Shown in pieces: positions 1-64,000 of a DNA stretch of 64,000 nucleotides. Below the pieces are notes generated by a model. The model had not been told where the DNA came from, searched no databases, and was given only the letters and a program-made list of their open reading frames with translations. Each line of letters begins with the position of its first letter. The stretch's first letter is position 1. This DNA comes from Scilla litardierei (Eukaryota > Streptophyta > Magnoliopsida > Asparagales > Asparagaceae): the NCBI GenBank assembly GCA_030789695.1, contig CM061140.1:80104422-80168421 (forward strand), read 5' to 3'. The position numbers and the translations under genes were made by a program.

Positions 1-1347
1 GCTTTTCGGACCAAGTACGTGCACTATGAGTTCGTTATCGTGCCGTTCGGTGTGACCAACGCTCCTGCTGTGTTCATGAATCTCATGAACCTTATCTTCT
101 ACGACTTCCTTGACAAGTTCGTAGTGATCTTTATAGATGACATTCTGGTGTACTCGAGGAGTGAGGAAGAGCATGCAGAACACTTGAGATTGATTTTGGA
201 GATGCTCCGCCATCATAAACTATATGCCAAGTATAGCAAATGCAAATTCTAGCTGGACAGAGTTGCATTTCTTGGACACGTAGTATCAGAAGCCGGCATC
301 TCAGTGGATCCGGAGAAGGTCAGAGCGGTCAGTGAATGGCCTACACCCCGATCAGCTTCGGACATCAGGAGTTTCCTCGGATTGGCTGGTTACTACCGCA
401 GATTTATCAAGGATTTCTCGAGGATAGCTGAGCCGATGACGAGATTGATGCGGAAGGATGTCAAGTTCAGTTGGTCAGATTCTTGTGAGCAAGCTTTTTC
501 TACTTTGAATGAGAGACTGACGACTGCGCCGGTCTTGGCTATTCCAGACAGAAGCGGAGGCTTTGAGATTTTCTGCGATGCATTGGGGAAGGGACTTGGT
601 TGTGTTCTACACGAACACAACCATGTGGTCGCATATGCTTCGCGACAGTTGAAAGTCCACGAGAAGAACTATCCAACCCATGACTTGGAACTCGCTGCTG
701 TCGTATTTGCACTGAAGATTTGGCGTCATTTCTTACTGAGTGAGAAAGTGAAAATCTTCACTGATCACAAAAGTTTGAAATACATATTCACTCAGAAGGA
801 ACTGAATATGAGGCAGCGCAGGTGGTTGGAATTGATGGCGGATTACGACATCGACCTTCAGTATCACCCTGGGAAGGTGAATGTCGTACCGGACGCCTTA
901 AGTCGACTGCCGGAAGTGATGGTTCTTACAGCTCAGTGGAGATTACAGCAGGATCTGCGAGAGATGGATTTTGAAGCTGTTCTTCTGGGAGTCACTTCAT
1001 CGTTGATGAGCATGCAGATTCAGTCGACGATTGTAGATCAGATCAAGGCTGCTCAAGCTGGTGATGCCAAGTTGATGAAGATCAGAGAGCAAGTCGAAGC
1101 CGGACTCCGGTCGGATTTTCTGATTCACGAGGATGGATCTTTGAGGTATGGCAGTCGAATCTACGTACCTGCAGGAGATATCAGAGAAGAGTTGATGAAT
1201 GAGGCCCACAGTTCACCTTATTCCATTCATCCTGGAGGTACGAAGATGTACAAGGATCTTCGTCAGAACTTCTGGTGGCATGGTATGAAGAGAAGTGTGG
1301 TACGGAGCATTTGCCAAATGTCTGGTGTGTCAGCAAGTGAAGGCTGA
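1..1347 (+). pseudogene. pol: Ty3 pol fragment: end of RT, RNase H, integrase zinc region (element A)
   Basis: One reading frame runs from base 1, broken by an in-frame TAG at 250-252. The RT active site reads FIDD at about 130-141. RT thumb sequence follows, including a [20 protein letters not shown] motif near 370-420. RNase H follows, with an FCDA motif near 570 and TDHKSL near 760. The frame then enters the integrase zinc domain (paired histidines near 1205-1230) and fails near 1300-1310, where the family continues in another frame. This is the C-terminal half of a Ty3 polyprotein that copies element RNA into DNA. It resembles the Tekay/Del chromovirus lineage. The 5' part lies outside the window. 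The stop and frameshift make it non-functional. Confidence 0.9.
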
Positions 1348-1558
1348 GCATCATCGCAACGCCGGACTACTACAACCTCTTCCGATCCTGGAGTGGAAAT
1401 GGCAGCACATCACGATGGATTTCGTGACTGGCTTACCTCAGAGCACCAAACAGAATGACACAATCTGGGTCATCGTCGATCGACTGACCAAGTCTGCGCA
1501 CTTCATACCGTTCCGAGTAGGACAATCCACAGAGATACTGGCAAGAAAATATATGGAG
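1295..1558 (+). pseudogene. pol: Integrase, zinc-finger CxxC and start of catalytic core (element A)
   Basis: After a frameshift near 1300 the integrase continues in this frame. The CLVC motif supplies the two cysteines of the HHCC zinc domain. The first catalytic Asp lies in ITMDFVTGLP near 1415. The frame reads cleanly to codon GAG at 1556-1558. A GT-starting segment with a stop follows, and the protein resumes at 1629. Integrase inserts the element cDNA into the host chromosome. Confidence 0.85.
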
Positions 1559-1628
1559 GTAATGATCCAACTCACCCTTTCGTAATTTTCTTCCTAATGC
1601 CAATGGTGATGTGAAATATGTTGTGTAG
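1559..1628 (+). other. 70-bp GT-AG intron-like segment inside integrase
   Basis: Codon GAG ends at 1558 and the conserved reading EIVRLHG starts exactly at 1629. Between them lie 70 bases that start GT and end AG, are T-rich before the AG, contain a stop, and are not a multiple of three. Removing them restores the frame exactly at a codon boundary (phase 0). It could be a real spliceosomal intron or a chance insertion that resembles one. Confidence 0.55.
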
Positions 1629-2531
1629 GAGATCGTGCGCTTGCATGGAGTCCTTGTGAGCATCGTATCCGATCATGATACGAGGTTCACATCTCAGTTC
1701 TGGAAGGGTCTGCAGACCCATCTTGGTACCAGTCTGAAGTTCAGCACTGCGTATCACCCGCAGATGGATGGCCATTTAGAACGGACCATTCAGATCTTGG
1801 AGGATATGCTGAGAGCTTGCATGCTAGATGTCAAGGGTTCGTGGGAGGATCATCTACACCTGGTGGAGTTCTCCTACAACAACAGCTATCAGGCGAGCAT
1901 TGGCATGGCGCCATTCGCTGCTCTCTATGGGAGGAAGTGTCCTTCGCCACTGAGCTGGGACGACATTGGAGATAGAGAGTTATTGGGACCAGAATTGATT
2001 GTCGAAGCTATGGACGTTGTTCGAGATATCAGGGACAAGCTTCGGATTGCTCAGGACCGTTATAAGCATGGGGCTGATGCTAAACGGTGTCCCTTGGAGT
2101 TTCAACCGGGAGACCACGTCTTCCTGAAGATTTCCCCGAATCGTGGAGTGATTCGCTTTGGGAAACGTGGCAAGCTCAGCCCGAGATACATCGGACCTTT
2201 CGATGTTCTGGAGAGAGTTGGCGAGGTAGCCTACCGCTTAGCCTTGCCACAATCTTTAGAGGGAGTCCACGATGTCTTCCATGTGTCTCAGCTCCATCGG
2301 TACATCAGCGATCCATCTCACGCTGTTGACTACTCTGAGATCACCGTCCGTCCGGATCTGACGTATGATCAGCAGCCAGTGCAGATTCTTGACTGACGTC
2401 AGAAGACACTCCGGAACAAGACTGTCGACCTTGTTAGAGTGATGTGGCGATATGGCTCGCCAGGAGAGTCCACCTGGGAGAGAGAAGATGAGATGAGAGA
2501 GCGTAACCCCTATCAGTTCCCCGACCTGTGA
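1629..2531 (+). pseudogene. pol: Integrase C-terminal half with GPF motif and chromodomain-like tail (element A)
   Basis: This frame carries the second catalytic Asp (SDHDTRF near 1670) and the Glu in the HLERTIQ region near 1775. It then has the GPF-type DNA-binding module near 2190 and the HDVFHVSQL motif near 2270. An in-frame TGA at 2394-2396 interrupts it. The frame stays open for 44 more codons to a TGA at 2529-2531, with a VRVMW and STWERE pattern typical of the chromodomain-like tail of Tekay/Del integrases. That tail is thought to steer integration to heterochromatin. The internal stop means this copy cannot make the full protein. Confidence 0.85.
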
Positions 2532-2564
2532 TTGTTAGGAATTCCGAGGGTGGAATTTTCTTTA

Positions 2565-2576
2565 CGGTGGGTAGGA
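2565..2576 (+). other. Polypurine tract of element A
   Basis: A purine-rich run (GGTGGGTAGGA) lies directly before the TGTAAC start of the LTR. This is the expected position of the plus-strand primer. Confidence 0.6.
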
Positions 2577-3181
2577 TGTAACGATCGGTTTTTACCGTTA
2601 CTATTATCTGCGTTTTCCTTCTCGTATGTTTTTTTTCTCGTAACCGTTGTTGGACGTTTCCGTCCCCGTACCCATACACGTACCCATACCCGTACCCGTA
2701 TTCTTTTCTTTCATACTGAATAATATTATTTTTATTATCCTTTAATAATTATTTGCAAATAATTTGATATAATTAGTTTAACTTTCAAATTCGAATTCGA
2801 ATTTCAAATCTATTAATCATTTTTAAATGTCAAATGAGAACTGCCTTGTTTGGACCCTTTTAAATCTCTTGATGAATTATTATTCCCTATTATAGTCTAT
2901 TAATCAGAATCCCATTATTATCAATTAAAAATCCTTTCCTACGATAAACCATTCCTATTTAACACTACCCACGTTTTGAAGCCTAGGCCGAACCCAACGT
3001 GCAACGTTCACGCACACACCCTTAATAAAAAACAGAAACTTTTGAAACCCAAAACCCCTTCACGTGAGCTCTCTGAGCCTACATCCCCTTGGTGATAGAA
3101 CCCTACACCTCCTTATAAAACTAACCTAAAAGAAATAACCCAGACCAACACCCCCACGTGCTGCATCACCCTACAACTAAA

Positions 3182-3188
3182 TATAAAA
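3182..3188 (+). promoter_or_regulatory. TATA box of element A LTR
   Basis: TATAAAA in an otherwise CT-rich context in mid LTR, followed by a C-rich leader. The position suits the LTR promoter. Confidence 0.45.
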
Positions 3189-3412
3189 CCTAGGTATTTC
3201 TCTCCCCTACCTTTTTAATAACCCTAGAGGAGCCCTACAACCGCAGCCGCCCCTACATCCTCCCTCCCCTTCTTCTTCAACGCACAACCCGAGCCCCCTC
3301 TTGACATTTCTTCTCCACGGCCACCACCAACCCGAGCCCCCTCTTCGTTGTTTCTCTCCGGCCATCTACAACCCCACACCCGCGGCCCCTCCCTCTCCCC
3401 CTCTCGCGTTGC

Positions 3413-3417
3413 ATGGC
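3413..3417 (+). repeat. Target-site duplication of element B, left copy (ATGGC)
   Basis: ATGGC directly precedes the LTR TGATCG terminus and recurs at 15223-15227 directly after the other LTR. A 5-bp duplication is standard for Ty3 integrase. Confidence 0.9.
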
Positions 3418-3778
3418 TGATCGCTCCGGGACGTAACCCAAAAGAATGGTTGTAGTTTTACCGCAAGTGCACGGTGTAGCAGCGAGCGGGTTATCGAACA
3501 CAGGGAGGACGAATGACCGTGCTTGTTCCGATCAACCTGGCTATTTAAGAAGAGAGAAATTTGCCTTTGGCGATCCTGTCACAATCGTCAAACAAAGTAC
3601 GGAAATATCAAATCAAATAAAGAACGTCTAGGGAGTGGGGAATTCCCGCTACTCACCGTACTTCGTAAAAGTAGTTCATTGGTATCAAAGTTGCTAGAAT
3701 AAGATTTTGGATGAACTAGTTGCAACTGAATGTAGAACCAAGCTCACGCTCTCGCGCTGTTGCTGGTCTATAGCTATC

Positions 3779-4080
3779 CTAGGCTCGGGTCCAACCTCTT
3801 GCAAACCCTAGCCTAGAGAAACTAGCATTAGGATCAACATCATCGTTCAATCGCGCACCGAGCCCAATCTCTTGCAAACTCGGCCCGCGACCTAGTTTGG
3901 GATAGTTCCTACCTGTCCAATCTCTTGCAAACAGGTATTGGCACGGAATTGGAACCGGAAACCCTAGTATCGGTCCAATCTCTTGCAAACCGATACTACG
4001 GAAATTCGACTCCAACCCAATTCAGATTTCTAGGGTTTCCTATCGAATTGGGATCCAATCTCTTGCAAATCCCAATCGAT
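3779..4080 (-). other. Five-hairpin array with constant 16-nt loop (3' LTR copy)
   Basis: Five copies of a near-constant 16-base loop (minus strand TTTGCAAGAGATTGGA). Each is flanked by a different short inverted repeat. Stems: 3779-3789/3806-3816 (10 of 11 paired), 3858-3862/3879-3883, 3910-3915/3932-3937, 3965-3973/3990-3998 (9 of 9), 4047-4053/4070-4076 plus 4 more pairs beyond a bulge. In the transcript this lies between the TATA box and the primer site. Confidence 0.8.
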
Positions 4081-4558
4081 GTGAATTCCTAGCCATCCGT
4101 AGTAAATTGATCCCAATCTAATCCCTAGTAGCAATTCTAGCAAAATTCCTACCAATTCATCACAATCATGAAATAGGGCTTGTAGGGTTCATCCCCACGC
4201 CCCAAGACGTGGCGACTACTCACAATTCATAGCAAGATCACAGAAATAATCAATGAAATAAGCAATAGAATTCATCACAATATTGAGATATGCAATAAAA
4301 ATAGAATTTTTAGAGAAGAGAAAAGCAAACCAATGGAGTTCTTCAATTAATCCAACAAAAATCCAACTTTGTCTCCTCTTCAATCACAAGAATAAAACTA
4401 AAAAGCTAATCTAAAAAGCTGCAAAAAATCTAAGAGAGAGGCTCCTCAAACTAGGGTAAAAACAGGGGTTAAATAGCCCCCAAAATCGTCCAAAAACTGT
4501 GACCAAAATACCCCTGCACAGCCTGTTTTCCGCAATTTTCGCTACAGGCAGCGCGTCG

Positions 4559-4939
4559 CACTCGGCCGAGTGACAAAAGTCGCTCGGCCGAGTGAAAACC
4601 CTGTAATTTTCCAGTAAGTCTCGATCTTCAGGGGTCTTCACTTCGGGGGCGGCTCGGCCGAGTGAGTTGTCGTCACTCGGCCGATGGCTTCATGGTACTC
4701 GGGCGGACGGGATTATCCACTCGGCCGAGTGGGTCTTCTGAAGCTCAGGCAGCCGAAAAACAGTAACTTGGAGATTTTTGAAGGGCTTCGTCTGGGCGCC
4801 ACTCGGGCGGACGGGGTCTCGTCACTCGGCCGATGTGGTCTCTGTCGCTCGGCCGAGTGCACATATAAATCGTGTCTGCTCTGGTCGGCCGAGCAGTGTC
4901 TCGCTGGTCGGCCGAGTGACTCCTTCACTCGGCCGAGTG
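4559..4939 (-). promoter_or_regulatory. CTCGGCCGAG palindrome array in 3' LTR of B
   Basis: About twelve irregularly spaced copies of CACTCGGCCGAGTG or partial versions, some changed to a CTCGGGCGGACG form, in about 380 bp. The array is upstream of the LTR TATA-like box on the minus strand. A matching array lies internally at 9828-10153. Confidence 0.8.
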
Positions 4940-5233
4940 GGACACAAAAAATGCCCGGATTGCTTATTTTGGCCTCCTCGTCGCTCCTGCGACGTCCGTT
5001 CTTCTTCCGCTCCTCTCCAACAGCAAAATACCCCTCGGGGAGGTCGTCGGTGACCGTCTGGAGTAAGCGCATCTCGAGATCACTCCAAATCGCGCCAAAT
5101 CACCTGAAATGCGACAAAAACAACAAATCGTGAAAAGCATCGCAATATTGTCGATATATCGTGAAAAACATGATTTGGGCGATCTAAATGGCATGCAAAC
5201 ATGCGGTAAATGGTGTAAAATAAGGAGTGATCA

Positions 5234-5248
5234 AAATCCCCCAAGCTT
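5234..5248 (-). other. Polypurine tract of element B
   Basis: On the minus strand AAGCTTGGGGGATTT directly precedes the 3' LTR. The same AGCTTGGGGGATTT abuts the 3' LTRs of elements C, D and H. Just upstream is a conserved CTTCCTCGAGGA palindrome. Confidence 0.85.
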
Positions 5249-7182
5249 GCCTCTTACTCGTCCTCGAGGAAGATAAGTAAAAAGGCGAACCCGGTGGATT
5301 CGGAAAACAAAAACGGCGAAGAAAAATGAAGAATGAAAAACGGAGAAGAAAGAAATGAAAATAAAGAAGAAAGAAAGAAGCGAAGAGGTAATCTGCTAGA
5401 TCATTTTCTCAGGACGTGGGTTTCACTTACTCATATAGCGTGCATCGAATGAAAAACACATGTCAAAGAGTTTTATTTTGATATCATAGTATAATAGTGC
5501 AAATAGAAATAGAAAACCCACGAACAACGATATAATCATGCAAAACGGAATAATTTTAAAATTAACATCGTCTGAATCATTTAAAGCGGTATACGAATCA
5601 CAGATCACACACTTTTCAATTGAACGCTTTCTATCAGGAGTATAAGAGTATCACACTATAGAATAGAGAGAATAGAAAAGTATGGATTTCATGAAATGAT
5701 TGCTAGGCTTAGATTTCTGGATTTCGTAAAGCTAGAAATAATCTCACCGAGTATAGAATATTACTTAGCCTAGGTCATCGTGCAACGTCAAGTAGTCACT
5801 CTCTCACACATCAATGGATCCCCTCCCCCAAGCTTATCCATAAGCGTGATGGCATAAAAAAAATATTTACATCCCCATTCCTATAAAGCTCCAAAGGCAA
5901 TGAAAATAGAAGAGAAAGAAAGAAAGTGAGATGGGATCTTTTATTGAGGATTTTTCCTCTTTTTCTTTTTTTTTTGTTTTTTTTTGATGCAAAAGCATAT
6001 GTACACAATGATCCCAACTCAAAGAGAGATAATGATATACAAGAATATTTTCTCTTTTTTTTTCTCTTTTTTTTTGAATAAGAAATTTGGAGCTAGGAAT
6101 TAATAGCGGGGGGAAATACCATATAATAGAATCGCTAAGGGGAGATTCACCAATGATTTTAAAAGTAGAGAAATGATGTTCAAGATTTGTGGAGAAAGAA
6201 ATAAATATATCACTCGGTTCACTCTATAAGACATGCACGACAACTTCAGCAGGGTAATCTAATCTACTCAGTTTCGATCACAAAAAAGCTAACTAATCCA
6301 AATTTATCATAGCTAACATCATTCAATCATCCTGAAGTGAAGTGTACAGTTCATGCATATAGAAGTGATATAGCAAAAGAAATCAGTACTCCAGATATAG
6401 GCATTCAATGCGTGAATCTTGGTGTGTTTTCTGTGATAGCATACATATGAATATTCAGACTCAGCTAATAATAAAATTTCATCCATTTTCATGTGGAAAA
6501 AGTGTGGGTTACTATTCCTAAATGCAAGGCAAGTCATAGCATATGATATCAGAAATAAAATCTAAGACATGACAAATATAGCATGCATATAGAATAAGCT
6601 AGCTCCACGTCATCATCATCAAAGAAAAGTCATCTCTAGCATGAGATGAAAAAGAAAGAAATAAAGATAAAGGGAAAATAGAACTATTTACAATGCGGCA
6701 CACAGAAAAATAAGAAAAACGTGATGCATGGCAAAATAAAAGAAAAATAATGAAAAATAAGTGCAAAAGCGAAAAACGGTGTGAAAAACTAAAAATAAAG
6801 GTGGCAAACCGAAAAAGAACGTGAGAACTTACTCCCCCAAGCTAAATGGCACAGTGTCCTCAATGTGCAAAGTGTGGCACACCGAGAGACAAGTAAAGTG
6901 AGGGGCAAGTGAGGATGCATGCATGATGAAAAATGAAAATAATAAGAAAAAATAAATAAAAGAGAAATATGATGCGGACATGATGCATGCACAGATAGGA
7001 GTGATACAGATATATAGATGTGTCACCAAAAACTCTCCCTCTCTCCCAAAAAAGATATATAAGGATATGGTCGACATGAGAATCCCAAAATAAGTGAGGG
7101 GAGGGGGGTGGGCAAAAGTGCAACAGGACCCAGCAGAAACGGGCAGCACAACGGCAGGAATAATCGATGGCATCAAGGGTGC
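5249..7182 (-). other. Long 3' non-coding region of element B
   Basis: No credible gene. On the coding strand it is T-rich, and the hydrophobic reading frames follow from that composition. It carries extra AGCTTGGGGGA-type tracts at about 5823-5834 and 6831-6844. It is collinear with 17072-19002 of element C. Confidence 0.7.
6831..6867 (-). other. Conserved AGGA-loop hairpin plus polypurine-like tract (B)
   Basis: The minus strand carries CACATTG-AGGA-CACTGTG (one internal mismatch) at 6867-6850, then AGCTTGGGGGAGT ending at 6831. The same pair of signals occurs in C, D, G and H. Confidence 0.7.
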
Positions 7183-9258
7183 CTAAGAAGGTGGTGCAGC
7201 GCCGTCTCCGTCCTGAGGCGGAAGTGGTGGTGGTGGCTGGACAGGCCGCTGAGCGGGTGTGGGTGTGGAAGTGGAAGCAGGCCTAGTGTGTGTGGAAGTG
7301 TGGGCGGGAACCTGCTGGGTGGGTGTGGGTACGCGGGGGAGACGCTCCAGGACCTGGGTAAGACAATAGTGAATCTGGGGGATCAGGTCAAAGCGGTCAG
7401 CCATCGCAGAGACGGTGGAGGACAGGGTCCTAAGGTCACCTCGGAGGCCACTCACCGCCACCTCTAGAGCACGAATGCTCTGAAGTACAGTGTCGGGGGG
7501 CGGTGGTGCAGAGGGACGCACCGGTCGGGGCTGTGCAGGGCGGGGCTGGCGTACTCGGGTCACGTATGTGACTGGCTTAGCGGGGAAGGGAACGAAAGGT
7601 GCTGCACTCGCAAATGTGGGCCTGGCCTCAGTGTGAGGCCAGGGCACCGGCTGGTGAGAAGTAGAGGCAGCAGCAGCGAAAGAAGAATATAAAAGAGGCA
7701 GCGAGGTGGCCGGAGAGGTCAGTGGCACAGAAGTGTGGACAGACGCCATGACGCTCTCGGAAAATACAGCAGCAGTGGAGACAGAGGGCTCTCCGCACTC
7801 AACTATGGTCGGCGGGCGCTCGGGTGGTACAAAAGAAACAGGCTCAGCAGACAGAGGGCCAGTGGGGGTGGTGACAGCCGTGGGGGTGGTGGAGGTGGGC
7901 TCAGCTAAGGTACTCCCGACACCGACAGAGGTGGGGACAGAGGTGTCAGGAGCAGCGGAAACATCAGGGATAGGCTGAGGGGCCACAGGGTCAACAGGGG
8001 CGGCAGGCTCGGCAGGGGCTACAGGGTCTGCGGGGGCAGCGTGGGCAGCGTGGGCCTGCTCGGCCTCCTCGGCCTCGAGCACGTAAGCAGCGGGGATGAG
8101 AACATCCATCGCAGGGAGCCAGTCAACGTGGGCCGGTGCAATCTGAGTCTGAGCTGGGCTCGGAAGAATCATGTAATCGGCACCGTAAGGGCCATGCAAC
8201 CAGACCTAGTGACGCTCACCGTGCGGACGAAGCATCTTCATCCGGGCCATAACATCGATCGAAAAAGAAGTGGGGCCCGGTACTTGTCGCAGGTCGTCAG
8301 GGAAGTCCTCGCCGGTCATAAGGGCAAGCAAGGTGATCAGGCCACCGCAGCATATCGGTGAGCGAGCGCCCACCGATACAATGATGCGGTCCAAAAACCA
8401 AGCCGCGACATCAATCACGACGGCGGGGACCAGCTCATCGCCATCCCTAGATAGAGCTCTGGGACGTGTCATCGTGTAGAGCATGTAGAGCTCCGGCGTA
8501 GACATCGTGCACGGCTCATATCTGGCCAAAAATGTCGTCGCCATAAGGCGCTGAGCAATGCGGAGGCAGGGATGGACAATGGCCGAGGCCTTGGCCCTAC
8601 TAGGGTCAAAGGCAGCGTGAAGACCCGTAATCCGGGCCCAGAAGGCACCGGCGTCGAAGGAATGTGGGGGGATATGGGTGGGGCCGTAACCGCGATCGGC
8701 TCCGGGGACAGCGGGCCATGAGAAGAATGCTCTCATCATATCGAGAGTGACCTGGCACTCCCGGTCCATGAACCGAAACGAGCATCCCTCATCGGTCCGG
8801 GCGATCGAACTCAGTACCTCAAGTGTCGGGCGGGTAAACGTGTCCGCCGACACCTGGAAGAAATCTCGCCAGCCCATGTTGTCGTACAACGTGAGCATCC
8901 CCTCTAGTACCCCCAGGCGTCCTAGGTCAGCGAGGTGTGCAAACCTGGAGGGTACGATCGAGCGCTGGGAGATACGCTCGAAGACGGCGCGGTGTGCGTC
9001 GTCTCGGAATGTAATCCCGAGCGGCCTGACCAGTGGAGCCGGAGGTGGTGGCTGTGGGGCGGCAGGGAGTGGCTGTGCGGGCTGTGCGGGCGCTGCAGGC
9101 TGTGCGGGGTGTGCGGGGCCTGCAGGCTGTGCTGGGTGGATGGGGTGTGTAGGAGAATGTGGAGGAGAGTCCTCCAACTCGTGGGAGGGGCCGGCATCAT
9201 CCGACCGCTTCCGCTTGGTGGAAGCTCTCTTCGACCGAGGCCGTGTCCGGGGCGGCAT
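7183..9258 (-). pseudogene. Athila-type ORF1 (element B), one in-frame stop
   Basis: This is the frame downstream of gag-pro, homologous to the ATHILA ORF-1 family by pattern and position. Its biochemical role is unknown. I start it at the ATG at 9256-9258, where a very basic NLS-like tail begins (MPPRTRPRSKRASTKRKR); an upstream in-frame start near 9330 is possible. A proline/alanine-rich linker follows, then a globular region with an ICCGGLITLL motif that is also present in element H's ORF1, and a proline-rich C-terminus. A TAG at 8206-8208 splits the frame after about 350 residues, and the rest is open to 7183. I see no signal peptide or membrane segment, so I do not call it an envelope protein. 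Confidence 0.75.
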
Positions 9259-9810
9259 ATCGGCCCCGAGCGCGCGCCGAAAAGTGTAAAAAGTGCGGCG
9301 TGTGCAAAAGAATGGAAGGAGTATACCCAAACTCGCCGCGAGTGCAAGATAATGGAAGCGTGCGAAGTCAGCGCCTCCGCGAAGCCTAAATCAGTCCGTA
9401 GAAGCTCCCCGGGGCTCCCCTAAGCTCCAAAAAACAACCTGCGCATGAAATGGCGATATCAGCGGGTAATATTCAAAATGTATGGGGCATTAGGGGTATA
9501 ATAGATAGATATAGGAATTGATTAGGGTTTGGGGGTCGTTTAACACATGGATCCTCTAAAAATACACAAAAAGAGGAGAAATAGGGCGAAATAGGCGATA
9601 CCGGAGATGATCGGAGCGACGGCCGCCGGCGACGACTCGGGCGAGTCACGGCGGGTGGTCGGCCGGCGGTGGCTGGCCGAGCGACGGCGCGAGGTGGCCG
9701 GTCGGGCGAGTGGGGGCTGTGTGCGAGGCGAGCGGGCGAGGGGAGCTGAGGGGTCGCACGGTTTGGGAATTTTTTTTCGTTTCGAAAATTGTGCCGCCCC
9801 GCAGCCCCTC

Positions 9811-9820
9811 ATATAATAAA
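9811..9820 (-). promoter_or_regulatory. TATA-like box upstream of ORF1 (B, internal)
   Basis: Minus-strand TTTATTATAT lies about 8 bp past the end of the internal palindrome array and about 550 bp before the ORF1 ATG. It matches the position of clearer TATAAATA boxes in elements D and H, but is less canonical. Confidence 0.45.
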
Positions 9821-9827
9821 AGTTACG

Positions 9828-10153
9828 ACTCGGCCGAGTGACTATGTCACTCGGCCGAGTGGGATCAATGGAAAATCCTCCCCGCTTACGCTTCGGCCGA
9901 GTGGCTTTGCCAGCCTCGGCCGAGTGGAGTAAGTCCATTCGGCCGAGTGGCTCAAGCTACTCGGTAAGACTCGCCCTAGGAGCGTATCCGTTTTACTCGG
10001 TCGAGTGAAAATATATACTCGGCCGAGTAGCAGTTATACTGAAATCAAGGAAATAAATAGAGAGTTGGGTACAGCAGACTTCCCTCGTTCGTGAGCGGCT
10101 CGGCCGGACGAACTTGTGTACTCGGCCGAGTGACTAGTATACTCGGCCGAGTG
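9828..10153 (-). promoter_or_regulatory. Internal CTCGGCCGAG palindrome array before ORF1 (B)
   Basis: About eleven units of ACTCGGCCGAGTG or close variants in 330 bp between the gag-pro end and ORF1. The core is the same as in this element's LTR array. It is followed on the minus strand by a TATA-like box, then ORF1. Confidence 0.8.
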
Positions 10154-10419
10154 AGCCTTGTGTTCTGCTGTTTGTCTTCGTTTGGGCTCTAAACTCCGTC
10201 TTTCTTCCTCCAGTCGATTTCATCTTACTCCTAAGCATCGAGCGTCTTCCTGGGGCGCTCCTCGTCGTCTCGTTCATCCTCCTCATGATGGATTTACCTA
10301 TCTCCTCTCCTGTCAAGAAAAATAGGACCCGTTATCACAAAATTTTTGGGCGAACGACTCAAAACACTAAAAATTTCTAAAACAAAAATAAAGAAAAAGT
10401 AAAAATAAAGCAATAACCA

Positions 10420-10435
10420 TCGGGTTGCCTCCCGA
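10420..10435 (-). other. AGGCAA-loop hairpin after gag-pro (B)
   Basis: Minus strand TCGGG-AGGCAA-CCCGA, in the context GCGCTTG...GGGAGGCAACCC preceded by a CGACCTTAAAC-type motif. Counterparts at 28011-28028 (D) and 60663-60680 (H) keep the loop but change the stem while staying paired. Confidence 0.75.
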
Positions 10436-10481
10436 CAAGCGCTCGTTTAAGGTCGTGAGCTCGACCCCCTATGATTTTCAA

Positions 10482-10829
10482 TTAATGCGGGATGTTTGGT
10501 GCATATGAGATGCACCCATCAAACTTTCCGGGGAGAACGCTTGGATTCGGAAGTTGCGGTGGCGTGTTCTCCCGCGGTGGTCTCTTGTCTCGATTAGTGT
10601 TGGGGGGAGGCTCCCCCAAGCTAGCATTTGCTCCGGTCAACGGCTTTACCGGTGACACCGATTTTCGTAGCGGCGGAGCTTTCTTCGGAAACTTTTGTTT
10701 CGAGAGCTTGCGGAGCTCTCGAATCCTTGCGACATCAGCGTCGCCTTCATCATTTTCAGCGGAGAGGTCGGGGGAATCATCTATCTTCTCATCTTGGCCT
10801 AAATCCGGGCCTTCATCAAAATCCTCATC
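10482..10829 (-). pseudogene. Frameshifted C-terminal extension of gag-protease (B)
   Basis: An open stretch of 115 codons plus TAA on the minus strand, in a different frame from the main ORF and overlapping its last 11 codons. It starts acidic (DEDFDEGPDLG) and becomes Lys/Pro-rich. The join looks like a small indel near 10830. It contains AGCTTGGGGGAG at 10611-10625, a polypurine-like tract; a similar tract sits at the same place in element D (27638-27650). Either a lost C-terminus or a frameshift-expressed tail. Confidence 0.5.
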
Positions 10830-13252
10830 GAAAAGAGCGCCGATCGAGTGGGGATCGCCTCTTCTATCACCTCATCAAGGAGGTCCATGTAGTCAAGTTC
10901 CTCGTGGTAAGGCATCTGTTTCATAGCCTTAGGAATGTGAAGCTCCACCTCGATGTTGCCGACATTCAAAGTTAGGGTACCTTCTCGCACGTCGACAATC
11001 ACTCCGGCGGTGGCGAGGAACGAGCGTCCAAGTATCAATGAAGTATCTCCCTCCTCCTTAACGTCCATGATCACGAAGTCACATGGCAAGCATATTCCCC
11101 CCGGGACTTGTAGCGGGATGTCTTCGGCTATCCCTACCGGCCTTGTTATTCGCCCATCGGCCAATTGTATCCGCATGTCGGTAGGTTTCAACTTCGTCCC
11201 GGTGTTTAGCCTTAAGAACATGGAGAGAGGCATGAGGCTCACACTAGCCCCTAGATCTACCAACGCCTTTTGAAGAGGGACGCCGCCCAAGGTGCAAGGA
11301 ATCCGAAAACTCCCCGGGTCTTTAAATTTGGCCGGCTCCTTCTCTCTCTTGGTGAACCAAGAGACCTCCTCGGCTAGCATAATCTTCTCCTTCCTCTTTC
11401 TCCCCGAAATCAAGTCCTTTAAGAATTTAGCATATGTGGGGATCTCCACGATGGCGCCGAGGAAGGGAATGTTGAGGCTAACTCCTCTAAGATACTCGAG
11501 AAACTTTGCTAGCCTTTTCACCATTTTCGCTCTAGCAAACCTTTGGGGAAATGGGACCGGTGGCATGAAGCGCCTTTCCTCAATCAATTGCTCCGCTCTA
11601 GATTTCTCCTTTTCTTGTGGCTCTTCCTCCTTATCATCTTCAACTACCGGCTCAATTGGCTCCAAGCTTTCCTCCACGGGCTCCTCGGTAGGAATCATAG
11701 CGGGGGAGGTATCCTTCCCGCCTCTAGTAATAACGGCAACTACGGCATTGATGTGGCCGGTGTTGCCCCGTGGGTTTTGCTCGGGTTGCGCCGGCAATCG
11801 TTGAGCGTTCCGATTGAGCAACGCCAATTGCTCCGATATTTGAGCCACAACGGTATTAAGGGAGTCTTGCCCCGCCTTCAAGGTAGCATTGACCTTATTT
11901 TGCTCGACCATAAACGCCTCCACTCTAGCTTCGAAGTCGGATCGTTGTTGAGCTTGTGGAGGGTTTTGATTTTGATTCCTCCACCCTTGGTTGTATCCGG
12001 GCGGCCTATATGGTGGAACTTGTTGCTTCGGATGGAAATTTTGTTGTGGAGGCCCCCTCGGCGGATAGTGTTGTTGTTGGGGTGGTGGTGGTCGAGCTTG
12101 TTGAGGTGGTTGTTGTGGCGGGTTCAAAGATCCTTCATTGTTGGCGTAAGAGAATCCGGGATGATTTCTTGTGGCCGGATTGGCCCAATATCCTTGGTTC
12201 CCCGCGACATATTGTACTTGCTCTAATGATCCTTCTCCTTGCTCTCCTCCCGCATACATGGCTTGAGATTGGTCTTGCCAATCACACATTTGGTTCGTTG
12301 GAGCGGAGGTGGAAGGGGTTCCTTGGGGCTCCGTGATAAACTTCTCCAATCTCTCCACTACCTTGTGGAGAGAATCAAACTTGCTCGTAAGCTCCGCTAC
12401 GGCCTTCGTCTCATAGATACTAGTTGGCTTCAAGGAGGACGTGGAGTGTCCTCGCTCTTCGCCCCATTGTTGGTTGTTTGAGGCCATCTCCTCAATTAGG
12501 GCCGTAGCTTCCTCGGGAGTCTTTGACAAGATAGCACCATTCGCCGCGGCATCAATAATTTGTTTGGTCCCCGGTTGGAGACCGTTGTAGAAGCTATGAA
12601 CTAGCTCCCAATCTTCAATGCTATGATGCGGGCATTGATGCTGCAAATCCTTAAAACGCTCCCAAGCCTCATAGAGCGTCTCCTGGGGTCCTTGCTTGAA
12701 GGACATGAGAGCGCTCCGGATCTTCACCGTCTTGGATGGCGGATAGAACTTGTCAATGAATGCACTTGCCAACTCGTCCCAAGAGGTAAAGACTCCGTCA
12801 GCCTGCGTCCTCAACCAATAGAGTGCCTTGTCCTTTAGCGTGAAGGGGAAGAGACATAGTCTGATGGCATCGATGGAGACCCCCGGCATCTGAAATGTGG
12901 CGCACTTCGACAAGAACAATTGGATGTGGTAGTGAGGATTTTCATGGGCATTCCCATGAAATGGATCATGCTGCATCAGAACCACTAGTCCAGTCTTTAG
13001 CTCGATGTTCTTGTCGGCCGCCAACTCCGGCACGGCAATGGATGAGGTCGTAGAAGAGGTCTTAGGCCGGAGCCTATCTCGAATAGAAATTATCCTCGCC
13101 ATCCTTGCCGCTAATTGGTCCGCAGTTTCCGGGTTGGTCATAAACCGCCCTTCCGGATTTTGTCTCCTTTCCGCTCTAAGTCTCCGCGCGGTACGTTCAA
13201 TCTCGGGATCAAATAATATGGCTTCAGGGTCCGCCGTAGATCTCGTGTACAT
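10799..13252 (-). CDS. gag-pro: Gag-protease polyprotein, intact (element B)
   Basis: An 817-residue ORF with no internal stop. The N-terminal third matches the plant retrotransposon gag pattern (LFPFTLKDKALYWL, then a WERFKDL...CPHH block, about residues 130-230), which forms the particle that packages element RNA. The middle is Pro/Gln-rich and I see no CCHC zinc knuckle. A conserved block (VPFPQRFARAKM) precedes an aspartic protease with ALVDLGASVSLMP near residue 663 and an ILGRSFLATAGV motif. DLGAS in place of the usual DTGA is common in Athila-type proteases. The frame ends before any RT. The ATG is preceded by the short leader and primer site at 13383-13399. Sequence quality suggests recent activity if polymerase is supplied in trans. 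Confidence 0.9.
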   Translation of the reverse strand: MYTRSTADPEAILFDPEIERTARRLRAERRQNPEGRFMTNPETADQLAARMARIISIRDRLRPKTSSTTSSIAVPELAADKNIELKTGLVVLMQHDPFHGNAHENPHYHIQLFLSKCATFQMPGVSIDAIRLCLFPFTLKDKALYWLRTQADGVFTSWDELASAFIDKFYPPSKTVKIRSALMSFKQGPQETLYEAWERFKDLQHQCPHHSIEDWELVHSFYNGLQPGTKQIIDAAANGAILSKTPEEATALIEEMASNNQQWGEERGHSTSSLKPTSIYETKAVAELTSKFDSLHKVVERLEKFITEPQGTPSTSAPTNQMCDWQDQSQAMYAGGEQGEGSLEQVQYVAGNQGYWANPATRNHPGFSYANNEGSLNPPQQPPQQARPPPPQQQHYPPRGPPQQNFHPKQQVPPYRPPGYNQGWRNQNQNPPQAQQRSDFEARVEAFMVEQNKVNATLKAGQDSLNTVVAQISEQLALLNRNAQRLPAQPEQNPRGNTGHINAVVAVITRGGKDTSPAMIPTEEPVEESLEPIEPVVEDDKEEEPQEKEKSRAEQLIEERRFMPPVPFPQRFARAKMVKRLAKFLEYLRGVSLNIPFLGAIVEIPTYAKFLKDLISGRKRKEKIMLAEEVSWFTKREKEPAKFKDPGSFRIPCTLGGVPLQKALVDLGASVSLMPLSMFLRLNTGTKLKPTDMRIQLADGRITRPVGIAEDIPLQVPGGICLPCDFVIMDVKEEGDTSLILGRSFLATAGVIVDVREGTLTLNVGNIEVELHIPKAMKQMPYHEELDYMDLLDEVIEEAIPTRSALFSMRILMKARI

Positions 13253-13382
13253 GCACAGGGGAAACAGAGTTTCAAAGAAATGATTAGTACCGTGGAAGGG
13301 TTAGGTAGAAATAAAGAAATAGAAATAATAAGAATAATAAAAAAAGAAATAGCTAGGGTGAATAAATCAAACGCAATCGCCT

Positions 13383-13399
13383 CCCCGGCAACGGCGCCA
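13383..13399 (-). other. Primer binding site, tRNA-Asp type (B)
   Basis: Minus strand TGGCGCCGTTGCCGGGG lies 6 bases after the 5' LTR. This is the standard Athila/Tat primer site, complementary to the 3' end of tRNA-Asp. Confidence 0.9.
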
Positions 13400-13766
13400 A
13401 AAACTTGATCGCTCCGGGACGTAACCCAAAAGAACGGTTGTAGTTTTACCGCAAGTGCACGGTGTAGCAGCGAGCGAGTTATCGAACACAGGGAGGACGA
13501 ATGACCATGCTTGTTCCGATCAACCTGGCTATTTAAGAAGAGAGAAATTTGCCTTTGGCGATCCTGTCATAATCGTCAGACAATGTACGGAAATATCAAA
13601 TCAAATAAAGAACGTCTAGGGAGTGGGGAATTCCCGCTACTCACCGTATTTCGTAAAAGTAGTTCATTGGTATCAAAGTTGCTAGAATAAGATTTTGGAT
13701 GAACTAGTTGCAACTGAATGTAGAACCAAGCTCACGCTCTCGCGCTGTAGCCGGTCTATAGCTATC

Positions 13767-14068
13767 CTAGGCTCGGGTCCAACCTCTTGCAAACCCTAGC
13801 CTAGAGAAACTAGCATTAGGATCAACATCATCGTTCAATCGCGCACCGAGCCCAATCTCTTGCAAACTCGGCCCGCGACCTAGTTTGGGATAGTTCCTAC
13901 CCGTCCAATCTCTTGCAAACGGGTATTGGCGTGGAATTGGAACCGGAAACCCTAGTATCAGTCCAATCTCTTGCAAACCGATACTACGGAAATTCGACTC
14001 CAACCCAATTCGGATTTCTAGGGTTTCCTATCGAATTAGGATCCAATCTCTTGCAAATCCCAATCGAT
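13767..14068 (-). other. Five-hairpin array with constant loop (5' LTR copy)
   Basis: Same five hairpins as 3779-4080. Changes in the stems between the two LTRs keep pairing. Hairpin 3 has ACCCG/CGGGT here and ACCTG/CAGGT in the other LTR. In hairpins 4 and 5 a single change turns a G-C pair into a G-U pair on the minus (transcribed) strand. It would lie in the RNA leader upstream of the primer site. Confidence 0.8.
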
Positions 14069-14456
14069 GTGAATTCCTAGCCATCTGTAGTAAATTGATC
14101 CCAATCTAATCCCTAGTAGCAATTCTAGCAAAATTCCTACCAATTCATCACAATCATGAAATAGGGCTTGTAGGGTTCATCCCCACGCCCCAAGACGTGG
14201 CGACTACTCACAATTCATAGCAAGATCACAGAAATAATCAATGAAATAAGCAATAGAATTCATCACAATATTGAGATATGCAATAAAAATAGAATTTTTA
14301 GAGAAGAGAAAAGCAAACCAATGGAGTTCTTCAATTAATCCAACAAAAATCCAACTTTGTCTCCTCTTCAATCACAAGAATAAAACTAAAAAGCTAATCT
14401 AAAAAGCTGCAAAAAATCTAAGAGAGAGGCTCCTCAAACTAGGGTAAAAACAGGGG

Positions 14457-14463
14457 TTAAATA
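14457..14463 (-). promoter_or_regulatory. TATA-like box of 5' LTR (B)
   Basis: Minus strand GGGGGCTATTTAACCCC, about 85 bp past the palindrome array. The same box in C reads GGTATTTAGCCCC. Assigned by position; the transcription start is not known. Confidence 0.45.
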
Positions 14464-14546
14464 GCCCCCAAAATCGTCCAAAAACTGTGACCAAAATACC
14501 CCTGCACAGCCTGTTTTCCGCAATTTTCGCTACAGGCAGCGCGTCG

Positions 14547-14927
14547 CACTCGGCCGAGTGACAAAAGTCGCTCGGCCGAGTGAAAACCCTGTAATTTTCC
14601 AGTAAGTCTCGATCTTCAGGGGTCTTCACTTCGGGGGCGGCTCGGCCGAGTGAGTTGTCGTCACTCGGCCGATGGCTTCATGGTACTCGGGCGGACGGGA
14701 TTATCCACTCGGCCGAGTGGGTCTTCTGAAGCTCAGGCAGCCGAAAAACAGTAACTTGGAGATTTTTGAAGGGCTTCGTCTGGGCGCCACTCGGGCGGAC
14801 GGGGTCTCGTCACTCGGCCGATGTGGTCTCTGTCGCTCGGCCGAGTGCACATATAAATCGTGTCTGCTCTGGTCGGCCGAGCAGTGTCTCGCTGGTCGGC
14901 CGAGTGACTCCTTCACTCGGCCGAGTG
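14547..14927 (-). promoter_or_regulatory. CTCGGCCGAG palindrome array in 5' LTR of B
   Basis: Copy of the array at 4559-4939, about twelve units. It sits in U3 upstream of the TATA-like box. Confidence 0.8.
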
Positions 14928-15222
14928 GGACACAAAAAATGCCCAGATTGCTTATTTTGGCCTCCTCGTCGCTCCTGTGACGTCTGTTCTTCTTCCGCTC
15001 CTCTCCAACAGCAAAATACCCCTCGGGGAGGTCGTCGGTGACCGTCTGGAGTAAGCGCATCTCGAGATCACTCCAAATCGCGCCAAATCACCTGAAATGC
15101 GACAAAAACAACAAATCGTGAAAAGCATCGCAATATCGTCGATATATCGTGAAAAACATGATTTGGGCGATCTAAATGGCATGCAAACATGCGGTAAAAT
15201 GGTGTAAAATAAGGAGTGATCA

Positions 15223-15227
15223 ATGGC
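15223..15227 (+). repeat. Target-site duplication of element B, right copy (ATGGC)
   Basis: Directly follows GTGATCA at the LTR end and matches 3413-3417. Confidence 0.9.
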
Positions 15228-15292
15228 CTCCCTCCGCCTGCTGCAACGCGCGGTGATCGGATGCCCAGATGCACACCCGGGCACGCGACTCG
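15228..15292 (+). repeat. 3' LTR of element A, second piece
   Basis: About 65 bp of sequence with the same C-rich character as 3240-3417, between the end of B and the start of C-type LTR sequence. Most simply the continuation of A's LTR. The right edge is approximate because C lacks its LTR terminus. Confidence 0.5.
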
Positions 15293-15614
15293 CTAGTCTT
15301 ACCGCAAGCGCACGGTGTAGTGGTGAGCGGGTATCGAACACGAGGAGGCCAAATGACAGTGTCTTCTTCAACTCACCTGGCTATAAGAATAGTCTAGAAA
15401 TATTCGCAATAAAGCGGTCACAGTCGTTCAATGGTATAAAAGAAATATCAAATTAATAAAGACGCCTAGGGGTAGGGAATCCCCGCTACAAACCGTATCT
15501 CGTCATTGTGATTCGTATGTGTCACAATTGCTAGACTTGAAATTCAGGTGAACTAGTTGCAACTAAATGTAGAACCAAGCTCACGCTCTCGTGCTATTAC
15601 CGGTCTATAGCAAA

Positions 15615-15914
15615 CCTAGGGTATGGTCCAATCTCTTGCAAACCCTAACCTAGGCAAACTAGCGTGAAGAACAACATCATCGTTCAATCGTATCCCGAGC
15701 CCACTCTCGTGCAAACTCGAGCTACGACCTAGGTTGGGATAGTTCCTACCCGTCCAATCTCTTGCAAACGGGTATTGGTATAGAATTGCAATCGAAAACC
15801 CTAGTTTCGGTCCAATCTCTTGCAAACCGATTCCGGAGAAATCCAATTGTAACCCAATTCGAATTTCTAGGGCTTCCTATCGAGTTGGGATCCAATCTCT
15901 TGCAAATCCCAATC
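15615..15914 (-). other. Five-hairpin constant-loop array (C)
   Basis: Five copies of the CCAATCTCTTGCAAA loop (plus-strand reading), one altered to CCACTCTCGTGCAAA. Flanking stems include TAGGGT/ACCCTA, CGAG/CTCG, ACCCG/CGGGT and TTGGGA/TCCCAA. The fourth stem is shortened to four pairs. Confidence 0.7.
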
Positions 15915-16392
15915 GGTATGAATCCCTAGCTATTCGTATTAAATCAATCCCAAACCAACCCTAATCAATTCTAGCAATAATTTCACCAATTCATCTCAAA
16001 TTAGAAATAGGGTTCGTAGGGTTCATCCCTACGCCCTAAGGCGGTAAAACTACTCACAATTCATAATGAAATTCAATAGAAATTCACAAATAAAATCAAT
16101 AGAATTCATTGCAATATTCAATATATCAATAAAAATGGAGTTTTTGATGGAGAGAGAGACAAACCAATGGAGAACTAATAGCATCCAACAAAATAACACT
16201 TTTCTCTCCCCCCTCAAGAACTAAATCTAATCTCCTAAAAGTAATCTAAAAAGGCTGCAAAAAGCTCTGAAAAAGCTCTCTAAACTAGGTTAAAACTGGG
16301 GCTAAATACCCCCCAAAAACGCCCAAAAAACTGTGACGAAAATGCCCCTGCGCAGCCTCAGAATCGCAGTTTACGCTACAGGCAGCGCGGCT

Positions 16393-16761
16393 CACTCGGC
16401 CGAGTGACAAATGTCATTCGGCCGAGTGACAAACCCTGACAAATTCCAGTAAGTTCGGACTTTTGGGGGTCGGCTCCTTGGGAGTCACTCGGCCGAGTGA
16501 CTTTCTTTGCTTCGGCCGAGGGGACTTCTTCACTCGGCCGAGTCGGAACTCGGGATTCGACTGACAATTTACAGTAACTCTGGACTTTTCGTTGCCGTCG
16601 TCTTGATGCCACTCAGGTGAGTGGGGTCTCCGTGGTTCGGCCGAGTGGGCTGGCGATGCTCGATCGAGTGCACGCTGATAATCTATCTTCTGCGTGTCTG
16701 ATCTGGCCGGCCGAGCGGGCTCTCGATGTTCGGACGAGTGACTCCTTCACTCGGCCGAGTG
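16393..16761 (-). promoter_or_regulatory. CTCGGCCGAG palindrome array (C LTR)
   Basis: Roughly nine full or partial CACTCGGCCGAGTG units, several decayed. Same position as the array in B. Confidence 0.7.
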
Positions 16762-17056
16762 ACATGCTTAAAATGCCCAAACTTCGTGTTTTTGCTCCCT
16801 CGTCGCTCCTACGACGTTCTTTCTTCTTCCACTCCTCTCCAATAGCAAAATTCCCCTCGAAGGAGTCACGGGTGACATCCCGGAGTGGGTGCATCTCAGA
16901 ATCACTCCAAATCGCTCGAAATCTCCTGAAATTCGACAAAAACAAGAAATCATGAAAAGCATCGCAATATTGCCGAAAAATCGTAAAAATCGCGATTCGA
17001 TCTATCAAAATGGCATGCAATCATGCAGAAAAAAGGTGTAAAATATGGAGTGATCA

Positions 17057-17071
17057 AAATCCCCCAAGCTT
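17057..17071 (-). other. Polypurine tract of element C
   Basis: AAGCTTGGGGGATTT on the minus strand, directly before the LTR, as in B. Confidence 0.75.
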
Positions 17072-19002
17072 ACCTCTTACTCGTCCTCAAGGAAGATGAG
17101 TAAAAAGTGAACCCGGTGGATAAAGAAAATAGAAACGATGGAAAAGTGGAAAATGAAAATAAAACGAAATAGAAATAGAAAACGAAGAGAGAAGATGCTA
17201 GATCATTTTTCTCAGGACGTGGGTTTTGCTTACTCATATATCACGCATCGAATGTAAAACACATGTCAAAGACTTTTATTTCGATATCATAGTATAATGG
17301 TGCATTTGAAATAGAAAACCCCAAAATATCAGAATAGCATGAAACATGGAATCATTCTAGGATTAGCATCGTCTGAAGCATCTAAAGCAGTATGCACAAC
17401 CATATATCACACACTTTTCAATTGAATGCTTTCTATAAGGAGTATAAGAGATATCACACAATAGAGTAGTAAGAATAGAAAAGTGTGGTTTTCATGAAAT
17501 GAATGCTAAGCGTAGATTTCTGGATTTCGTGAAACTTTAAGCAATCTCACCGAGTATAAAATATTACTTAGCCTAGGTTGTCATGCACCGTCAAGTAGTC
17601 ACTCTCTCACACATCATAGGATCCTCTCCCCCAAGCTTATCCATAAGTGTGGTGGCATATACAAAACAATATTTACATTCCCCGTTTCTTATGAAGCTCC
17701 AAAAGTCAAAGAAAATAAAAAAAGCAAAAGAGGGAAGAAAGATAGAAAGGGTATGAGATGGGATCGTTTTCAAACTTCTTTTCTCGTTTCATTTCTTATT
17801 CTCAAATCTTTTTCTTTTTCTTTTTCCTTCTTTTTTTTATTTATTTTATATTTTTTTTTGAATAACATATATACACAAATGATCCCAAATCAAAGAGAAG
17901 GATATACAAGTATTTTTTTTCTTTGGGTTTTGGGGAATTTGGAGCATGTGATATAATAACGGGGGAATGCCAATAATAGAATTGCTAAGGGGAGATTCAC
18001 CAATGAATTTAAAATAGAGAAATAATGTTCAAGATATGTGGAGAAAGAAATAAATATATCTCTCAGTTCACTCTATAGGACGTGCATGACAACTTCAGCA
18101 GGGTAATCTAATCTACTCAGTTTGATCTCAAAAAGTAAACTAATCCAGATTTATCAATGCTAGCAAACATTCAATCAACCCGAAGTGAAGCGTACAAATC
18201 ATGCAATAAGAAGTGATATGAGAAAAGAAAGCAGTACTCCAGATATAAGCATCAATGCGTGAATCTTGGTGTGTTTTCTACGATAGCATACATATGAATC
18301 ATCAGACATCGGCTAATAATAGAATTTCATCCATTTTCATACGGAAAAAGAAGTGGGTTACTATTTCTAAATGCATACAGGACATAGCATATGATATCAG
18401 AAACAAAAGCTATGACATGACAAAATTAGCATGCATATAGAGAAAAGCTAACACCACGTCATCATCATCACAGAAAAATCATCTCTAGCAAAAGATGAAA
18501 GAAATAAAGATAAAGAAAAACGAGACTATTCACAATGCAACACACAAAGAAAATAAGAAAAAACGTGATGCATGGTAAAAAATGAAAAAGTGATGAAAAA
18601 TGGGTGCAAAAGCGAAAAAACATGAAAAAAAACTAAAAATAAAGGTGATAAAAGCAAAAAGTGTGAGAACTCACTCCCCCAAGCTAAAGTGCACAGTGTC
18701 CTCAATGTGCAAAGTGTGGCACACCGAGAGACGTGAAATGGGCTGGGAGGGTGAGGATGCATGCATGATAAAAAAAAGTAAAAATAAAAAGAAAATATGA
18801 TGATGTGAGCAAAGATGGGAGTGGTGCAGATATGTGTCACCAAAACTAACTCTCCCTCTCTCCCAAAAAAGATATAGAATGATGTGAGCAAGATAGGGAC
18901 AAAAATAGCGCGGGGAGGAGGGGGTGGGCAAAAATCTACCGACAGGACCAGCAGAGAATGGGCAGCATAACGACAAAAAAGATCAATGGCATCAAGGGTG
19001 TG
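17072..19002 (-). other. 3' non-coding region of element C
   Basis: Collinear with 5249-7182 of B and no credible gene. It contains the conserved hairpin (18691-18710, GCACATTG-AGGA-CACTGTGC on the minus strand) followed by AGCTTGGGGGAGT at 18673-18685. Another AAGCTTGGGGGAG tract is at about 17628-17638. Confidence 0.65.
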
Positions 19003-19322
19003 CCTAAGCTGGTGGTGCTGCACCATCTTCGTTTTGTGGCGGAGGTGGAGGTGTTGGTGGGGGTGGTGGTGGTCGTGTCTGCTGGCTGGGTGGCTGTGGG
19101 GGTGGAGGCATCTCGCCAGTATCTGACTCAGGCAAGCCTGAATACTGGGAAGTAGCTCTAGGCGAGTCTGCATGGCTGTGACTGTGGCGGAGAGGGCCCT
19201 GAAATCGCCTCAGAGTCCACTCACTGCCCCCTCTAGAGCACGAATGCTCTGAAGTGAAGAGTCGGGGGAGGGTGGAGCAGGGGGACGCACTGGTCTAGGC
19301 TGAGAAGGTCGGGGCTGTCTGA
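19003..19322 (-). pseudogene. C-terminal remnant of ORF1 (element C)
   Basis: Matches the proline-rich end of B's ORF1: a shared block around CTAGAGCACGAATGCTCT, a related leucine-rich stretch (SIQACLSQIL against QIHYCLTQVL) and a His/Pro-rich tail. The rest of the gene is deleted beyond 19322. Confidence 0.6.
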
Positions 19323-19690
19323 TACTGTCAGATTTGGAGAGTCAGGAGTTCGCACCTGACGCTGTGCCTCTTCCAGCGAAGGACTAGTGGACCCGTACAC
19401 TTTACAGTTTTCTTAGTTTCCTTTCAGACGTTGTAGTTGTTGTGTACGTTTCATTTCCTGTTGCTATTTTAGCCCAGCTGTGGCTTGTTGATTAATTTCG
19501 TGTGAGAACATTAAATCTCTGGATGTGGCTTAAATTCTGAAATGTTTCTGATTGTTCTGATACGCAAATGCAAGAACCTCATCTGTGTTTTTATCACAGC
19601 CGCTTATTGAACTCGAGCTTCACCGCTCTAGTTCAAGCAGACCGCGTAACGCTCTCGCTTCCGGTGTCTTTTCGGAAACGGGGCGTTACA
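19323..19690 (+). repeat. 3' LTR of element A, last piece
   Basis: Ends GGGGCGTTACA at 19690, the inverted match of the TGTAACG start at 2577. With 2577-3417 and 15228-15292 it gives an LTR of about 1.27 kb, normal for this lineage. The left edge is set by where similarity to B's ORF1 stops. Confidence 0.6.
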
Positions 19691-20083
19691 TTGTCTCCTC
19701 GTCTGCATACTCTGTCCTAGTACCTGACGTACAAACACCCAAGAGAAGAGGAGTTGTACGTCAGGCAGAGTTTACAAATGAAATGTAAGAAAACTCTACT
19801 GCAAGGTATATGGAATTTAAAGATAGTTATTAAATGTTGTTTACATGGCAAGTTATAAGATGCGTCAGCATGTCAGTTTATGTAAGCATGGCAGGAAAGT
19901 AAAAGCAGTGCAAGAAAGTAAACGTGACATGGCAATGGCCGTAGCGTGTGCTACCGGCTATAAGACAAGACAAGATTGTGTGTGTTTCTAGGGTTTACAC
20001 CTTAAGGTTAGAGGCAGCTAAACCCTCTAAACTTGCGACCGCTCAACCTAACCCCACCCCAAGTGCACAAGACAATTCTGCAC

Positions 20084-20185
20084 AAAGGGTCACTCTCTCT
20101 GCTAGGAGAGTGCCTTATTCCCCGCAGGTTATCCGTACAAAGGATCACTCTCTCTGCTAGGAGGGTGCCTTATTCTCCGTAGGTT
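20084..20185 (+). repeat. Two tandem ~47-bp units
   Basis: CACTCTCTCTGCTAGGAG followed by RGTGCCTTATTC and a CCGYAGGTT end occurs twice, about 55 bp apart. Each unit can fold, with CACTC opposite GAGTG in the first unit. Confidence 0.7.
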
Positions 20186-20278
20186 CAATACAATTCATGA
20201 ATCATGTTAAATGGCAAGATTAGAATAATGCATGTCCGTTTTAAGATAATTATCAATATGGCAGTTATAGCTTATTGG

Positions 20279-20305
20279 GCCTAGACTTCGTCATCAAGTC
20301 TAGGC
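20279..20305. other. Perfect 10-bp stem hairpin
   Basis: GCCTAGACTT, a 7-base loop, then AAGTCTAGGC. No clear terminator or gene is nearby; function unknown. Confidence 0.6.
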
Positions 20306-23126
20306 TGTCGTGAGGGTATCCTAGTGCTATCATTTCACGTCTAGACCTCTTATTCATATTTTTACAAACTAAGGGAAGTAATGGCCTAAACGTGGTTGTT
20401 TCTATGCAAGTAAGTACACTTGCCTGAAGTGGCGAGAAGTGCGTCCGTAGGGGCATCTCGTCACGATAGTGCGTCGGTTACGGTTTGATGTAACATGTTA
20501 AACGGGACGATGTCAGGACTGGTTTTAGAAGACCTATTATGGCATGTCTATAGTTTAATCGTGGCTATCCTAGCAGTTCCAAATCAAGTTGTTCACAAAT
20601 TCAGATCTATTCTATGGTTCTCTACGTTGATTCTACCCTATGTGCACTGTCAAAATAGTCCAATCGACGGTCTAGGTTATCACAGCAATTCAAAGGAGCA
20701 TAAAATAACTTTAGTGATTAAGTTGCCAGTTTTAATTAGGTTTTCTAGTGGCGTAACGTTTGGGTTACTACAAGTAGGGGATACCAACCTAGTATGACGA
20801 TCACGCACAGATCTGGCACCGGTTACAGAAGCAGTAACGGATCGTGTCGCGACTCCGGTTCCTTGACTGTGGGTAGCGCGTGGAGGAGAGGTCGTCGGGG
20901 TCACCTCGACTGCGGGTAGCGCAGCGAAGCGGTGATGACGTCGAATCTCGACAAGCTGGGAGAAAGGAGGCTTGGCAAGGAACTAGGGTTTCGATCTGAA
21001 GGTGAAGGGGCACGACAAATGGAGAGGGTGGCCGGTAATGGGCTGAGGGTTGGCTGGAGTTCAGGTGCGAGGGAGGCTGGCTTCGAAGAGGGGAGAGAAA
21101 GGTCGGGCCTAGGGTTTGGGTTATGCGTGGAGGAGAAGGGAGATGGCACACGGGAAGGGAATGGTTGCAGGGAGCTCGGCGGTCTGCAGGTGGGAGAGGG
21201 CATGGCGTTGTTTCGGTGAAGGGGGGTGGCCGCCAGACTGGAGGTCGAGAGAGGGTGAACTGGGTGGTCTGGGGCTCGGGGAAGGAGGCTAGTGCGCTGA
21301 TCGTCGGTGGAAGGAAAGGCTCGGGGAGAGAGAAAACGGGCGGTTGCGGGCTGGCCTGAGGTGCGGCCGGTGATGGGACGCGGCTGGTGACTGCCGGCGT
21401 CGGGATGAAAGGGGAGGAGATGGGAGGTTGCTTGCAGCTGGGGTTGTGCATGGGTTGCGGCTGCTGTAGGGAGGGGGCCCTAGGGTTTAGTATTAGTTAG
21501 GTTTAGATTAATATTTGTATGGCTTGTGGGCTGATTACGTGAGTGCCTTGGGCCCTATCTAGGTTTAGCTTTGTTAGGGTTTGCTTTGTTAGGGTTTTAG
21601 AGATTAAAAGGAAAGATTTAAAACTAGGATGAAATGGAAAGGGACACGGAATTAATTGCATTTGGGGGTAGGATTTTGTTGTTAATTAGACTGAGTAAAA
21701 AGTCTCATCTCCAATATGGAAATAATTTGAATTTGAATATTAAATTTTGAAAAGAATATTTTTGATGAAATTATAATAGTTAATTTAAAAATACTTATGG
21801 CTGACGCATATAGAATTCGTAGCTAATACGATTACGTAGAATAAATATGTGAAGCCTAAATATGAAATACGGATACGCATTAAATTATGGATACGAAAAG
21901 TGTACAACAAGAATGGAAAACGAATAAGATGTATATTAAAAATACCGGCCTCTACAACTGATATCTTCACTTTGTTAACTCTTTCGTTAAGCTGAATAAG
22001 ATAAAATATCAGTCTGGCATGTATGCATGAACTCTTAACCTAAAATTACAATAGCTTTTATACTAGTTTATTTGTTATATTAGGCATAAGAGGCTCAGAG
22101 CCCACATGACCTGAAAAAGGTGAAACCCTATTAGGGCCTTAAATCAAAACTTATTTAACTAAATCTATATCTACCCTTCAATCCCATCTGAGACTAAACC
22201 CTCCATTCCCTCTTACTGTATTGCTTCTTCAACTGGTCAAGTGGATTCAAACCACTTAACCTTAATTTTTGAGATCCTGGCAATTGATAGACTAATATGC
22301 AGTTCTACCACCTAAATTAATTACATAATGTTTCAGCAATGATTTCCACCAACGTTACAAGATCTGAGAGTGATGCGAAAGATTCCTATGTGTGTGTATG
22401 TGTGTGCTTGTTATAGTGAAAAGTGAACGTCTTCAACTCAGTCTCATTTGGTACTCACAGAAATAAGCATCAGGCTAGCCATATAATGAAGCATAGAATG
22501 CTACAAAGCAAGGTACTATATACTAGGACTGATATATTGGATAGCTAATGAAGAGGAAATATAGTGATGATAAAAGAAAACATGCCTCTGGCAAATGGAT
22601 GGATATCAATAGTATAATTTTTGTGCAAAACCAAATAGTTTAAGGGTGTATCCTAAAGAAAAATATGGAGAAAGAGACATTCAAATTTTCATAGTCAATC
22701 AGTTTGTAAGACTGTAATGTATGTTACATGAAAATTGTAATGACTTGGAAGAAAATGCAAGTTTTTGGGAATCCATATTATGTGATATATTGCATATACC
22801 CTTGATTAATTGACACGAGAACTAAAAAATAAAGAACTTAGCCAGCAATGTGCACTTATTTTTCTCTGCTACAAGTGATTACATATTCGTTTTATTTAAA
22901 CTGTCTTGCAAATGTGTCTGCAAATTTTTTTAATTATTATTTTATTATTAAATATACGATTCATGTTTCGAAACCTGACTACGGTATAAACTCACGAATT
23001 CGAAATTTAAATATAAGCTGCATAACATAAGCGCATGTGAATCTACATTGGAGCAACTATTCTCGTTATTTTTTTGTTACATGATATTCTTTATGCACAT
23101 TTATCACTCAACTCTTTAAGTGATTT

Positions 23127-23164
23127 TGTGTGTGTGCGTGCATCTGTGCGTGTGTGTGTGTGTG
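23127..23164. repeat. (TG)n microsatellite
   Basis: Interrupted TG repeats (TGTGTGTGCGTGCATCTGTG, then TGTGTG...). Confidence 0.85.
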
Positions 23165-23366
23165 AATTTCAAATTGAAGGCTGCATTTTTTTCATAAGTC
23201 TCTCCTTCTCTCTTAGCTTCTTCTTCTTCCTCAGGTTCAATCAAGCTCAAGATCATTCACATTCAAGGCAAGTTCTGGGAGGCAAGTGTAGCTAGAGCTT
23301 CGTGCTGATTCTGGAGCCTTGGACCATGGATAGCATCATAACTTTGTCTTCGTCTTCGTGTTGAGT

Positions 23367-23371
23367 GCTGC
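23367..23371 (+). repeat. Target-site duplication of element D, left copy (GCTGC)
   Basis: GCTGC precedes TGACGTG at 23372 and recurs at 32996-33000 after the second LTR. Confidence 0.9.
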
Positions 23372-23619
23372 TGACGTGCGTTTATATTTCATATATTCAC
23401 GCACATCTTCTTTTGTGTTTTTCCGCTATTTTCCACCGTCTTGTATTTGTTTTCTCGTGTTTTCTTGTTTTCTTTCACTTTTCCGTGTTTTTGTATGTTT
23501 GCAGGAGTTTGCAGGCGTAGGGGACATAAAACGACGATATCATGATTCCCCGGAGCAACGGGAGGAGTCACGCATGATCCAGGGGGCCAAACGACGAAGA
23601 TCGCCATCTTTCAGCCCCC

Positions 23620-24049
23620 ACCCGATCGGTTGGATAGGCCAACTGATCGGGTGATGCACGCGTGCACGACCCGGTCAGTCGCTGAAGCAACGAAAGTGTC
23701 AACCGACCGGGTCACCGACCGGTTCAACCCGACCTCTCTCTGGAAATTGGAGCTGAAACTCAACCGATCGGGTGATCTTCACCCGATCGGTTCACCTGTA
23801 GCCGTTTCCCCGAAGAAGATGACCCGGAGAGCTCACCCGACGGCCGGCTGACCGTGTCAAAACTTTCGAAGTCTCTGTCTTTTTGGGCAACAATTCCAAC
23901 CGATCGGGTGATCTTTCAACCGATCGGTTCACCCGACGACGCTCAAGATCCAAACAACGAGCAACTTCCGCCAATCGGCCGTGTCACTTGACCGGGTGAA
24001 ATTTTGAAGATTGCTGCCGAAGTTCGCAGCAGGTCACCCGATCGGGTGA
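23620..24049 (+). promoter_or_regulatory. CCGATCGG palindrome array in 5' LTR of D
   Basis: About ten units built on CCGATCGG, such as ACCCGATCGGTT, CAACCGATCGGGTGA, and a perfect 16-bp palindrome TCACCCGATCGGGTGA at 24034-24049, some with an ACCGGGT variant. The array ends 10 bp before the TATA box. Confidence 0.8.
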
Positions 24050-24059
24050 TGTCGTTTTC

Positions 24060-24068
24060 TATATATAG
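24060..24068 (+). promoter_or_regulatory. TATA box of D 5' LTR
   Basis: TATATATAG about 10 bp past the last palindrome. The same arrangement is at 31849-31857 in the other LTR. Confidence 0.65.
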
Positions 24069-25026
24069 AAACCTAGGTTTCCAAAAAACGAGAGTTGTTA
24101 TTTTTTGCTGTTTTTTCTCTCTCTTGACGGCTGTAATTTTCTAGATATTTGTAAGTCGTCTGATCTTTACCAAACTTTAATATAGTGTTATTTGCATTAC
24201 TCTTACTGGTTTTCAATCGTCTGATCATGTTTTTAACGGTCGATTTTGATTTAGATTGCTTTTTAGTAAATATGTGTGAGTAGTTCCCAAATCTGGGATT
24301 TTGGTGGAAACCCCTTCATGGGGTCTCCTCGATGCGTCCATAGGACTAGGAAATCGATATGGATTAGGAATCTATCGGTTACGCTGGGTGTTTTATTGTC
24401 ATCGGCGGAAAAAGACCGCCTTTGACCGTTGGGCCAAGGGGGAATAAACTTGGCGGTTGACTCCCTAGCCATAGCTCACGCCCTTAGCGTAGACATCGAA
24501 TCCTAGCGCGCAGGAGCGGCAGGATGAGATGTTGGGAGTTATCGTTGCGAGCATAGTGCTCCCAGAGTCGGTCAGTGTTAATGGACATGGGAATGCCCAC
24601 TGATCGAACCCAGGTAGTCCGGCGTATCATCCTGGGCACCGACCGGAATATCGGGCCCATGGGACGCTGGTATCACTCTTAGAGGCAACGTCTCACCATT
24701 AGCCCCTAATTCCAATCGTTATCCTACATGTAGGTCGTATCGGCAAGAATCACACGATAGGGTGGAAACCGAAGTCCCGGGTTTTCCCTTTATATTGTTT
24801 ATCCCTCGCATTCTATTTTCTGTGAAACCCATCTACCGATTCGGGCTAGCTCGCCCATGGGGTGAATTTGGTCCTTCTTGACACAAGCACAACCACGCCT
24901 CCCTGAGTTCGACCCCCATGCCACACTACAACACCATGCGCTTGCGGTTATAAATGTTTAAATCTCACGTCCCCAATCATATATTGCACACATCTGACAT
25001 GCAAAGCGAGGGGACGTCAAGCTTTA

Positions 25027-25038
25027 TGGCGCCGTTGC
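25027..25038 (+). other. Primer binding site (D), tRNA-Asp type
   Basis: TGGCGCCGTTGC starts 7 bases after the LTR. The next bases (TAGGGA) depart from the usual CGGGGA. Confidence 0.85.
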
Positions 25039-25222
25039 TAGGGAGGCAATGTGCTTGTTATTCTAGGATCTCATGAACCCTTGAGTCTAGCTCTCATCTC
25101 TATCTCACGATAATTTTCGCATTCTTCTTTTTTCGTTTTTATTTTTCTTATTTTTGTTATATATTTTATTATTTTATCTGCATCCTTCCCACTTTTTGCT
25201 TCACGGGTGTTTGTTGCTTTTA

Positions 25223-26083
25223 ATGCGCAGGAACACAAGAAGTCTTGACGACTTGATTCCTGTTGACCCTGAGATAAACGACGCCCTAAGGTGTCTTGCC
25301 GCAGAGAAGCGAAGAAGAGAAGGGCCTGAAACCATGGGGGAGAACACCCCACCGCCAAAGTCCCTGTTGGAGTACTCGATGCCATCCCTCGAGTCCACCT
25401 CTGCCATCCATCCTCCTGCTATTACGGTGCAAAGCTTCAAGCTTAAGCCGTCTTTGGTGACGTGGATCCAGCAGGATCAATTCTCGGGTGCACCCATGGA
25501 GAGCCCCATCGAACATTTGGACTCCTTCTTGGAGAAATGTGACACCTTCCGGATAAACGGTGTCACAACTGAGGCGATCCATCTGAAGCTATTCCCCTTC
25601 TCTCTGCGAGATAAGTCCAAGCTGTGGCTTAGGGGGAAGGACCCAAATACGTTCAACACTTGGGAGAAGCTTTCTAACGCTTTTCTGACAAAGTTCTTTC
25701 CTCCGGGGAAGACCATGAAGCTGAGGAGTGAGATCTCCTCCTTCTCTCAAGCCAGCCACGAGTCCATGCATGAGGCTTGGACAAGGTTTAAAGAGATGCA
25801 GCGAAGATGCCCTCATCACGAGCTTCCCAAGTGGCAGATAATTAATCTGTTCTACAACGGATTGAGGGATGACTTGAAATCTTCCATGGACGCTGCGGCT
25901 GGAGGGTCCTTCATGTCCAGGAGTGAAGAAGATGTCGGACAAATTCTAGAAAATATGGCATCAAACAATGAGCGGTGGTGTGATGAGAGAGCCACACCTA
26001 GATCTGGGGGTATCCACAGGGTCGAGGACGTCAACAAATATCCAGCAAGTTTGACTTGCTGTCGACCAAGATCTCCGCACTGA
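25223..26083 (+). pseudogene. gag: Gag, N-terminal part (element D)
   Basis: I place the start at the ATG at 25223 (MRRNTRSLDDLIPVDPEIND); the frame is open further upstream but that part is AT-rich leader. It has the plant gag pattern: LFPFSLRDKSKLWL, then WEKLSNAFLTKFFPP and WTRFKEMQRRCPHHE, then the ENMASNN region also found in B. A frameshift near 26040 moves the protein to the next frame. It encodes the particle protein. Confidence 0.85.
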
Positions 26084-26382
26084 TGGTAGGAGCCGGTGGT
26101 GCCGGTACACAACATGTTGCGGCGGTGGAAGCCGAAGTCTTTGGAGACTTCGAGGGTGGTGATATCTCACCACCGTTGGACCAAGCGCGTGCACTATTCT
26201 ACAATCCTATGGGAAATGCTCCGTACCCACCACGGACTAGCTCCAACCCGGCCTACTCTCCACACAACCGGAATCACCCCAACCTTAGCTACCGGGCACC
26301 GTATCAGCCGCCGCCTCAGCAGCAGCAACAACAAATATATCAGCTGGCTAGGCCTCAGCAGCAGCAGTTTCAGCAGCAGTAG
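26056..26382 (+). pseudogene. gag: Gag, Gln-rich middle part (element D)
   Basis: This continues gag in another frame (LSTKISALM). It is followed by a Pro/Tyr-rich section and long Gln runs from CAG/CAA repeats near 26315-26460. TAG at 26380-26382 and further stops fall at Gln codons. The repeat-rich context favours slippage. Confidence 0.7.
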
Positions 26383-26594
26383 TTTCAGCAGCAGCAGCCT
26401 CCATAACAGTATCAGCAATATGCTCCCAGGAATCAGTAACTAGTTCAGCAGCAGCAGCAATATGGCCAACAGAGGGCCATCTCTCCAGTTGAGTCCCTTT
26501 TGCTCAATATATCACCAACCAGGAGAAGATAAATTTGAAACTGGAAATGGGACACCGGGCTCTCACGGACCAAGTAACCCAGCTGGGGTTATAA

Positions 26595-27800
26595 GTGGCG
26601 AACCTTTCAAGGTCGCAAAACTTATTGCCGCCACAACCGGAGGTGAACCCGAGGGGAGCAAACCAAACTTTGGCACTCACACACGAGCATGCGAATGTGT
26701 CCGCTATCGTGTTGAGGAGCGGGGCGCAAATCCCCATAAGAGTGCACAGAAAGGAACCAGAAGAACCATTGGTCATGGAGCGACCGATTGAAAAATTGAA
26801 TGACGCAGGTGCTTCGTCGCCAAAGCCAACAACTCCGGAGGGAGTTCCTGATGAGGAAAAGAAGAAAAACGAGGAAGAGAGCCTCAAGGTATTCAAGCCC
26901 ATTGTGCCTTTTCCACAACAGCTAGCCCAAGCCAAGATAGACAAGAAGTATGGCAAATTCTTCGCCATGGTCAAGGATCTAAGCTTGCAAATCCCCTTCC
27001 TCGAAGCTATCGAGAAAATTCCCTCCTACGCTAAATTTCTAAAGGATTTAGTGACAAGAGGGTCCAGAAAGGAGAAGGTCGTATTGACGACGGAATGCAG
27101 CGCTCTCATTCAGAGAGCAAATTCGCCTAAGCTTAAAGACCCGGGGATTTTCTCTATCCCTTGTGAGATCGGGGAGGTAAAGATCCATCGTGCGCTCGTC
27201 GATCTTGGAGCGAGTGTCAGTTTGATGCCCATGTCGCTGTATAAGAGGATAGGGATGGGTGACTTGGAGCCCACCAGAATGACCCTACAGCTTGCAGACC
27301 GATCGGTCAAATATCCGGTGGGGGTTGTAGATGACCTCCCTGTCAACGTAAGTGGGGTGCATGTGCCAGTGGACTTCATTGACATGGACATGCCTGAAGA
27401 TGCACACACCCCCATCATTCTTGGACGGCCTTTTATGGCCACTGCCGGCGTTTTGATAGATGTGAAGAATGGGAAGCTTTCCCTTAACGTCGACAACGAG
27501 AAAGTCGAATTTGACTTGGGGTTGTCAATGAAGCACCCCGATCCCCCGGATGATCCAAGATGAAATGTGCTGGAGTTAAAAGAAGAGAGAGCTGTGGAGG
27601 CAAGCTCCTGTGAAATTCTTTCAAGGAATCCCCCCGATAGCTTGGGGGACTCAGAAGAACCAGTCGGCCCGAAGAAGAATGATGTTGCTGGGATAGCGGA
27701 TGCGGCACATACGGTCCCCCCAGATTTCAGAAAGCTCCTCCGACGAGGAGAAAAGGGAAAGAGCCCATGGGGCTCACCGGTGACGAGATCCGAATCCTGA
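26595..27800 (+). pseudogene. pro: Gag C-terminus and aspartic protease (element D)
   Basis: The third frame of the same polyprotein. A conserved VPFPQQLAQAKIDK block lies near 26905. The protease motif ALVDLGASVSLMP is near 27190, with ILGRPFMATAGV near 27420. An in-frame TGA at 27561-27563 interrupts it, and the reading continues to 27800 and then, after another shift, to about 27964. No RT follows. AGCTTGGGGGAC at 27638-27650 resembles the element's polypurine tract. Confidence 0.82.
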
Positions 27801-28010
27801 AACGAGTGGCGGTGGACGCCAACATAAGGGAGAAGCCCCCGGATCCCGTCAACAATGGGAGGTTCGTCGAGCAAGTTTTCTTCTCACCACCGACGACACC
27901 GAAGGCCGCCAGCTCTGAGTCCGAAGCGATGCCGACCTTAGGGCATCACCCCCGTCCGCCTTGAGTATCATCCACGGGCGTCGAGCAAACGACGTTAAAC
28001 AAAAGCGCTT

Positions 28011-28028
28011 CATGGGAGGCAACCCATG
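28011..28028 (+). other. AGGCAA-loop hairpin after gag-pro (D)
   Basis: CATGGG-AGGCAA-CCCATG, a perfect 6-bp stem, preceded by GACGTTAAACAAAAGCGCTT. It is the counterpart of 10420-10435 in B and 60663-60680 in H. Confidence 0.8.
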
Positions 28029-28160
28029 CTCTAAACTTTTATCTTCATTTTTAGGATTTTTATTACCTTTATTTTTTCTATTTTAATAATTAAATTCAGC
28101 CGCGAGATCATCAGTCGAGAAACTTAGGCCATTCGTGAATTTTTGCAGGAAACAAGCCCT

Positions 28161-28507
28161 CACCCGATCAGGTGGTTATTCAACCGATCGGGTGAGACGT
28201 ATCAGACGATGGCCGTATATGCTCTCCTTGCGAACCGGTCAGGTGAAGCTAAACGTGATCGGGTGGCAGACCGTGTGAGCTGAGTAGAAGTCTCGGGAAT
28301 TTTTGGAAATGATCAACCGATCAGGTGATGCAAAGTATGGTCGTGTGACAGACCGGGTGAGCTGTACTAAACTTTCGGGAAAATTTTTGAAACGTCGAAC
28401 CGATCGGTTGAGTTCTCAACCGATCGGCTCGCCTGTAGCCGCTTTTCGGCAAATTTTTCGACCTAAAAGTCAACCGATCGGGTGACATTTCACCTGACCG
28501 GTTCGAC
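28161..28507 (+). promoter_or_regulatory. Internal CCGATCGG palindrome array (D)
   Basis: About ten full or partial units (CAACCGATCGGGTGA, ACCGATCGGTTGA, ACCTGACCGGTT and others) between gag-pro and the ORF1-position gene. It has the same core as this element's LTR array and ends 8 bp before a TATA box. Confidence 0.8.
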
Positions 28508-28515
28508 TTAAACCC

Positions 28516-28523
28516 TATAAATA
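28516..28523 (+). promoter_or_regulatory. Internal TATA box before ORF1-position gene (D)
   Basis: CCTATAAATAACC just after the palindrome array and 423 bp before the ATG at 28946. The sequence between is C-rich and leader-like, as after the LTR TATA boxes. Confidence 0.6.
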
Positions 28524-28945
28524 ACCCAACTCCACCCGTTCATTTCCCCCTCACCTGATCTCGATTATCATCGCCGTTTCGACTTCCTCGAGCTCCAACC
28601 GGCGCCGTTTCTCCCTCAACCGACCACAAAACTCCCTCTGTCGATCTCCCAACCCTATATCTCCATCTCTCCATTGATCCATCCCCCTCCCTCTTCGATT
28701 TCGCCCGCATCCAAGCCCTAATTTTCAACCCCCCCCCCCCCCATTTTCGAAATTTTTGCTGAAAAGAAGCGCAGTGGCTTAACACTTCCCCCGTCGCATT
28801 GCGTTGGGACATCTACGAGCAAGGATCTCCGTCTCGCTAGGGTAACTTCGCTCCTTAGCTCAATTTTATATTTTGCCCTAGATTTTCATTTTGCTTAATT
28901 GCCTGTGATTGCATACACTCACACACACACGACTCCTCCTGCACA

Positions 28946-29356
28946 ATGCCTCCACGCCATGCTAGACCCGCCAACGCTGGCACGTCCAACCCTAAGCCTA
29001 CCCGTCGCACTCGTCGCACACGATCCCCCACCCGAGCCACCACCACCACCAATTCATCCACCGCCGCCGCCCCACGCCCCTCTGACACCATTTACATAGG
29101 CGACATCGAATACCAGATGACATTCTATGACGATGACCATGCTGACCGGTTCATGGCCATGCTCCTCCTAGCAGGAGTTGGTGGTGAGGCGACTCAGCAG
29201 TCAGTCGAGCGTGACCTACCCGTCCTTCAAAGCCTCATGCGTCACATTCGTACTGACTCGCCTGATGGTTTCGAACCTGACATCCCACACCCCACCACTC
29301 CTGGTCCACAGCACAGGGCCCCATCACCACCCCCAGAGGGTGGTTCCTCTGCTTGA
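28946..29356 (+). CDS. Short ORF in ORF1 position, function unknown (element D)
   Basis: A 136-residue ORF starting MPPRHARP, like the MPPRTRP start of B's ORF1. A basic Arg/Thr/Pro tail follows (RRTRRTRSPTR), then a small acidic part (IYIGDIEYQMTFYDDDHADRF) and a Pro-rich end. It lacks the globular region with the ICCGG motif found in B and H, so it is either a strongly shortened ORF1 or a different protein that kept the same start. The uninterrupted frame downstream of a palindrome array and TATA box supports expression, but I cannot assign a function. Confidence 0.5.
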   Translation: MPPRHARPANAGTSNPKPTRRTRRTRSPTRATTTTNSSTAAAPRPSDTIYIGDIEYQMTFYDDDHADRFMAMLLLAGVGGEATQQSVERDLPVLQSLMRHIRTDSPDGFEPDIPHPTTPGPQHRAPSPPPEGGSSA

Positions 29357-31120
29357 TATATTTCCATCCGGTTTTTGCCTCCCCCTATTTTTGGTGCACA
29401 TCTATCTTTGCGGGGCCCTGCTTTACCACAGCTTGAGGGAGGACCCACTCACGCATCAGATCCCATTTTTATTTTTATTTCCATTCTTTTCTTTTATTGA
29501 CCCCCCTTGCATATCTCTGCATATTCATGATCACATCTTATCGCTAGCATTGTCATGTCTAGCTTAGGGGAAGTCAAATTTTTTTTGTGCTGTCGTGTGT
29601 CGTTTTTCTTTGTGTGTTTGTTTATTTGTCGTGTCGTGTGATTTTTTATTTTTATTTTCTGTTTATATGTCGTGTGGTGTGATTTTTATATTTATTTTTC
29701 TTTTCAGTTTCGTTTGTGTGTTTTCCTTGTTCTTCATGTCTTTTTGCGTCGGTGCACATTCCCCCCCATTTTCATTGCCCTCCCATATTTACTTTTATTG
29801 CATTGAGGGCAATGCAAGCTTCAGCTTGGGGGAGTCGCACTTTGTGCGTCATTTGCGTCTTTTTCTTCGTTTTTTGAGTCGTTTTTATCCGTCTTTCTCT
29901 TTTTCTTTTTCTTTTCTTCTTTTTTATCTCTTTCTCCTAGAGATGAACCCTATGATGAATTGCCACAAAGATCACACACACACCTAGCATGGCTTCGATA
30001 ATCACATTCACTAACCCTAGGAAGTCGAGTCCTCCTGCATTTCATGCATCGTGGGTCCATTTTGCTTTTTTGTGAGTCGTGTGTCGTGCCTAGCTGTTTG
30101 GTGTGCTTCTACTTTGTGATTGTGTTTTATATACCTGTCCAGGAATGACCCCTAGATTATCATGCTTCGATTTGAATATGCGGTATTTTCCTATCTTATC
30201 TGCTTCTGTATGCATGAATATACATATTGTATGCTTCATTTCGCATATGTCGGGATTCCACAGTTAGGACTATGATAACCCATTTTAGCCTATGCTCTGA
30301 TCAGCGAAATATCTCCCTTCCCCAAGTGTTTAGAATCCGAATTCTTTTCATTTTTACTTGGTGCTAATCCCCTCGTCGTGTACCGTTCTCCCACTTGGGA
30401 GAGTACACATGTTTATATCCTAATATCCAAAAATCCAAAAAAAAGGAGAAAAGAAAAACCAAAAAGAAAAGAAAAGAGAAAAGAATATATATATATATGT
30501 ATGTATAGCCAAAAATCCAAAAGAAAAAAATACATATATCCAAAACCCAAAAAATGTGTGTGAATATTTCCCTACCTATCGAGAATAAAGGGAAGGTGAG
30601 AATTTGCACCGAGTGTTCTACTACACATCATCTCAACCCCCGTCGCTTTCGAAAACACTTGGAATAGGGAATTTCTAGCTATTATCTAGGCGATAGTGTG
30701 GTGATGTCTGAGTCCCTAGCTGTGGAGTCCTTGACACATGATGCGTGTCTATTCTCATACTCTTCTCATGCATGCTTGAGATATATATTCACCGCTACTT
30801 CTAAATCGAATCGATATTTGGGTCATTTCTTGGATTTGTGTATATGGAACCTATTGCACGATGTAGATAGTGACACCGACTGCTAGCACACGACCACACT
30901 CACTCGTGCTTCACGGCGTGGGCCCACGGCACTTGTCTGGACTCGTATTCCTCGGTTTAGTGATGTGATTTAGCGTTTGCTTGCTTGGTGTGTCGTTTTT
31001 GGTTTTGTTGGCCCTGACGGGCGATTTAGGATTTAAAGTTCTCTTCTTTCTCTCTTTCTCTCTATTTTCTCCCTCCGAGCTCCTACTCTCACTCGTCTTC
31101 CTCGAGGATGAGGAAGGGTT
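29357..31120 (+). other. 3' non-coding region of element D
   Basis: T-rich; hydrophobic frames here reflect composition. It holds AGCTTAGGGGAAG near 29559, the hairpin-tract pair at 29800-29834, a low-complexity AAAATCCAAAA stretch near 30425-30555, and CTTCCTCGAGGATGAG before the polypurine tract. Collinear with 56870-58490 of H. Confidence 0.7.
29800..29834 (+). other. Conserved AGGG-loop hairpin plus polypurine-like tract (D)
   Basis: GCATTG-AGGG-CAATGC (perfect 6-bp stem), then CAGCTTGGGGGAGT. Same unit as in B, C, G and H. Confidence 0.75.
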
Positions 31121-31135
31121 CAGCTTGGGGGATTT
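31121..31135 (+). other. Polypurine tract of element D
   Basis: CAGCTTGGGGGATTT directly before TGACGTG. Confidence 0.85.
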
Positions 31136-32995
31136 TGACGTGCGTTTATATTTCATATATTCACGCACGTCTTCTTTTGTGTTTTTCCACAATTTTCCGC
31201 CGTCTTGTATTTGTTTTCTCGTGTTTTCTTGTTTTCTTTCACTTTTCCGTTTTTTTGTACGTTTGCAGGAGTTTGCAGGCGTAGGGGACATAAAACAATG
31301 ATATCATGATTCCCCGGAGCAACGGGAGGAGTCACGCATGATCCAGGGGGCCAAACGACGAAGATCGCCATCTTTTAGCCCCCACCCGATCGGTTGGATA
31401 GGCCAACCGATCAGGTGATGCACGCGTGCATGACCCGATCAGCCGCTGAAGCAACGAAAGTGTCAACCGACCGGGTCGCCGACCGGTACAACCCGACCTC
31501 TCTCTCTCTGGAAATTGGAGCTGAAACTCAACCGATCGGGTGATCTTCACCCGATCGATTCACCTGTAGCCGTTTCCCCGAAGAAGATGACCCAGAGAGC
31601 TCACCCGACGGCCGGCTGACCGTGCCAAAACTTCTGAAGTCTCTGTCTTTTTGGGCAACAATTCCAACCGATCGGGTGATCTTTCAACCGATCGGTTCAC
31701 CCGACGACGCTCAAGATCCAAACGACGAGCAGCTTCCGCCAACCGGCCGTGTCACTTGACCGAGTGAAATTTTGAAGATTGCTACCGAAGTTCGCAGCAG
31801 GTCACCCGATCGGGTGATTCTTCACCCGATCGGGTGATGTTGTTTTCTATATATAGAAACCTAGGTATCCAGAAAACGAGAGTTGTTATTTTTTGCTGTT
31901 TTTTCTCTCTCTTGACGGTTGTAATTTTCTAGATATTTGTAAGTTGTCTGATCTTTACCCAATATTAATATAGTGGTATTTGCATTGCTCTTACTGCTTT
32001 TCAATCGCTTGATCATGTTTTTAACGGTCGATTTTGATTTAGATTGATTTTTAGTAAATATGTGTGAGTAGTTCCCAAATCTGGGATTTTGGTGGAAACC
32101 CCTTCGTGGGTTCTCCCCGATGCGTCCATAGGACTAGGAAATCGATAGGGATTAGGAATCTATCGGTTACAGCTCACGCGCTTAGCGTAGTCGAATCCTA
32201 CCGCGCGGGAGCGGCAGGATGAGACGTTGGGAGTTATCGTTGCGAGCTTAGTACTCCCGGAGTCGGTCAGTGTTAATGGACATAGGAATGCCCACTGACC
32301 GAACCCGAGAAGTCCGGCATATCATCCTGGGCACCGACCAGAATATCGGGCCCATAGTAAATATGTGTTTTATTGTCATCGGCGGGAAAAAGACCGCCTT
32401 TGACCGTTGGGCTAAGGGGGAATAAACTTGGCGATTGACTCCCGAGCCATAGCTCACGCGCTTAGCGTAGTCGAATCCTAGCGCGCGGGAGCGGCAGGAT
32501 GAGACGTTGGGAGTTATCGTTGCGAGCTTAGTGCTCCCGGAGTCGGTCAGTGTTAATGGACATAGGAATGCCCACTGACCGAACCCGAGAAGTCCGACAT
32601 ATCATCCTGGGCACCGACCGGAATATCGGGCCCATAGGATGCTGGTATCACTCTTAGAGGCAACGTCTCACCATTAGACCCTAATTCTGATCGTTATCCT
32701 ACCCGTAGGCCGTATCAGCGAGAATCGCACGATAGGGTGGAAACCGAAGTCCCGGGTTTTCCCTTTATATTGTTTATCCCTCGCATTCTATTTTCTGTGA
32801 CAACCCATCTACCGATTCGGGCTAGCTCGCCCATGGGGTGAATTTGGTCCTTCTTGACATAAGCACAACCATGCCTCCCTGAGTTCGACCCCCAAGCCAC
32901 ACTACAACACCGTGCGCTTGCGGTTATAAATATTTAAATCTCACGCCTCCAATCATATATTGCACACATCTGACACGCAAAACGAGGGGACGTCA
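31136..32995 (+). repeat. 3' LTR of element D, with internal duplication
   Basis: 1860 bp. It contains everything in the 5' LTR plus one extra 20-bp palindrome unit near 31818-31837 and a 192-bp duplicated segment at 32171-32362. 1648 + 20 + 192 accounts for the full length. Confidence 0.88.
32171..32362 (+). repeat. 192-bp duplication within 3' LTR of D
   Basis: AGCTCACGCGCTTAGCGTAG through GGGCCCATAG occurs here and again from 32451. The 5' LTR has one copy. The two copies are nearly identical. Confidence 0.85.
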
Positions 32996-33000
32996 GCTGC
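32996..33000 (+). repeat. Target-site duplication of element D, right copy (GCTGC)
   Basis: Matches 23367-23371. Confidence 0.9.
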
Positions 33001-36000
33001 CTACCAAATGTAGGTGTTCCATAAGCCCCTGCTCCCGCTTTTGCACTAAAGTTTCAATATTATTTTAGTTTGAATATTGTTAAAAAAATTTGTTTGTCTT
33101 TCATTTTTTTCCTTTTTGGTGCGCTAACAGAGATGGCAGGTAAGGATCCGCAAGAAATCAAAGGTTATTTCTATTTTTTTAATCGTTGTCTAGATTTGAT
33201 TTTTTGAGAGATTTGTTTGTTTTATTTTATGATTTATGTGGGCAATATGAATGTATCGATATTTCAAGGAAATAAATCATCTTGCATACACCAACCAACT
33301 GTTAACTTGAGATGATGTTCTTTCTGCAATGGGCTGCCACTTATACATGTTGAAATACCAAACTGAGAAGGATTCTGCATCTTGCCTTTTTGCTCTTTAG
33401 TGGAGCTTGAGTGTACGTATATTGGAAATGGATAAGCTGCTAATTTGGGATGGAATGTAGAATGCATCAAGCTGGCGTTGCTAAAATGTTCATTGTTGTG
33501 ATGGGTTCTTAGTGCTGCATGATCATTTGGTTGTCTATAAATTTGGTGATATCGTCACTGGGCAAGGTATGTTGTTTATATCGGAAATGCCAGATGGCAT
33601 TTTTTGGTCAACATCAATCCTTAGAGGGAACTTACGAATGAGGCTTCAAAGTAACATATGTTTGTTTGAATGAGGCTTCAAAGTAACTTATGTTTGCTTG
33701 ATGTTGTGCTGCTAGTTGTTTCTTGGAAAGTTTCTTGTTAGTTTAACATCCTATGGTGTTGAAAAATTTTCTGGCATAAATGGCAAGTTTCTTGATAAAT
33801 ATTGCTACTATGTTGTACAATTTTTGTGCATTTGGGTATCTATTGGTTTTGTGGGGTGCACCGTCCATTGTCTTTCACTGGTAAAGGTATGCTCATGTGA
33901 TTACATAAGATAGTGTTATTAATTTCATGTAACACTAATCTCTGTTTAAGTTCTTAAAAACTCTTTTCTTATGTTAAGGAGAGAATTTGATTATTCATTT
34001 CCTCCTTTAAATTTCTGTGCAAATGTGCATGCATAAAACAAAGAGATTTTTTTTATGATAGCTAGGCCCTTTTATTCAAAAAATTTAGCATTGTGGTGAC
34101 ATAAAACTGATAGCAGTATGTACGGTTAATGTTATCATAGGATTTTCATTGCAATGCCATTTGTATTCTTTTTTATTTTTCATGTCTAAGATGACTACAT
34201 AACACAATCTCAAGAAGGACCAGGAGTTGTTCGATGGTGTCGAATCAGATCTTGAAGGAATTGAAGGATCTGTAGAAAGATCCGACCACGTCTTGCAACA
34301 CATGTTACTGCAGTTACCAAAGGGACCTTTTCTCTCAAAAGTCTTCTAATGCAAAGTCATATAGCCATGAAGAAGGTACCATCATATCAAATTGCACGTG
34401 AGAAATCCTAATCCAAAGTCTTCTGATGTTTTTGGAGACATTTTCTCTCCCGGCACAAAGAAGATACCTTAAATCTCTACTTTCTGTTAGATGGGTTGGT
34501 GTTGAATTTGAATTTTCTGTGATTTGAATGTATTTTAACATCAAGCTTTGATTTTTGATTTGTTTATATATGCAATGTTATTGGTTTCAACTTCGTGTTT
34601 ATCTTTTGGTCTCTTCAGGAGTCCCCTAAAAAGCAAGGGTGTGGGGTTCAGAGTTTGAAAGCTCATAGTTCTGCTACATGTTATTGTTGAACATTTTCTT
34701 TTTGCTATTTGTTGTTAGTTTTGATTATTGCCCTTATTGGAATCATTTCTTTATCAAAAAGAAATATTGCCAGAAGATGCATGTAGTTAATCGATGGAGG
34801 CTGTACTAATTTTTTATACAAAATTCAAGAATATAATCCCAAATGATCAATTTTAAGTAATCTGAATCCTTTTTTGCCACATAGCCACAGTTAGCACATT
34901 CGATATAGTTAGCAGCTCCATAATTGCTTCAAAAGTCTTATCTTCATAATGCTATCTTTATAATCAGAAGGATATTGGATTTTGGATAACTGTTGAAGAA
35001 CTATATACTATTTTTTTGTTTTTTTGTTGAAATCCATGAAAATTATTATTTCAATTGAAAGCAAACTTTACAAATGTAATATGAATTTCTCAGATGGCAA
35101 ACTCCAAGGCAATCCCAACAAGAGCCAAAGAATACCTCAAAAGGGCAACAATGGTACCAAGCATTGCGAGATCCCAGAGTCATGCCTGATGAGTTCATCA
35201 GTGTCCTGGCCCTTCTCTTACATCGTAAGTGATATATCATGTTAGTCGTTCGAAACATGTTACAAAAATCTAACGAAAACTTTGATCACAAAATTATGAG
35301 TGTCGTTATTTCTATAATATGCAATATGTTTTGATGATACACATATAGGGGAAGAATAATAGAAAGGATGCTTTTGACTACACGAAACCTGAAATTGCAG
35401 GAGCAGAATGGTGGCAAGGTAAATATTCCCATTGACAAAGGATGGTGTTATAGATAATATCATGCCTAGGTATAAAACAGCTGTAGTTTTGTTACGAAGA
35501 AGAAAAATTTCAGATTTTCCACTTTAAAATGCATGACATGAAAAAAAACTGATCTGATTTGAAGAATGCACATAGTGGAACAATACTTGAGACATACCTG
35601 ACATGTAAAACGCACATACTTGAGCCATATGCATGATTTCAAGCACAAACGGAATGCACAAAAAATTGTTGCTTTAATTGCAATTTCAAATTAGGGTTTG
35701 TTGTGAGAAATTTTGATTTATGTACGCTTATTGCAGCACTTAGGCAACTCTGTTAATAGTGCGAAGCACCGTGAGATGTTCTCAAAATTTGGGATAATCA
35801 TGTCTTGCAATGTTTCATGATGGGAAGAGCAAAGGGCATGTCTTCATCAAGACTTGACACAATAGCCCAATACCCAAGTGTGGGCTAATCAAGTGTTGCA
35901 TAGTGGCGTTTGCAGTACATACAATCACAGTTGTCCTTGCACAAGCCAGTCTTCCAGCGTAACTTTTAGCCCCCCACTGGAGACCCAGGGCATAAGACAT

Positions 36001-36984
36001 CAGTTGCTCAAAATATTGTAGGAATGAACTAGCTATATAAATGCATTCATTGTAATAACATTCTTCGTAAGCAACACCATTATTTTGTAAAGATCCAGGG
36101 GATACTGGTATGCTCAGCTTGAGTCATAGATAGATTTGGAGGTAACATGGTCTGTTGTTTAAGTTATCTGTAATCTGACTTAAATTCCTTACCTCTTTGT
36201 GTTACTGTTCTCATTTTTGCAAAACTGGATATATATGTTGTGTGTAAAATTTTCTGGTATCAAGATTAATGTTGTTATCATTGTATGATGAACATCAAAT
36301 TTGATGGCATTAAAGGAGGCTTTTTAATCAGAACTTGGACGTTTCAAAGAGTCATTGACAGAATTTTGCTATGTTTTTCTAGCAATACACATAACTTTGC
36401 TCAGTTTTTCTAGCAATACACATATCCAATACGCAACCCAAAACCAAACGTATCCACCCAATCTAAAATAGGTCAACATTCATTCGTTTAGGGGAAGAAA
36501 TACGAACATAATGTTGTGTGTAATAACATTATACAATGGTGAATTTGTTTCAGTTTGCATCCTAAACTGATTCCAGCTTTGCTTTTATTGAAGAATTTCT
36601 TACTACCAATTAATACGCTACTTAAACAATTTATGATACATCCAGTTTTGATGTTTTCTAACATATTTTGATCTGTTCTATAAGATTTCTCACCCCAAAA
36701 GAACATTTGAATTGACTACTATTGCACGAATAAAACAATTTATAATACATTTACTCAAGCGCTTATCTTTAATACTGTTTTATATGAGCTTCAATATTTC
36801 TACCTCACACGAGTCATGTTCATTTTCACCAGGCTTCAAGATTTTTGCCTCAAACGAGAGTCATGTTCAATTTCCCTAGAAGGTTTGGCACCAATTTATG
36901 AAAGATATTTAAACACTGAACCATGTAATATGGGACTTCCTCTGTTTGAATTGCACGAAGATTCTGGTGGGGCTGGAGAGATAG
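33001..36984. other. Unassigned AT-rich region, no gene recognised
   Basis: No ORF matches anything I know. A few short open segments look mildly coding: 34222-34350 on plus (acidic, about 40 codons), one starting ATGGCAAACTCC near 35095, and one near 36840-36990. Some are flanked by AG/GT-like ends. They could be exon scraps captured by a Helitron or an old host gene. The rest is AT-rich. Confidence 0.3.
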
Positions 36985-37080
36985 AAATAACAATTATTGT
37001 TCTTTACTTTTGGGGTGAAGTAAGATTTTGAGGGGAAATATCTTAAATGAACCATGCCTTATGAGCACGGGTTATGACTA
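36985..37080 (+). repeat. Helitron-like 3' end
   Basis: GGGGAAATATCTTAAATGAACC, then a short GC-rich inverted segment and GCACGGGTTATGACTA, resembles plant Helitron 3' ends with a subterminal hairpin. Related segments occur at about 45710-45770, 45810-45855 and 46030-46107. The terminal CTAG/CTRR is not perfect. Confidence 0.35.
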
Positions 37081-37349
37081 TCTATTATATAAAACACACC
37101 TTTTTTTTAATTCTAGGGTTGACTAGGACAAACGGTTTGATAGAAAGATGACTCAGATTTAATCTTGATGAGTGAATGGTTGGGATGATAGTATGTGAAT
37201 AATTTTGGGGGGGACTTTTGGAGGGAAGACTAAATTTTAAGTGCAACATTATTGATATTTGTTTAAATTAATGCATAAAAACTTGTGATCTGTCATTGAA
37301 ACTTGGGCCATCCTTTTTCAAAATTTTAATGGTGAGAATTTGATGCACA

Positions 37350-37354
37350 AAAAT
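37350..37354 (+). repeat. Target-site duplication of copia element, left (AAAAT)
   Basis: AAAAT precedes the LTR and recurs at 45368-45372. Confidence 0.88.
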
Positions 37355-37960
37355 TGTTGGATATGGAAGACGTTTGTACACCCTTGTGGGGGATGTACGA
37401 GGGAATACGGACCTCGAACGTCGCACACACAAAGTCGTGTGCAAAGGGAATCTGTTCCCTTGCGGAGAGGATCTCTAGATTAATGGGAAAGTCGCATTAT
37501 ATGTGCATAAGTGCATGCGACATATGGCTAATAAAGGGGTAATATCTTAAGCTTATGTTGTACCATGCATATGGTACAACTTAAGCTTATAATGTGCCAT
37601 GTATGATGGTACACCTTAGTTAAATTGTTCCAAAGGAACAATTACTCCTAAAATAACTACCTTGGGGGCTATAAATAAGACCCAAGGGTTAGCCATTTCC
37701 TGACACTTTTGCATGGCATTCTTGCCTTGCATTTCATTCTAGCGAAGCTCTGCAGAAATCCTTCCTCTCTCTTTATCCAAGTTCTTAATCTGAAAGTAGA
37801 GATTTAGATTGTGGATTTAGTAGCCTTACTCCGTTCGTGAGAAGACTCGATTCGTCGTGGCGAATCCAAAGGCGAAGTTCCGAGACTACCGTGCCGCATA
37901 CGCAAGCGTAAGTCTCAACTTCATTTATCGATCCTAACTCTGTTTTGACAGGATCCTACA
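37355..37960 (+). repeat. 5' LTR of copia element
   Basis: TGTTGGATATGG...GGATCCTACA, 606 bp. A splice-donor-like CGTAAGT lies near 37908, and a splice-acceptor-like TTCCTTGCAG lies just before gag at about 39623, so a leader intron is possible. Confidence 0.92.
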
Positions 37961-37961
37961 T

Positions 37962-37973
37962 TGGTATCAGAGC
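37962..37973 (+). other. Primer binding site, initiator tRNA-Met
   Basis: TGGTATCAGAGC starts one base after the LTR. This is the classic copia primer site. Confidence 0.93.
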
Positions 37974-39638
37974 CATACGGGTTCGCCCCGGTCAAAACCA
38001 CCGCCACGTCGAACCGATGAACGAGGCGTTGTCTTTTTCACGAATGGGTATCCTACCATTACGGATATGGTAGGAACGCTTCGTGACGGAGAGAACGCAG
38101 CGGTTGTTCTTTTCACGTTAGGGTCTTCTGTCATTACGGATATGGCAGGAACTCTCCGTGACGGGAAGAACCGACCGTTCATGTAGTATGTTATTTTTCA
38201 TTTTTGGCACACGGCCATTAGAAAATAACTACTTTCTCGACAAACGGGTGCTTCATCGACGAACGGGTGCTTCACCGGAGAAGAAGGTGGTAGTTATTTT
38301 CATCGGGGAAGATGAATTTTGGTGCATGTGCACCATGGCCAAATGGGCCATGAAGGCCATGCACCCCCCTCCCCATGCGGAGGGGGTTGGCTACGGCAAA
38401 TAACCACCACGGCCACCCCTCCGGCGGGGTGTGCGGCAACCCCATTCAAAGGGGGTGGCCGGCCATGGCCATATGGGCCATGGCCGGCCAATGCAAAAAT
38501 GGCATTGGCCATGTCCGGCCATGGCCAAGCCATGTCCGGCCATGGCCAGGCCGGCAGTGGCCGGCCAAGGCCAGGCCGGCAATGGCCGGCCTCGGCCACG
38601 GCCAGGGGGCCCTGGCCATGGCCAAGGCCAGGGGCCGGCCTGGCCGGCCCTGGCAGTGGCCAGGGCCGGCGCCCTGGCCTCAGCCAAGGCCTGGCTGACC
38701 CTGGCAGTGGCCAGGGCCAGGGCCCTGGCCACTGCCGGGGCCTGGTCGGCCCTGGCCGGCCTCGGCCAGGGCAGAGGCCCTGGCCGAGGGGGCCAGGGCC
38801 CCTGGCCGAGGGGGCCAGGGCCCCTGGCCGGCCAGGGCAGAGGCCCTGGCCGGGAGGAGTTGCAGACCAAATTATTGGTCGACCAATTTGGGTGTTTTGG
38901 TCGACCAATTCGGCAAAGGGTCTTGGTCGATCTCGAACTTGCCGACTAGCCCATACGAGGTGTCAAAAGGCCTTGGTCAAACTCGAATGTGCCGACTAGC
39001 CCATACGGGGCTAACGACAGTCGTCTGCTCTTATTTTATAAAGTTTTTTTTGGGCTCTACTCCTTGAAGATTAGCCATAGTGCTCTACTTCATGCGAGAT
39101 TAGCCATGTCATTGTGCTCTACTCTACAGAGATTGGCCAATGTACTTATGACATTGTGCTCTACTCTACGAAGATTAGCCAATGTATTTCAAATTTTTGA
39201 AAAAGGTGTTTTCAAATAGGTTATGTCCCGTCCTTAATCAGGATAGTGCAATTTAGAATTCCAAGTCCTACCACGATCCGGCCATGGTTATCTAACCCAT
39301 GGGTGTGTAGAACAGGTCTCGTGGCTTGGCAATTGTTGCGCTAAAATTCTTTGCGCAAACTCTCACCTATTCCATTTTGAAAGATATGTTTTTCAAAAGT
39401 ATTTTTTCGCTGCTGATACCATACGGGTATTATTTCTGATTTCTTTTTACTTGAGATAAGGAAGAGGGATACTTTGAAAGTTACTTCTAGATGGTAGTTG
39501 GGAACGTAGTGAACTTCTCGATTCTAGAGTAACATTTCAGCTTATCCAAGGAACTTATCAAGTGTTTAAAGAATCGAAACTTTATGCATAAAATTTTGAT
39601 CGTGTTTTTCATTTTCCTTGCAGTTTTTTGATTCGAAT
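37974..39638 (+). other. Long leader of copia element with tandem repeats
   Basis: No gene. 38036-38170 has two ~65-bp units sharing ATTACGGATATGG and GGAACNCTNCGTGACGG. 38880-39015 has repeats of CTTGGTCRAHCTCGAA and GCCGACTAGCCCATACG. 39050-39190 has repeats of GTGCTCTACT and AGATTAGCCA. Confidence 0.7.
38430..38860. repeat. Extreme GGCC/CCGGCC-rich block in copia leader
   Basis: About 430 bp made almost wholly of GGCCATGGCC, GGCCGGCC, GGCCAGGGCC and CTGGCC words, mostly short palindromes, with very high GC in an AT-rich element. It is open in several frames on both strands only because of the composition. Confidence 0.85.
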
Positions 39639-39860
39639 ATGTCTACCGCTTCTAAGAACATTGTCGCAGAGCTTAACAAAGGTGAAAAGCTCAACGGCGA
39701 CAATTATAAACTTTGGTCAATAAAAATCCAATATGTTTTGGAAGAGCAAGATGTGCTTGAAACACTCCAAAACATAATGGAAGAACCTGAGTTGGGCAAT
39801 ACGGCCCAACACAAGAGGGACCGAGAAGCTTATGAGACTTGGACTCGAAGAACAAAATAG
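39639..39860 (+). pseudogene. gag: Copia gag, N-terminal part
   Basis: Starts at the ATG at 39639 (MSTASKNIVAELNKGEKL) with the copia gag pattern LNGDNYKLWSIKIQYVLEEQ. A frameshift near 39842 ends this frame with a TAG at 39858-39860, and gag continues in the next frame. Gag forms the particle. Confidence 0.85.
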
Positions 39861-41350
39861 CACGTATTACGTTACTGTCCGCAATGGACAATGACATAAT
39901 GCGTCTATTTCGGGAATTCGACTTAGCCAAAGACATATGGTCTGGGCTAGAAATAAAGTTTGGTGAAACTTCGGTAACCAAACTCCGCTCCTTAAATATT
40001 CAATTTGACTCATACAAAATGCGACGAGATCAATCTATGAAAAGGCATCTTCGCCATACGACGAATCTCATAGCTGAATTGAAGGATGCGGGTCTTACGC
40101 TGTCTGACGAACAGCAGATCCAAGCAGTCATTCGTTCACTCCCAGATAGCTGGGATAACATGAAAATGCACCTCACTCATAATGAGTGCATTAAAACTTT
40201 AAGCGATGTATCCAAACACCTCGAACTCGAGGAAGAGCGGATTCAAGCCGCAAAACCTAGTGCCGAAGTGCACATGGCCGCTAGTTCCTCACATGGAGGA
40301 AAGAAGCGGAAGGTTAAACGCTTAAGGTTTATGAACGAACGAAAGCAAGAACCGGAAACCTCAAAGAAGACTAAGAACAAAAAGTGCCAAAAGAAAGTGC
40401 ACTCAAAGAAGAAAAACTTGAAGAAGATCAAGTGCTTTAAGTGCAACAAGTACGGTCACTTCGCCCGTACGTGTACGGATGGAAGTGATAAGGTAACTTG
40501 TAGGGCTAGTTACATATGTGTTTCTAGTTCCATGTTTCTTGCTGAATCTAACTATTTTTGGTTGATTGGTTCAGGGGCCATAGACCACGTAGCGAAGGAC
40601 AGAAGGTTCTTCGTAGAGTATCGAAGGATAACTCAAGGAACAAAGTGGATATACGTCGGCAACAACACTCGTGTTGAAGTCAAGGGTGTCGGAACATGCA
40701 AGCTAGTTCTCGACAACGGCCGGACTCTATTATTGCACGACGTCCTCTTTGCTCCAGATATTCAAAGGAATATCGTATCCGTGGTCATGTTAATGTCTTT
40801 AGGTTATGAATGGAGGTTCTATAAACAAAATGTTGACCTTGTTTGTAATAGTTCTTTAGTTGGGTCGGGTAATGTTTGTAATGGATTGATAGTTTTAAAC
40901 ACTATGTATGATGATTCTTCTTCTATTAATGAAAGTTTCCATTTGACAAATGCTTCTAATTCTGAATCTGAGATCATTTGTTGGCATGCAAGACTTGGTC
41001 ACATTGGACCAACTAGAATGGATAGACTTGCCAAAAGTGGCTTGCTATCTAATGTTTCAAAAGTTGAAATGTCAACTTGCGAACATTGTCTTGTAGGGAA
41101 AACTTGTCGCAAGCCGTTTGGAACTGGCACAAGGGCCGAAGTTCCATTACAGCTTATCCATTCGGACATTTGCAGTCCAATGAATGTTAAGACAAGACGC
41201 GGGAAGTCCTATTTCATCACCTTCATTGATGACTTCACCCGTTTCGGTCACATTTATTTGATTTCCCACAAACATGAAGCTTTATCTTGCTTCAAAAACT
41301 ATATGAGTTTAGTGGAAAATCAACTAGATCGCAAGATAAAGGTCTTGTGA
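39839..41350 (+). pseudogene. pol: Copia gag C-terminus, protease, first part of integrase
   Basis: Resumes gag (KIARITLLSAMDND) and includes the CCHC zinc knuckle CFKCNKYGHFARTC near 40435. The protease region reads WLIGSGAIDHV near 40560; the usual catalytic DSGA is GSGA here, so the active-site Asp is lost. The GAG-pre-integrase domain follows (WHARLGHIGPTRM near 40985, with CEHC), then the integrase core with its first Asp in LIHSDIC and the second in FIDDFTR-type context. TGA at 41348-41350 stops the frame, which continues directly after. Confidence 0.9.
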
Positions 41351-42217
41351 ACCGATCGGGGTGGAGAATATCAATCAACGAGTTTTAAGGAACTCTGTGA
41401 TGAAAAAGACATAGTTCATCAAATAACTATGCCTTACACTCCGCAACAAAACGGTGTTGCGGAAAGAAGAAATAGGACATTGATGGAAATGGTCCGATCA
41501 ATGATGTCTCAGGCAAATTTGCCTATCACCTTTTGGGGTGATGCATTATTGACGGCAGCATTCATCTTAAACCGTGTACCCTCGAAGTCGATAAGTTCTA
41601 CTCCTTATGAGTTGTGGAACAATAGAACTCCAGACTTAAGCATTCTAAAACCTTGGGGTTGTGCCTCTTACGCACATTTATCCTCTCACAAATATGGCAA
41701 ACTTGGGCCACGTGGGAGGAAGTGTATCTTCATCCGATACGCTGAAAACTCCAAAGGATATGTTTTCGTCGGTCAAGAGGACAATGGGGGTCTAATAGAA
41801 TTCGAATCGAGGAATGTTGTCTTCTTGGAAAACGAGTTTCCAAGACAGGGTGAGATAAGTCAAGACTTATCCTTGTTTGAGACTTGGGATCAAGAAGGAT
41901 CGGAACGTTCGAGTGGGAGAATCCTTGGTGAAGAAGAAAATACGTTTCAAACTCCACCAATGGAAGATACGAACGATACCAATCCTATTCCGAGTGGGAG
42001 TGATGTTATTCCAAGTGGAAGTGATGTCATTCCAAGTGGGAGTGATCAAACTCAAGCAAGACGTAGTAATCGAACGAGGCTAACACCTCTGAGATTTGAG
42101 GATGAATTTCCTCAAACATTCATGACATTAGTACAAGATGATGACGAACCTGCAAATTTCAAACAGGCCGTCACATGCCCTGCTAAAGATAAATGGATAG
42201 CGGCGATGGAAGAATAA
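41351..42217 (+). pseudogene. pol: Copia integrase, C-terminal part
   Basis: Same frame as the previous segment. TDRGGEY supplies a catalytic Asp, and the Glu lies in PQQNGVAERRNRT near 41440. The integrase tail follows (FWGDALLTAAFILNR), then a linker with a threefold SGSDVIPSGS-type repeat near 41990-42045. A TAA at 42215-42217 interrupts just before RT. Confidence 0.9.
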
Positions 42218-43678
42218 CTTCAATCCATGAAAACAAACCAAGTCTGGTACTTGGTTGATTTACCTAAGGGACGTAGAGCCATTGGGAACAAGTGGGTTCT
42301 CAAAATCAAGCATAAGGCTGATGGCTCCATCGAGAAATATAAAGCTCGCCTTGTTGCGAAAGGTTTCACGCAACAGGAAGGAATAGACTACAAAGAGACT
42401 TTCTCTCCTGTCGTGCGTTTTACCTCCATTCGCTTAATTCTGGCAATGGTGGCTTGTTTGGACCTCGAGTTACATCAGATGGATGTAAAGACTGCTTTTC
42501 TTAACGGAGAACTAGATGAGGAGATCTACATGGAACAACCAAACGGGTTCGTACAAGAAGAAAACAAACATAAGGTTTGTAAACTTTGTAAATCCATATA
42601 TGGTCTTAAACAATCCTCAAGGCAGTGGCATATGCACTTTCAAGAAGTCGTTTTGTCGTATGGTTTCTCCATGCTCGACGAAGACAACTGCGTATACATT
42701 AAGAGGATTAAGAACAAGTATGTAATTATGTCTCTTTATGTAGATGACATACTTATAGCCGGAAATGATAAGCGTCTTATCATGGATATCAAAGCTTGGC
42801 TTTCATCCGTCTTTGAAATGAAAGACATGGGTGAAGCTGCATATATCCTTGGGGTTAAGATCTCAAGGAATCGTTCCAAGAAACTTCTTTCTCTCTCTCA
42901 AGAGACATATATAAAGAAAGTTTTAGAATGGTTTAATATGCAGGACTGCAAGCCAATTGATACTCCAATAAGCAAAGACGAGGGTCTATGTTTGGAGATG
43001 TGTCCCAAAGATCCAAAAGAAAAGAAAGCTATGGAAAAGGTTCCATACTCCAGTGCTGTCGGGAGTCTGATGTACGCCATGATGTGTACCAGACCGGACA
43101 TTTGCTATGCTGTTGGTATGGTAAGCTGTTACCAATCCAACCCAGGACAGGCACACTGGAAAGCGGTGAAGAGGATATTAAGGTACCTCAAAGGGACTGC
43201 GGACTATGCGTTGTGCTATCAAGGCAATACCTTGAGACTCGAAGGCTATACCGATGCTGATTGGGCAGGTGATCTCGACGAGCGAAGATCTACCTCAGGC
43301 TTTGTTTTCTTGCTCGGGAATGGTGCAATATCCTGGAGCAGCAAGAAGCAAACCTGCATCGCCCTATCAACCATGGAAGCCGAATTCGTAGCATTCAGTA
43401 TGGCGGTCCAAGAAGCTGTTTGGCTTAGGAAATTCTTAGACAGGCTGACGAATGCCACTGACTCGAGCACTGTTCCTATATACAGTGATAGTCAAGCCTC
43501 GATTGCCTATGTCAAAGATCCTAAATTTCAGTGTAAGACCAAACACATTGATATTCGATTCAAGTTTGCGAAGGACTATGACAAACGGAAGGAAGTAGAC
43601 ATAGGATACATATCCACGCATGAGATGATAGCGGATCCCCTTGCTAAGGCGATCCCCAGAGATGTGTTCTTCAAATAA
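42218..43678 (+). pseudogene. pol: Copia reverse transcriptase and RNase H
   Basis: Same frame after the stop. RT motifs: KARLVAKGFTQQEGIDY near 42345, MDVKTAFLNGELDEEIYM near 42480, SIYGLKQS near 42595, and the catalytic YVDD near 42740. RNase H: YTDADWAGD near 43250, SSKKQTCIALSTMEAE near 43340, YSDSQASI near 43485, TKHIDIRF near 43540. It ends at a TAA at 43676-43678. These domains look undamaged; the element is disabled by upstream lesions. Confidence 0.92.
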
Positions 43679-44752
43679 TTATCATCTATGGGAATGCGTA
43701 GGTGCTGAGCTGTATCATGTAATATTTCACATGTTTATAGAAGATCAAAGTTTAATAAAAGAAAGAAGTTCTTTTATATATTGCATACAAGTTTCTTACA
43801 AATGATTTTATACATTTGTGTTTAAGTCTCAGCTATTTTATTGTGTGTATGTCGGACAGATTAAGGTTGGCTCTCTCACATGAGTAACCGCCTTATCTTA
43901 TCAGATGGATAAGATAGAGATGAGACTAGTTTAACGTCAAAATCATTAGACGAATGATTTAGAGTCATGACTTAAACAAGATAGTCGAATGAAAGATCTG
44001 CATCATATGGATGCTTACAAAAGATCTGAGATCTGTATCACAAGGATATTTAAAAGAGATCTCATAGGATTTTTTTAATCCTATCTGTCTTATGCAGGAT
44101 GAGAGTCCGGGAATATTTCATGGGTAGTAAGGGGACTCAAAAGATAGGCACTGTGGTGTCTGATCTTTCATCCGTACAACATCATTAAGACATACTCTCC
44201 CTGGGAAAGGAGTGATGTTGTAATACGTGTTCATACCACGTATGCATTTCGACCACTGAGTTAGTAGCAATAGAGTTTGCTATTATGTGATACTCAAAGG
44301 CCATATGGGTCTTAACTCTTACCCTCAAGGACTCCAATTGGTTCCTTTAGATTTGACGAGATGATCGCTATCTTAGCGTGTTGCTAATGGGCTATGATAA
44401 TTCGGCTCGGCGGGGCACGTTAGAAAAGCGAATCAAGTCAAGATCAGAAGGTTCGCAAGAAGAGGAAGATTGATTTCATATTCGCATTTGGACTTTAATG
44501 ATTCAAAGCTGGCCAGCCAATTGTAATCCAGATGGGATTCAATTGTTGAATATAAAGTATAAGAAATGTGAAGAAATAATCTAGGGTAAAGCATGCGTTG
44601 AACTACTCAACTTTGCACCTTCGAGGTCGTTGTGTATCTCTAACAAGTGCACAACAACAGACTCTACGCACATGACGGTCGCACGGTCTATTTCTCGGTA
44701 TGATAGATGAAAGAACTAAGAGGAAGACGTTCTCTTACAATCCCCTCAAGTG
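43679..44752 (+). other. 3' non-coding region of copia element
   Basis: About 1.07 kb between RNase H and the polypurine tract, with no gene seen. Confidence 0.7.
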
Positions 44753-44763
44753 TGAGTGGGAGA
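44753..44763 (+). other. Polypurine tract of copia element
   Basis: TGAGTGGGAGA directly precedes the TGTTGG LTR start. Confidence 0.8.
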
Positions 44764-45367
44764 TGTTGGATATGGAAGACGTTTGTACACCCTTGTGGGG
44801 GATGTACGAGGGAATACGGACCTCGAACGTCGCACACACAAAGTCGTGTGCAAAGGGAATCTGTTCCCTTGCGGAGAGGATCTCTATATTAATGGGAAAG
44901 TCGCATTATATGTGCATAAGTGCATGCGACATATGGCTAATAAAGGGGTAATATCTTAAGCTTATGTTGTACCATGCATATGGTACAACTTAAGCTTATA
45001 ATGTGCCATGTATGATGGTACACCTTAGTTAAATTGTTCCAAAGGAACAATTACTCCTAAAATAACTACCTTGGAGGCTATAAATAAGACCCAAGGGTTA
45101 GCCATTTCCTGACACTTTTGCATGGCATTCTTGCCTTGCATTTCATTCTAGCGAAGCTCTGCAGAAATCCTTCCTCTCTCTTTATCCAAGTTCTTAATCT
45201 AAAAGTAGAGATTTAGATTGTGGATTTAGTAGCCTTACTCCGTTCGTGAGAAGACTCGATCCGTCATGGCGAATCTGAAGGCGAAGTTCCGAGACTACCG
45301 TGCCGCATACGCAAGCGTAAGTCTCAACTTCATTTATCGATCCTAACTCTGTTGACAGGATCCTACA
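44764..45367 (+). repeat. 3' LTR of copia element
   Basis: 604 bp, near identical to 37355-37960; the difference in length is a TT deletion near 45353. Confidence 0.92.
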
Positions 45368-45372
45368 AAAAT
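45368..45372 (+). repeat. Target-site duplication of copia element, right (AAAAT)
   Basis: Matches 37350-37354. Confidence 0.88.
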
Positions 45373-45589
45373 TTCCACAGCGATTATAATATCATCAAAA
45401 TTTTCCTCATAACAGTAGGTGGCATCAATCATTGCAGTCAAACACAAATTTAATCACCAAATCACCGCCCAATTTGTCCACTTCAAAAAAAAATTTGGTT
45501 ACAAACAAGTGCATATAAAGAAGTCTTTGCACTCTCGCTTTCATTAGCTGTAAAATTCTGAAATATTTTTTACGCTAATTTTTTGTCCC

Positions 45590-46030
45590 ACGCCGAAGGC
45601 ACCCGCTAAATTTTTTTACACTAATTTATTGTTCCGCATCGAAGGCGCCCACGCCAAAGGCGCCCGTGCCGCTAAATTTATGCTAATTTGTTGTTCTTTT
45701 AAATTTTGGATGTGGAAATAATTTTTTTGAGAACAAAGATCTTAATGGGATATCTTAAATGAACTGCGCCCGTGTCGAAGCTAAATTTTTGTTCGTTTAA
45801 ATTTTAGAGTTGGAAATAATTCAAGATTTTGAGGTGATATCTAAAATGAACCGGCGTCGAAGGCGTCCGCTAAATTTTTTTACGCTAAATTTTTTTACGC
45901 TAAATTTTTGTTCCGCGCCAAAGGCACATGCGTCGAATTTGTTGTTTCGCGTCGAAGGCGCTCATGTCGAAGGTGCCTGTGCCGCTAAATATTTTTACGC
46001 TAATTTTTTGTTCTTTTAAATCTTGACTGT
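45590..46030. repeat. Degenerate minisatellite-like repeats
   Basis: Irregular alternation of GCTAAATTTTTTTACGCTAA with TTGTTCCGCRYCGAAGGCGCCC and related words, interleaved with copies of the Helitron-like end segment. No coding potential. Confidence 0.55.
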
Positions 46031-46107
46031 GGAAATAATTTTTTTGGTGAACAAAGATTTTGCTGGGAAAATCTTAAATGAACCGTGCCTGCAGACACGA
46101 GTTATGA

Positions 46108-46248
46108 CTTGTGTGTGTGTGTGTGTGGACGAGTAAGTTGAAATCTTTATTAATAACAAATTTATACAAGAATCACACAGATAATAAAGGAATTTAACAG
46201 GGGTAGTAAGGATATGGTACAAGCACCGTCACACACTACGTCCTATTA
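46108..46248 (-). other. 3' end of LINE with AATAAA and (AC)n tail
   Basis: On the minus strand AATAAA is followed about 13-16 bp later by CACACACACACACACACA (46131-46111) instead of a poly-A tail. It abuts the Helitron-like 3' end. Confidence 0.55.
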
Positions 46249-47139
46249 TCAACCATTACTCGCAGGCGTGTCAAGAAAAAGGGATAGAATACAAAAGTAA
46301 TAGCCCGCATCAATAAATCCCCAGTTGGAAAATGGGGTTGGATCAAGCGCCTCATCAATATATATGTCTTGGACAGAGATAACCACATCAGCAGATATAT
46401 CTTCAAACAGAGCCGTTTTCGATAATTTAATCCACTCAAAAATTCTCTTGTTTCGCTGCCTCCAGATATGCCAACCCATCAAAGAACGAGCAGCCTTGGC
46501 GAGCACCCCTACAGGGTCTGGCTTATTGAACAGAGAAAGGATCAGATCACATGTGTTTGGCAAGGTAGTAGGGACGACTCCAGTATACCCCGATTTTAGA
46601 AGGCATCTCGAGAGGATATAACTTGAATATTCACATTCGAAAAACAGATGTGAGGTACTTTCAGACTTTTCATTGCAGAGGACATAAATATTTTCGGTAG
46701 AAACTCCCCAGCTGCATAGCCAATCCCGGGTTGGGAGTTTGCCGCAGATAGCTCTCAGCATCACAAGTGCCATTTTAGGCACATGGTGTTTGTACCAAAT
46801 GATGCCGTAATATTTGAATGGCCTACCAGCAGTGCGCGCACCATCCCAAGCCGTGTGCAATGTGCATTCAGGCCCAGCGTTCCATTTCCAGCCATCAGGG
46901 GCATGGCTCAAGGCAATTGGCCGAAGTATTGGAATTAATTCACGGATCCTGGGGTCGTCAAGCCACCCCTCAGGTGTCCAGTAATCTCTAACCAGCATTT
47001 GTTCTGATCCAGCAGGAGAGGTATGAAAAAGATATAGGGGCCCATTAGGATGCCAATTATCATACCAAAACAAAGTGGAGGAATCATTACCTACAGTGCG
47101 CTTGATAAGCTTTTGGGAGGTGCTACGATGCCTAAACAT
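46249..47139 (-). pseudogene. LINE ORF2 C-terminus, zf-RVT domain
   Basis: 296 residues ending the LINE polyprotein. Near the middle it has the reverse-transcriptase zinc-binding pattern (WYKHHVPKMALVML, LPTRDWLCSWGV, SHLFFECEYS with spaced Cys/His). I do not see a full RNase H domain. It joins to the upstream RT by a frameshift near 47100-47140. Confidence 0.8.
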
Positions 47140-47660
47140 AAACTTCCAGGTTCTGATTGGGTTGGCTTAGCCTTGGTAGCGTAAAAACCACCAGTAGCAT
47201 AATGCCCCCTCATATATTCAGCCCACACGCCATCCGTCCCAAGCAATCTCCATGTTAGTCGAACACCAGAAGCAACATTTAGATCCTCTAGCAACCTCAG
47301 CTCCACTCCACCTTCTTTCTTAGGAGCACATAGGTCCTTCCAGGCCCAGATACTTAGTTTTCCCCATATGTACTTTCTGCAAGCAGCTGTAATAGCACGA
47401 ATAACAGAAGGTGGAATTGAATATGCTTGCATCCAGAATGCAACCATGCCATAGATAACAGAGCGCACCAATTCAATTTTACTAGAAATAGACAGGAGAG
47501 AGGAGGACCAACCCAGGAGTCTCTTTCTACATTTATCCAACAGACGACTAAAATGAGAAGCTTTTGGATATTTGGATGATAAAGGTAATCCCAAATAAGT
47601 GGTAAAAGATGAAACCATCTTAATACCAAGAATATCAGCTATGTCTCTGGGATTGCGCAC
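47091..47660 (-). pseudogene. LINE ORF2 reverse transcriptase thumb/linker
   Basis: Follows the RT catalytic region: TTYLGLPLSSKYPK, then KCRKRLLGWSSSLLSISSKIELVRSV and KYIWGK...WAWKDLCAPKKEGG, all hallmarks of plant non-LTR RT downstream of the active site. A stop near 47690 separates it from the FADD segment. Confidence 0.82.
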
Positions 47661-47690
47661 ACCTTTACTGAAAATGGCAGAACTCTTGTC

Positions 47691-47888
47691 CTAATTAATA
47701 TGCAGCCCAGAGAAAAGATTAAAATTGGAAAGAACCTCTTTGAGTCCTCTGATGGACGGGGGATTAGCACGGTAAAAAACTAAAACATCATCAGCAAACA
47801 AGAGATGTGAAATAGGACCTGATCTTTGAAAAGGCTGGATAGATCCTGAAGAATCTGCTATAGCCATAAGGAGCGAGAATGCCTCCAT
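47691..47888 (-). pseudogene. LINE reverse transcriptase active-site segment (FADD)
   Basis: Short frame with HLLFADDVLVFYR, the catalytic FADD of non-LTR RTs. It is separated by frameshift from the upstream RT fingers (47858-48607) and ends in a stop near 47691. Confidence 0.82.
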
Positions 47889-48607
47889 GACCAGAACGAA
47901 GAGGTAGGGGGAAGAGGGTCACCTTGGCGCAGACCTCTGTTGGAAGAAAAAAGGCCTTCAGGGGACCCATCAATTAAAACAGAGAACATTGGGGTTGATA
48001 TGCATTCAGAGATCCAGTTTATAAAAATATTCCCGAAGCCCATCTGATGAAGGAGAAATAATATAAAACTTCTGTTAACACTATCAACAGCTTTACGAAG
48101 GTCCAACTTGATACAGGTTCTGGCACCTATAGGATTGCTGAAATCACGAATTTGCTTATGGGCTATGAGTGTACAATCAGCAAGTAGTCTGCCTTTGAGG
48201 AACGCAGCATGATTAGGGGAAATGAGATCACATATGGCAGGCTTTAACCTGTTGCATAAAACCTTACTTATGATTTTATAGATGACATTGCAGCAAGCTA
48301 TCGGCCTGTAGTCTCCTAAGCCCATGGCATTAGAGTTTTTTGGGACGAGAATAAGGAAAGTATGATTAATAGAAGGGAGCATGATACCAGAGCTTAAAAA
48401 TGAGGAGACACCTGAAATAACTTCATTGCCAATGATATCCCATTCATTCTGGATGAAAAATGCATTGTAACCATCTGGCCCAAGGGCTTTGTCTTTCCCA
48501 ATTTGGAATGCAATAGTCTTAATCTCACTAGCTGAAACAGGCCTATCCATCCAACCTACAGCCTCCAAGGTAACATTACGCTTGGGGGGTAAGCTTAGGG
48601 AAGACAT
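47858..48607 (-). pseudogene. LINE reverse transcriptase fingers/palm
   Basis: Contains KDKALGPDGYNAFFIQ, LGDYRPIACCNVIYKIISK, NHAAFLKGR, KLDLRKAVDSV (usually AYDSV) and GLRQGDPL. This is the conserved order of plant L1 RT blocks. Frameshift near 47900. Confidence 0.87.
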
Positions 48608-49865
48608 TCCAATAATCTGATTGATTATACAAGTTCATGTAGAAAAGAGGAGCTTCCTTCCTAAGATCATCAAAACTGGAATTACGCTCGCCACTGCCAT
48701 TGATAAGGTGGCTAAGATTATTATGGCAGTGTCTAGACTTCATGGCAGTAAAGAAGAACTTTGAATTCATGTCACCTATAGTTAACCAGTTTTGCCTACT
48801 CCTTTGCCTCAAATCCTCCTCCTCAATATCCAAGGACTGAGCCAGTTTGAAAATAGCCAATTTCTCTTGATTCTGCAAAATAGAATCAGCAGGAAGCCTC
48901 GGGTCACTCTGAATAGAGTCCAATTCTTTGCGGCATACATTAATAGACAAGGAATCCCTCTGCTTGGCCGCCCAGGACTTTAGAATGCTCTTCAGGTGTT
49001 TCAGGTTCATGGCAAGTCGATGCATAGGGGTCATACCAAGTTGATTGCCCCAATTGTTTTGCACAGTTTCACAGAAACCAGGGAGAGAGGCCCAGGAATT
49101 ATAAAATTTAAAAGGCTTAGGATAAGTGGTTACCTTAGAATGGAGGAAAATAATCATAGCCGAATGATCACTTGTACCTCCCGTTGAATACTCATAATAA
49201 GCTTGAGGCAACGAAGTAATCCAGCTAGCATTGCAGAGGACACGATCAAGACGAGCAGAGATACGAGAAGAACCAATACGTCTATTATTCCAACTTAGGC
49301 GTCTACCAATACTTTTCAGCTCAATGAGTTGGCAACTCCCAATGCAATCATTGAATGCATCCACAGCTCTAGGATCAACTCCCCGACCACCAAGCTTCTC
49401 ATTTGAATTACGAACACAATTGAAATCACCTCCCACCAACCAAGGAATATTATTGAATGAGTTAGAATCTGCAACAAGATCACTCCAAAGGGGAACTCTA
49501 TCCGTAGCAAGATTAAGGTCATATACTGAGGTTAAACCTATAACAAAACCTGCAGAATTAGTGAATAAAGCCAATATATGTTGAGAAGAAGATAGATTGC
49601 TAGAGCAGCTCCAAACCGATGTATTGTAGAAAATTACTATCCGGCCACCTTTGTGATGAGCTCTGTTATCAATACTACCCTAATCTTTAGGAAAACATTT
49701 AGCAATTCTAGATGCGTTGGACACTTCAACTTTAGTTTCAAGAAGGCAAATAATAGAAGGGGAATGCAGCCGGATTCTGTACTTAAGATCAGCTCGACTC
49801 GACGAATTATTGAGACCCCGGGTGTTCCAGAAATAGATGGATATTATAACAATGGTTGGTTTTGA
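48576..49865 (-). pseudogene. LINE ORF2 APE-type endonuclease
   Basis: The clean frame is 48576-49574; reading continues upstream to about 49865 through a TAG at 49682-49680. Upstream motifs FWNTRGLN and LLETKV (with the metal-binding Glu) are seen there. LVGGDFNCV lies near 49440 and SDHSAMI near 49165. This domain nicks target DNA to prime LINE reverse transcription. The C-terminal linker leads to RT. Confidence 0.85.
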
Positions 49866-49981
49866 GGCTGGGCACTAGTAGAATCTGATAACCTAGTGCT
49901 GCTCCTGTTCGCAGAGGGGGGTATTTGAATATGTTTGGGTTTTTTCTGCACCAACTTCTCTCGCATCACTGAGTGCTCTTC

Positions 49982-50802
49982 TTACCAAGCAGCATTAGGA
50001 AACATTGGGTCAGTTGGAAGTTCTGAAGCAACATCATCAGAATGCTTAAGGAGGGATGGAGTACTTATGCAGGTTTCATGGACTTCCTGCACATTGGAAA
50101 CCTCACTTACATTCATGTCAAACACACTGGGCATATCAGAGTCCCCATGGCAGCGAAGGGACTGGGATTGTGCAACTACATCCAGGTCCAAGGATCCAGC
50201 GTAACTACTCTCCCCTAACTCCAATAGTTGAGGTCTACAAGATGGCACAGGTTCAGCTTGCCGAATAATTGGATTATGAACCTGGGACGAATTTTCTAGG
50301 GGCGTCAAAGGAGAAGACCCACCAACCACATCATTAAGATCTGTAGCCTTTGGATGACACTCAGAGCTCTTGTCAGACACAGAAACATGGTTTTCATCAA
50401 CTTGCTTCACATTTTGGAATGAAGGGGGCTCTTGCCCTTGGGGGCCCAAAGGACATTGATTATCAAGGTGGCCAAAGCAAGCACAACCACCACACCTAGG
50501 TGATTCCCCCTTATCATCCCTCTCAATCAGAACACTTCTCGGGAGAGCTTGTTTAGCATCAACTTCAACCAAGCATCTTGCATAGGAAATTCTATCCAAG
50601 TTTGTTGTAGCCTTATCAAGACAAATAGGGTTACCTACAGCACTTGCCACCCTATTCAGAATGTCCAATGTCTAAAGCGATAGGGGAAGATTGTGGAATT
50701 GGACACATATTGGGACTGCTGTCAGAATATCTTCATCATGCTGAATAGATGTCGTCCAGTTCTAGAGAACTACTAGTCGACCATCAAACAGCCATGGTCC
50801 CC
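49982..50802 (-). pseudogene. LINE ORF1 (DUF4283-like region plus CCHC knuckle), truncated by element G
   Basis: The clean frame is 49982-50668, with CGGCACFGHLDNQC (CCHC) near 50490 and an acidic/Ser-rich tail. Reading in the same frame upstream to 50802 shows GPWLFDGRLVVL and HNLPLSL, typical of DUF4283 in plant LINE/gag-like proteins, broken by two stops. It ends exactly at the LTR of G. It is an RNA-binding particle protein. Confidence 0.78.
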
Positions 50803-51099
50803 TGATGTGTCATTATATTCCACATTTTATCTATATGATTACACGTCAAAATGATTGCTCATTTACATATTTCATACGCTTTTACGCTATTATTTGGAAC
50901 AATATGACTTTCGGAGTGTTTATGTCCATTTCAGGGATTTGGATCGATATTAGAGAAATTTTGAGTCAATAAGACGATCGGCGACATGAGGGCACCAAGA
51001 ATACTCATGATGACATTCATGAGGTGCCAAAGAAGAAGACTAGATGAAGAGAAAGAGAAAGGAGAAGCCAAGAAGCAATCAGCTTTACTTTCCCAGGTG

Positions 51100-51417
51100 A
51101 CTCGACCAAGTAGCACAAGCTGCTCAGTCGAGCTGATACACGAGCCTAGCAGAAAAGAGAATGTGCATCCTACTCAACCATGCAGCATGGTGAATCGGTC
51201 GAGTCATTTCTATTTTTTGAAGCTCCATCCAGTTCAACATCCTGCTCGACCGAGCAGGACTTACTCGACCGAGCCAGCAGGCGACTCGACCGAGCAAGGC
51301 CTACTCGGACCGAGTAGGCAGAGTGAAACTTTTGATGAAGTACTCGACCAAGCAGGAGGGATACTCGACCGAGCAAGGGGGCGACTCGACCGAGCATGAA
51401 GGCACTCGGTCGAGTAA
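51100..51417 (+). promoter_or_regulatory. CTCGACCGAG repeat array in LTR of G
   Basis: About ten units such as ACTCGACCGAGCA, GCTCGACCGAGCAGG and ACTCGGTCGAGTA; another at 51615-51627. Near-palindromic, one base from the CTCGGCCGAG of B. Upstream of the TATA box. Confidence 0.75.
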
Positions 51418-51737
51418 GGCGAAAGCCCAGATTTTCAGACAGCCGTGCAATCTTTTCAAATCTTCTATCACCTGGGAATTTTTAGTATTTTTCTAATATT
51501 TTTCCCAGTTAGTAGACTTCAATATGGTTCCAACGCCACCAAGAACACGTCAATCGAATGTCGGTTGAGCTCTGAGGAATTTCTGTAAGATGGTGCTGCA
51601 ATGCTGAAATTTGTACTCGACCGAGTGTTTTTCCTACTCTGTCTGAGTGTTGCCGGGGTCCACCAATAAGTTGCGGCCAGAAACAGATTTGGGCCGAATT
51701 TGAGAGGGGTTTTTAGGTTCGAGGGTTTAGAGAGGGA

Positions 51738-51744
51738 TATATAT
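51738..51744 (+). promoter_or_regulatory. TATA box of G LTR
   Basis: GGGATATATATTG about 110 bp after the last array unit. Confidence 0.5.
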
Positions 51745-52628
51745 TGTTTTGGTAGTCGTCATGTGGAACGTGGACTTTTTAGAGAGTTTTGAAGATTGGA
51801 TCTCATTTTTTCTTAGGAGTTCTTGGAGACTTTATTTTGGAGTTAGGCCATAGGCCCCTCCCATGTATCAAGCTAAGTATTTCTATTCTTTTGAATTATA
51901 TTTTAGCTCTCTTATTGTTTTTCTATGATTTTAGCAATGATCTTTATTGTCTTCATAATATTTGCTATGCTTGAGTAGTCTTTTCTAGGGCTAAGGGATT
52001 AGCCCTAGGATTTTAGGATCTAAATGCAAAGATTGGATTTTTATGATGCGTTGGGTATAAAAGGGGTTCTACTTTGGTTGATCCAGCCAAATCCCTGGGA
52101 TAACTTGTACTGAGATCGTGCCCACGGTCGGTGGAATCGATTAGCTTAAGGAGTATCCTACGGATTTAATTAAGGAGTTAGTGGATTCAACCAAGGCTCG
52201 TGACCATGCCCGGATCATGGCTTGAGGGGATCCACCGAAAAACTATATCACTACATTGACGGTTACCGCCATTGTGTCAATGAGAGACAATCCCCATAAA
52301 CCCAATGCAACATAAGAGTCCTAACCTAGCGTCGACATCCGCCGGTCCTAGTGGTGAGTCCTAAAGCCCTAATATTTTGTATTTTATTTCTTTCTTTCTT
52401 TGTGTAGAATCTCTTGTTTGCGACGTTGAGTGACACAACCTTCGCATCCATCACCATTACGAACCTACATACTCCACATACACCAATAAACCCGCAATTC
52501 TAACTCAACCTAGGAATAGATAGGTAGTATAGAACCGCTTCCCCGTGTTCGATACCCGCTTGCCACTATACCGTGCGCTTGCGGTAAACAACATCATTTC
52601 GGAGTTAATTCCGGGCCGATCAAGTTTA

Positions 52629-52645
52629 TGGTGCCATTGCCGGGA
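52629..52645 (+). other. Primer binding site (G), degenerate tRNA-Asp type
   Basis: TGGTGCCATTGCCGGGA differs by two C-to-T/G-to-A type changes from the canonical site in B. Confidence 0.75.
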
Positions 52646-52839
52646 AGGCGTTCCGCCATATTATCTATTTACCACAATTAGGTTGATTAGATTGCGTTAA
52701 ATAAAAAACAAAAAAACAAAACAATAAAAAAACAGAGATAGAGATTTTTTCCCCACCACCTGCTATTATTATTATGTTTATCTCTTCTTGTACCATTGAT
52801 ATCATTTCCAGGTTGTTTGTTTTTTATTATTCAGGTACA

Positions 52840-53523
52840 ATGGATCAATCTTGGCATTATTCAGGCAATGATTATTCGGCACAGTATGGGGCTCCAATGG
52901 AAGAATGCGAATACTATTCATAGGACCCATACTATCAGATGGACAGATATGATCAATATTCAGAATGCTATGCCTACTGCGAGTCTTGTGACAAGGAGGG
53001 ACATATGCCCTACGACAGCCGTGTCTGTCTCTTGAGTCCTGACCATCCTCTAAATTTGACACTCAATCTGTTTATGGCATCAGTAGAGGAGATCACGGCT
53101 GTCAGTGCTATACAAAATGATTCATATGATCGATGACTGAAAGATAAGGACGAAATCAACGAGTATCTTTCATCTCTTGAGCCTGTGGAGGAGATGCCTG
53201 AGCACATAGAGCCACCTCATCCTTCCACTGACACCGATGACCACCCGCCAGAGCTTACTGCTCCTACTCAGGGAGATCCTTTTACCCACTCCATTTCTGA
53301 ATCATGCATCCCATTTGAAATTCATTCTGATTCGAGTCTTTTTGACACGTCGTACCTGTTGCAGGACACTTGCAATTTTGGACCGGATGTATGCTTGGAC
53401 GTGACCGTGCTTGAAGAATCTGAGAATGAGGAGGAGTTGCCTGATGAGACCCATACTCATATGCCAGAGCTGCCAGAAAAGCCTGAGACGAACAACAAGG
53501 AGCTTCCTGTTGTGGTACATTAG
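52840..53523 (+). pseudogene. Small gag-position ORF with Cys/His motif (element G)
   Basis: Frame from the ATG at 52840 to a TAG at 53521-53523 with two in-frame stops (52921-52923 and 53134-53136). The N-terminus is Tyr/Met/Gln-rich, followed by CESCDKEGHMPYDSRVC, a CCHC-like cluster. The rest is very acidic and Pro-rich. It lacks the core gag domain seen in B and D. Likely a remnant or a reduced gag of a non-autonomous family. Function not assignable. Confidence 0.5.
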
Positions 53524-53856
53524 AGCAGAGATATGCTTTAGGGAAGTATCGTCTACCTATTTTTACTTTACATATTTCTTTTGACGATCTTCTTTGGAAA
53601 AATTTTATTTTGGGGAAAAATTTTCCACATCAGATTGATGCGGCTTATCTCTTCCAGGGTATAGGTGGAGTCCTTGGAGAGATGCTGGGAGCCGCATTGC
53701 TGGAATCTGATGGAGCCTATGGAGATAGGCACCTGGCGGAGCCACTGAAATTGCATATAGAGCAGCTGCCTGCACCGGCAAAGATATTGGACCCGCCTTT
53801 TGCTACAGGTGGTACCAATCTAGTAGTGTAGTATTTTATGCTTTCAATAAACACGA

Positions 53857-53878
53857 GTCCTCTCGACAGCGAGAGGAC
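53857..53878 (+). other. Perfect 9-bp stem tetraloop hairpin (G)
   Basis: GTCCTCTCG-ACAG-CGAGAGGAC, about 25 bp after the stop of the small frame and just after AATAAA. Could aid RNA processing or stability. Confidence 0.65.
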
Positions 53879-54074
53879 CGTATATGATTTTATATGCTTT
53901 CTTAGTTTAATAAATTCACCACATATGATGGCTCAATTATCTTTTGCACCCTTATATTTAGCGCTTATTTCGCCTCTCTCCCCAATTTGTATGTGTTGTT
54001 TAAGCTTGGGGGAGAGAGACTATTCTGTTGTGTGGCCCATCCATCTTGTTTTTGTTCTCTATTTATATCATACA

Positions 54075-54111
54075 CACATTGAGGACAATGTGATATTTAA
54101 GCTTGGGGGAG
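54075..54111 (+). other. Conserved AGGA-loop hairpin plus polypurine-like tract (G)
   Basis: CACATTG-AGGA-CAATGTG (perfect 7-bp stem), then TTAAGCTTGGGGGAGT. Confidence 0.75.
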
Positions 54112-56223
54112 TGCATAGTGCACACACTTTGCTTCATCTTGAAACACACTTCAAAATTTCCATATGAACCATGTCCACTTCTATATTTATGTCTCATATG
54201 CTTCATTTTCTATGAAATATCGTGGATTTATTTTTTTATGAACTCTGATATATGTTAGATTAGGTTTGATTCCTTGATTAGTGTATCTTTGTTAATATAC
54301 TTTTTCATAGTAGAATCCATAGTTTCACAACCATATTCTCGAAACAGTTGAGCTAAAAATGAATGAATCAAATCTGAAAATCATTTGACTCCTGCGTGAT
54401 TTGATTGATAATTCTATTGCTTCGTGAATGTCTAGTGATTCATAAGAGATAGGATAACCCCATGAGAACCAAAGTAGTGATGATTAGGATTCCTGAAACC
54501 GAGCCATGTCTAAATTCTATGCTTTTTCTTTTTCTTTTATGAATAGCCAATAAATGATCTTTGATCATGTTTTGCATTCCATCGCGTTTACGTGAGTTTG
54601 AAAAAATCCCAAAAATGCAAAAATCAAACAAATATCCTGAATAAAAGGCCCTAGGGGTTCTTCGTAACCCAATGCTCTAGGACCGTCTGGTCTGGGATGC
54701 ACAGGCCGCTTTTTGTATATATTGAGTTATCTCGTGTATATAAAGAAAGAAAAATGCATATGAAATATTCATATAGCCAAAAACAATATAAAACTACAAA
54801 AATCTCATATCCTTATCTCCATTTCTATATAGAACTAAGACATGGCAAAGTTGATGGGTTCTAAGCGTCTTGAAATGGTCGTAGTGTGGTGATGCCTTAC
54901 CTTGATTGAATTTGCTAAATTCATTCCATGAAGTATAACAAAATCCATGCATGCTTGAATACTTTTGATCACGACATATTATACTGCTTAGAGAATGAGT
55001 TTTGGACATTGGTTTCATTTCTGTGAACTTAGTATATTGCATGATAAACTATGATATGATATAACTCTACTCTCATTTTATCACTTATCAAGTTCATTAC
55101 TTTTATTGAAATCCACGTTATTTTAATTTGAGCGAGATTTAAGTATTTGGTGTGTATATGTGTTCTAATTTCATATTGACGTGTGTTCACGAGATCTTGC
55201 ATACCTTTAGTTCGTATATTTTCTGAATTTAAGATCAAACCCCTTATCTCCATTACACGCCACCGCCTCGCATCTTGACGTTGCCCTCGGTTTGCTAGCC
55301 GCAAATGGCCGGGGGACCCGCGTGAGGGTTTAGATATTTGTAACCGCAAGCGCACGGTGTTGTAGTGTGGCTTGGGGGTCGAACACAGGGAGGCTAGGAT
55401 GTGCTTGTGTCAAGGAGGACCGAAATCACCCCGTGGGCGAGCTAGCCCGAATCGGTTGATGGGTTGTCACGGGAAAGGAATGCAAGGTATGAACAATAAG
55501 AAAATAAACCCGGGACTTTGGTTTCCACTCCAACGAGCGACTCTCGTCGATACGGCCTACGGGTAGGATGGCGATCGGAATTAGGGTCTAATGGTGAGAC
55601 GTTGCCTCTGAAAGTGGTACCGGCATCCCATGGGCCCGATATTCCGGTCGGTGCCCAGGATGATACACCGGACTTCCCGGGTTCGATCAGTGGGCACTCC
55701 CGTGTCCATTAACACTGATCGATTCCGGGAGCACTAAGCTCGCAACGATAACTCCCAACGTCTCATCCTGCCGCTCCCGCGCGCTAGGATTCGGTGTCTA
55801 CGCTAAGGGCGTGAGCTATGGCTAGGGAGTCAACCGCCAAGTTTATTCCCCCTTGGCCCAACGGTCAAAGGCGGTCTTTTTCCCGCCGATGACAATAAAA
55901 CACCCCGCGTAACCGTTAGATTCCTAATCCCTATCGATTTCCTAACCCTATGGATGCATCGGGAAGAACCCCCGAAGGGGTTTCCGCCAAAATCCCAGAT
56001 TTGGGAACTACTCACAAATATTCATTAAAAAGTGATCTAAACGAAAATGAACCGTTAAAATCATAATCAGACGATAGGAATGCGAAGGTAGTAGAGAAAT
56101 TAAGATAATACTAAAGTTTAAGAAAGATCCGAAAACTTACAATAGAAAAGTAATTACAGCCGTCACAAATAGGAGAAAACAGTAAAAACTAACAGCTCCC
56201 CGTTTCTGGAACCCTAGGGGTCC

Positions 56224-56231
56224 TATTTATA
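56224..56231 (-). promoter_or_regulatory. TATA box of H LTR
   Basis: Minus strand CCTATAAATAGG, about 10 bp after the palindrome array. Confidence 0.65.
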
Positions 56232-56240
56232 GGATCTCAT

Positions 56241-56610
56241 ATCACCCGATCGGTTGACAAGTCAACCGATCAGGTGATCCGTTACAAATAATAAACAGAA
56301 AACGGCGGACTTTCACCCGGTCATATGAACCGGTCGGTTGAGTTCTTGGAGTGACCGGTTGGATCTTGGCGCCATCGGGTGAAGGGATCGGTTGGGTGCC
56401 CGTGTCTCGGCTCCTCAGCATCAGCTACAGATGAACCGATCGGGTGAGAGTCACCCGATCGGTTGGAATTTGGCTTGAAAAGACAGAGAATCAGCCCCGT
56501 TGAACCGGCCTGTGAACCGGTCGGGTGACTTCCACTTGAGCTCCGGCTGAGACCGGGTGGTGCACGTGTGCATCACCCGATCGGTTGGAGATGACCAACC
56601 GACCGGGTGA
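56241..56610 (-). promoter_or_regulatory. CCGATCGG palindrome array in LTR of H
   Basis: About ten units, such as TCACCCGATCGGTTGA, CAACCGATCAGGTGA and ACCGACCGGGTGA. Same core and position as in D. Confidence 0.8.
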
Positions 56611-56855
56611 GGGGCTGAAAGATGTAATCTTCGTCGTTTGACCCCCTGGATCACGCGTGACTCCTCCCGTTGCTCCAGGGACTTGAGATATCGTCGTTAA
56701 ACGTCCCCTACGCGGGCAATCTCCTGCAAACATGGAGAAACAAAGAAAAGTGAAAGAAAACGAGAAAATACGAGAAAACGAATAAAAGACGGCGGAAAAT
56801 ACGGAGAAACACGAAAGGAAACGTGCGTGAATATATGAAATATATACGCACGTCA

Positions 56856-56869
56856 AAATCCCCCAAGCT
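56856..56869 (-). other. Polypurine tract of element H
   Basis: CAGCTTGGGGGATTT on the minus strand directly before the LTR, preceded by CTTCCTCGAGGACGAG. Confidence 0.85.
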
Positions 56870-58494
56870 GAACTCTTCCTCGTCCTCGAGGAAGACGAGT
56901 GAGAGTAGGAGCTCGGAGGGGAAAAATAGAGAGAAAGAGAGAAAAAGAAAACTCTATATCCTAGATCGTCCGTCAGAGCCAACAAAATCAAAAATGACAC
57001 GCCAAGCAAGCAAACGTCAAATCACACCACTAAACCTAGGAAAACGAGTCCAGATAAGTGCCGTGGGCCCACGCGGTGAAGCGCGAGTGAGTGTGGTCGT
57101 GTGTTAGCAGACGGTGTCACTATCTACACTGTGCAATAAAGCTCGATATACACAAATCCAGGAAATGACCCAAATATCAATTCGAATTGAATAAGGCGGT
57201 GAATATATGTAGTTCAAGCATGCATGAGAATAGAGAGAGAATCGAAACATATCATGCGTCGGGGACTCCACAACTATGGTTAAGGAAATCACCACACTAA
57301 AGCCTAGATAATAGCTAAAAAGTTCCTAAGCCAAGTGTTTTTGAAAACGATGGGGGTTGAGATGATGTGAAGTAGAACACTCGGTGCAAATTCTTGCCTT
57401 CCCTTTATTCTCGGTAGATAGGAAAAATATTCACACTTGAAATTTTTGGGTTTTGGGTATTTGTATTTTTTTTTGGATTTTGGGCTATACAAAATTTTTC
57501 TTTTCTTTTCTTTTTGGGTTTTTCTTTTCTTTTCTCCTTTTTTTTTGGATTTTTGGGTTTTTGGCTATACAAATGTGTACTCTCCCAAGTGGGAGAACGG
57601 TACACGGCGAGGGGATTTGCACCAAGTAAAACAAAAAAGAAGTCGGAATCTAAACACTTGGGCAAAGGAAACTATTCTCGCTAAATAGAGCATGGGCTAA
57701 ATGGGTTATCCTAGTCCTTAATTGTGGAATCCCGACACATGCGAAATGAAGTACACGATATATATATATATAGCATGCAGAATCAGACAGGGAAAATAAA
57801 TACCGCATATTCAAATCGAAGCATGATAATCTAGTGGTCATTCCTGGACAGGTATATAAAGTAAAATCACAAAGTAGAAGCACACCAAACAGCTAGGCAC
57901 GACGCATGACTCACAAAAAGCTAAGTGGACCCACGATGCGTGAAATGCAAGAGGATTCGAAATCCTAGGGTTAGTGAATGTGATTATCGATGCCATGCTA
58001 GGTGTGTGTGATTTTGTGGCGATTCATCATAGGGTTCATCTCTAGGAGAAAAAGATAAAAAGAAGAGAAGAGAAAAAAGAAAAAAAATAAAAAAAACACG
58101 ATGAAGACGACACAAAAACGAAAAAGAAGGACTCAAATGGCGCACAAAGTGCGACTCCCCCAAGCTGAAGCTTGCATTGCCCTCAATGCAATATGAGTGA
58201 GTACGGGAGGGTAATGAAGATGGGGGGAATACGCACCGACACAAAAAGAAATGAAAACGAGAAAGACACAGAGATGAAACTGAGAATAAAGAAAAATCAA
58301 AATCAAACCACACGACACGAAAATAGAAATAAAACCACACGACACGACACTCAAAACGGGAAAAACAAGCACACACACAAAAATGAGAAAAAACAAGACA
58401 CGACAACACACCAAAATGGACATCCCCCAAGCTAGACATGACAGTGCTAGCGAATAAAATGCGAACGTGAAATGCAGAAATATGCAAGGGGTAG
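56870..58494 (-). other. 3' non-coding region of element H
   Basis: Collinear with 29357-31120 of D. It contains the hairpin-tract unit at 58155-58189, another AGCTTGGGGGAT tract near 58424-58434, and an AAAATCCAAAA-type low-complexity part near 57440-57570. No gene. Confidence 0.7.
58155..58189 (-). other. Conserved AGGG-loop hairpin plus polypurine-like tract (H)
   Basis: Minus strand GCATTG-AGGG-CAATGC, then CAGCTTGGGGGAGT. Identical core to D. Confidence 0.75.
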
Positions 58495-59719
58495 TCAATC
58501 GGATTCGCTGGTACTAGAATGGTAGGGGGAGAGAGAGGAGGGTGGGGAATAGTGAATGAAAGAATCCTCAGAGGAAGAGGAGGGCGTGCCTATGGGGGAA
58601 GGAGGGGCGACAGGCTGGAGCACGGGTGGATCGATGTGCACCGGGGGGCTGTGATGGAGAAAGATCGTACCAGGTGGGCCGACAGTCGGGTGCCAATCGG
58701 GAGGATCCAAGGGTGGTAGATGCACTAATGGAGAGTACCAAGGATCGGGGTAAAACTCCCAAGGCAGATGAGATGGGGGGTAGGGTAGGCGCAAAGGGGC
58801 TAAAGGTGGCAGGATCGCGAAAGGTGCGCAGGCGGGGCCATAGAGGTAGACAGCACGGTCTTCACCGAAGGGAGTGAGCATATTGATATCGATCAAGTAA
58901 TCGCGATCAATACGGCTACGTCCAGGCAAAATAGGGAGGTCGGGTGGCACTCTCAAAACACAGCTGACAATAAGGGTGATCATCCCACCACAACAGATGG
59001 ATCCAGAATTGGCGCGGCTAACAGCAAAAATTTCGTAGATGATCCAATGAGCGGTGTTTATGGGCATGGGGATGTGCCCAAGGATCCTGTCATCGGACAT
59101 GGCATAGAGAAAGAAGAGCTCATCCCTAGATACAGTGGACACATCCACGCGGGCGAAAACAGTGTTGGCGAGGATGCAACGGGTGAGGCGGTAACACGGG
59201 TGAATAATGTAGGAGGCAAGAGCCTCGGGTGGAAAGGTGGTGTACCGGGTAAATCGTTGCCAAACACCATCAGCCCGAAATTGAGAGTAGATGTCAGTTC
59301 GATCGTGGGTGGAATGTTCAGTATTAAGATCGGGGTGACGGAGATTGAGGATATTGTTCAACTCGATGAAACCCAGAGAAAAATCGCAGTTGAAAGCGCG
59401 GAAGGAGAAACCCCCATCAAACACCTCGAGGGAACTGAGGAATTCAAGCGTGAGATTTATGTGTGTGAGCATGGATGTAAGAGAGGGTATGGCACCCGAT
59501 ACAGTTGAAAATTCTGGCGACGTCGTTCGAAAGCCCTAGAGCTTCGAGTGTGGGGCGATCGGTGAAGAGTGTAGGTCTCATCGGGCGATGAAGTAGTGCT
59601 CGCAAACGGTCAGACTGTTCTTCCGTAGAAGGGTTTATGCCAAGGAAAGAGGGGGGAAAGGGGCCGTGGAGCGGATCACGACGCGAAGATGATGCAGTCT
59701 CTTTCCCTTTCTTAGACAT
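58495..59719 (-). pseudogene. Athila-type ORF1 (element H), one frameshift
   Basis: I start it at the ATG at 59717-59719 (MSKKGKETASSSRRDP, basic). The frame changes near 59475, and 59472-58495 carries the rest: a globular region with an ICCGGMITLI motif matching ICCGGLITLL in B's ORF1, and related blocks (HPCYRLTRCI against HPCLRIAQRL; ELFFLYAM against ELYMLYTM). The long C-terminus is Pro/His/Ser-rich. Function unknown; ATHILA ORF-1 family by pattern. No membrane segment or signal peptide seen. It lies about 450 bp downstream of the internal TATA box. Confidence 0.75.
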
Positions 59720-60165
59720 GGTGACTATGTGGGCGGGGAAAAGGAAAGTGGGGGGCACGCCTATGATGAATATAGAGCAAGTGAAGCAGGTACAATGCCA
59801 ATTTAGGATATTACAGATAAAGTAAGAGATGTGTAGAGTGGAAGAGTGTTACCCATCAATGTAGCAAGATCAAGCTCCCGGGGGACTCGCGTAGTAGGAG
59901 GAAGCAATTCGGAAAACCGCCGCTCGCTGATCCGACAAGAAACATGTTTTCGAAAATTTTGGGGGCTAGGGTTAGGGTTTGGGTGTTTTGATGATAGAAT
60001 GTCGACGATGGCAAGGTGGCAGGGGTGGGGAAGTATGGGAGTGAGTGGGGATGAGGGTCTAGGGGCAGTATGTTGGGTGGAGGAGGTCGATTCGACAGTT
60101 GGAGGGTGTGTAACTACGTGAAGGGGATTTTCGGGGGTCGGGTGGCGGTCATCGTGCGGTAGGGG
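59720..60165 (-). other. Putative leader between internal TATA box and ORF1 (H)
   Basis: About 450 bp, C-rich on the minus strand, with no gene. It resembles the leader downstream of LTR TATA boxes and the 28524-28945 segment of D. Confidence 0.4.
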
Positions 60166-60173
60166 TATTTATA
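60166..60173 (-). promoter_or_regulatory. Internal TATA box before ORF1 (H)
   Basis: Minus strand CCCCTATAAATACCCC, about 10 bp after the internal palindrome array. Confidence 0.6.
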
Positions 60174-60182
60174 GGGGCGAAA

Positions 60183-60530
60183 CTGAACCGATCAGGTGAG
60201 TTCTCACCCGATCGGGTAGGCAAATTTCGAAAGTTTCCTGTTGGCCAACAACTACAGGTGAACCGACCGGGTGAATAGTCACCCGATCGGTTGACCGTTT
60301 TCCAAATCTTTCCCGAGAATTGGGGGTTTCTCACCCGGTCTCTTCAACCGATCGCGCTCTAACTCAACCGATCGGTTGATATTTCCAAAAAATTTCCCGA
60401 GAATTCTCCCCAAATCACCTGGTCTGTCACCCGGTCTCTCCATTCTTCACCTGATCGGTTCATTTGGGGACAGATGCGGCTTGTATCTGATACATCCCAA
60501 CCGATCGGTTGAGTTATCAACCGATCGGTT
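60183..60530 (-). promoter_or_regulatory. Internal CCGATCGG palindrome array (H)
   Basis: About ten units (TCACCCGATCGGGTAG, CAACCGATCGGTTGA and others) between pol and ORF1, same core as the LTR array at 56241-56610. Confidence 0.8.
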
Positions 60531-60662
60531 GGGGCCTTGTTTCCTGCAAAAACCAACAGATTGTCTAAGTCCCTGAACGGATGTACTTGTGGCTGATTTT
60601 ATTTATAAAAATAGATAAAATAAAGTCAAAAATAACACTAAAAATGGTGCAAAAGTTTAGAG

Positions 60663-60680
60663 CACAGGTTGCCTCCCATG
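60663..60680 (-). other. AGGCAA-loop hairpin after pol (H)
   Basis: Minus strand CATGGG-AGGCAA-CCTGTG; all six positions pair if two G-U pairs are allowed. It is preceded by CGACGTTAAACAAGTGCGCTT. Counterparts at 10420-10435 and 28011-28028. Confidence 0.72.
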
Positions 60681-60725
60681 AAGCGCACTTGTTTAACGTC
60701 GTTGGCTCGACGCCTCTAACGGTGG

Positions 60726-62117
60726 TCAATTAGGATCCGGAGGGTTAGAGGAAGAGTTGTCGCTCGTTGGGGATCCGACCGGAGAGAATTCTGGTTCTCC
60801 AACAGCATAGTGTTTCAGACGCTGTCCGTTGACTTTAAACGGCTCATCCCTTCCCATTATCTCAATAGCCCCATGCGGGAAAACCTTGGTGACGCGGAAC
60901 GGTCCCGACCACCTTGACTTGAGTTTTCTAGGAAAGAGCTTCAGCTTTGAGTTGAATAGGAGAACTAAGTCCCCTTCTTTGAATTCCCTCTTCAAGATTC
61001 GCTTATCGTGCCACCGCTTCAGCTTCTCCTTGTAGATCTTGGCGTTCTCATAGGCATTGAGCCGGATTTCGTCGAGCTCGTTGAGTTATAACTGCCGGTG
61101 CACTCCTACCTTCTTGGTGTCGAAGTTCAGATTCTTAACTGCCCAAAATGCCTTATGCTCCAATTCCACAGGAAGATGGCAAGCTTTCCTATAGACAAGC
61201 CGGTAGGGAGTTGTGCCGATAAGAGTTTTAAATGCTGTCCTGTAGGCCCAAAGCGCGTCAGGAAGCTTTGATGACCAGTCCTTTCTAGAATTGGCCACCG
61301 TCTTTTCTAGTATGCTTTTAATCTCCCGGTTAGAGACTTCCGCCTAACCGCTGGTCTGCGGGTGGTAGGCACGCCCCACCCGGTGTTGTACCCCGTATTT
61401 TTTTAAGAGGGCCTCGAATTTCTTCTCTATAAAGTGGCTCCATCCGTCACTGATCAGGACACGAGGTACACCGAACCGCGGGAAGATGTTGCTTTTGAAG
61501 AACTTGGCCACCACTCTGGAATCATTGGTTGGACTGGCCATCGCTTCAACCCATTTCGACACGTAGTCCACAGCCACCAAGATATACTGGTTCCCCGAGG
61601 AGGAAGGGAACGGTCCCATGAAGTCCACTCCCAATACATCGAAGATTTCTACCTCCAGGATGTAGTGTTGAGGCATCTCATTCCTTTTGGAGATATTCCC
61701 AGCTCTTTGGCATTTATCGCAGGCTTGGACATAAACATGTGTGTCCTTGAAGAGAGTAGGCCAGTAGAATCCGCTTTGGAGAATTTTTGCGGTGGTCTTG
61801 TAGGTGCTCGCGTGCCCTCCACATTGCTGCCCATGGCAGTGGGAAATGATGGAGGTCGCATCAGTTTCAGGGATGCATCTTCGTATCACCCCATCATTGC
61901 AGGTTTTGTATAGGTCGGGGTCATCCCAATAAAATTTGCAGACCTCATGGAAAAATTTCTTCTTCTGCTGAAAGCTCACATTGTGGGGGACGATGGCACA
62001 AGCCAGATAATTTGCGATGTCGGCGTACCAGGGGGTCCAGGAGGAAGAGACAGAGAAGAGATGCTCGTCAGGGAGTGAATCATCGATCGGCGTAGCATTT
62101 AAATCGAGGGTAGGCAT
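60726..62117 (-). pseudogene. pol: Integrase (element H)
   Basis: Zinc domain near 61870-61690 ([10 protein letters not shown] region and CDKCQRAG). The core has its first Asp in [17 protein letters not shown] near 61615 and its second in LISDGWSHF near 61455. The Glu region (AEVSNREI) follows an in-frame TAG at 61346-61344 near the HPQTSG block. A TAA at 61088-61086 interrupts again. The GPF module (SRWSGPFRV) is near 60905. Stop at 60728-60726. Both internal stops fall at likely Gln positions. Confidence 0.87.
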
Positions 62118-62592
62118 CCTGGACAGGTGATCGGCAACAACATTCTCCGCCCCCCTCCTTTCTCTGATTTCCAGGTCGAATTCCTAGAGGAGGAGAATCC
62201 ATCTAATGAGTCGTGGCTTAGCTTCTTTCTTGCTCAATAGGTATTTAAGAGCTGCGTGATCCGTGTGCACGATCACCTTGGCACCAACGAGATATTGTCG
62301 GAACTTATCCATGGCGTAGATAACCGCGAGCAATTCTTTTTCCGTGGTAGTATAATTTCTTTGGGCGACATCAAGGGTTTTGCTTGTATAATATATGCCA
62401 TGAAGATTTTTATCCTTCCTCTGCCCCCAAGACGGCACCAACCGCATAATCACTAGCGTCACACATCAGCTCAAAGGGTAGATTCCAGTTCGGTGGCTGT
62501 ATTATGGGCGCGGAAATCAAAGCTTGCTTCAAAGTGCGGAAGGCCTCTATACACTCCTCGCTGAAGACGAAAGGCACGTCCTTCACGAGGAG
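62118..62592 (-). pseudogene. pol: RNase H (element H)
   Basis: Between RT and integrase: [17 protein letters not shown] near 62455 starts RNase H, and [23 protein letters not shown] and [11 protein letters not shown] follow. An extra G in a G5 run near 62430 shifts the frame, and a TAG at 62186-62184 precedes [11 protein letters not shown]. This domain removes RNA from the RNA-DNA hybrid. Confidence 0.85.
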
Positions 62593-64000
62593 TTAGGTCA
62601 GCGGCCTGGAAATCTTTGAGAAGTCTTTTATGAAGCGGCGATAGAATCCCGCGTGTCCTAAGAAACCACGGACTCCTCGAAGATTGAGCGGTGGTGGAAG
62701 CTTTTCAATCACTTCAACTTTAGCCTTATCAACCTCGATTCCCCTCGAAGAGATGATGTGCCCCAGCACAACTCCCTCTTGGACCATGAAGTGGCACTTC
62801 TCCCAGTTTAGGACTAGTCCCTTTTCCTGACATCTCTCCAGGACCTTAGTTAGATTACTGAGGCACGAGTCAAACTTAGTTCCATAGACGGAGAAGTCGT
62901 CCATGAAAACCTCCATGATGTCTTGGGAGTAGTCGGAGAAGATAGCGGACATGAGTCTTTGGAATGTAGCATGGGCGTTACAAAGTCCGAACGGCATTCT
63001 TCTATAGGCATATGTCCCGAACGGGCAAGTGAAAGTCGTCTTCTCCTGGTCATCGTTATGAATAAGGATCTGAAGAAATCCTGAATACCCGTCCATGAAA
63101 CAGAAATAGTTATGCTTCGCCAGTCTCTCGAGCATCTGGTCAATAAAGGGGAGAGGGTAATGGTCCTTCCTCGTAGCCTTGTTCAGCTTTCTATAGTCAA
63201 TGCACATCCTGTACCCCGTGACGGTCCTCGTTGGTATTAGCTCGTTCTTCTCGTTGCGAACCACCGTCATTCCTCCTTTCTTGGGTACGACGTGCACCGG
63301 GCTAACCCAGTGACTATCGGAGATAGGGTATATAATACCGGCATGTAAAAGCCTAACAATCTCCCTTTTTACAACCTCCATCATTATGGGATTTAGCCTC
63401 CGCTGTGGCTCAATCGAGGAGGCTTGCTCATCTTCAAGCAGAATTCTGTGTGAGCAGAGGCCTAAGCTAACCCCTTTTAAATCCTCAATTGCATATCCGA
63501 AAACTCCTTTAAACCCTTTTAAAACACCAAGAAGTTTGGTCATTTGGTCTTCGGGCAGTGAAGAGTTGACTATGACCGGAAGGGTCGAGCCAGCTCCCAA
63601 ATATTCATATTTTAGCCCCGGCGGTAATTCTTTCATCTCAACTTCTTGAGGCCCCGACGCATACTTCTCAAGCTGAGCATCCTCAAGGGAAAGGAGTTCT
63701 TCGTGGATTTCTCGGAAGTCAGCATCCAGAATCTCACCCTCGGCCGCGGTTCCGCGTGGCAAAGTTTTGCAAGGTATAGTGGGAACGATCGAGGAAGGCA
63801 CCGGGTCTCTTTCAAGCTCATAATAATTTTCCGGGAAGAAGGCTTGTAGGTGAAAACAGGTTTCAATCGTCGATGGTTCCCCATAACTGTTTCTAACTTC
63901 CTCATTGTCCAAAGATCGGGGACGCTCAATAGAAGTCTGCAAGGGATAGATTGATTCCTGTCCAGCGTAGCCTACAAACCCGGTCGGATGGTTCTCCTGA
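62593..64000 (-). pseudogene. pol: Reverse transcriptase and linker (element H), open to window edge
   Basis: The frame is open from the right edge to a TAA at 62595-62593. The RT blocks are VSPVHVVPKKGG near 63300, CIDYRKLNKATRKDHYPLP near 63190, FMDGYSGF near 63095, PFGTYAYRRMPFGLCNA near 63005, and the catalytic FMDDFSVYG near 62905. The RT thumb ([17 protein letters not shown]) is near 62640. FMDD instead of YVDD is usual for Athila-type RTs. The N-terminal linker before RT is present, but protease is outside the window. Confidence 0.9.

Follow-up and report, generated by a model that had tools for sequence, protein, structure and literature searches.

The palindrome array at 28161..28515 in element D, one of several Athila-type elements (A, B, D, and E, with A seen as an LTR) within the 64-kb window (the whole stretch of DNA analysed), probably serves the gene at the ORF1 position as a second, internal promoter; the prediction is that one family-specific DNA-binding protein, most likely the family's own ORF1 product, binds this array as well as the LTR promoter. 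This reading is given roughly even odds (probability about 0.5). The same family-specific array was present at the LTR and at the internal site, and its distance to TATA was nearly fixed in the best-studied family; therefore, one element-specific protein likely controls both promoters, and its effect would be activation or anti-silencing.

Element D, lying on the forward strand, contained 5' LTR at 23372..25023 (ends approximate), gag at 25154..26083 (PF03732, E 1.6e-22), an aspartic protease ORF at 26595..27563 (Pfam match), the GGGAGGCAAC marker at 28014..28023 (B and E also have it, past their coding regions), the internal array, a 136-aa ORF at the ORF1 position at 28946..29356 (N-terminus basic, no Pfam match), and 3' LTR at 31136..32998. 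The two LTRs were recognized by self-comparison (91–94% identity in three pieces), which also revealed a 187-bp direct repeat at 32171–32637 (97.9% identity) in the 3' LTR, present as a single copy in the 5' LTR. Each of the three sites carried an array upstream of a TATA box: (i) six exact CCGATCGG cores at 23620..24049 in the 5' LTR, with TATATATA at 24060..24067, 14 bp past the final core; (ii) four exact CCGATCGG cores plus degenerate ones in the internal array, the final core being the degenerate CTGACCGG at 28494–28501, with TATAAATA of the predicted internal promoter at 28516..28523, 14 bp further on; and (iii) an array at 31386–31833 in the 3' LTR, with a core-to-TATA distance of 14 bp. 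The interval from the protease end to the internal array was about 600 bp, insufficient for RT plus integrase; among the listed ORFs of D, Pfam matches were confined to gag and protease, and RT, integrase, and a recognizable ORF1 were absent. By its homology to E at both LTR and internal site, D is a non-autonomous relative.

Element E, lying on the reverse strand, contained RT at 62593..63942 (RVT_1, E 9.2e-30), integrase downstream of it at 61344..62117 (rve and H2C2, Pfam), an internal array of five exact cores at 60174..60560 with the same layout as in D, TATAAATA at 60166..60173 (14 bp past a final one-mismatch core), the main piece of ORF1 at 58495..59472 (PF03078, E 1.1e-4, 21.6 bits with the cut-off at 20.2; an upstream piece was in a different frame), and 3' LTR at 55320..56855 (ends approximate), whose array at 56246–56584 was followed by TATAAATA at 56231–56224 with a gap of 14 bp. 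The gene order of E, RT then integrase (RVT_1 and rve, both on the reverse strand), was that of Ty3/gypsy elements and not the integrase-before-RT order of Sireviruses (Ty1/copia). The ATHILA ORF-1 domain (PF03078), which the Athila lineage is expected to carry in a sense gene between pol and the 3' LTR, scored above cut-off in B, E, F-type locus L018, and E-type locus L040.

Element B, also on the reverse strand, harbored two LTRs at 3418..5234 and 13406..15223 (98.8% identical), the former with a TCGGCCGA array at 4562–4936 followed by TATTTAAC 86 bp past the final core and without a 14-bp TATA, the latter with the identical array type and again an 86-bp gap. Its internal array at 9817..10180 had eight exact TCGGCCGA cores followed by TATATGAG 14 bp past the final one, and downstream of it lay the first piece of ORF1 at 8206..9330 (PF03078, E 5.7e-9), continued in frame after a stop at 7183–8199. 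B also encoded gag-protease (Pfam, window ORFs), within which a plant snoRNA match (snoR71, Rfam, 45.5 bits, cut-off 40) was found in antisense at 12618–12724 (+); together with the Athila elements, this match suggests that the genome is that of a plant. The window further contained a piece of another retrotransposon at 304–2396 (+; RT_RNaseH, integrase zinc domain, and SH3_Tf2-1 matches) and a Ty1/copia element at 37355–45367 (gag, integrase, and RVT_2; LTRs of about 606 bp, 98.5% identical), inside which a dense repeat of GGCCGGCC and GCCATGGC was located at 38457–38833. Pyrimidine-rich stretches ending in TTTGCAG or TTGACAG and resembling a 3' splice site occurred shortly upstream of the internal arrays of D (28140–28148, +), E (60552–60544, −), and B (about 10324–10310, −) and of the D 5' LTR array (about 23497–23504, +).

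The core sequence followed the element. In the window, CCGATCGG occurred 27 times (0.67 expected from shuffles), with 25 copies in five arrays (D 5' LTR, 6; D internal, 4; D 3' LTR, 6; E LTR, 4; and E internal, 5) and two stray ones at 27299 and 41352, while all 35 copies of TCGGCCGA fell within the arrays of B (two LTRs and one internal) or of the A LTR. The D and E arrays each had four to six CCGATCGG and no TCGGCCGA, those of A and B seven to ten TCGGCCGA and no CCGATCGG, and the two cores co-occurred in none of the 26 stretches counted; single CTCGRYCGAG sites were present in four TCGGCCGA arrays (A LTR, B internal, L082, and L084). As a bare 8-mer, TATAAATA was not rare (8 in the window, 2.28 expected). 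These counts confirmed the original prediction that the D internal array uses the core of the D LTRs (CCGATCGG), not that of B (TCGGCCGA), and precedes TATAAATA at 28516; E repeated this pattern, and B used TCGGCCGA at both LTR and internal site. Across the whole 3.68-Gb assembly, to which all genome-wide scans were applied, mixed CCGATCGG/TCGGCCGA pairs within 5–35 bp numbered 403 (23 with the pattern backwards) against 77,788 CCGATCGG pairs (1,334 backwards), the rarity of mixing being judged against the CCGATCGG pairs only. That cores agree between LTR and internal site of an element and differ between families, likewise predicted, held in all three core groups readable at both sites (D/E, B, and the L088/L091 group described below); as independent cases, three are few. 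The internal arrays of D, E, and F aligned end to end and share a common ancestor, so that their copies are not independent tests and the independent core groups number three.

Further Athila groups were sampled through the GCGCTTNNNGGGAGGCAACC form of the pol-end marker, which had 22,576 genome matches (0 backwards) and none in a scan of IMG/VR. The 821 bp downstream was read at 20 GCGCTTNNNGGGAGGCAACC sites, picked among the matches listed to span the NNN classes: (i) CAT/GAT sites had CCGATCGG (3/3); (ii) GTC/GTT sites had TCGGCCGA (6/6; TATA gaps of 14, 14, 15, 14, 11, and 13 bp); and (iii) eight ATT sites plus one ATC site had CTCGACCGAG/CTCGGTCGAG sites, in many cases decayed (only two near-matches each were left in L070 and L075), and no 14-bp TATA was seen in the 821-bp stretches of the ATT group. 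Another ATC site (L077) had no array in its 821 bp. A further 4.5 kb downstream was read for four of the 20 stretches, and this led to an LTR in one (L091), to a nested element in another (L089), and to nothing in the remaining two (L090, following L078, and L092, following L074), which had no array of the expected core in their 4.5 kb, the LTR possibly lying outside the stretch or being interrupted. L091, downstream of internal array L088, contained a polypurine tract followed by an LTR with both motifs of that internal array (CTCGRYCGAG, 4 copies internally and 7 in the LTR; CTCGGNCCGAG, 3 and 4), and this third Athila group (the ATT group, CTCGRYCGAG) thus likewise matched LTR to internal site. 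A fourth matching family with CAGTCGACTG was considered and dropped: the "internal" array of L076 (ATC) was nearly identical to the array of L089 and for that reason belongs, on the simplest view, to the LTR of a nested element. This nested element (L076; L089 2200–2600) had an LTR with CAGTCGMCTG palindromes, a further core, and the host element's own CTCGACCGAG array resumed at L089 4003–4273.

The distance from array to TATA was nearly fixed in the CCGATCGG group. With the gap counted from where the last 8-bp core ends up to the first T of the TATA box, it was 14 bp in the LTRs of D (both) and E and in the internal arrays of E and B; in the D internal array the last exact core (28474) was 34 bp from TATA, and the site at 14 bp was the degenerate CTGACCGG. 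The A and B LTRs were exceptions, with 87 and 86 bp, respectively, to TATTTA. The gap of about 10 bp originally proposed for both places of D stands if a 16-bp unit is counted (TCACCCGATCGGGTGA, 10 bp, and TATA in the D 5' LTR); from the 8-bp core it becomes 14 bp in the D LTRs, and in the D internal array 14 bp is reached only from the degenerate core. E-type loci had the array in 29 of 30 cases, with a 14-bp gap to TATAAATA in 27, and F-type loci had it in 30 of 30, with TATAAATA at 15 bp in ten and TATATAAA near there in 16 of the 20 others.

Genome-wide, CCGATCGG-N(1-30)-TATAWA had 34,110 matches, overlapping ones included (4,540 with the pattern backwards). Gaps of 1–30 bp were allowed, and the 86 distinct sites among the matches listed clustered at 14 bp (71) and 15 bp (10), with five elsewhere (12, 13, 18, 18, and 19 bp); 81 of the 86 thus lay at 14–15 bp. 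The matches listed included 14 LTR–internal–LTR triads on one strand and within 13 kb, whose sites, classed as LTR or internal by spacer sequence, differed in spacer letters and kept a spacer length of 14–15 bp. The corresponding TCGGCCGA-N(1-30)-TATAWA scan gave 36,823 matches (2,746 backwards), and the 83 distinct sites among the matches listed comprised 34 at 11–16 bp (19 at 14 bp), one at 21 bp, and 48 at 1, 5, or 7 bp; where the sequence was in hand, these shortest gaps reflected TATATA between two palindromes inside an internal array. Such a TATATA was observed in the B-type internal array at about 10009–10019 (−), roughly 200 bp upstream of the 14-bp TATA, and likewise near +426 in L079, L082, L083, and L087.

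Whether arrays are also common at non-promoter sites, an outcome held to speak against the original prediction, received a divided answer. Cores outside the promoter segment amounted to 0 of 181 in 30 ORF1-centred F loci and 7 of 183 in 29 E loci (the array-less L058 left out), but a strict core–TATA site within 450 bp was kept by only 27 of the 52 CCGATCGG arrays among the matches listed, and the test was therefore passed only in part. Among the 25 arrays lacking the strict site, L006 had a final core with one base changed before TATATATA, and L001 had no TATA there.

The protein that would read these arrays may be encoded by the element or by the host, and the properties of ORF1 bear on this choice. 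Among the matches listed genome-wide, open ORF1 frames commonly ran to 679 codons in F, 438 in E, and about 735 in B, and dN/dS was 0.153 in F (20 of 30 loci) and 0.295 in E (17 of 30 loci), values biased downward because both locus sets were chosen for open frames. Of 10,489 first-look candidates for the 136-aa ORF of D, 150 were scored, and in most of these the ORF was matched along its whole length, at 71–92% identity besides itself; 106 of these 150 copies (itself included) had no internal stop, as did 87 of the 115 at 80% identity or less, in a list favouring good matches. Comparison with one old relative (L008) gave dN 0.164 and dS 0.275 for 97 codons, no more than a weak sign. Basic N-terminal runs were present in F (RKRRK), B (KRKR), and D (RRTRR) and weaker in E (KKGK); none of these four proteins had a hydrophobic N-terminal start, and the top 19-residue hydrophobicity of 1.85 (E) and 1.91 (B) was borderline for a membrane segment. 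Pfam recognized no DNA-binding domain in ORF1, its matches being ATHILA ORF-1 and, below cut-off, Transposase_32. A protein database search with B ORF1 had no match at E 0.001; a PDB profile search with the ORF1 alignment hit a single entry at a whole-sequence E of 0.00082 with 0 stretches passing (profile positions 32–94), which was not used, and a fold model of the aligned B and E window pieces of ORF1 (mean pLDDT 36.7) was discarded.

Identity between ORF1 proteins was 35% for E/F (same core), 36% for E/B, and 31% for F/B (different cores); because ORF1 divergence does not track the core, this main contrary result speaks against ORF1 as the array-binding factor. It agrees with a scheme in which host transcription or silencing factors read the arrays, the families having adopted different ones and the match between LTR and internal site arising from shared tissue timing. 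The missing DNA-binding domain points the same way, as does D, which keeps its arrays without a full ORF1, and the repeated motifs of Sireviruses matched mainly stress-related plant factor sites in PLACE in the published account (PMC2829016). Host reading is nevertheless considered unlikely: several cores per genome (three in Athila plus CAGTCGACTG in the nested LTR) would require a separate factor for each family, and a shared factor would be expected to permit mixing, while two of the cores hardly ever mix.

The palindromes were organized in pairs. Neighbouring CCGATCGG copies 18–23 bp apart were exactly 20 bp apart in 53 of 57 distinct pair sequences, and the TATA-proximal pair began near −42 and −22 in the 3' LTR of D, in the LTR of E, and in the internal arrays of D, E, and F, and at −43 and −22 in the B internal array, the D 5' LTR having no −42 site. 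The inner flanking bases were complementary to their mirror partner in 75% of the 57 distinct CCGATCGG pairs (shuffles, 50%; reached by 0 of 2000), a count that is not a probability because related copies are not independent. The two flanks of a single palindrome were uncoupled (40% vs 39% and 35% vs 43%), the outer arms covaried weakly (79% vs 72%, reached by 96 of 2000 shuffles), and between E and F one and the same pair carried changes on both sides. The 25 TCGGCCGA pairs displayed no inner coupling (72% vs 75%), the base there barely varying. Core columns were slightly more conserved than in-array spacers within F (0.956–0.965 vs 0.935–0.954) and more clearly so within E (0.973–0.975 vs 0.926–0.933).

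The inner-arm coupling fits a symmetric complex on two adjacent sites, and it is equally expected from a stem, as would be formed if the paired palindromes were hairpins in RNA or single-stranded DNA (small-RNA precursors or reverse transcription) and not protein sites. Five pairs folded as RNA (four of D and one of B internal) indeed gave stem-loops of −19.4 to −29.6 kcal/mol with z of −3.3 to −7.5. A hairpin function is nevertheless judged improbable, given the weak covariation of the outer arms and the absence of an evident RNA use for the shared distance to TATA, and an array upstream of TATA would fall outside the internal transcript. The 14-bp TATA distance is common to LTR and internal site despite differing spacers, and action at the DNA level is therefore favoured.

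The relation between LTR and internal arrays was further examined with the cores plus 4 bp on each side masked, against 200 shuffles keeping single-base content only. The masked LTR-versus-internal score was reached by 33 of 200 shuffles for D and by 20 of 200 for E, and B had one 36-column match between LTR and internal array (31 vs at most 30 in all 200 shuffles). Scores above all 200 shuffles were obtained for D-internal/B-internal, E-internal/B-internal, D-LTR/B-LTR, and D/E at both sites, the same-site matches of B with D/E sitting upstream of the array in the GGGAGGCAAC marker and T-rich stretches. The core thus follows the element and the flank follows the position, and detectable copying does not explain the shared core in D and E. 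That the internal array arose by copying from the LTR, through template switching (which short palindromes could promote) or recombination, so that the cores would match with no shared factor, is very improbable, for the D and E comparisons stayed at the shuffled level, with each site resembling the same site of another family, and the B match beyond the cores is near background because cross-family LTR–internal comparisons were themselves reached by only 2 to 19 of 200 shuffles.

Under the preferred reading of one element-specific protein at both promoters, the unit would be a mirror-image palindrome pair about 20 bp (two helical turns) apart with its last core 14 bp before TATA, and a symmetric protein complex on the pair would adjoin the TATA-binding machinery. 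With a single protein on both promoters, the core could change only if both arrays changed, and the core would therefore follow the element. D, having no pol and a short ORF, would borrow the protein of E- or F-type relatives that have its core. Two further points count against this mechanism: the A and B LTRs have no 14-bp TATA, and D keeps its array though its own ORF has no match to the ORF1 domain.

The nearest known design is that of the Sirevirus repeated motifs (RMs), palindromes with one consensus per element that cluster ahead of TATA in the LTR and recur ahead of the ENV-like gene; the four ENV-less elements are described as having no internal RM copies, and the authors, who took this in favour of an internal promoter, could not conclusively identify one (PMC2829016). 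Sireviruses are Ty1/copia elements (PMC2829016), whereas the elements here are Ty3/gypsy Athila with an internal TATA at 14 bp, mirrored pairs 20 bp apart, and several codes per genome; the design works like that of the RMs, yet the elements are not Sirevirus members. The Sirevirus design was thus known, and new here are its occurrence in Ty3/gypsy, the internal TATA, the fixed spacing, the mirrored pairs, and the several codes in one genome. No description of the twin-array arrangement in Athila was found in the literature searched, most subscription-journal papers lying outside its reach.

VANDAL elements are DNA transposons. The nearest mechanism is that of their VANC proteins, element-encoded proteins recognizing short motifs that are dense in the non-coding regions of their own family (PMC5735166, PMC10398659). 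Arrays of the VANC21 motif YAGTATTAY keep to one orientation, and binding is demonstrated there (PMC5735166, PMC10398659), whereas it is a prediction here; the motif arrays and family specificity that VANC-type anti-silencing would need are present here. Tas, a single accessory protein of foamy virus, binds both the LTR and the internal promoter of its own element (PMC4929722); this is an animal virus, and the parallel with Athila, where transactivation is predicted, is an analogy with no homology claimed. The maize element Grande carries an extra gene, gene23, between pol and 3' LTR with its own promoter and a nuclear product; gene23 is antisense, unlike the sense ORF1 of Athila, and the passages concerning it mention no palindrome array (PMC7264820, PMC11963269). 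In Arabidopsis, Athila elements that carry gag and an ORF at the env position but no pol propagate, and D looks similar; the words promoter, TATA, and palindrome are absent from the main text of that report (PMC2410132).

The function of the sense ORF between pol and 3' LTR in Athila and Sireviruses has been called controversial (PMC7264820, PMC2829016). Two retrotransposon superfamilies place a copy of the LTR palindromes before that ORF, and regulation rather than entry is therefore indicated. A broader proposal, put forward tentatively and at somewhat below even odds, is that the "envelope-like" ORF1 of Athila is not an envelope but a transcription or anti-silencing factor, specific to its family, whose code each element carries in duplicate, once in the LTR and once at ORF1's own internal promoter, and that co-resident families diverge by changing the code, as Sireviruses seemingly did separately. 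The three core groups in one genome provide ready-made tests, in which the ORF1 of one family can be set against another family's core. Binding by ORF1 would make it the counterpart of VANC among retrotransposons, and this would help explain the separate codes among families with tens of thousands of core–TATA matches per genome.
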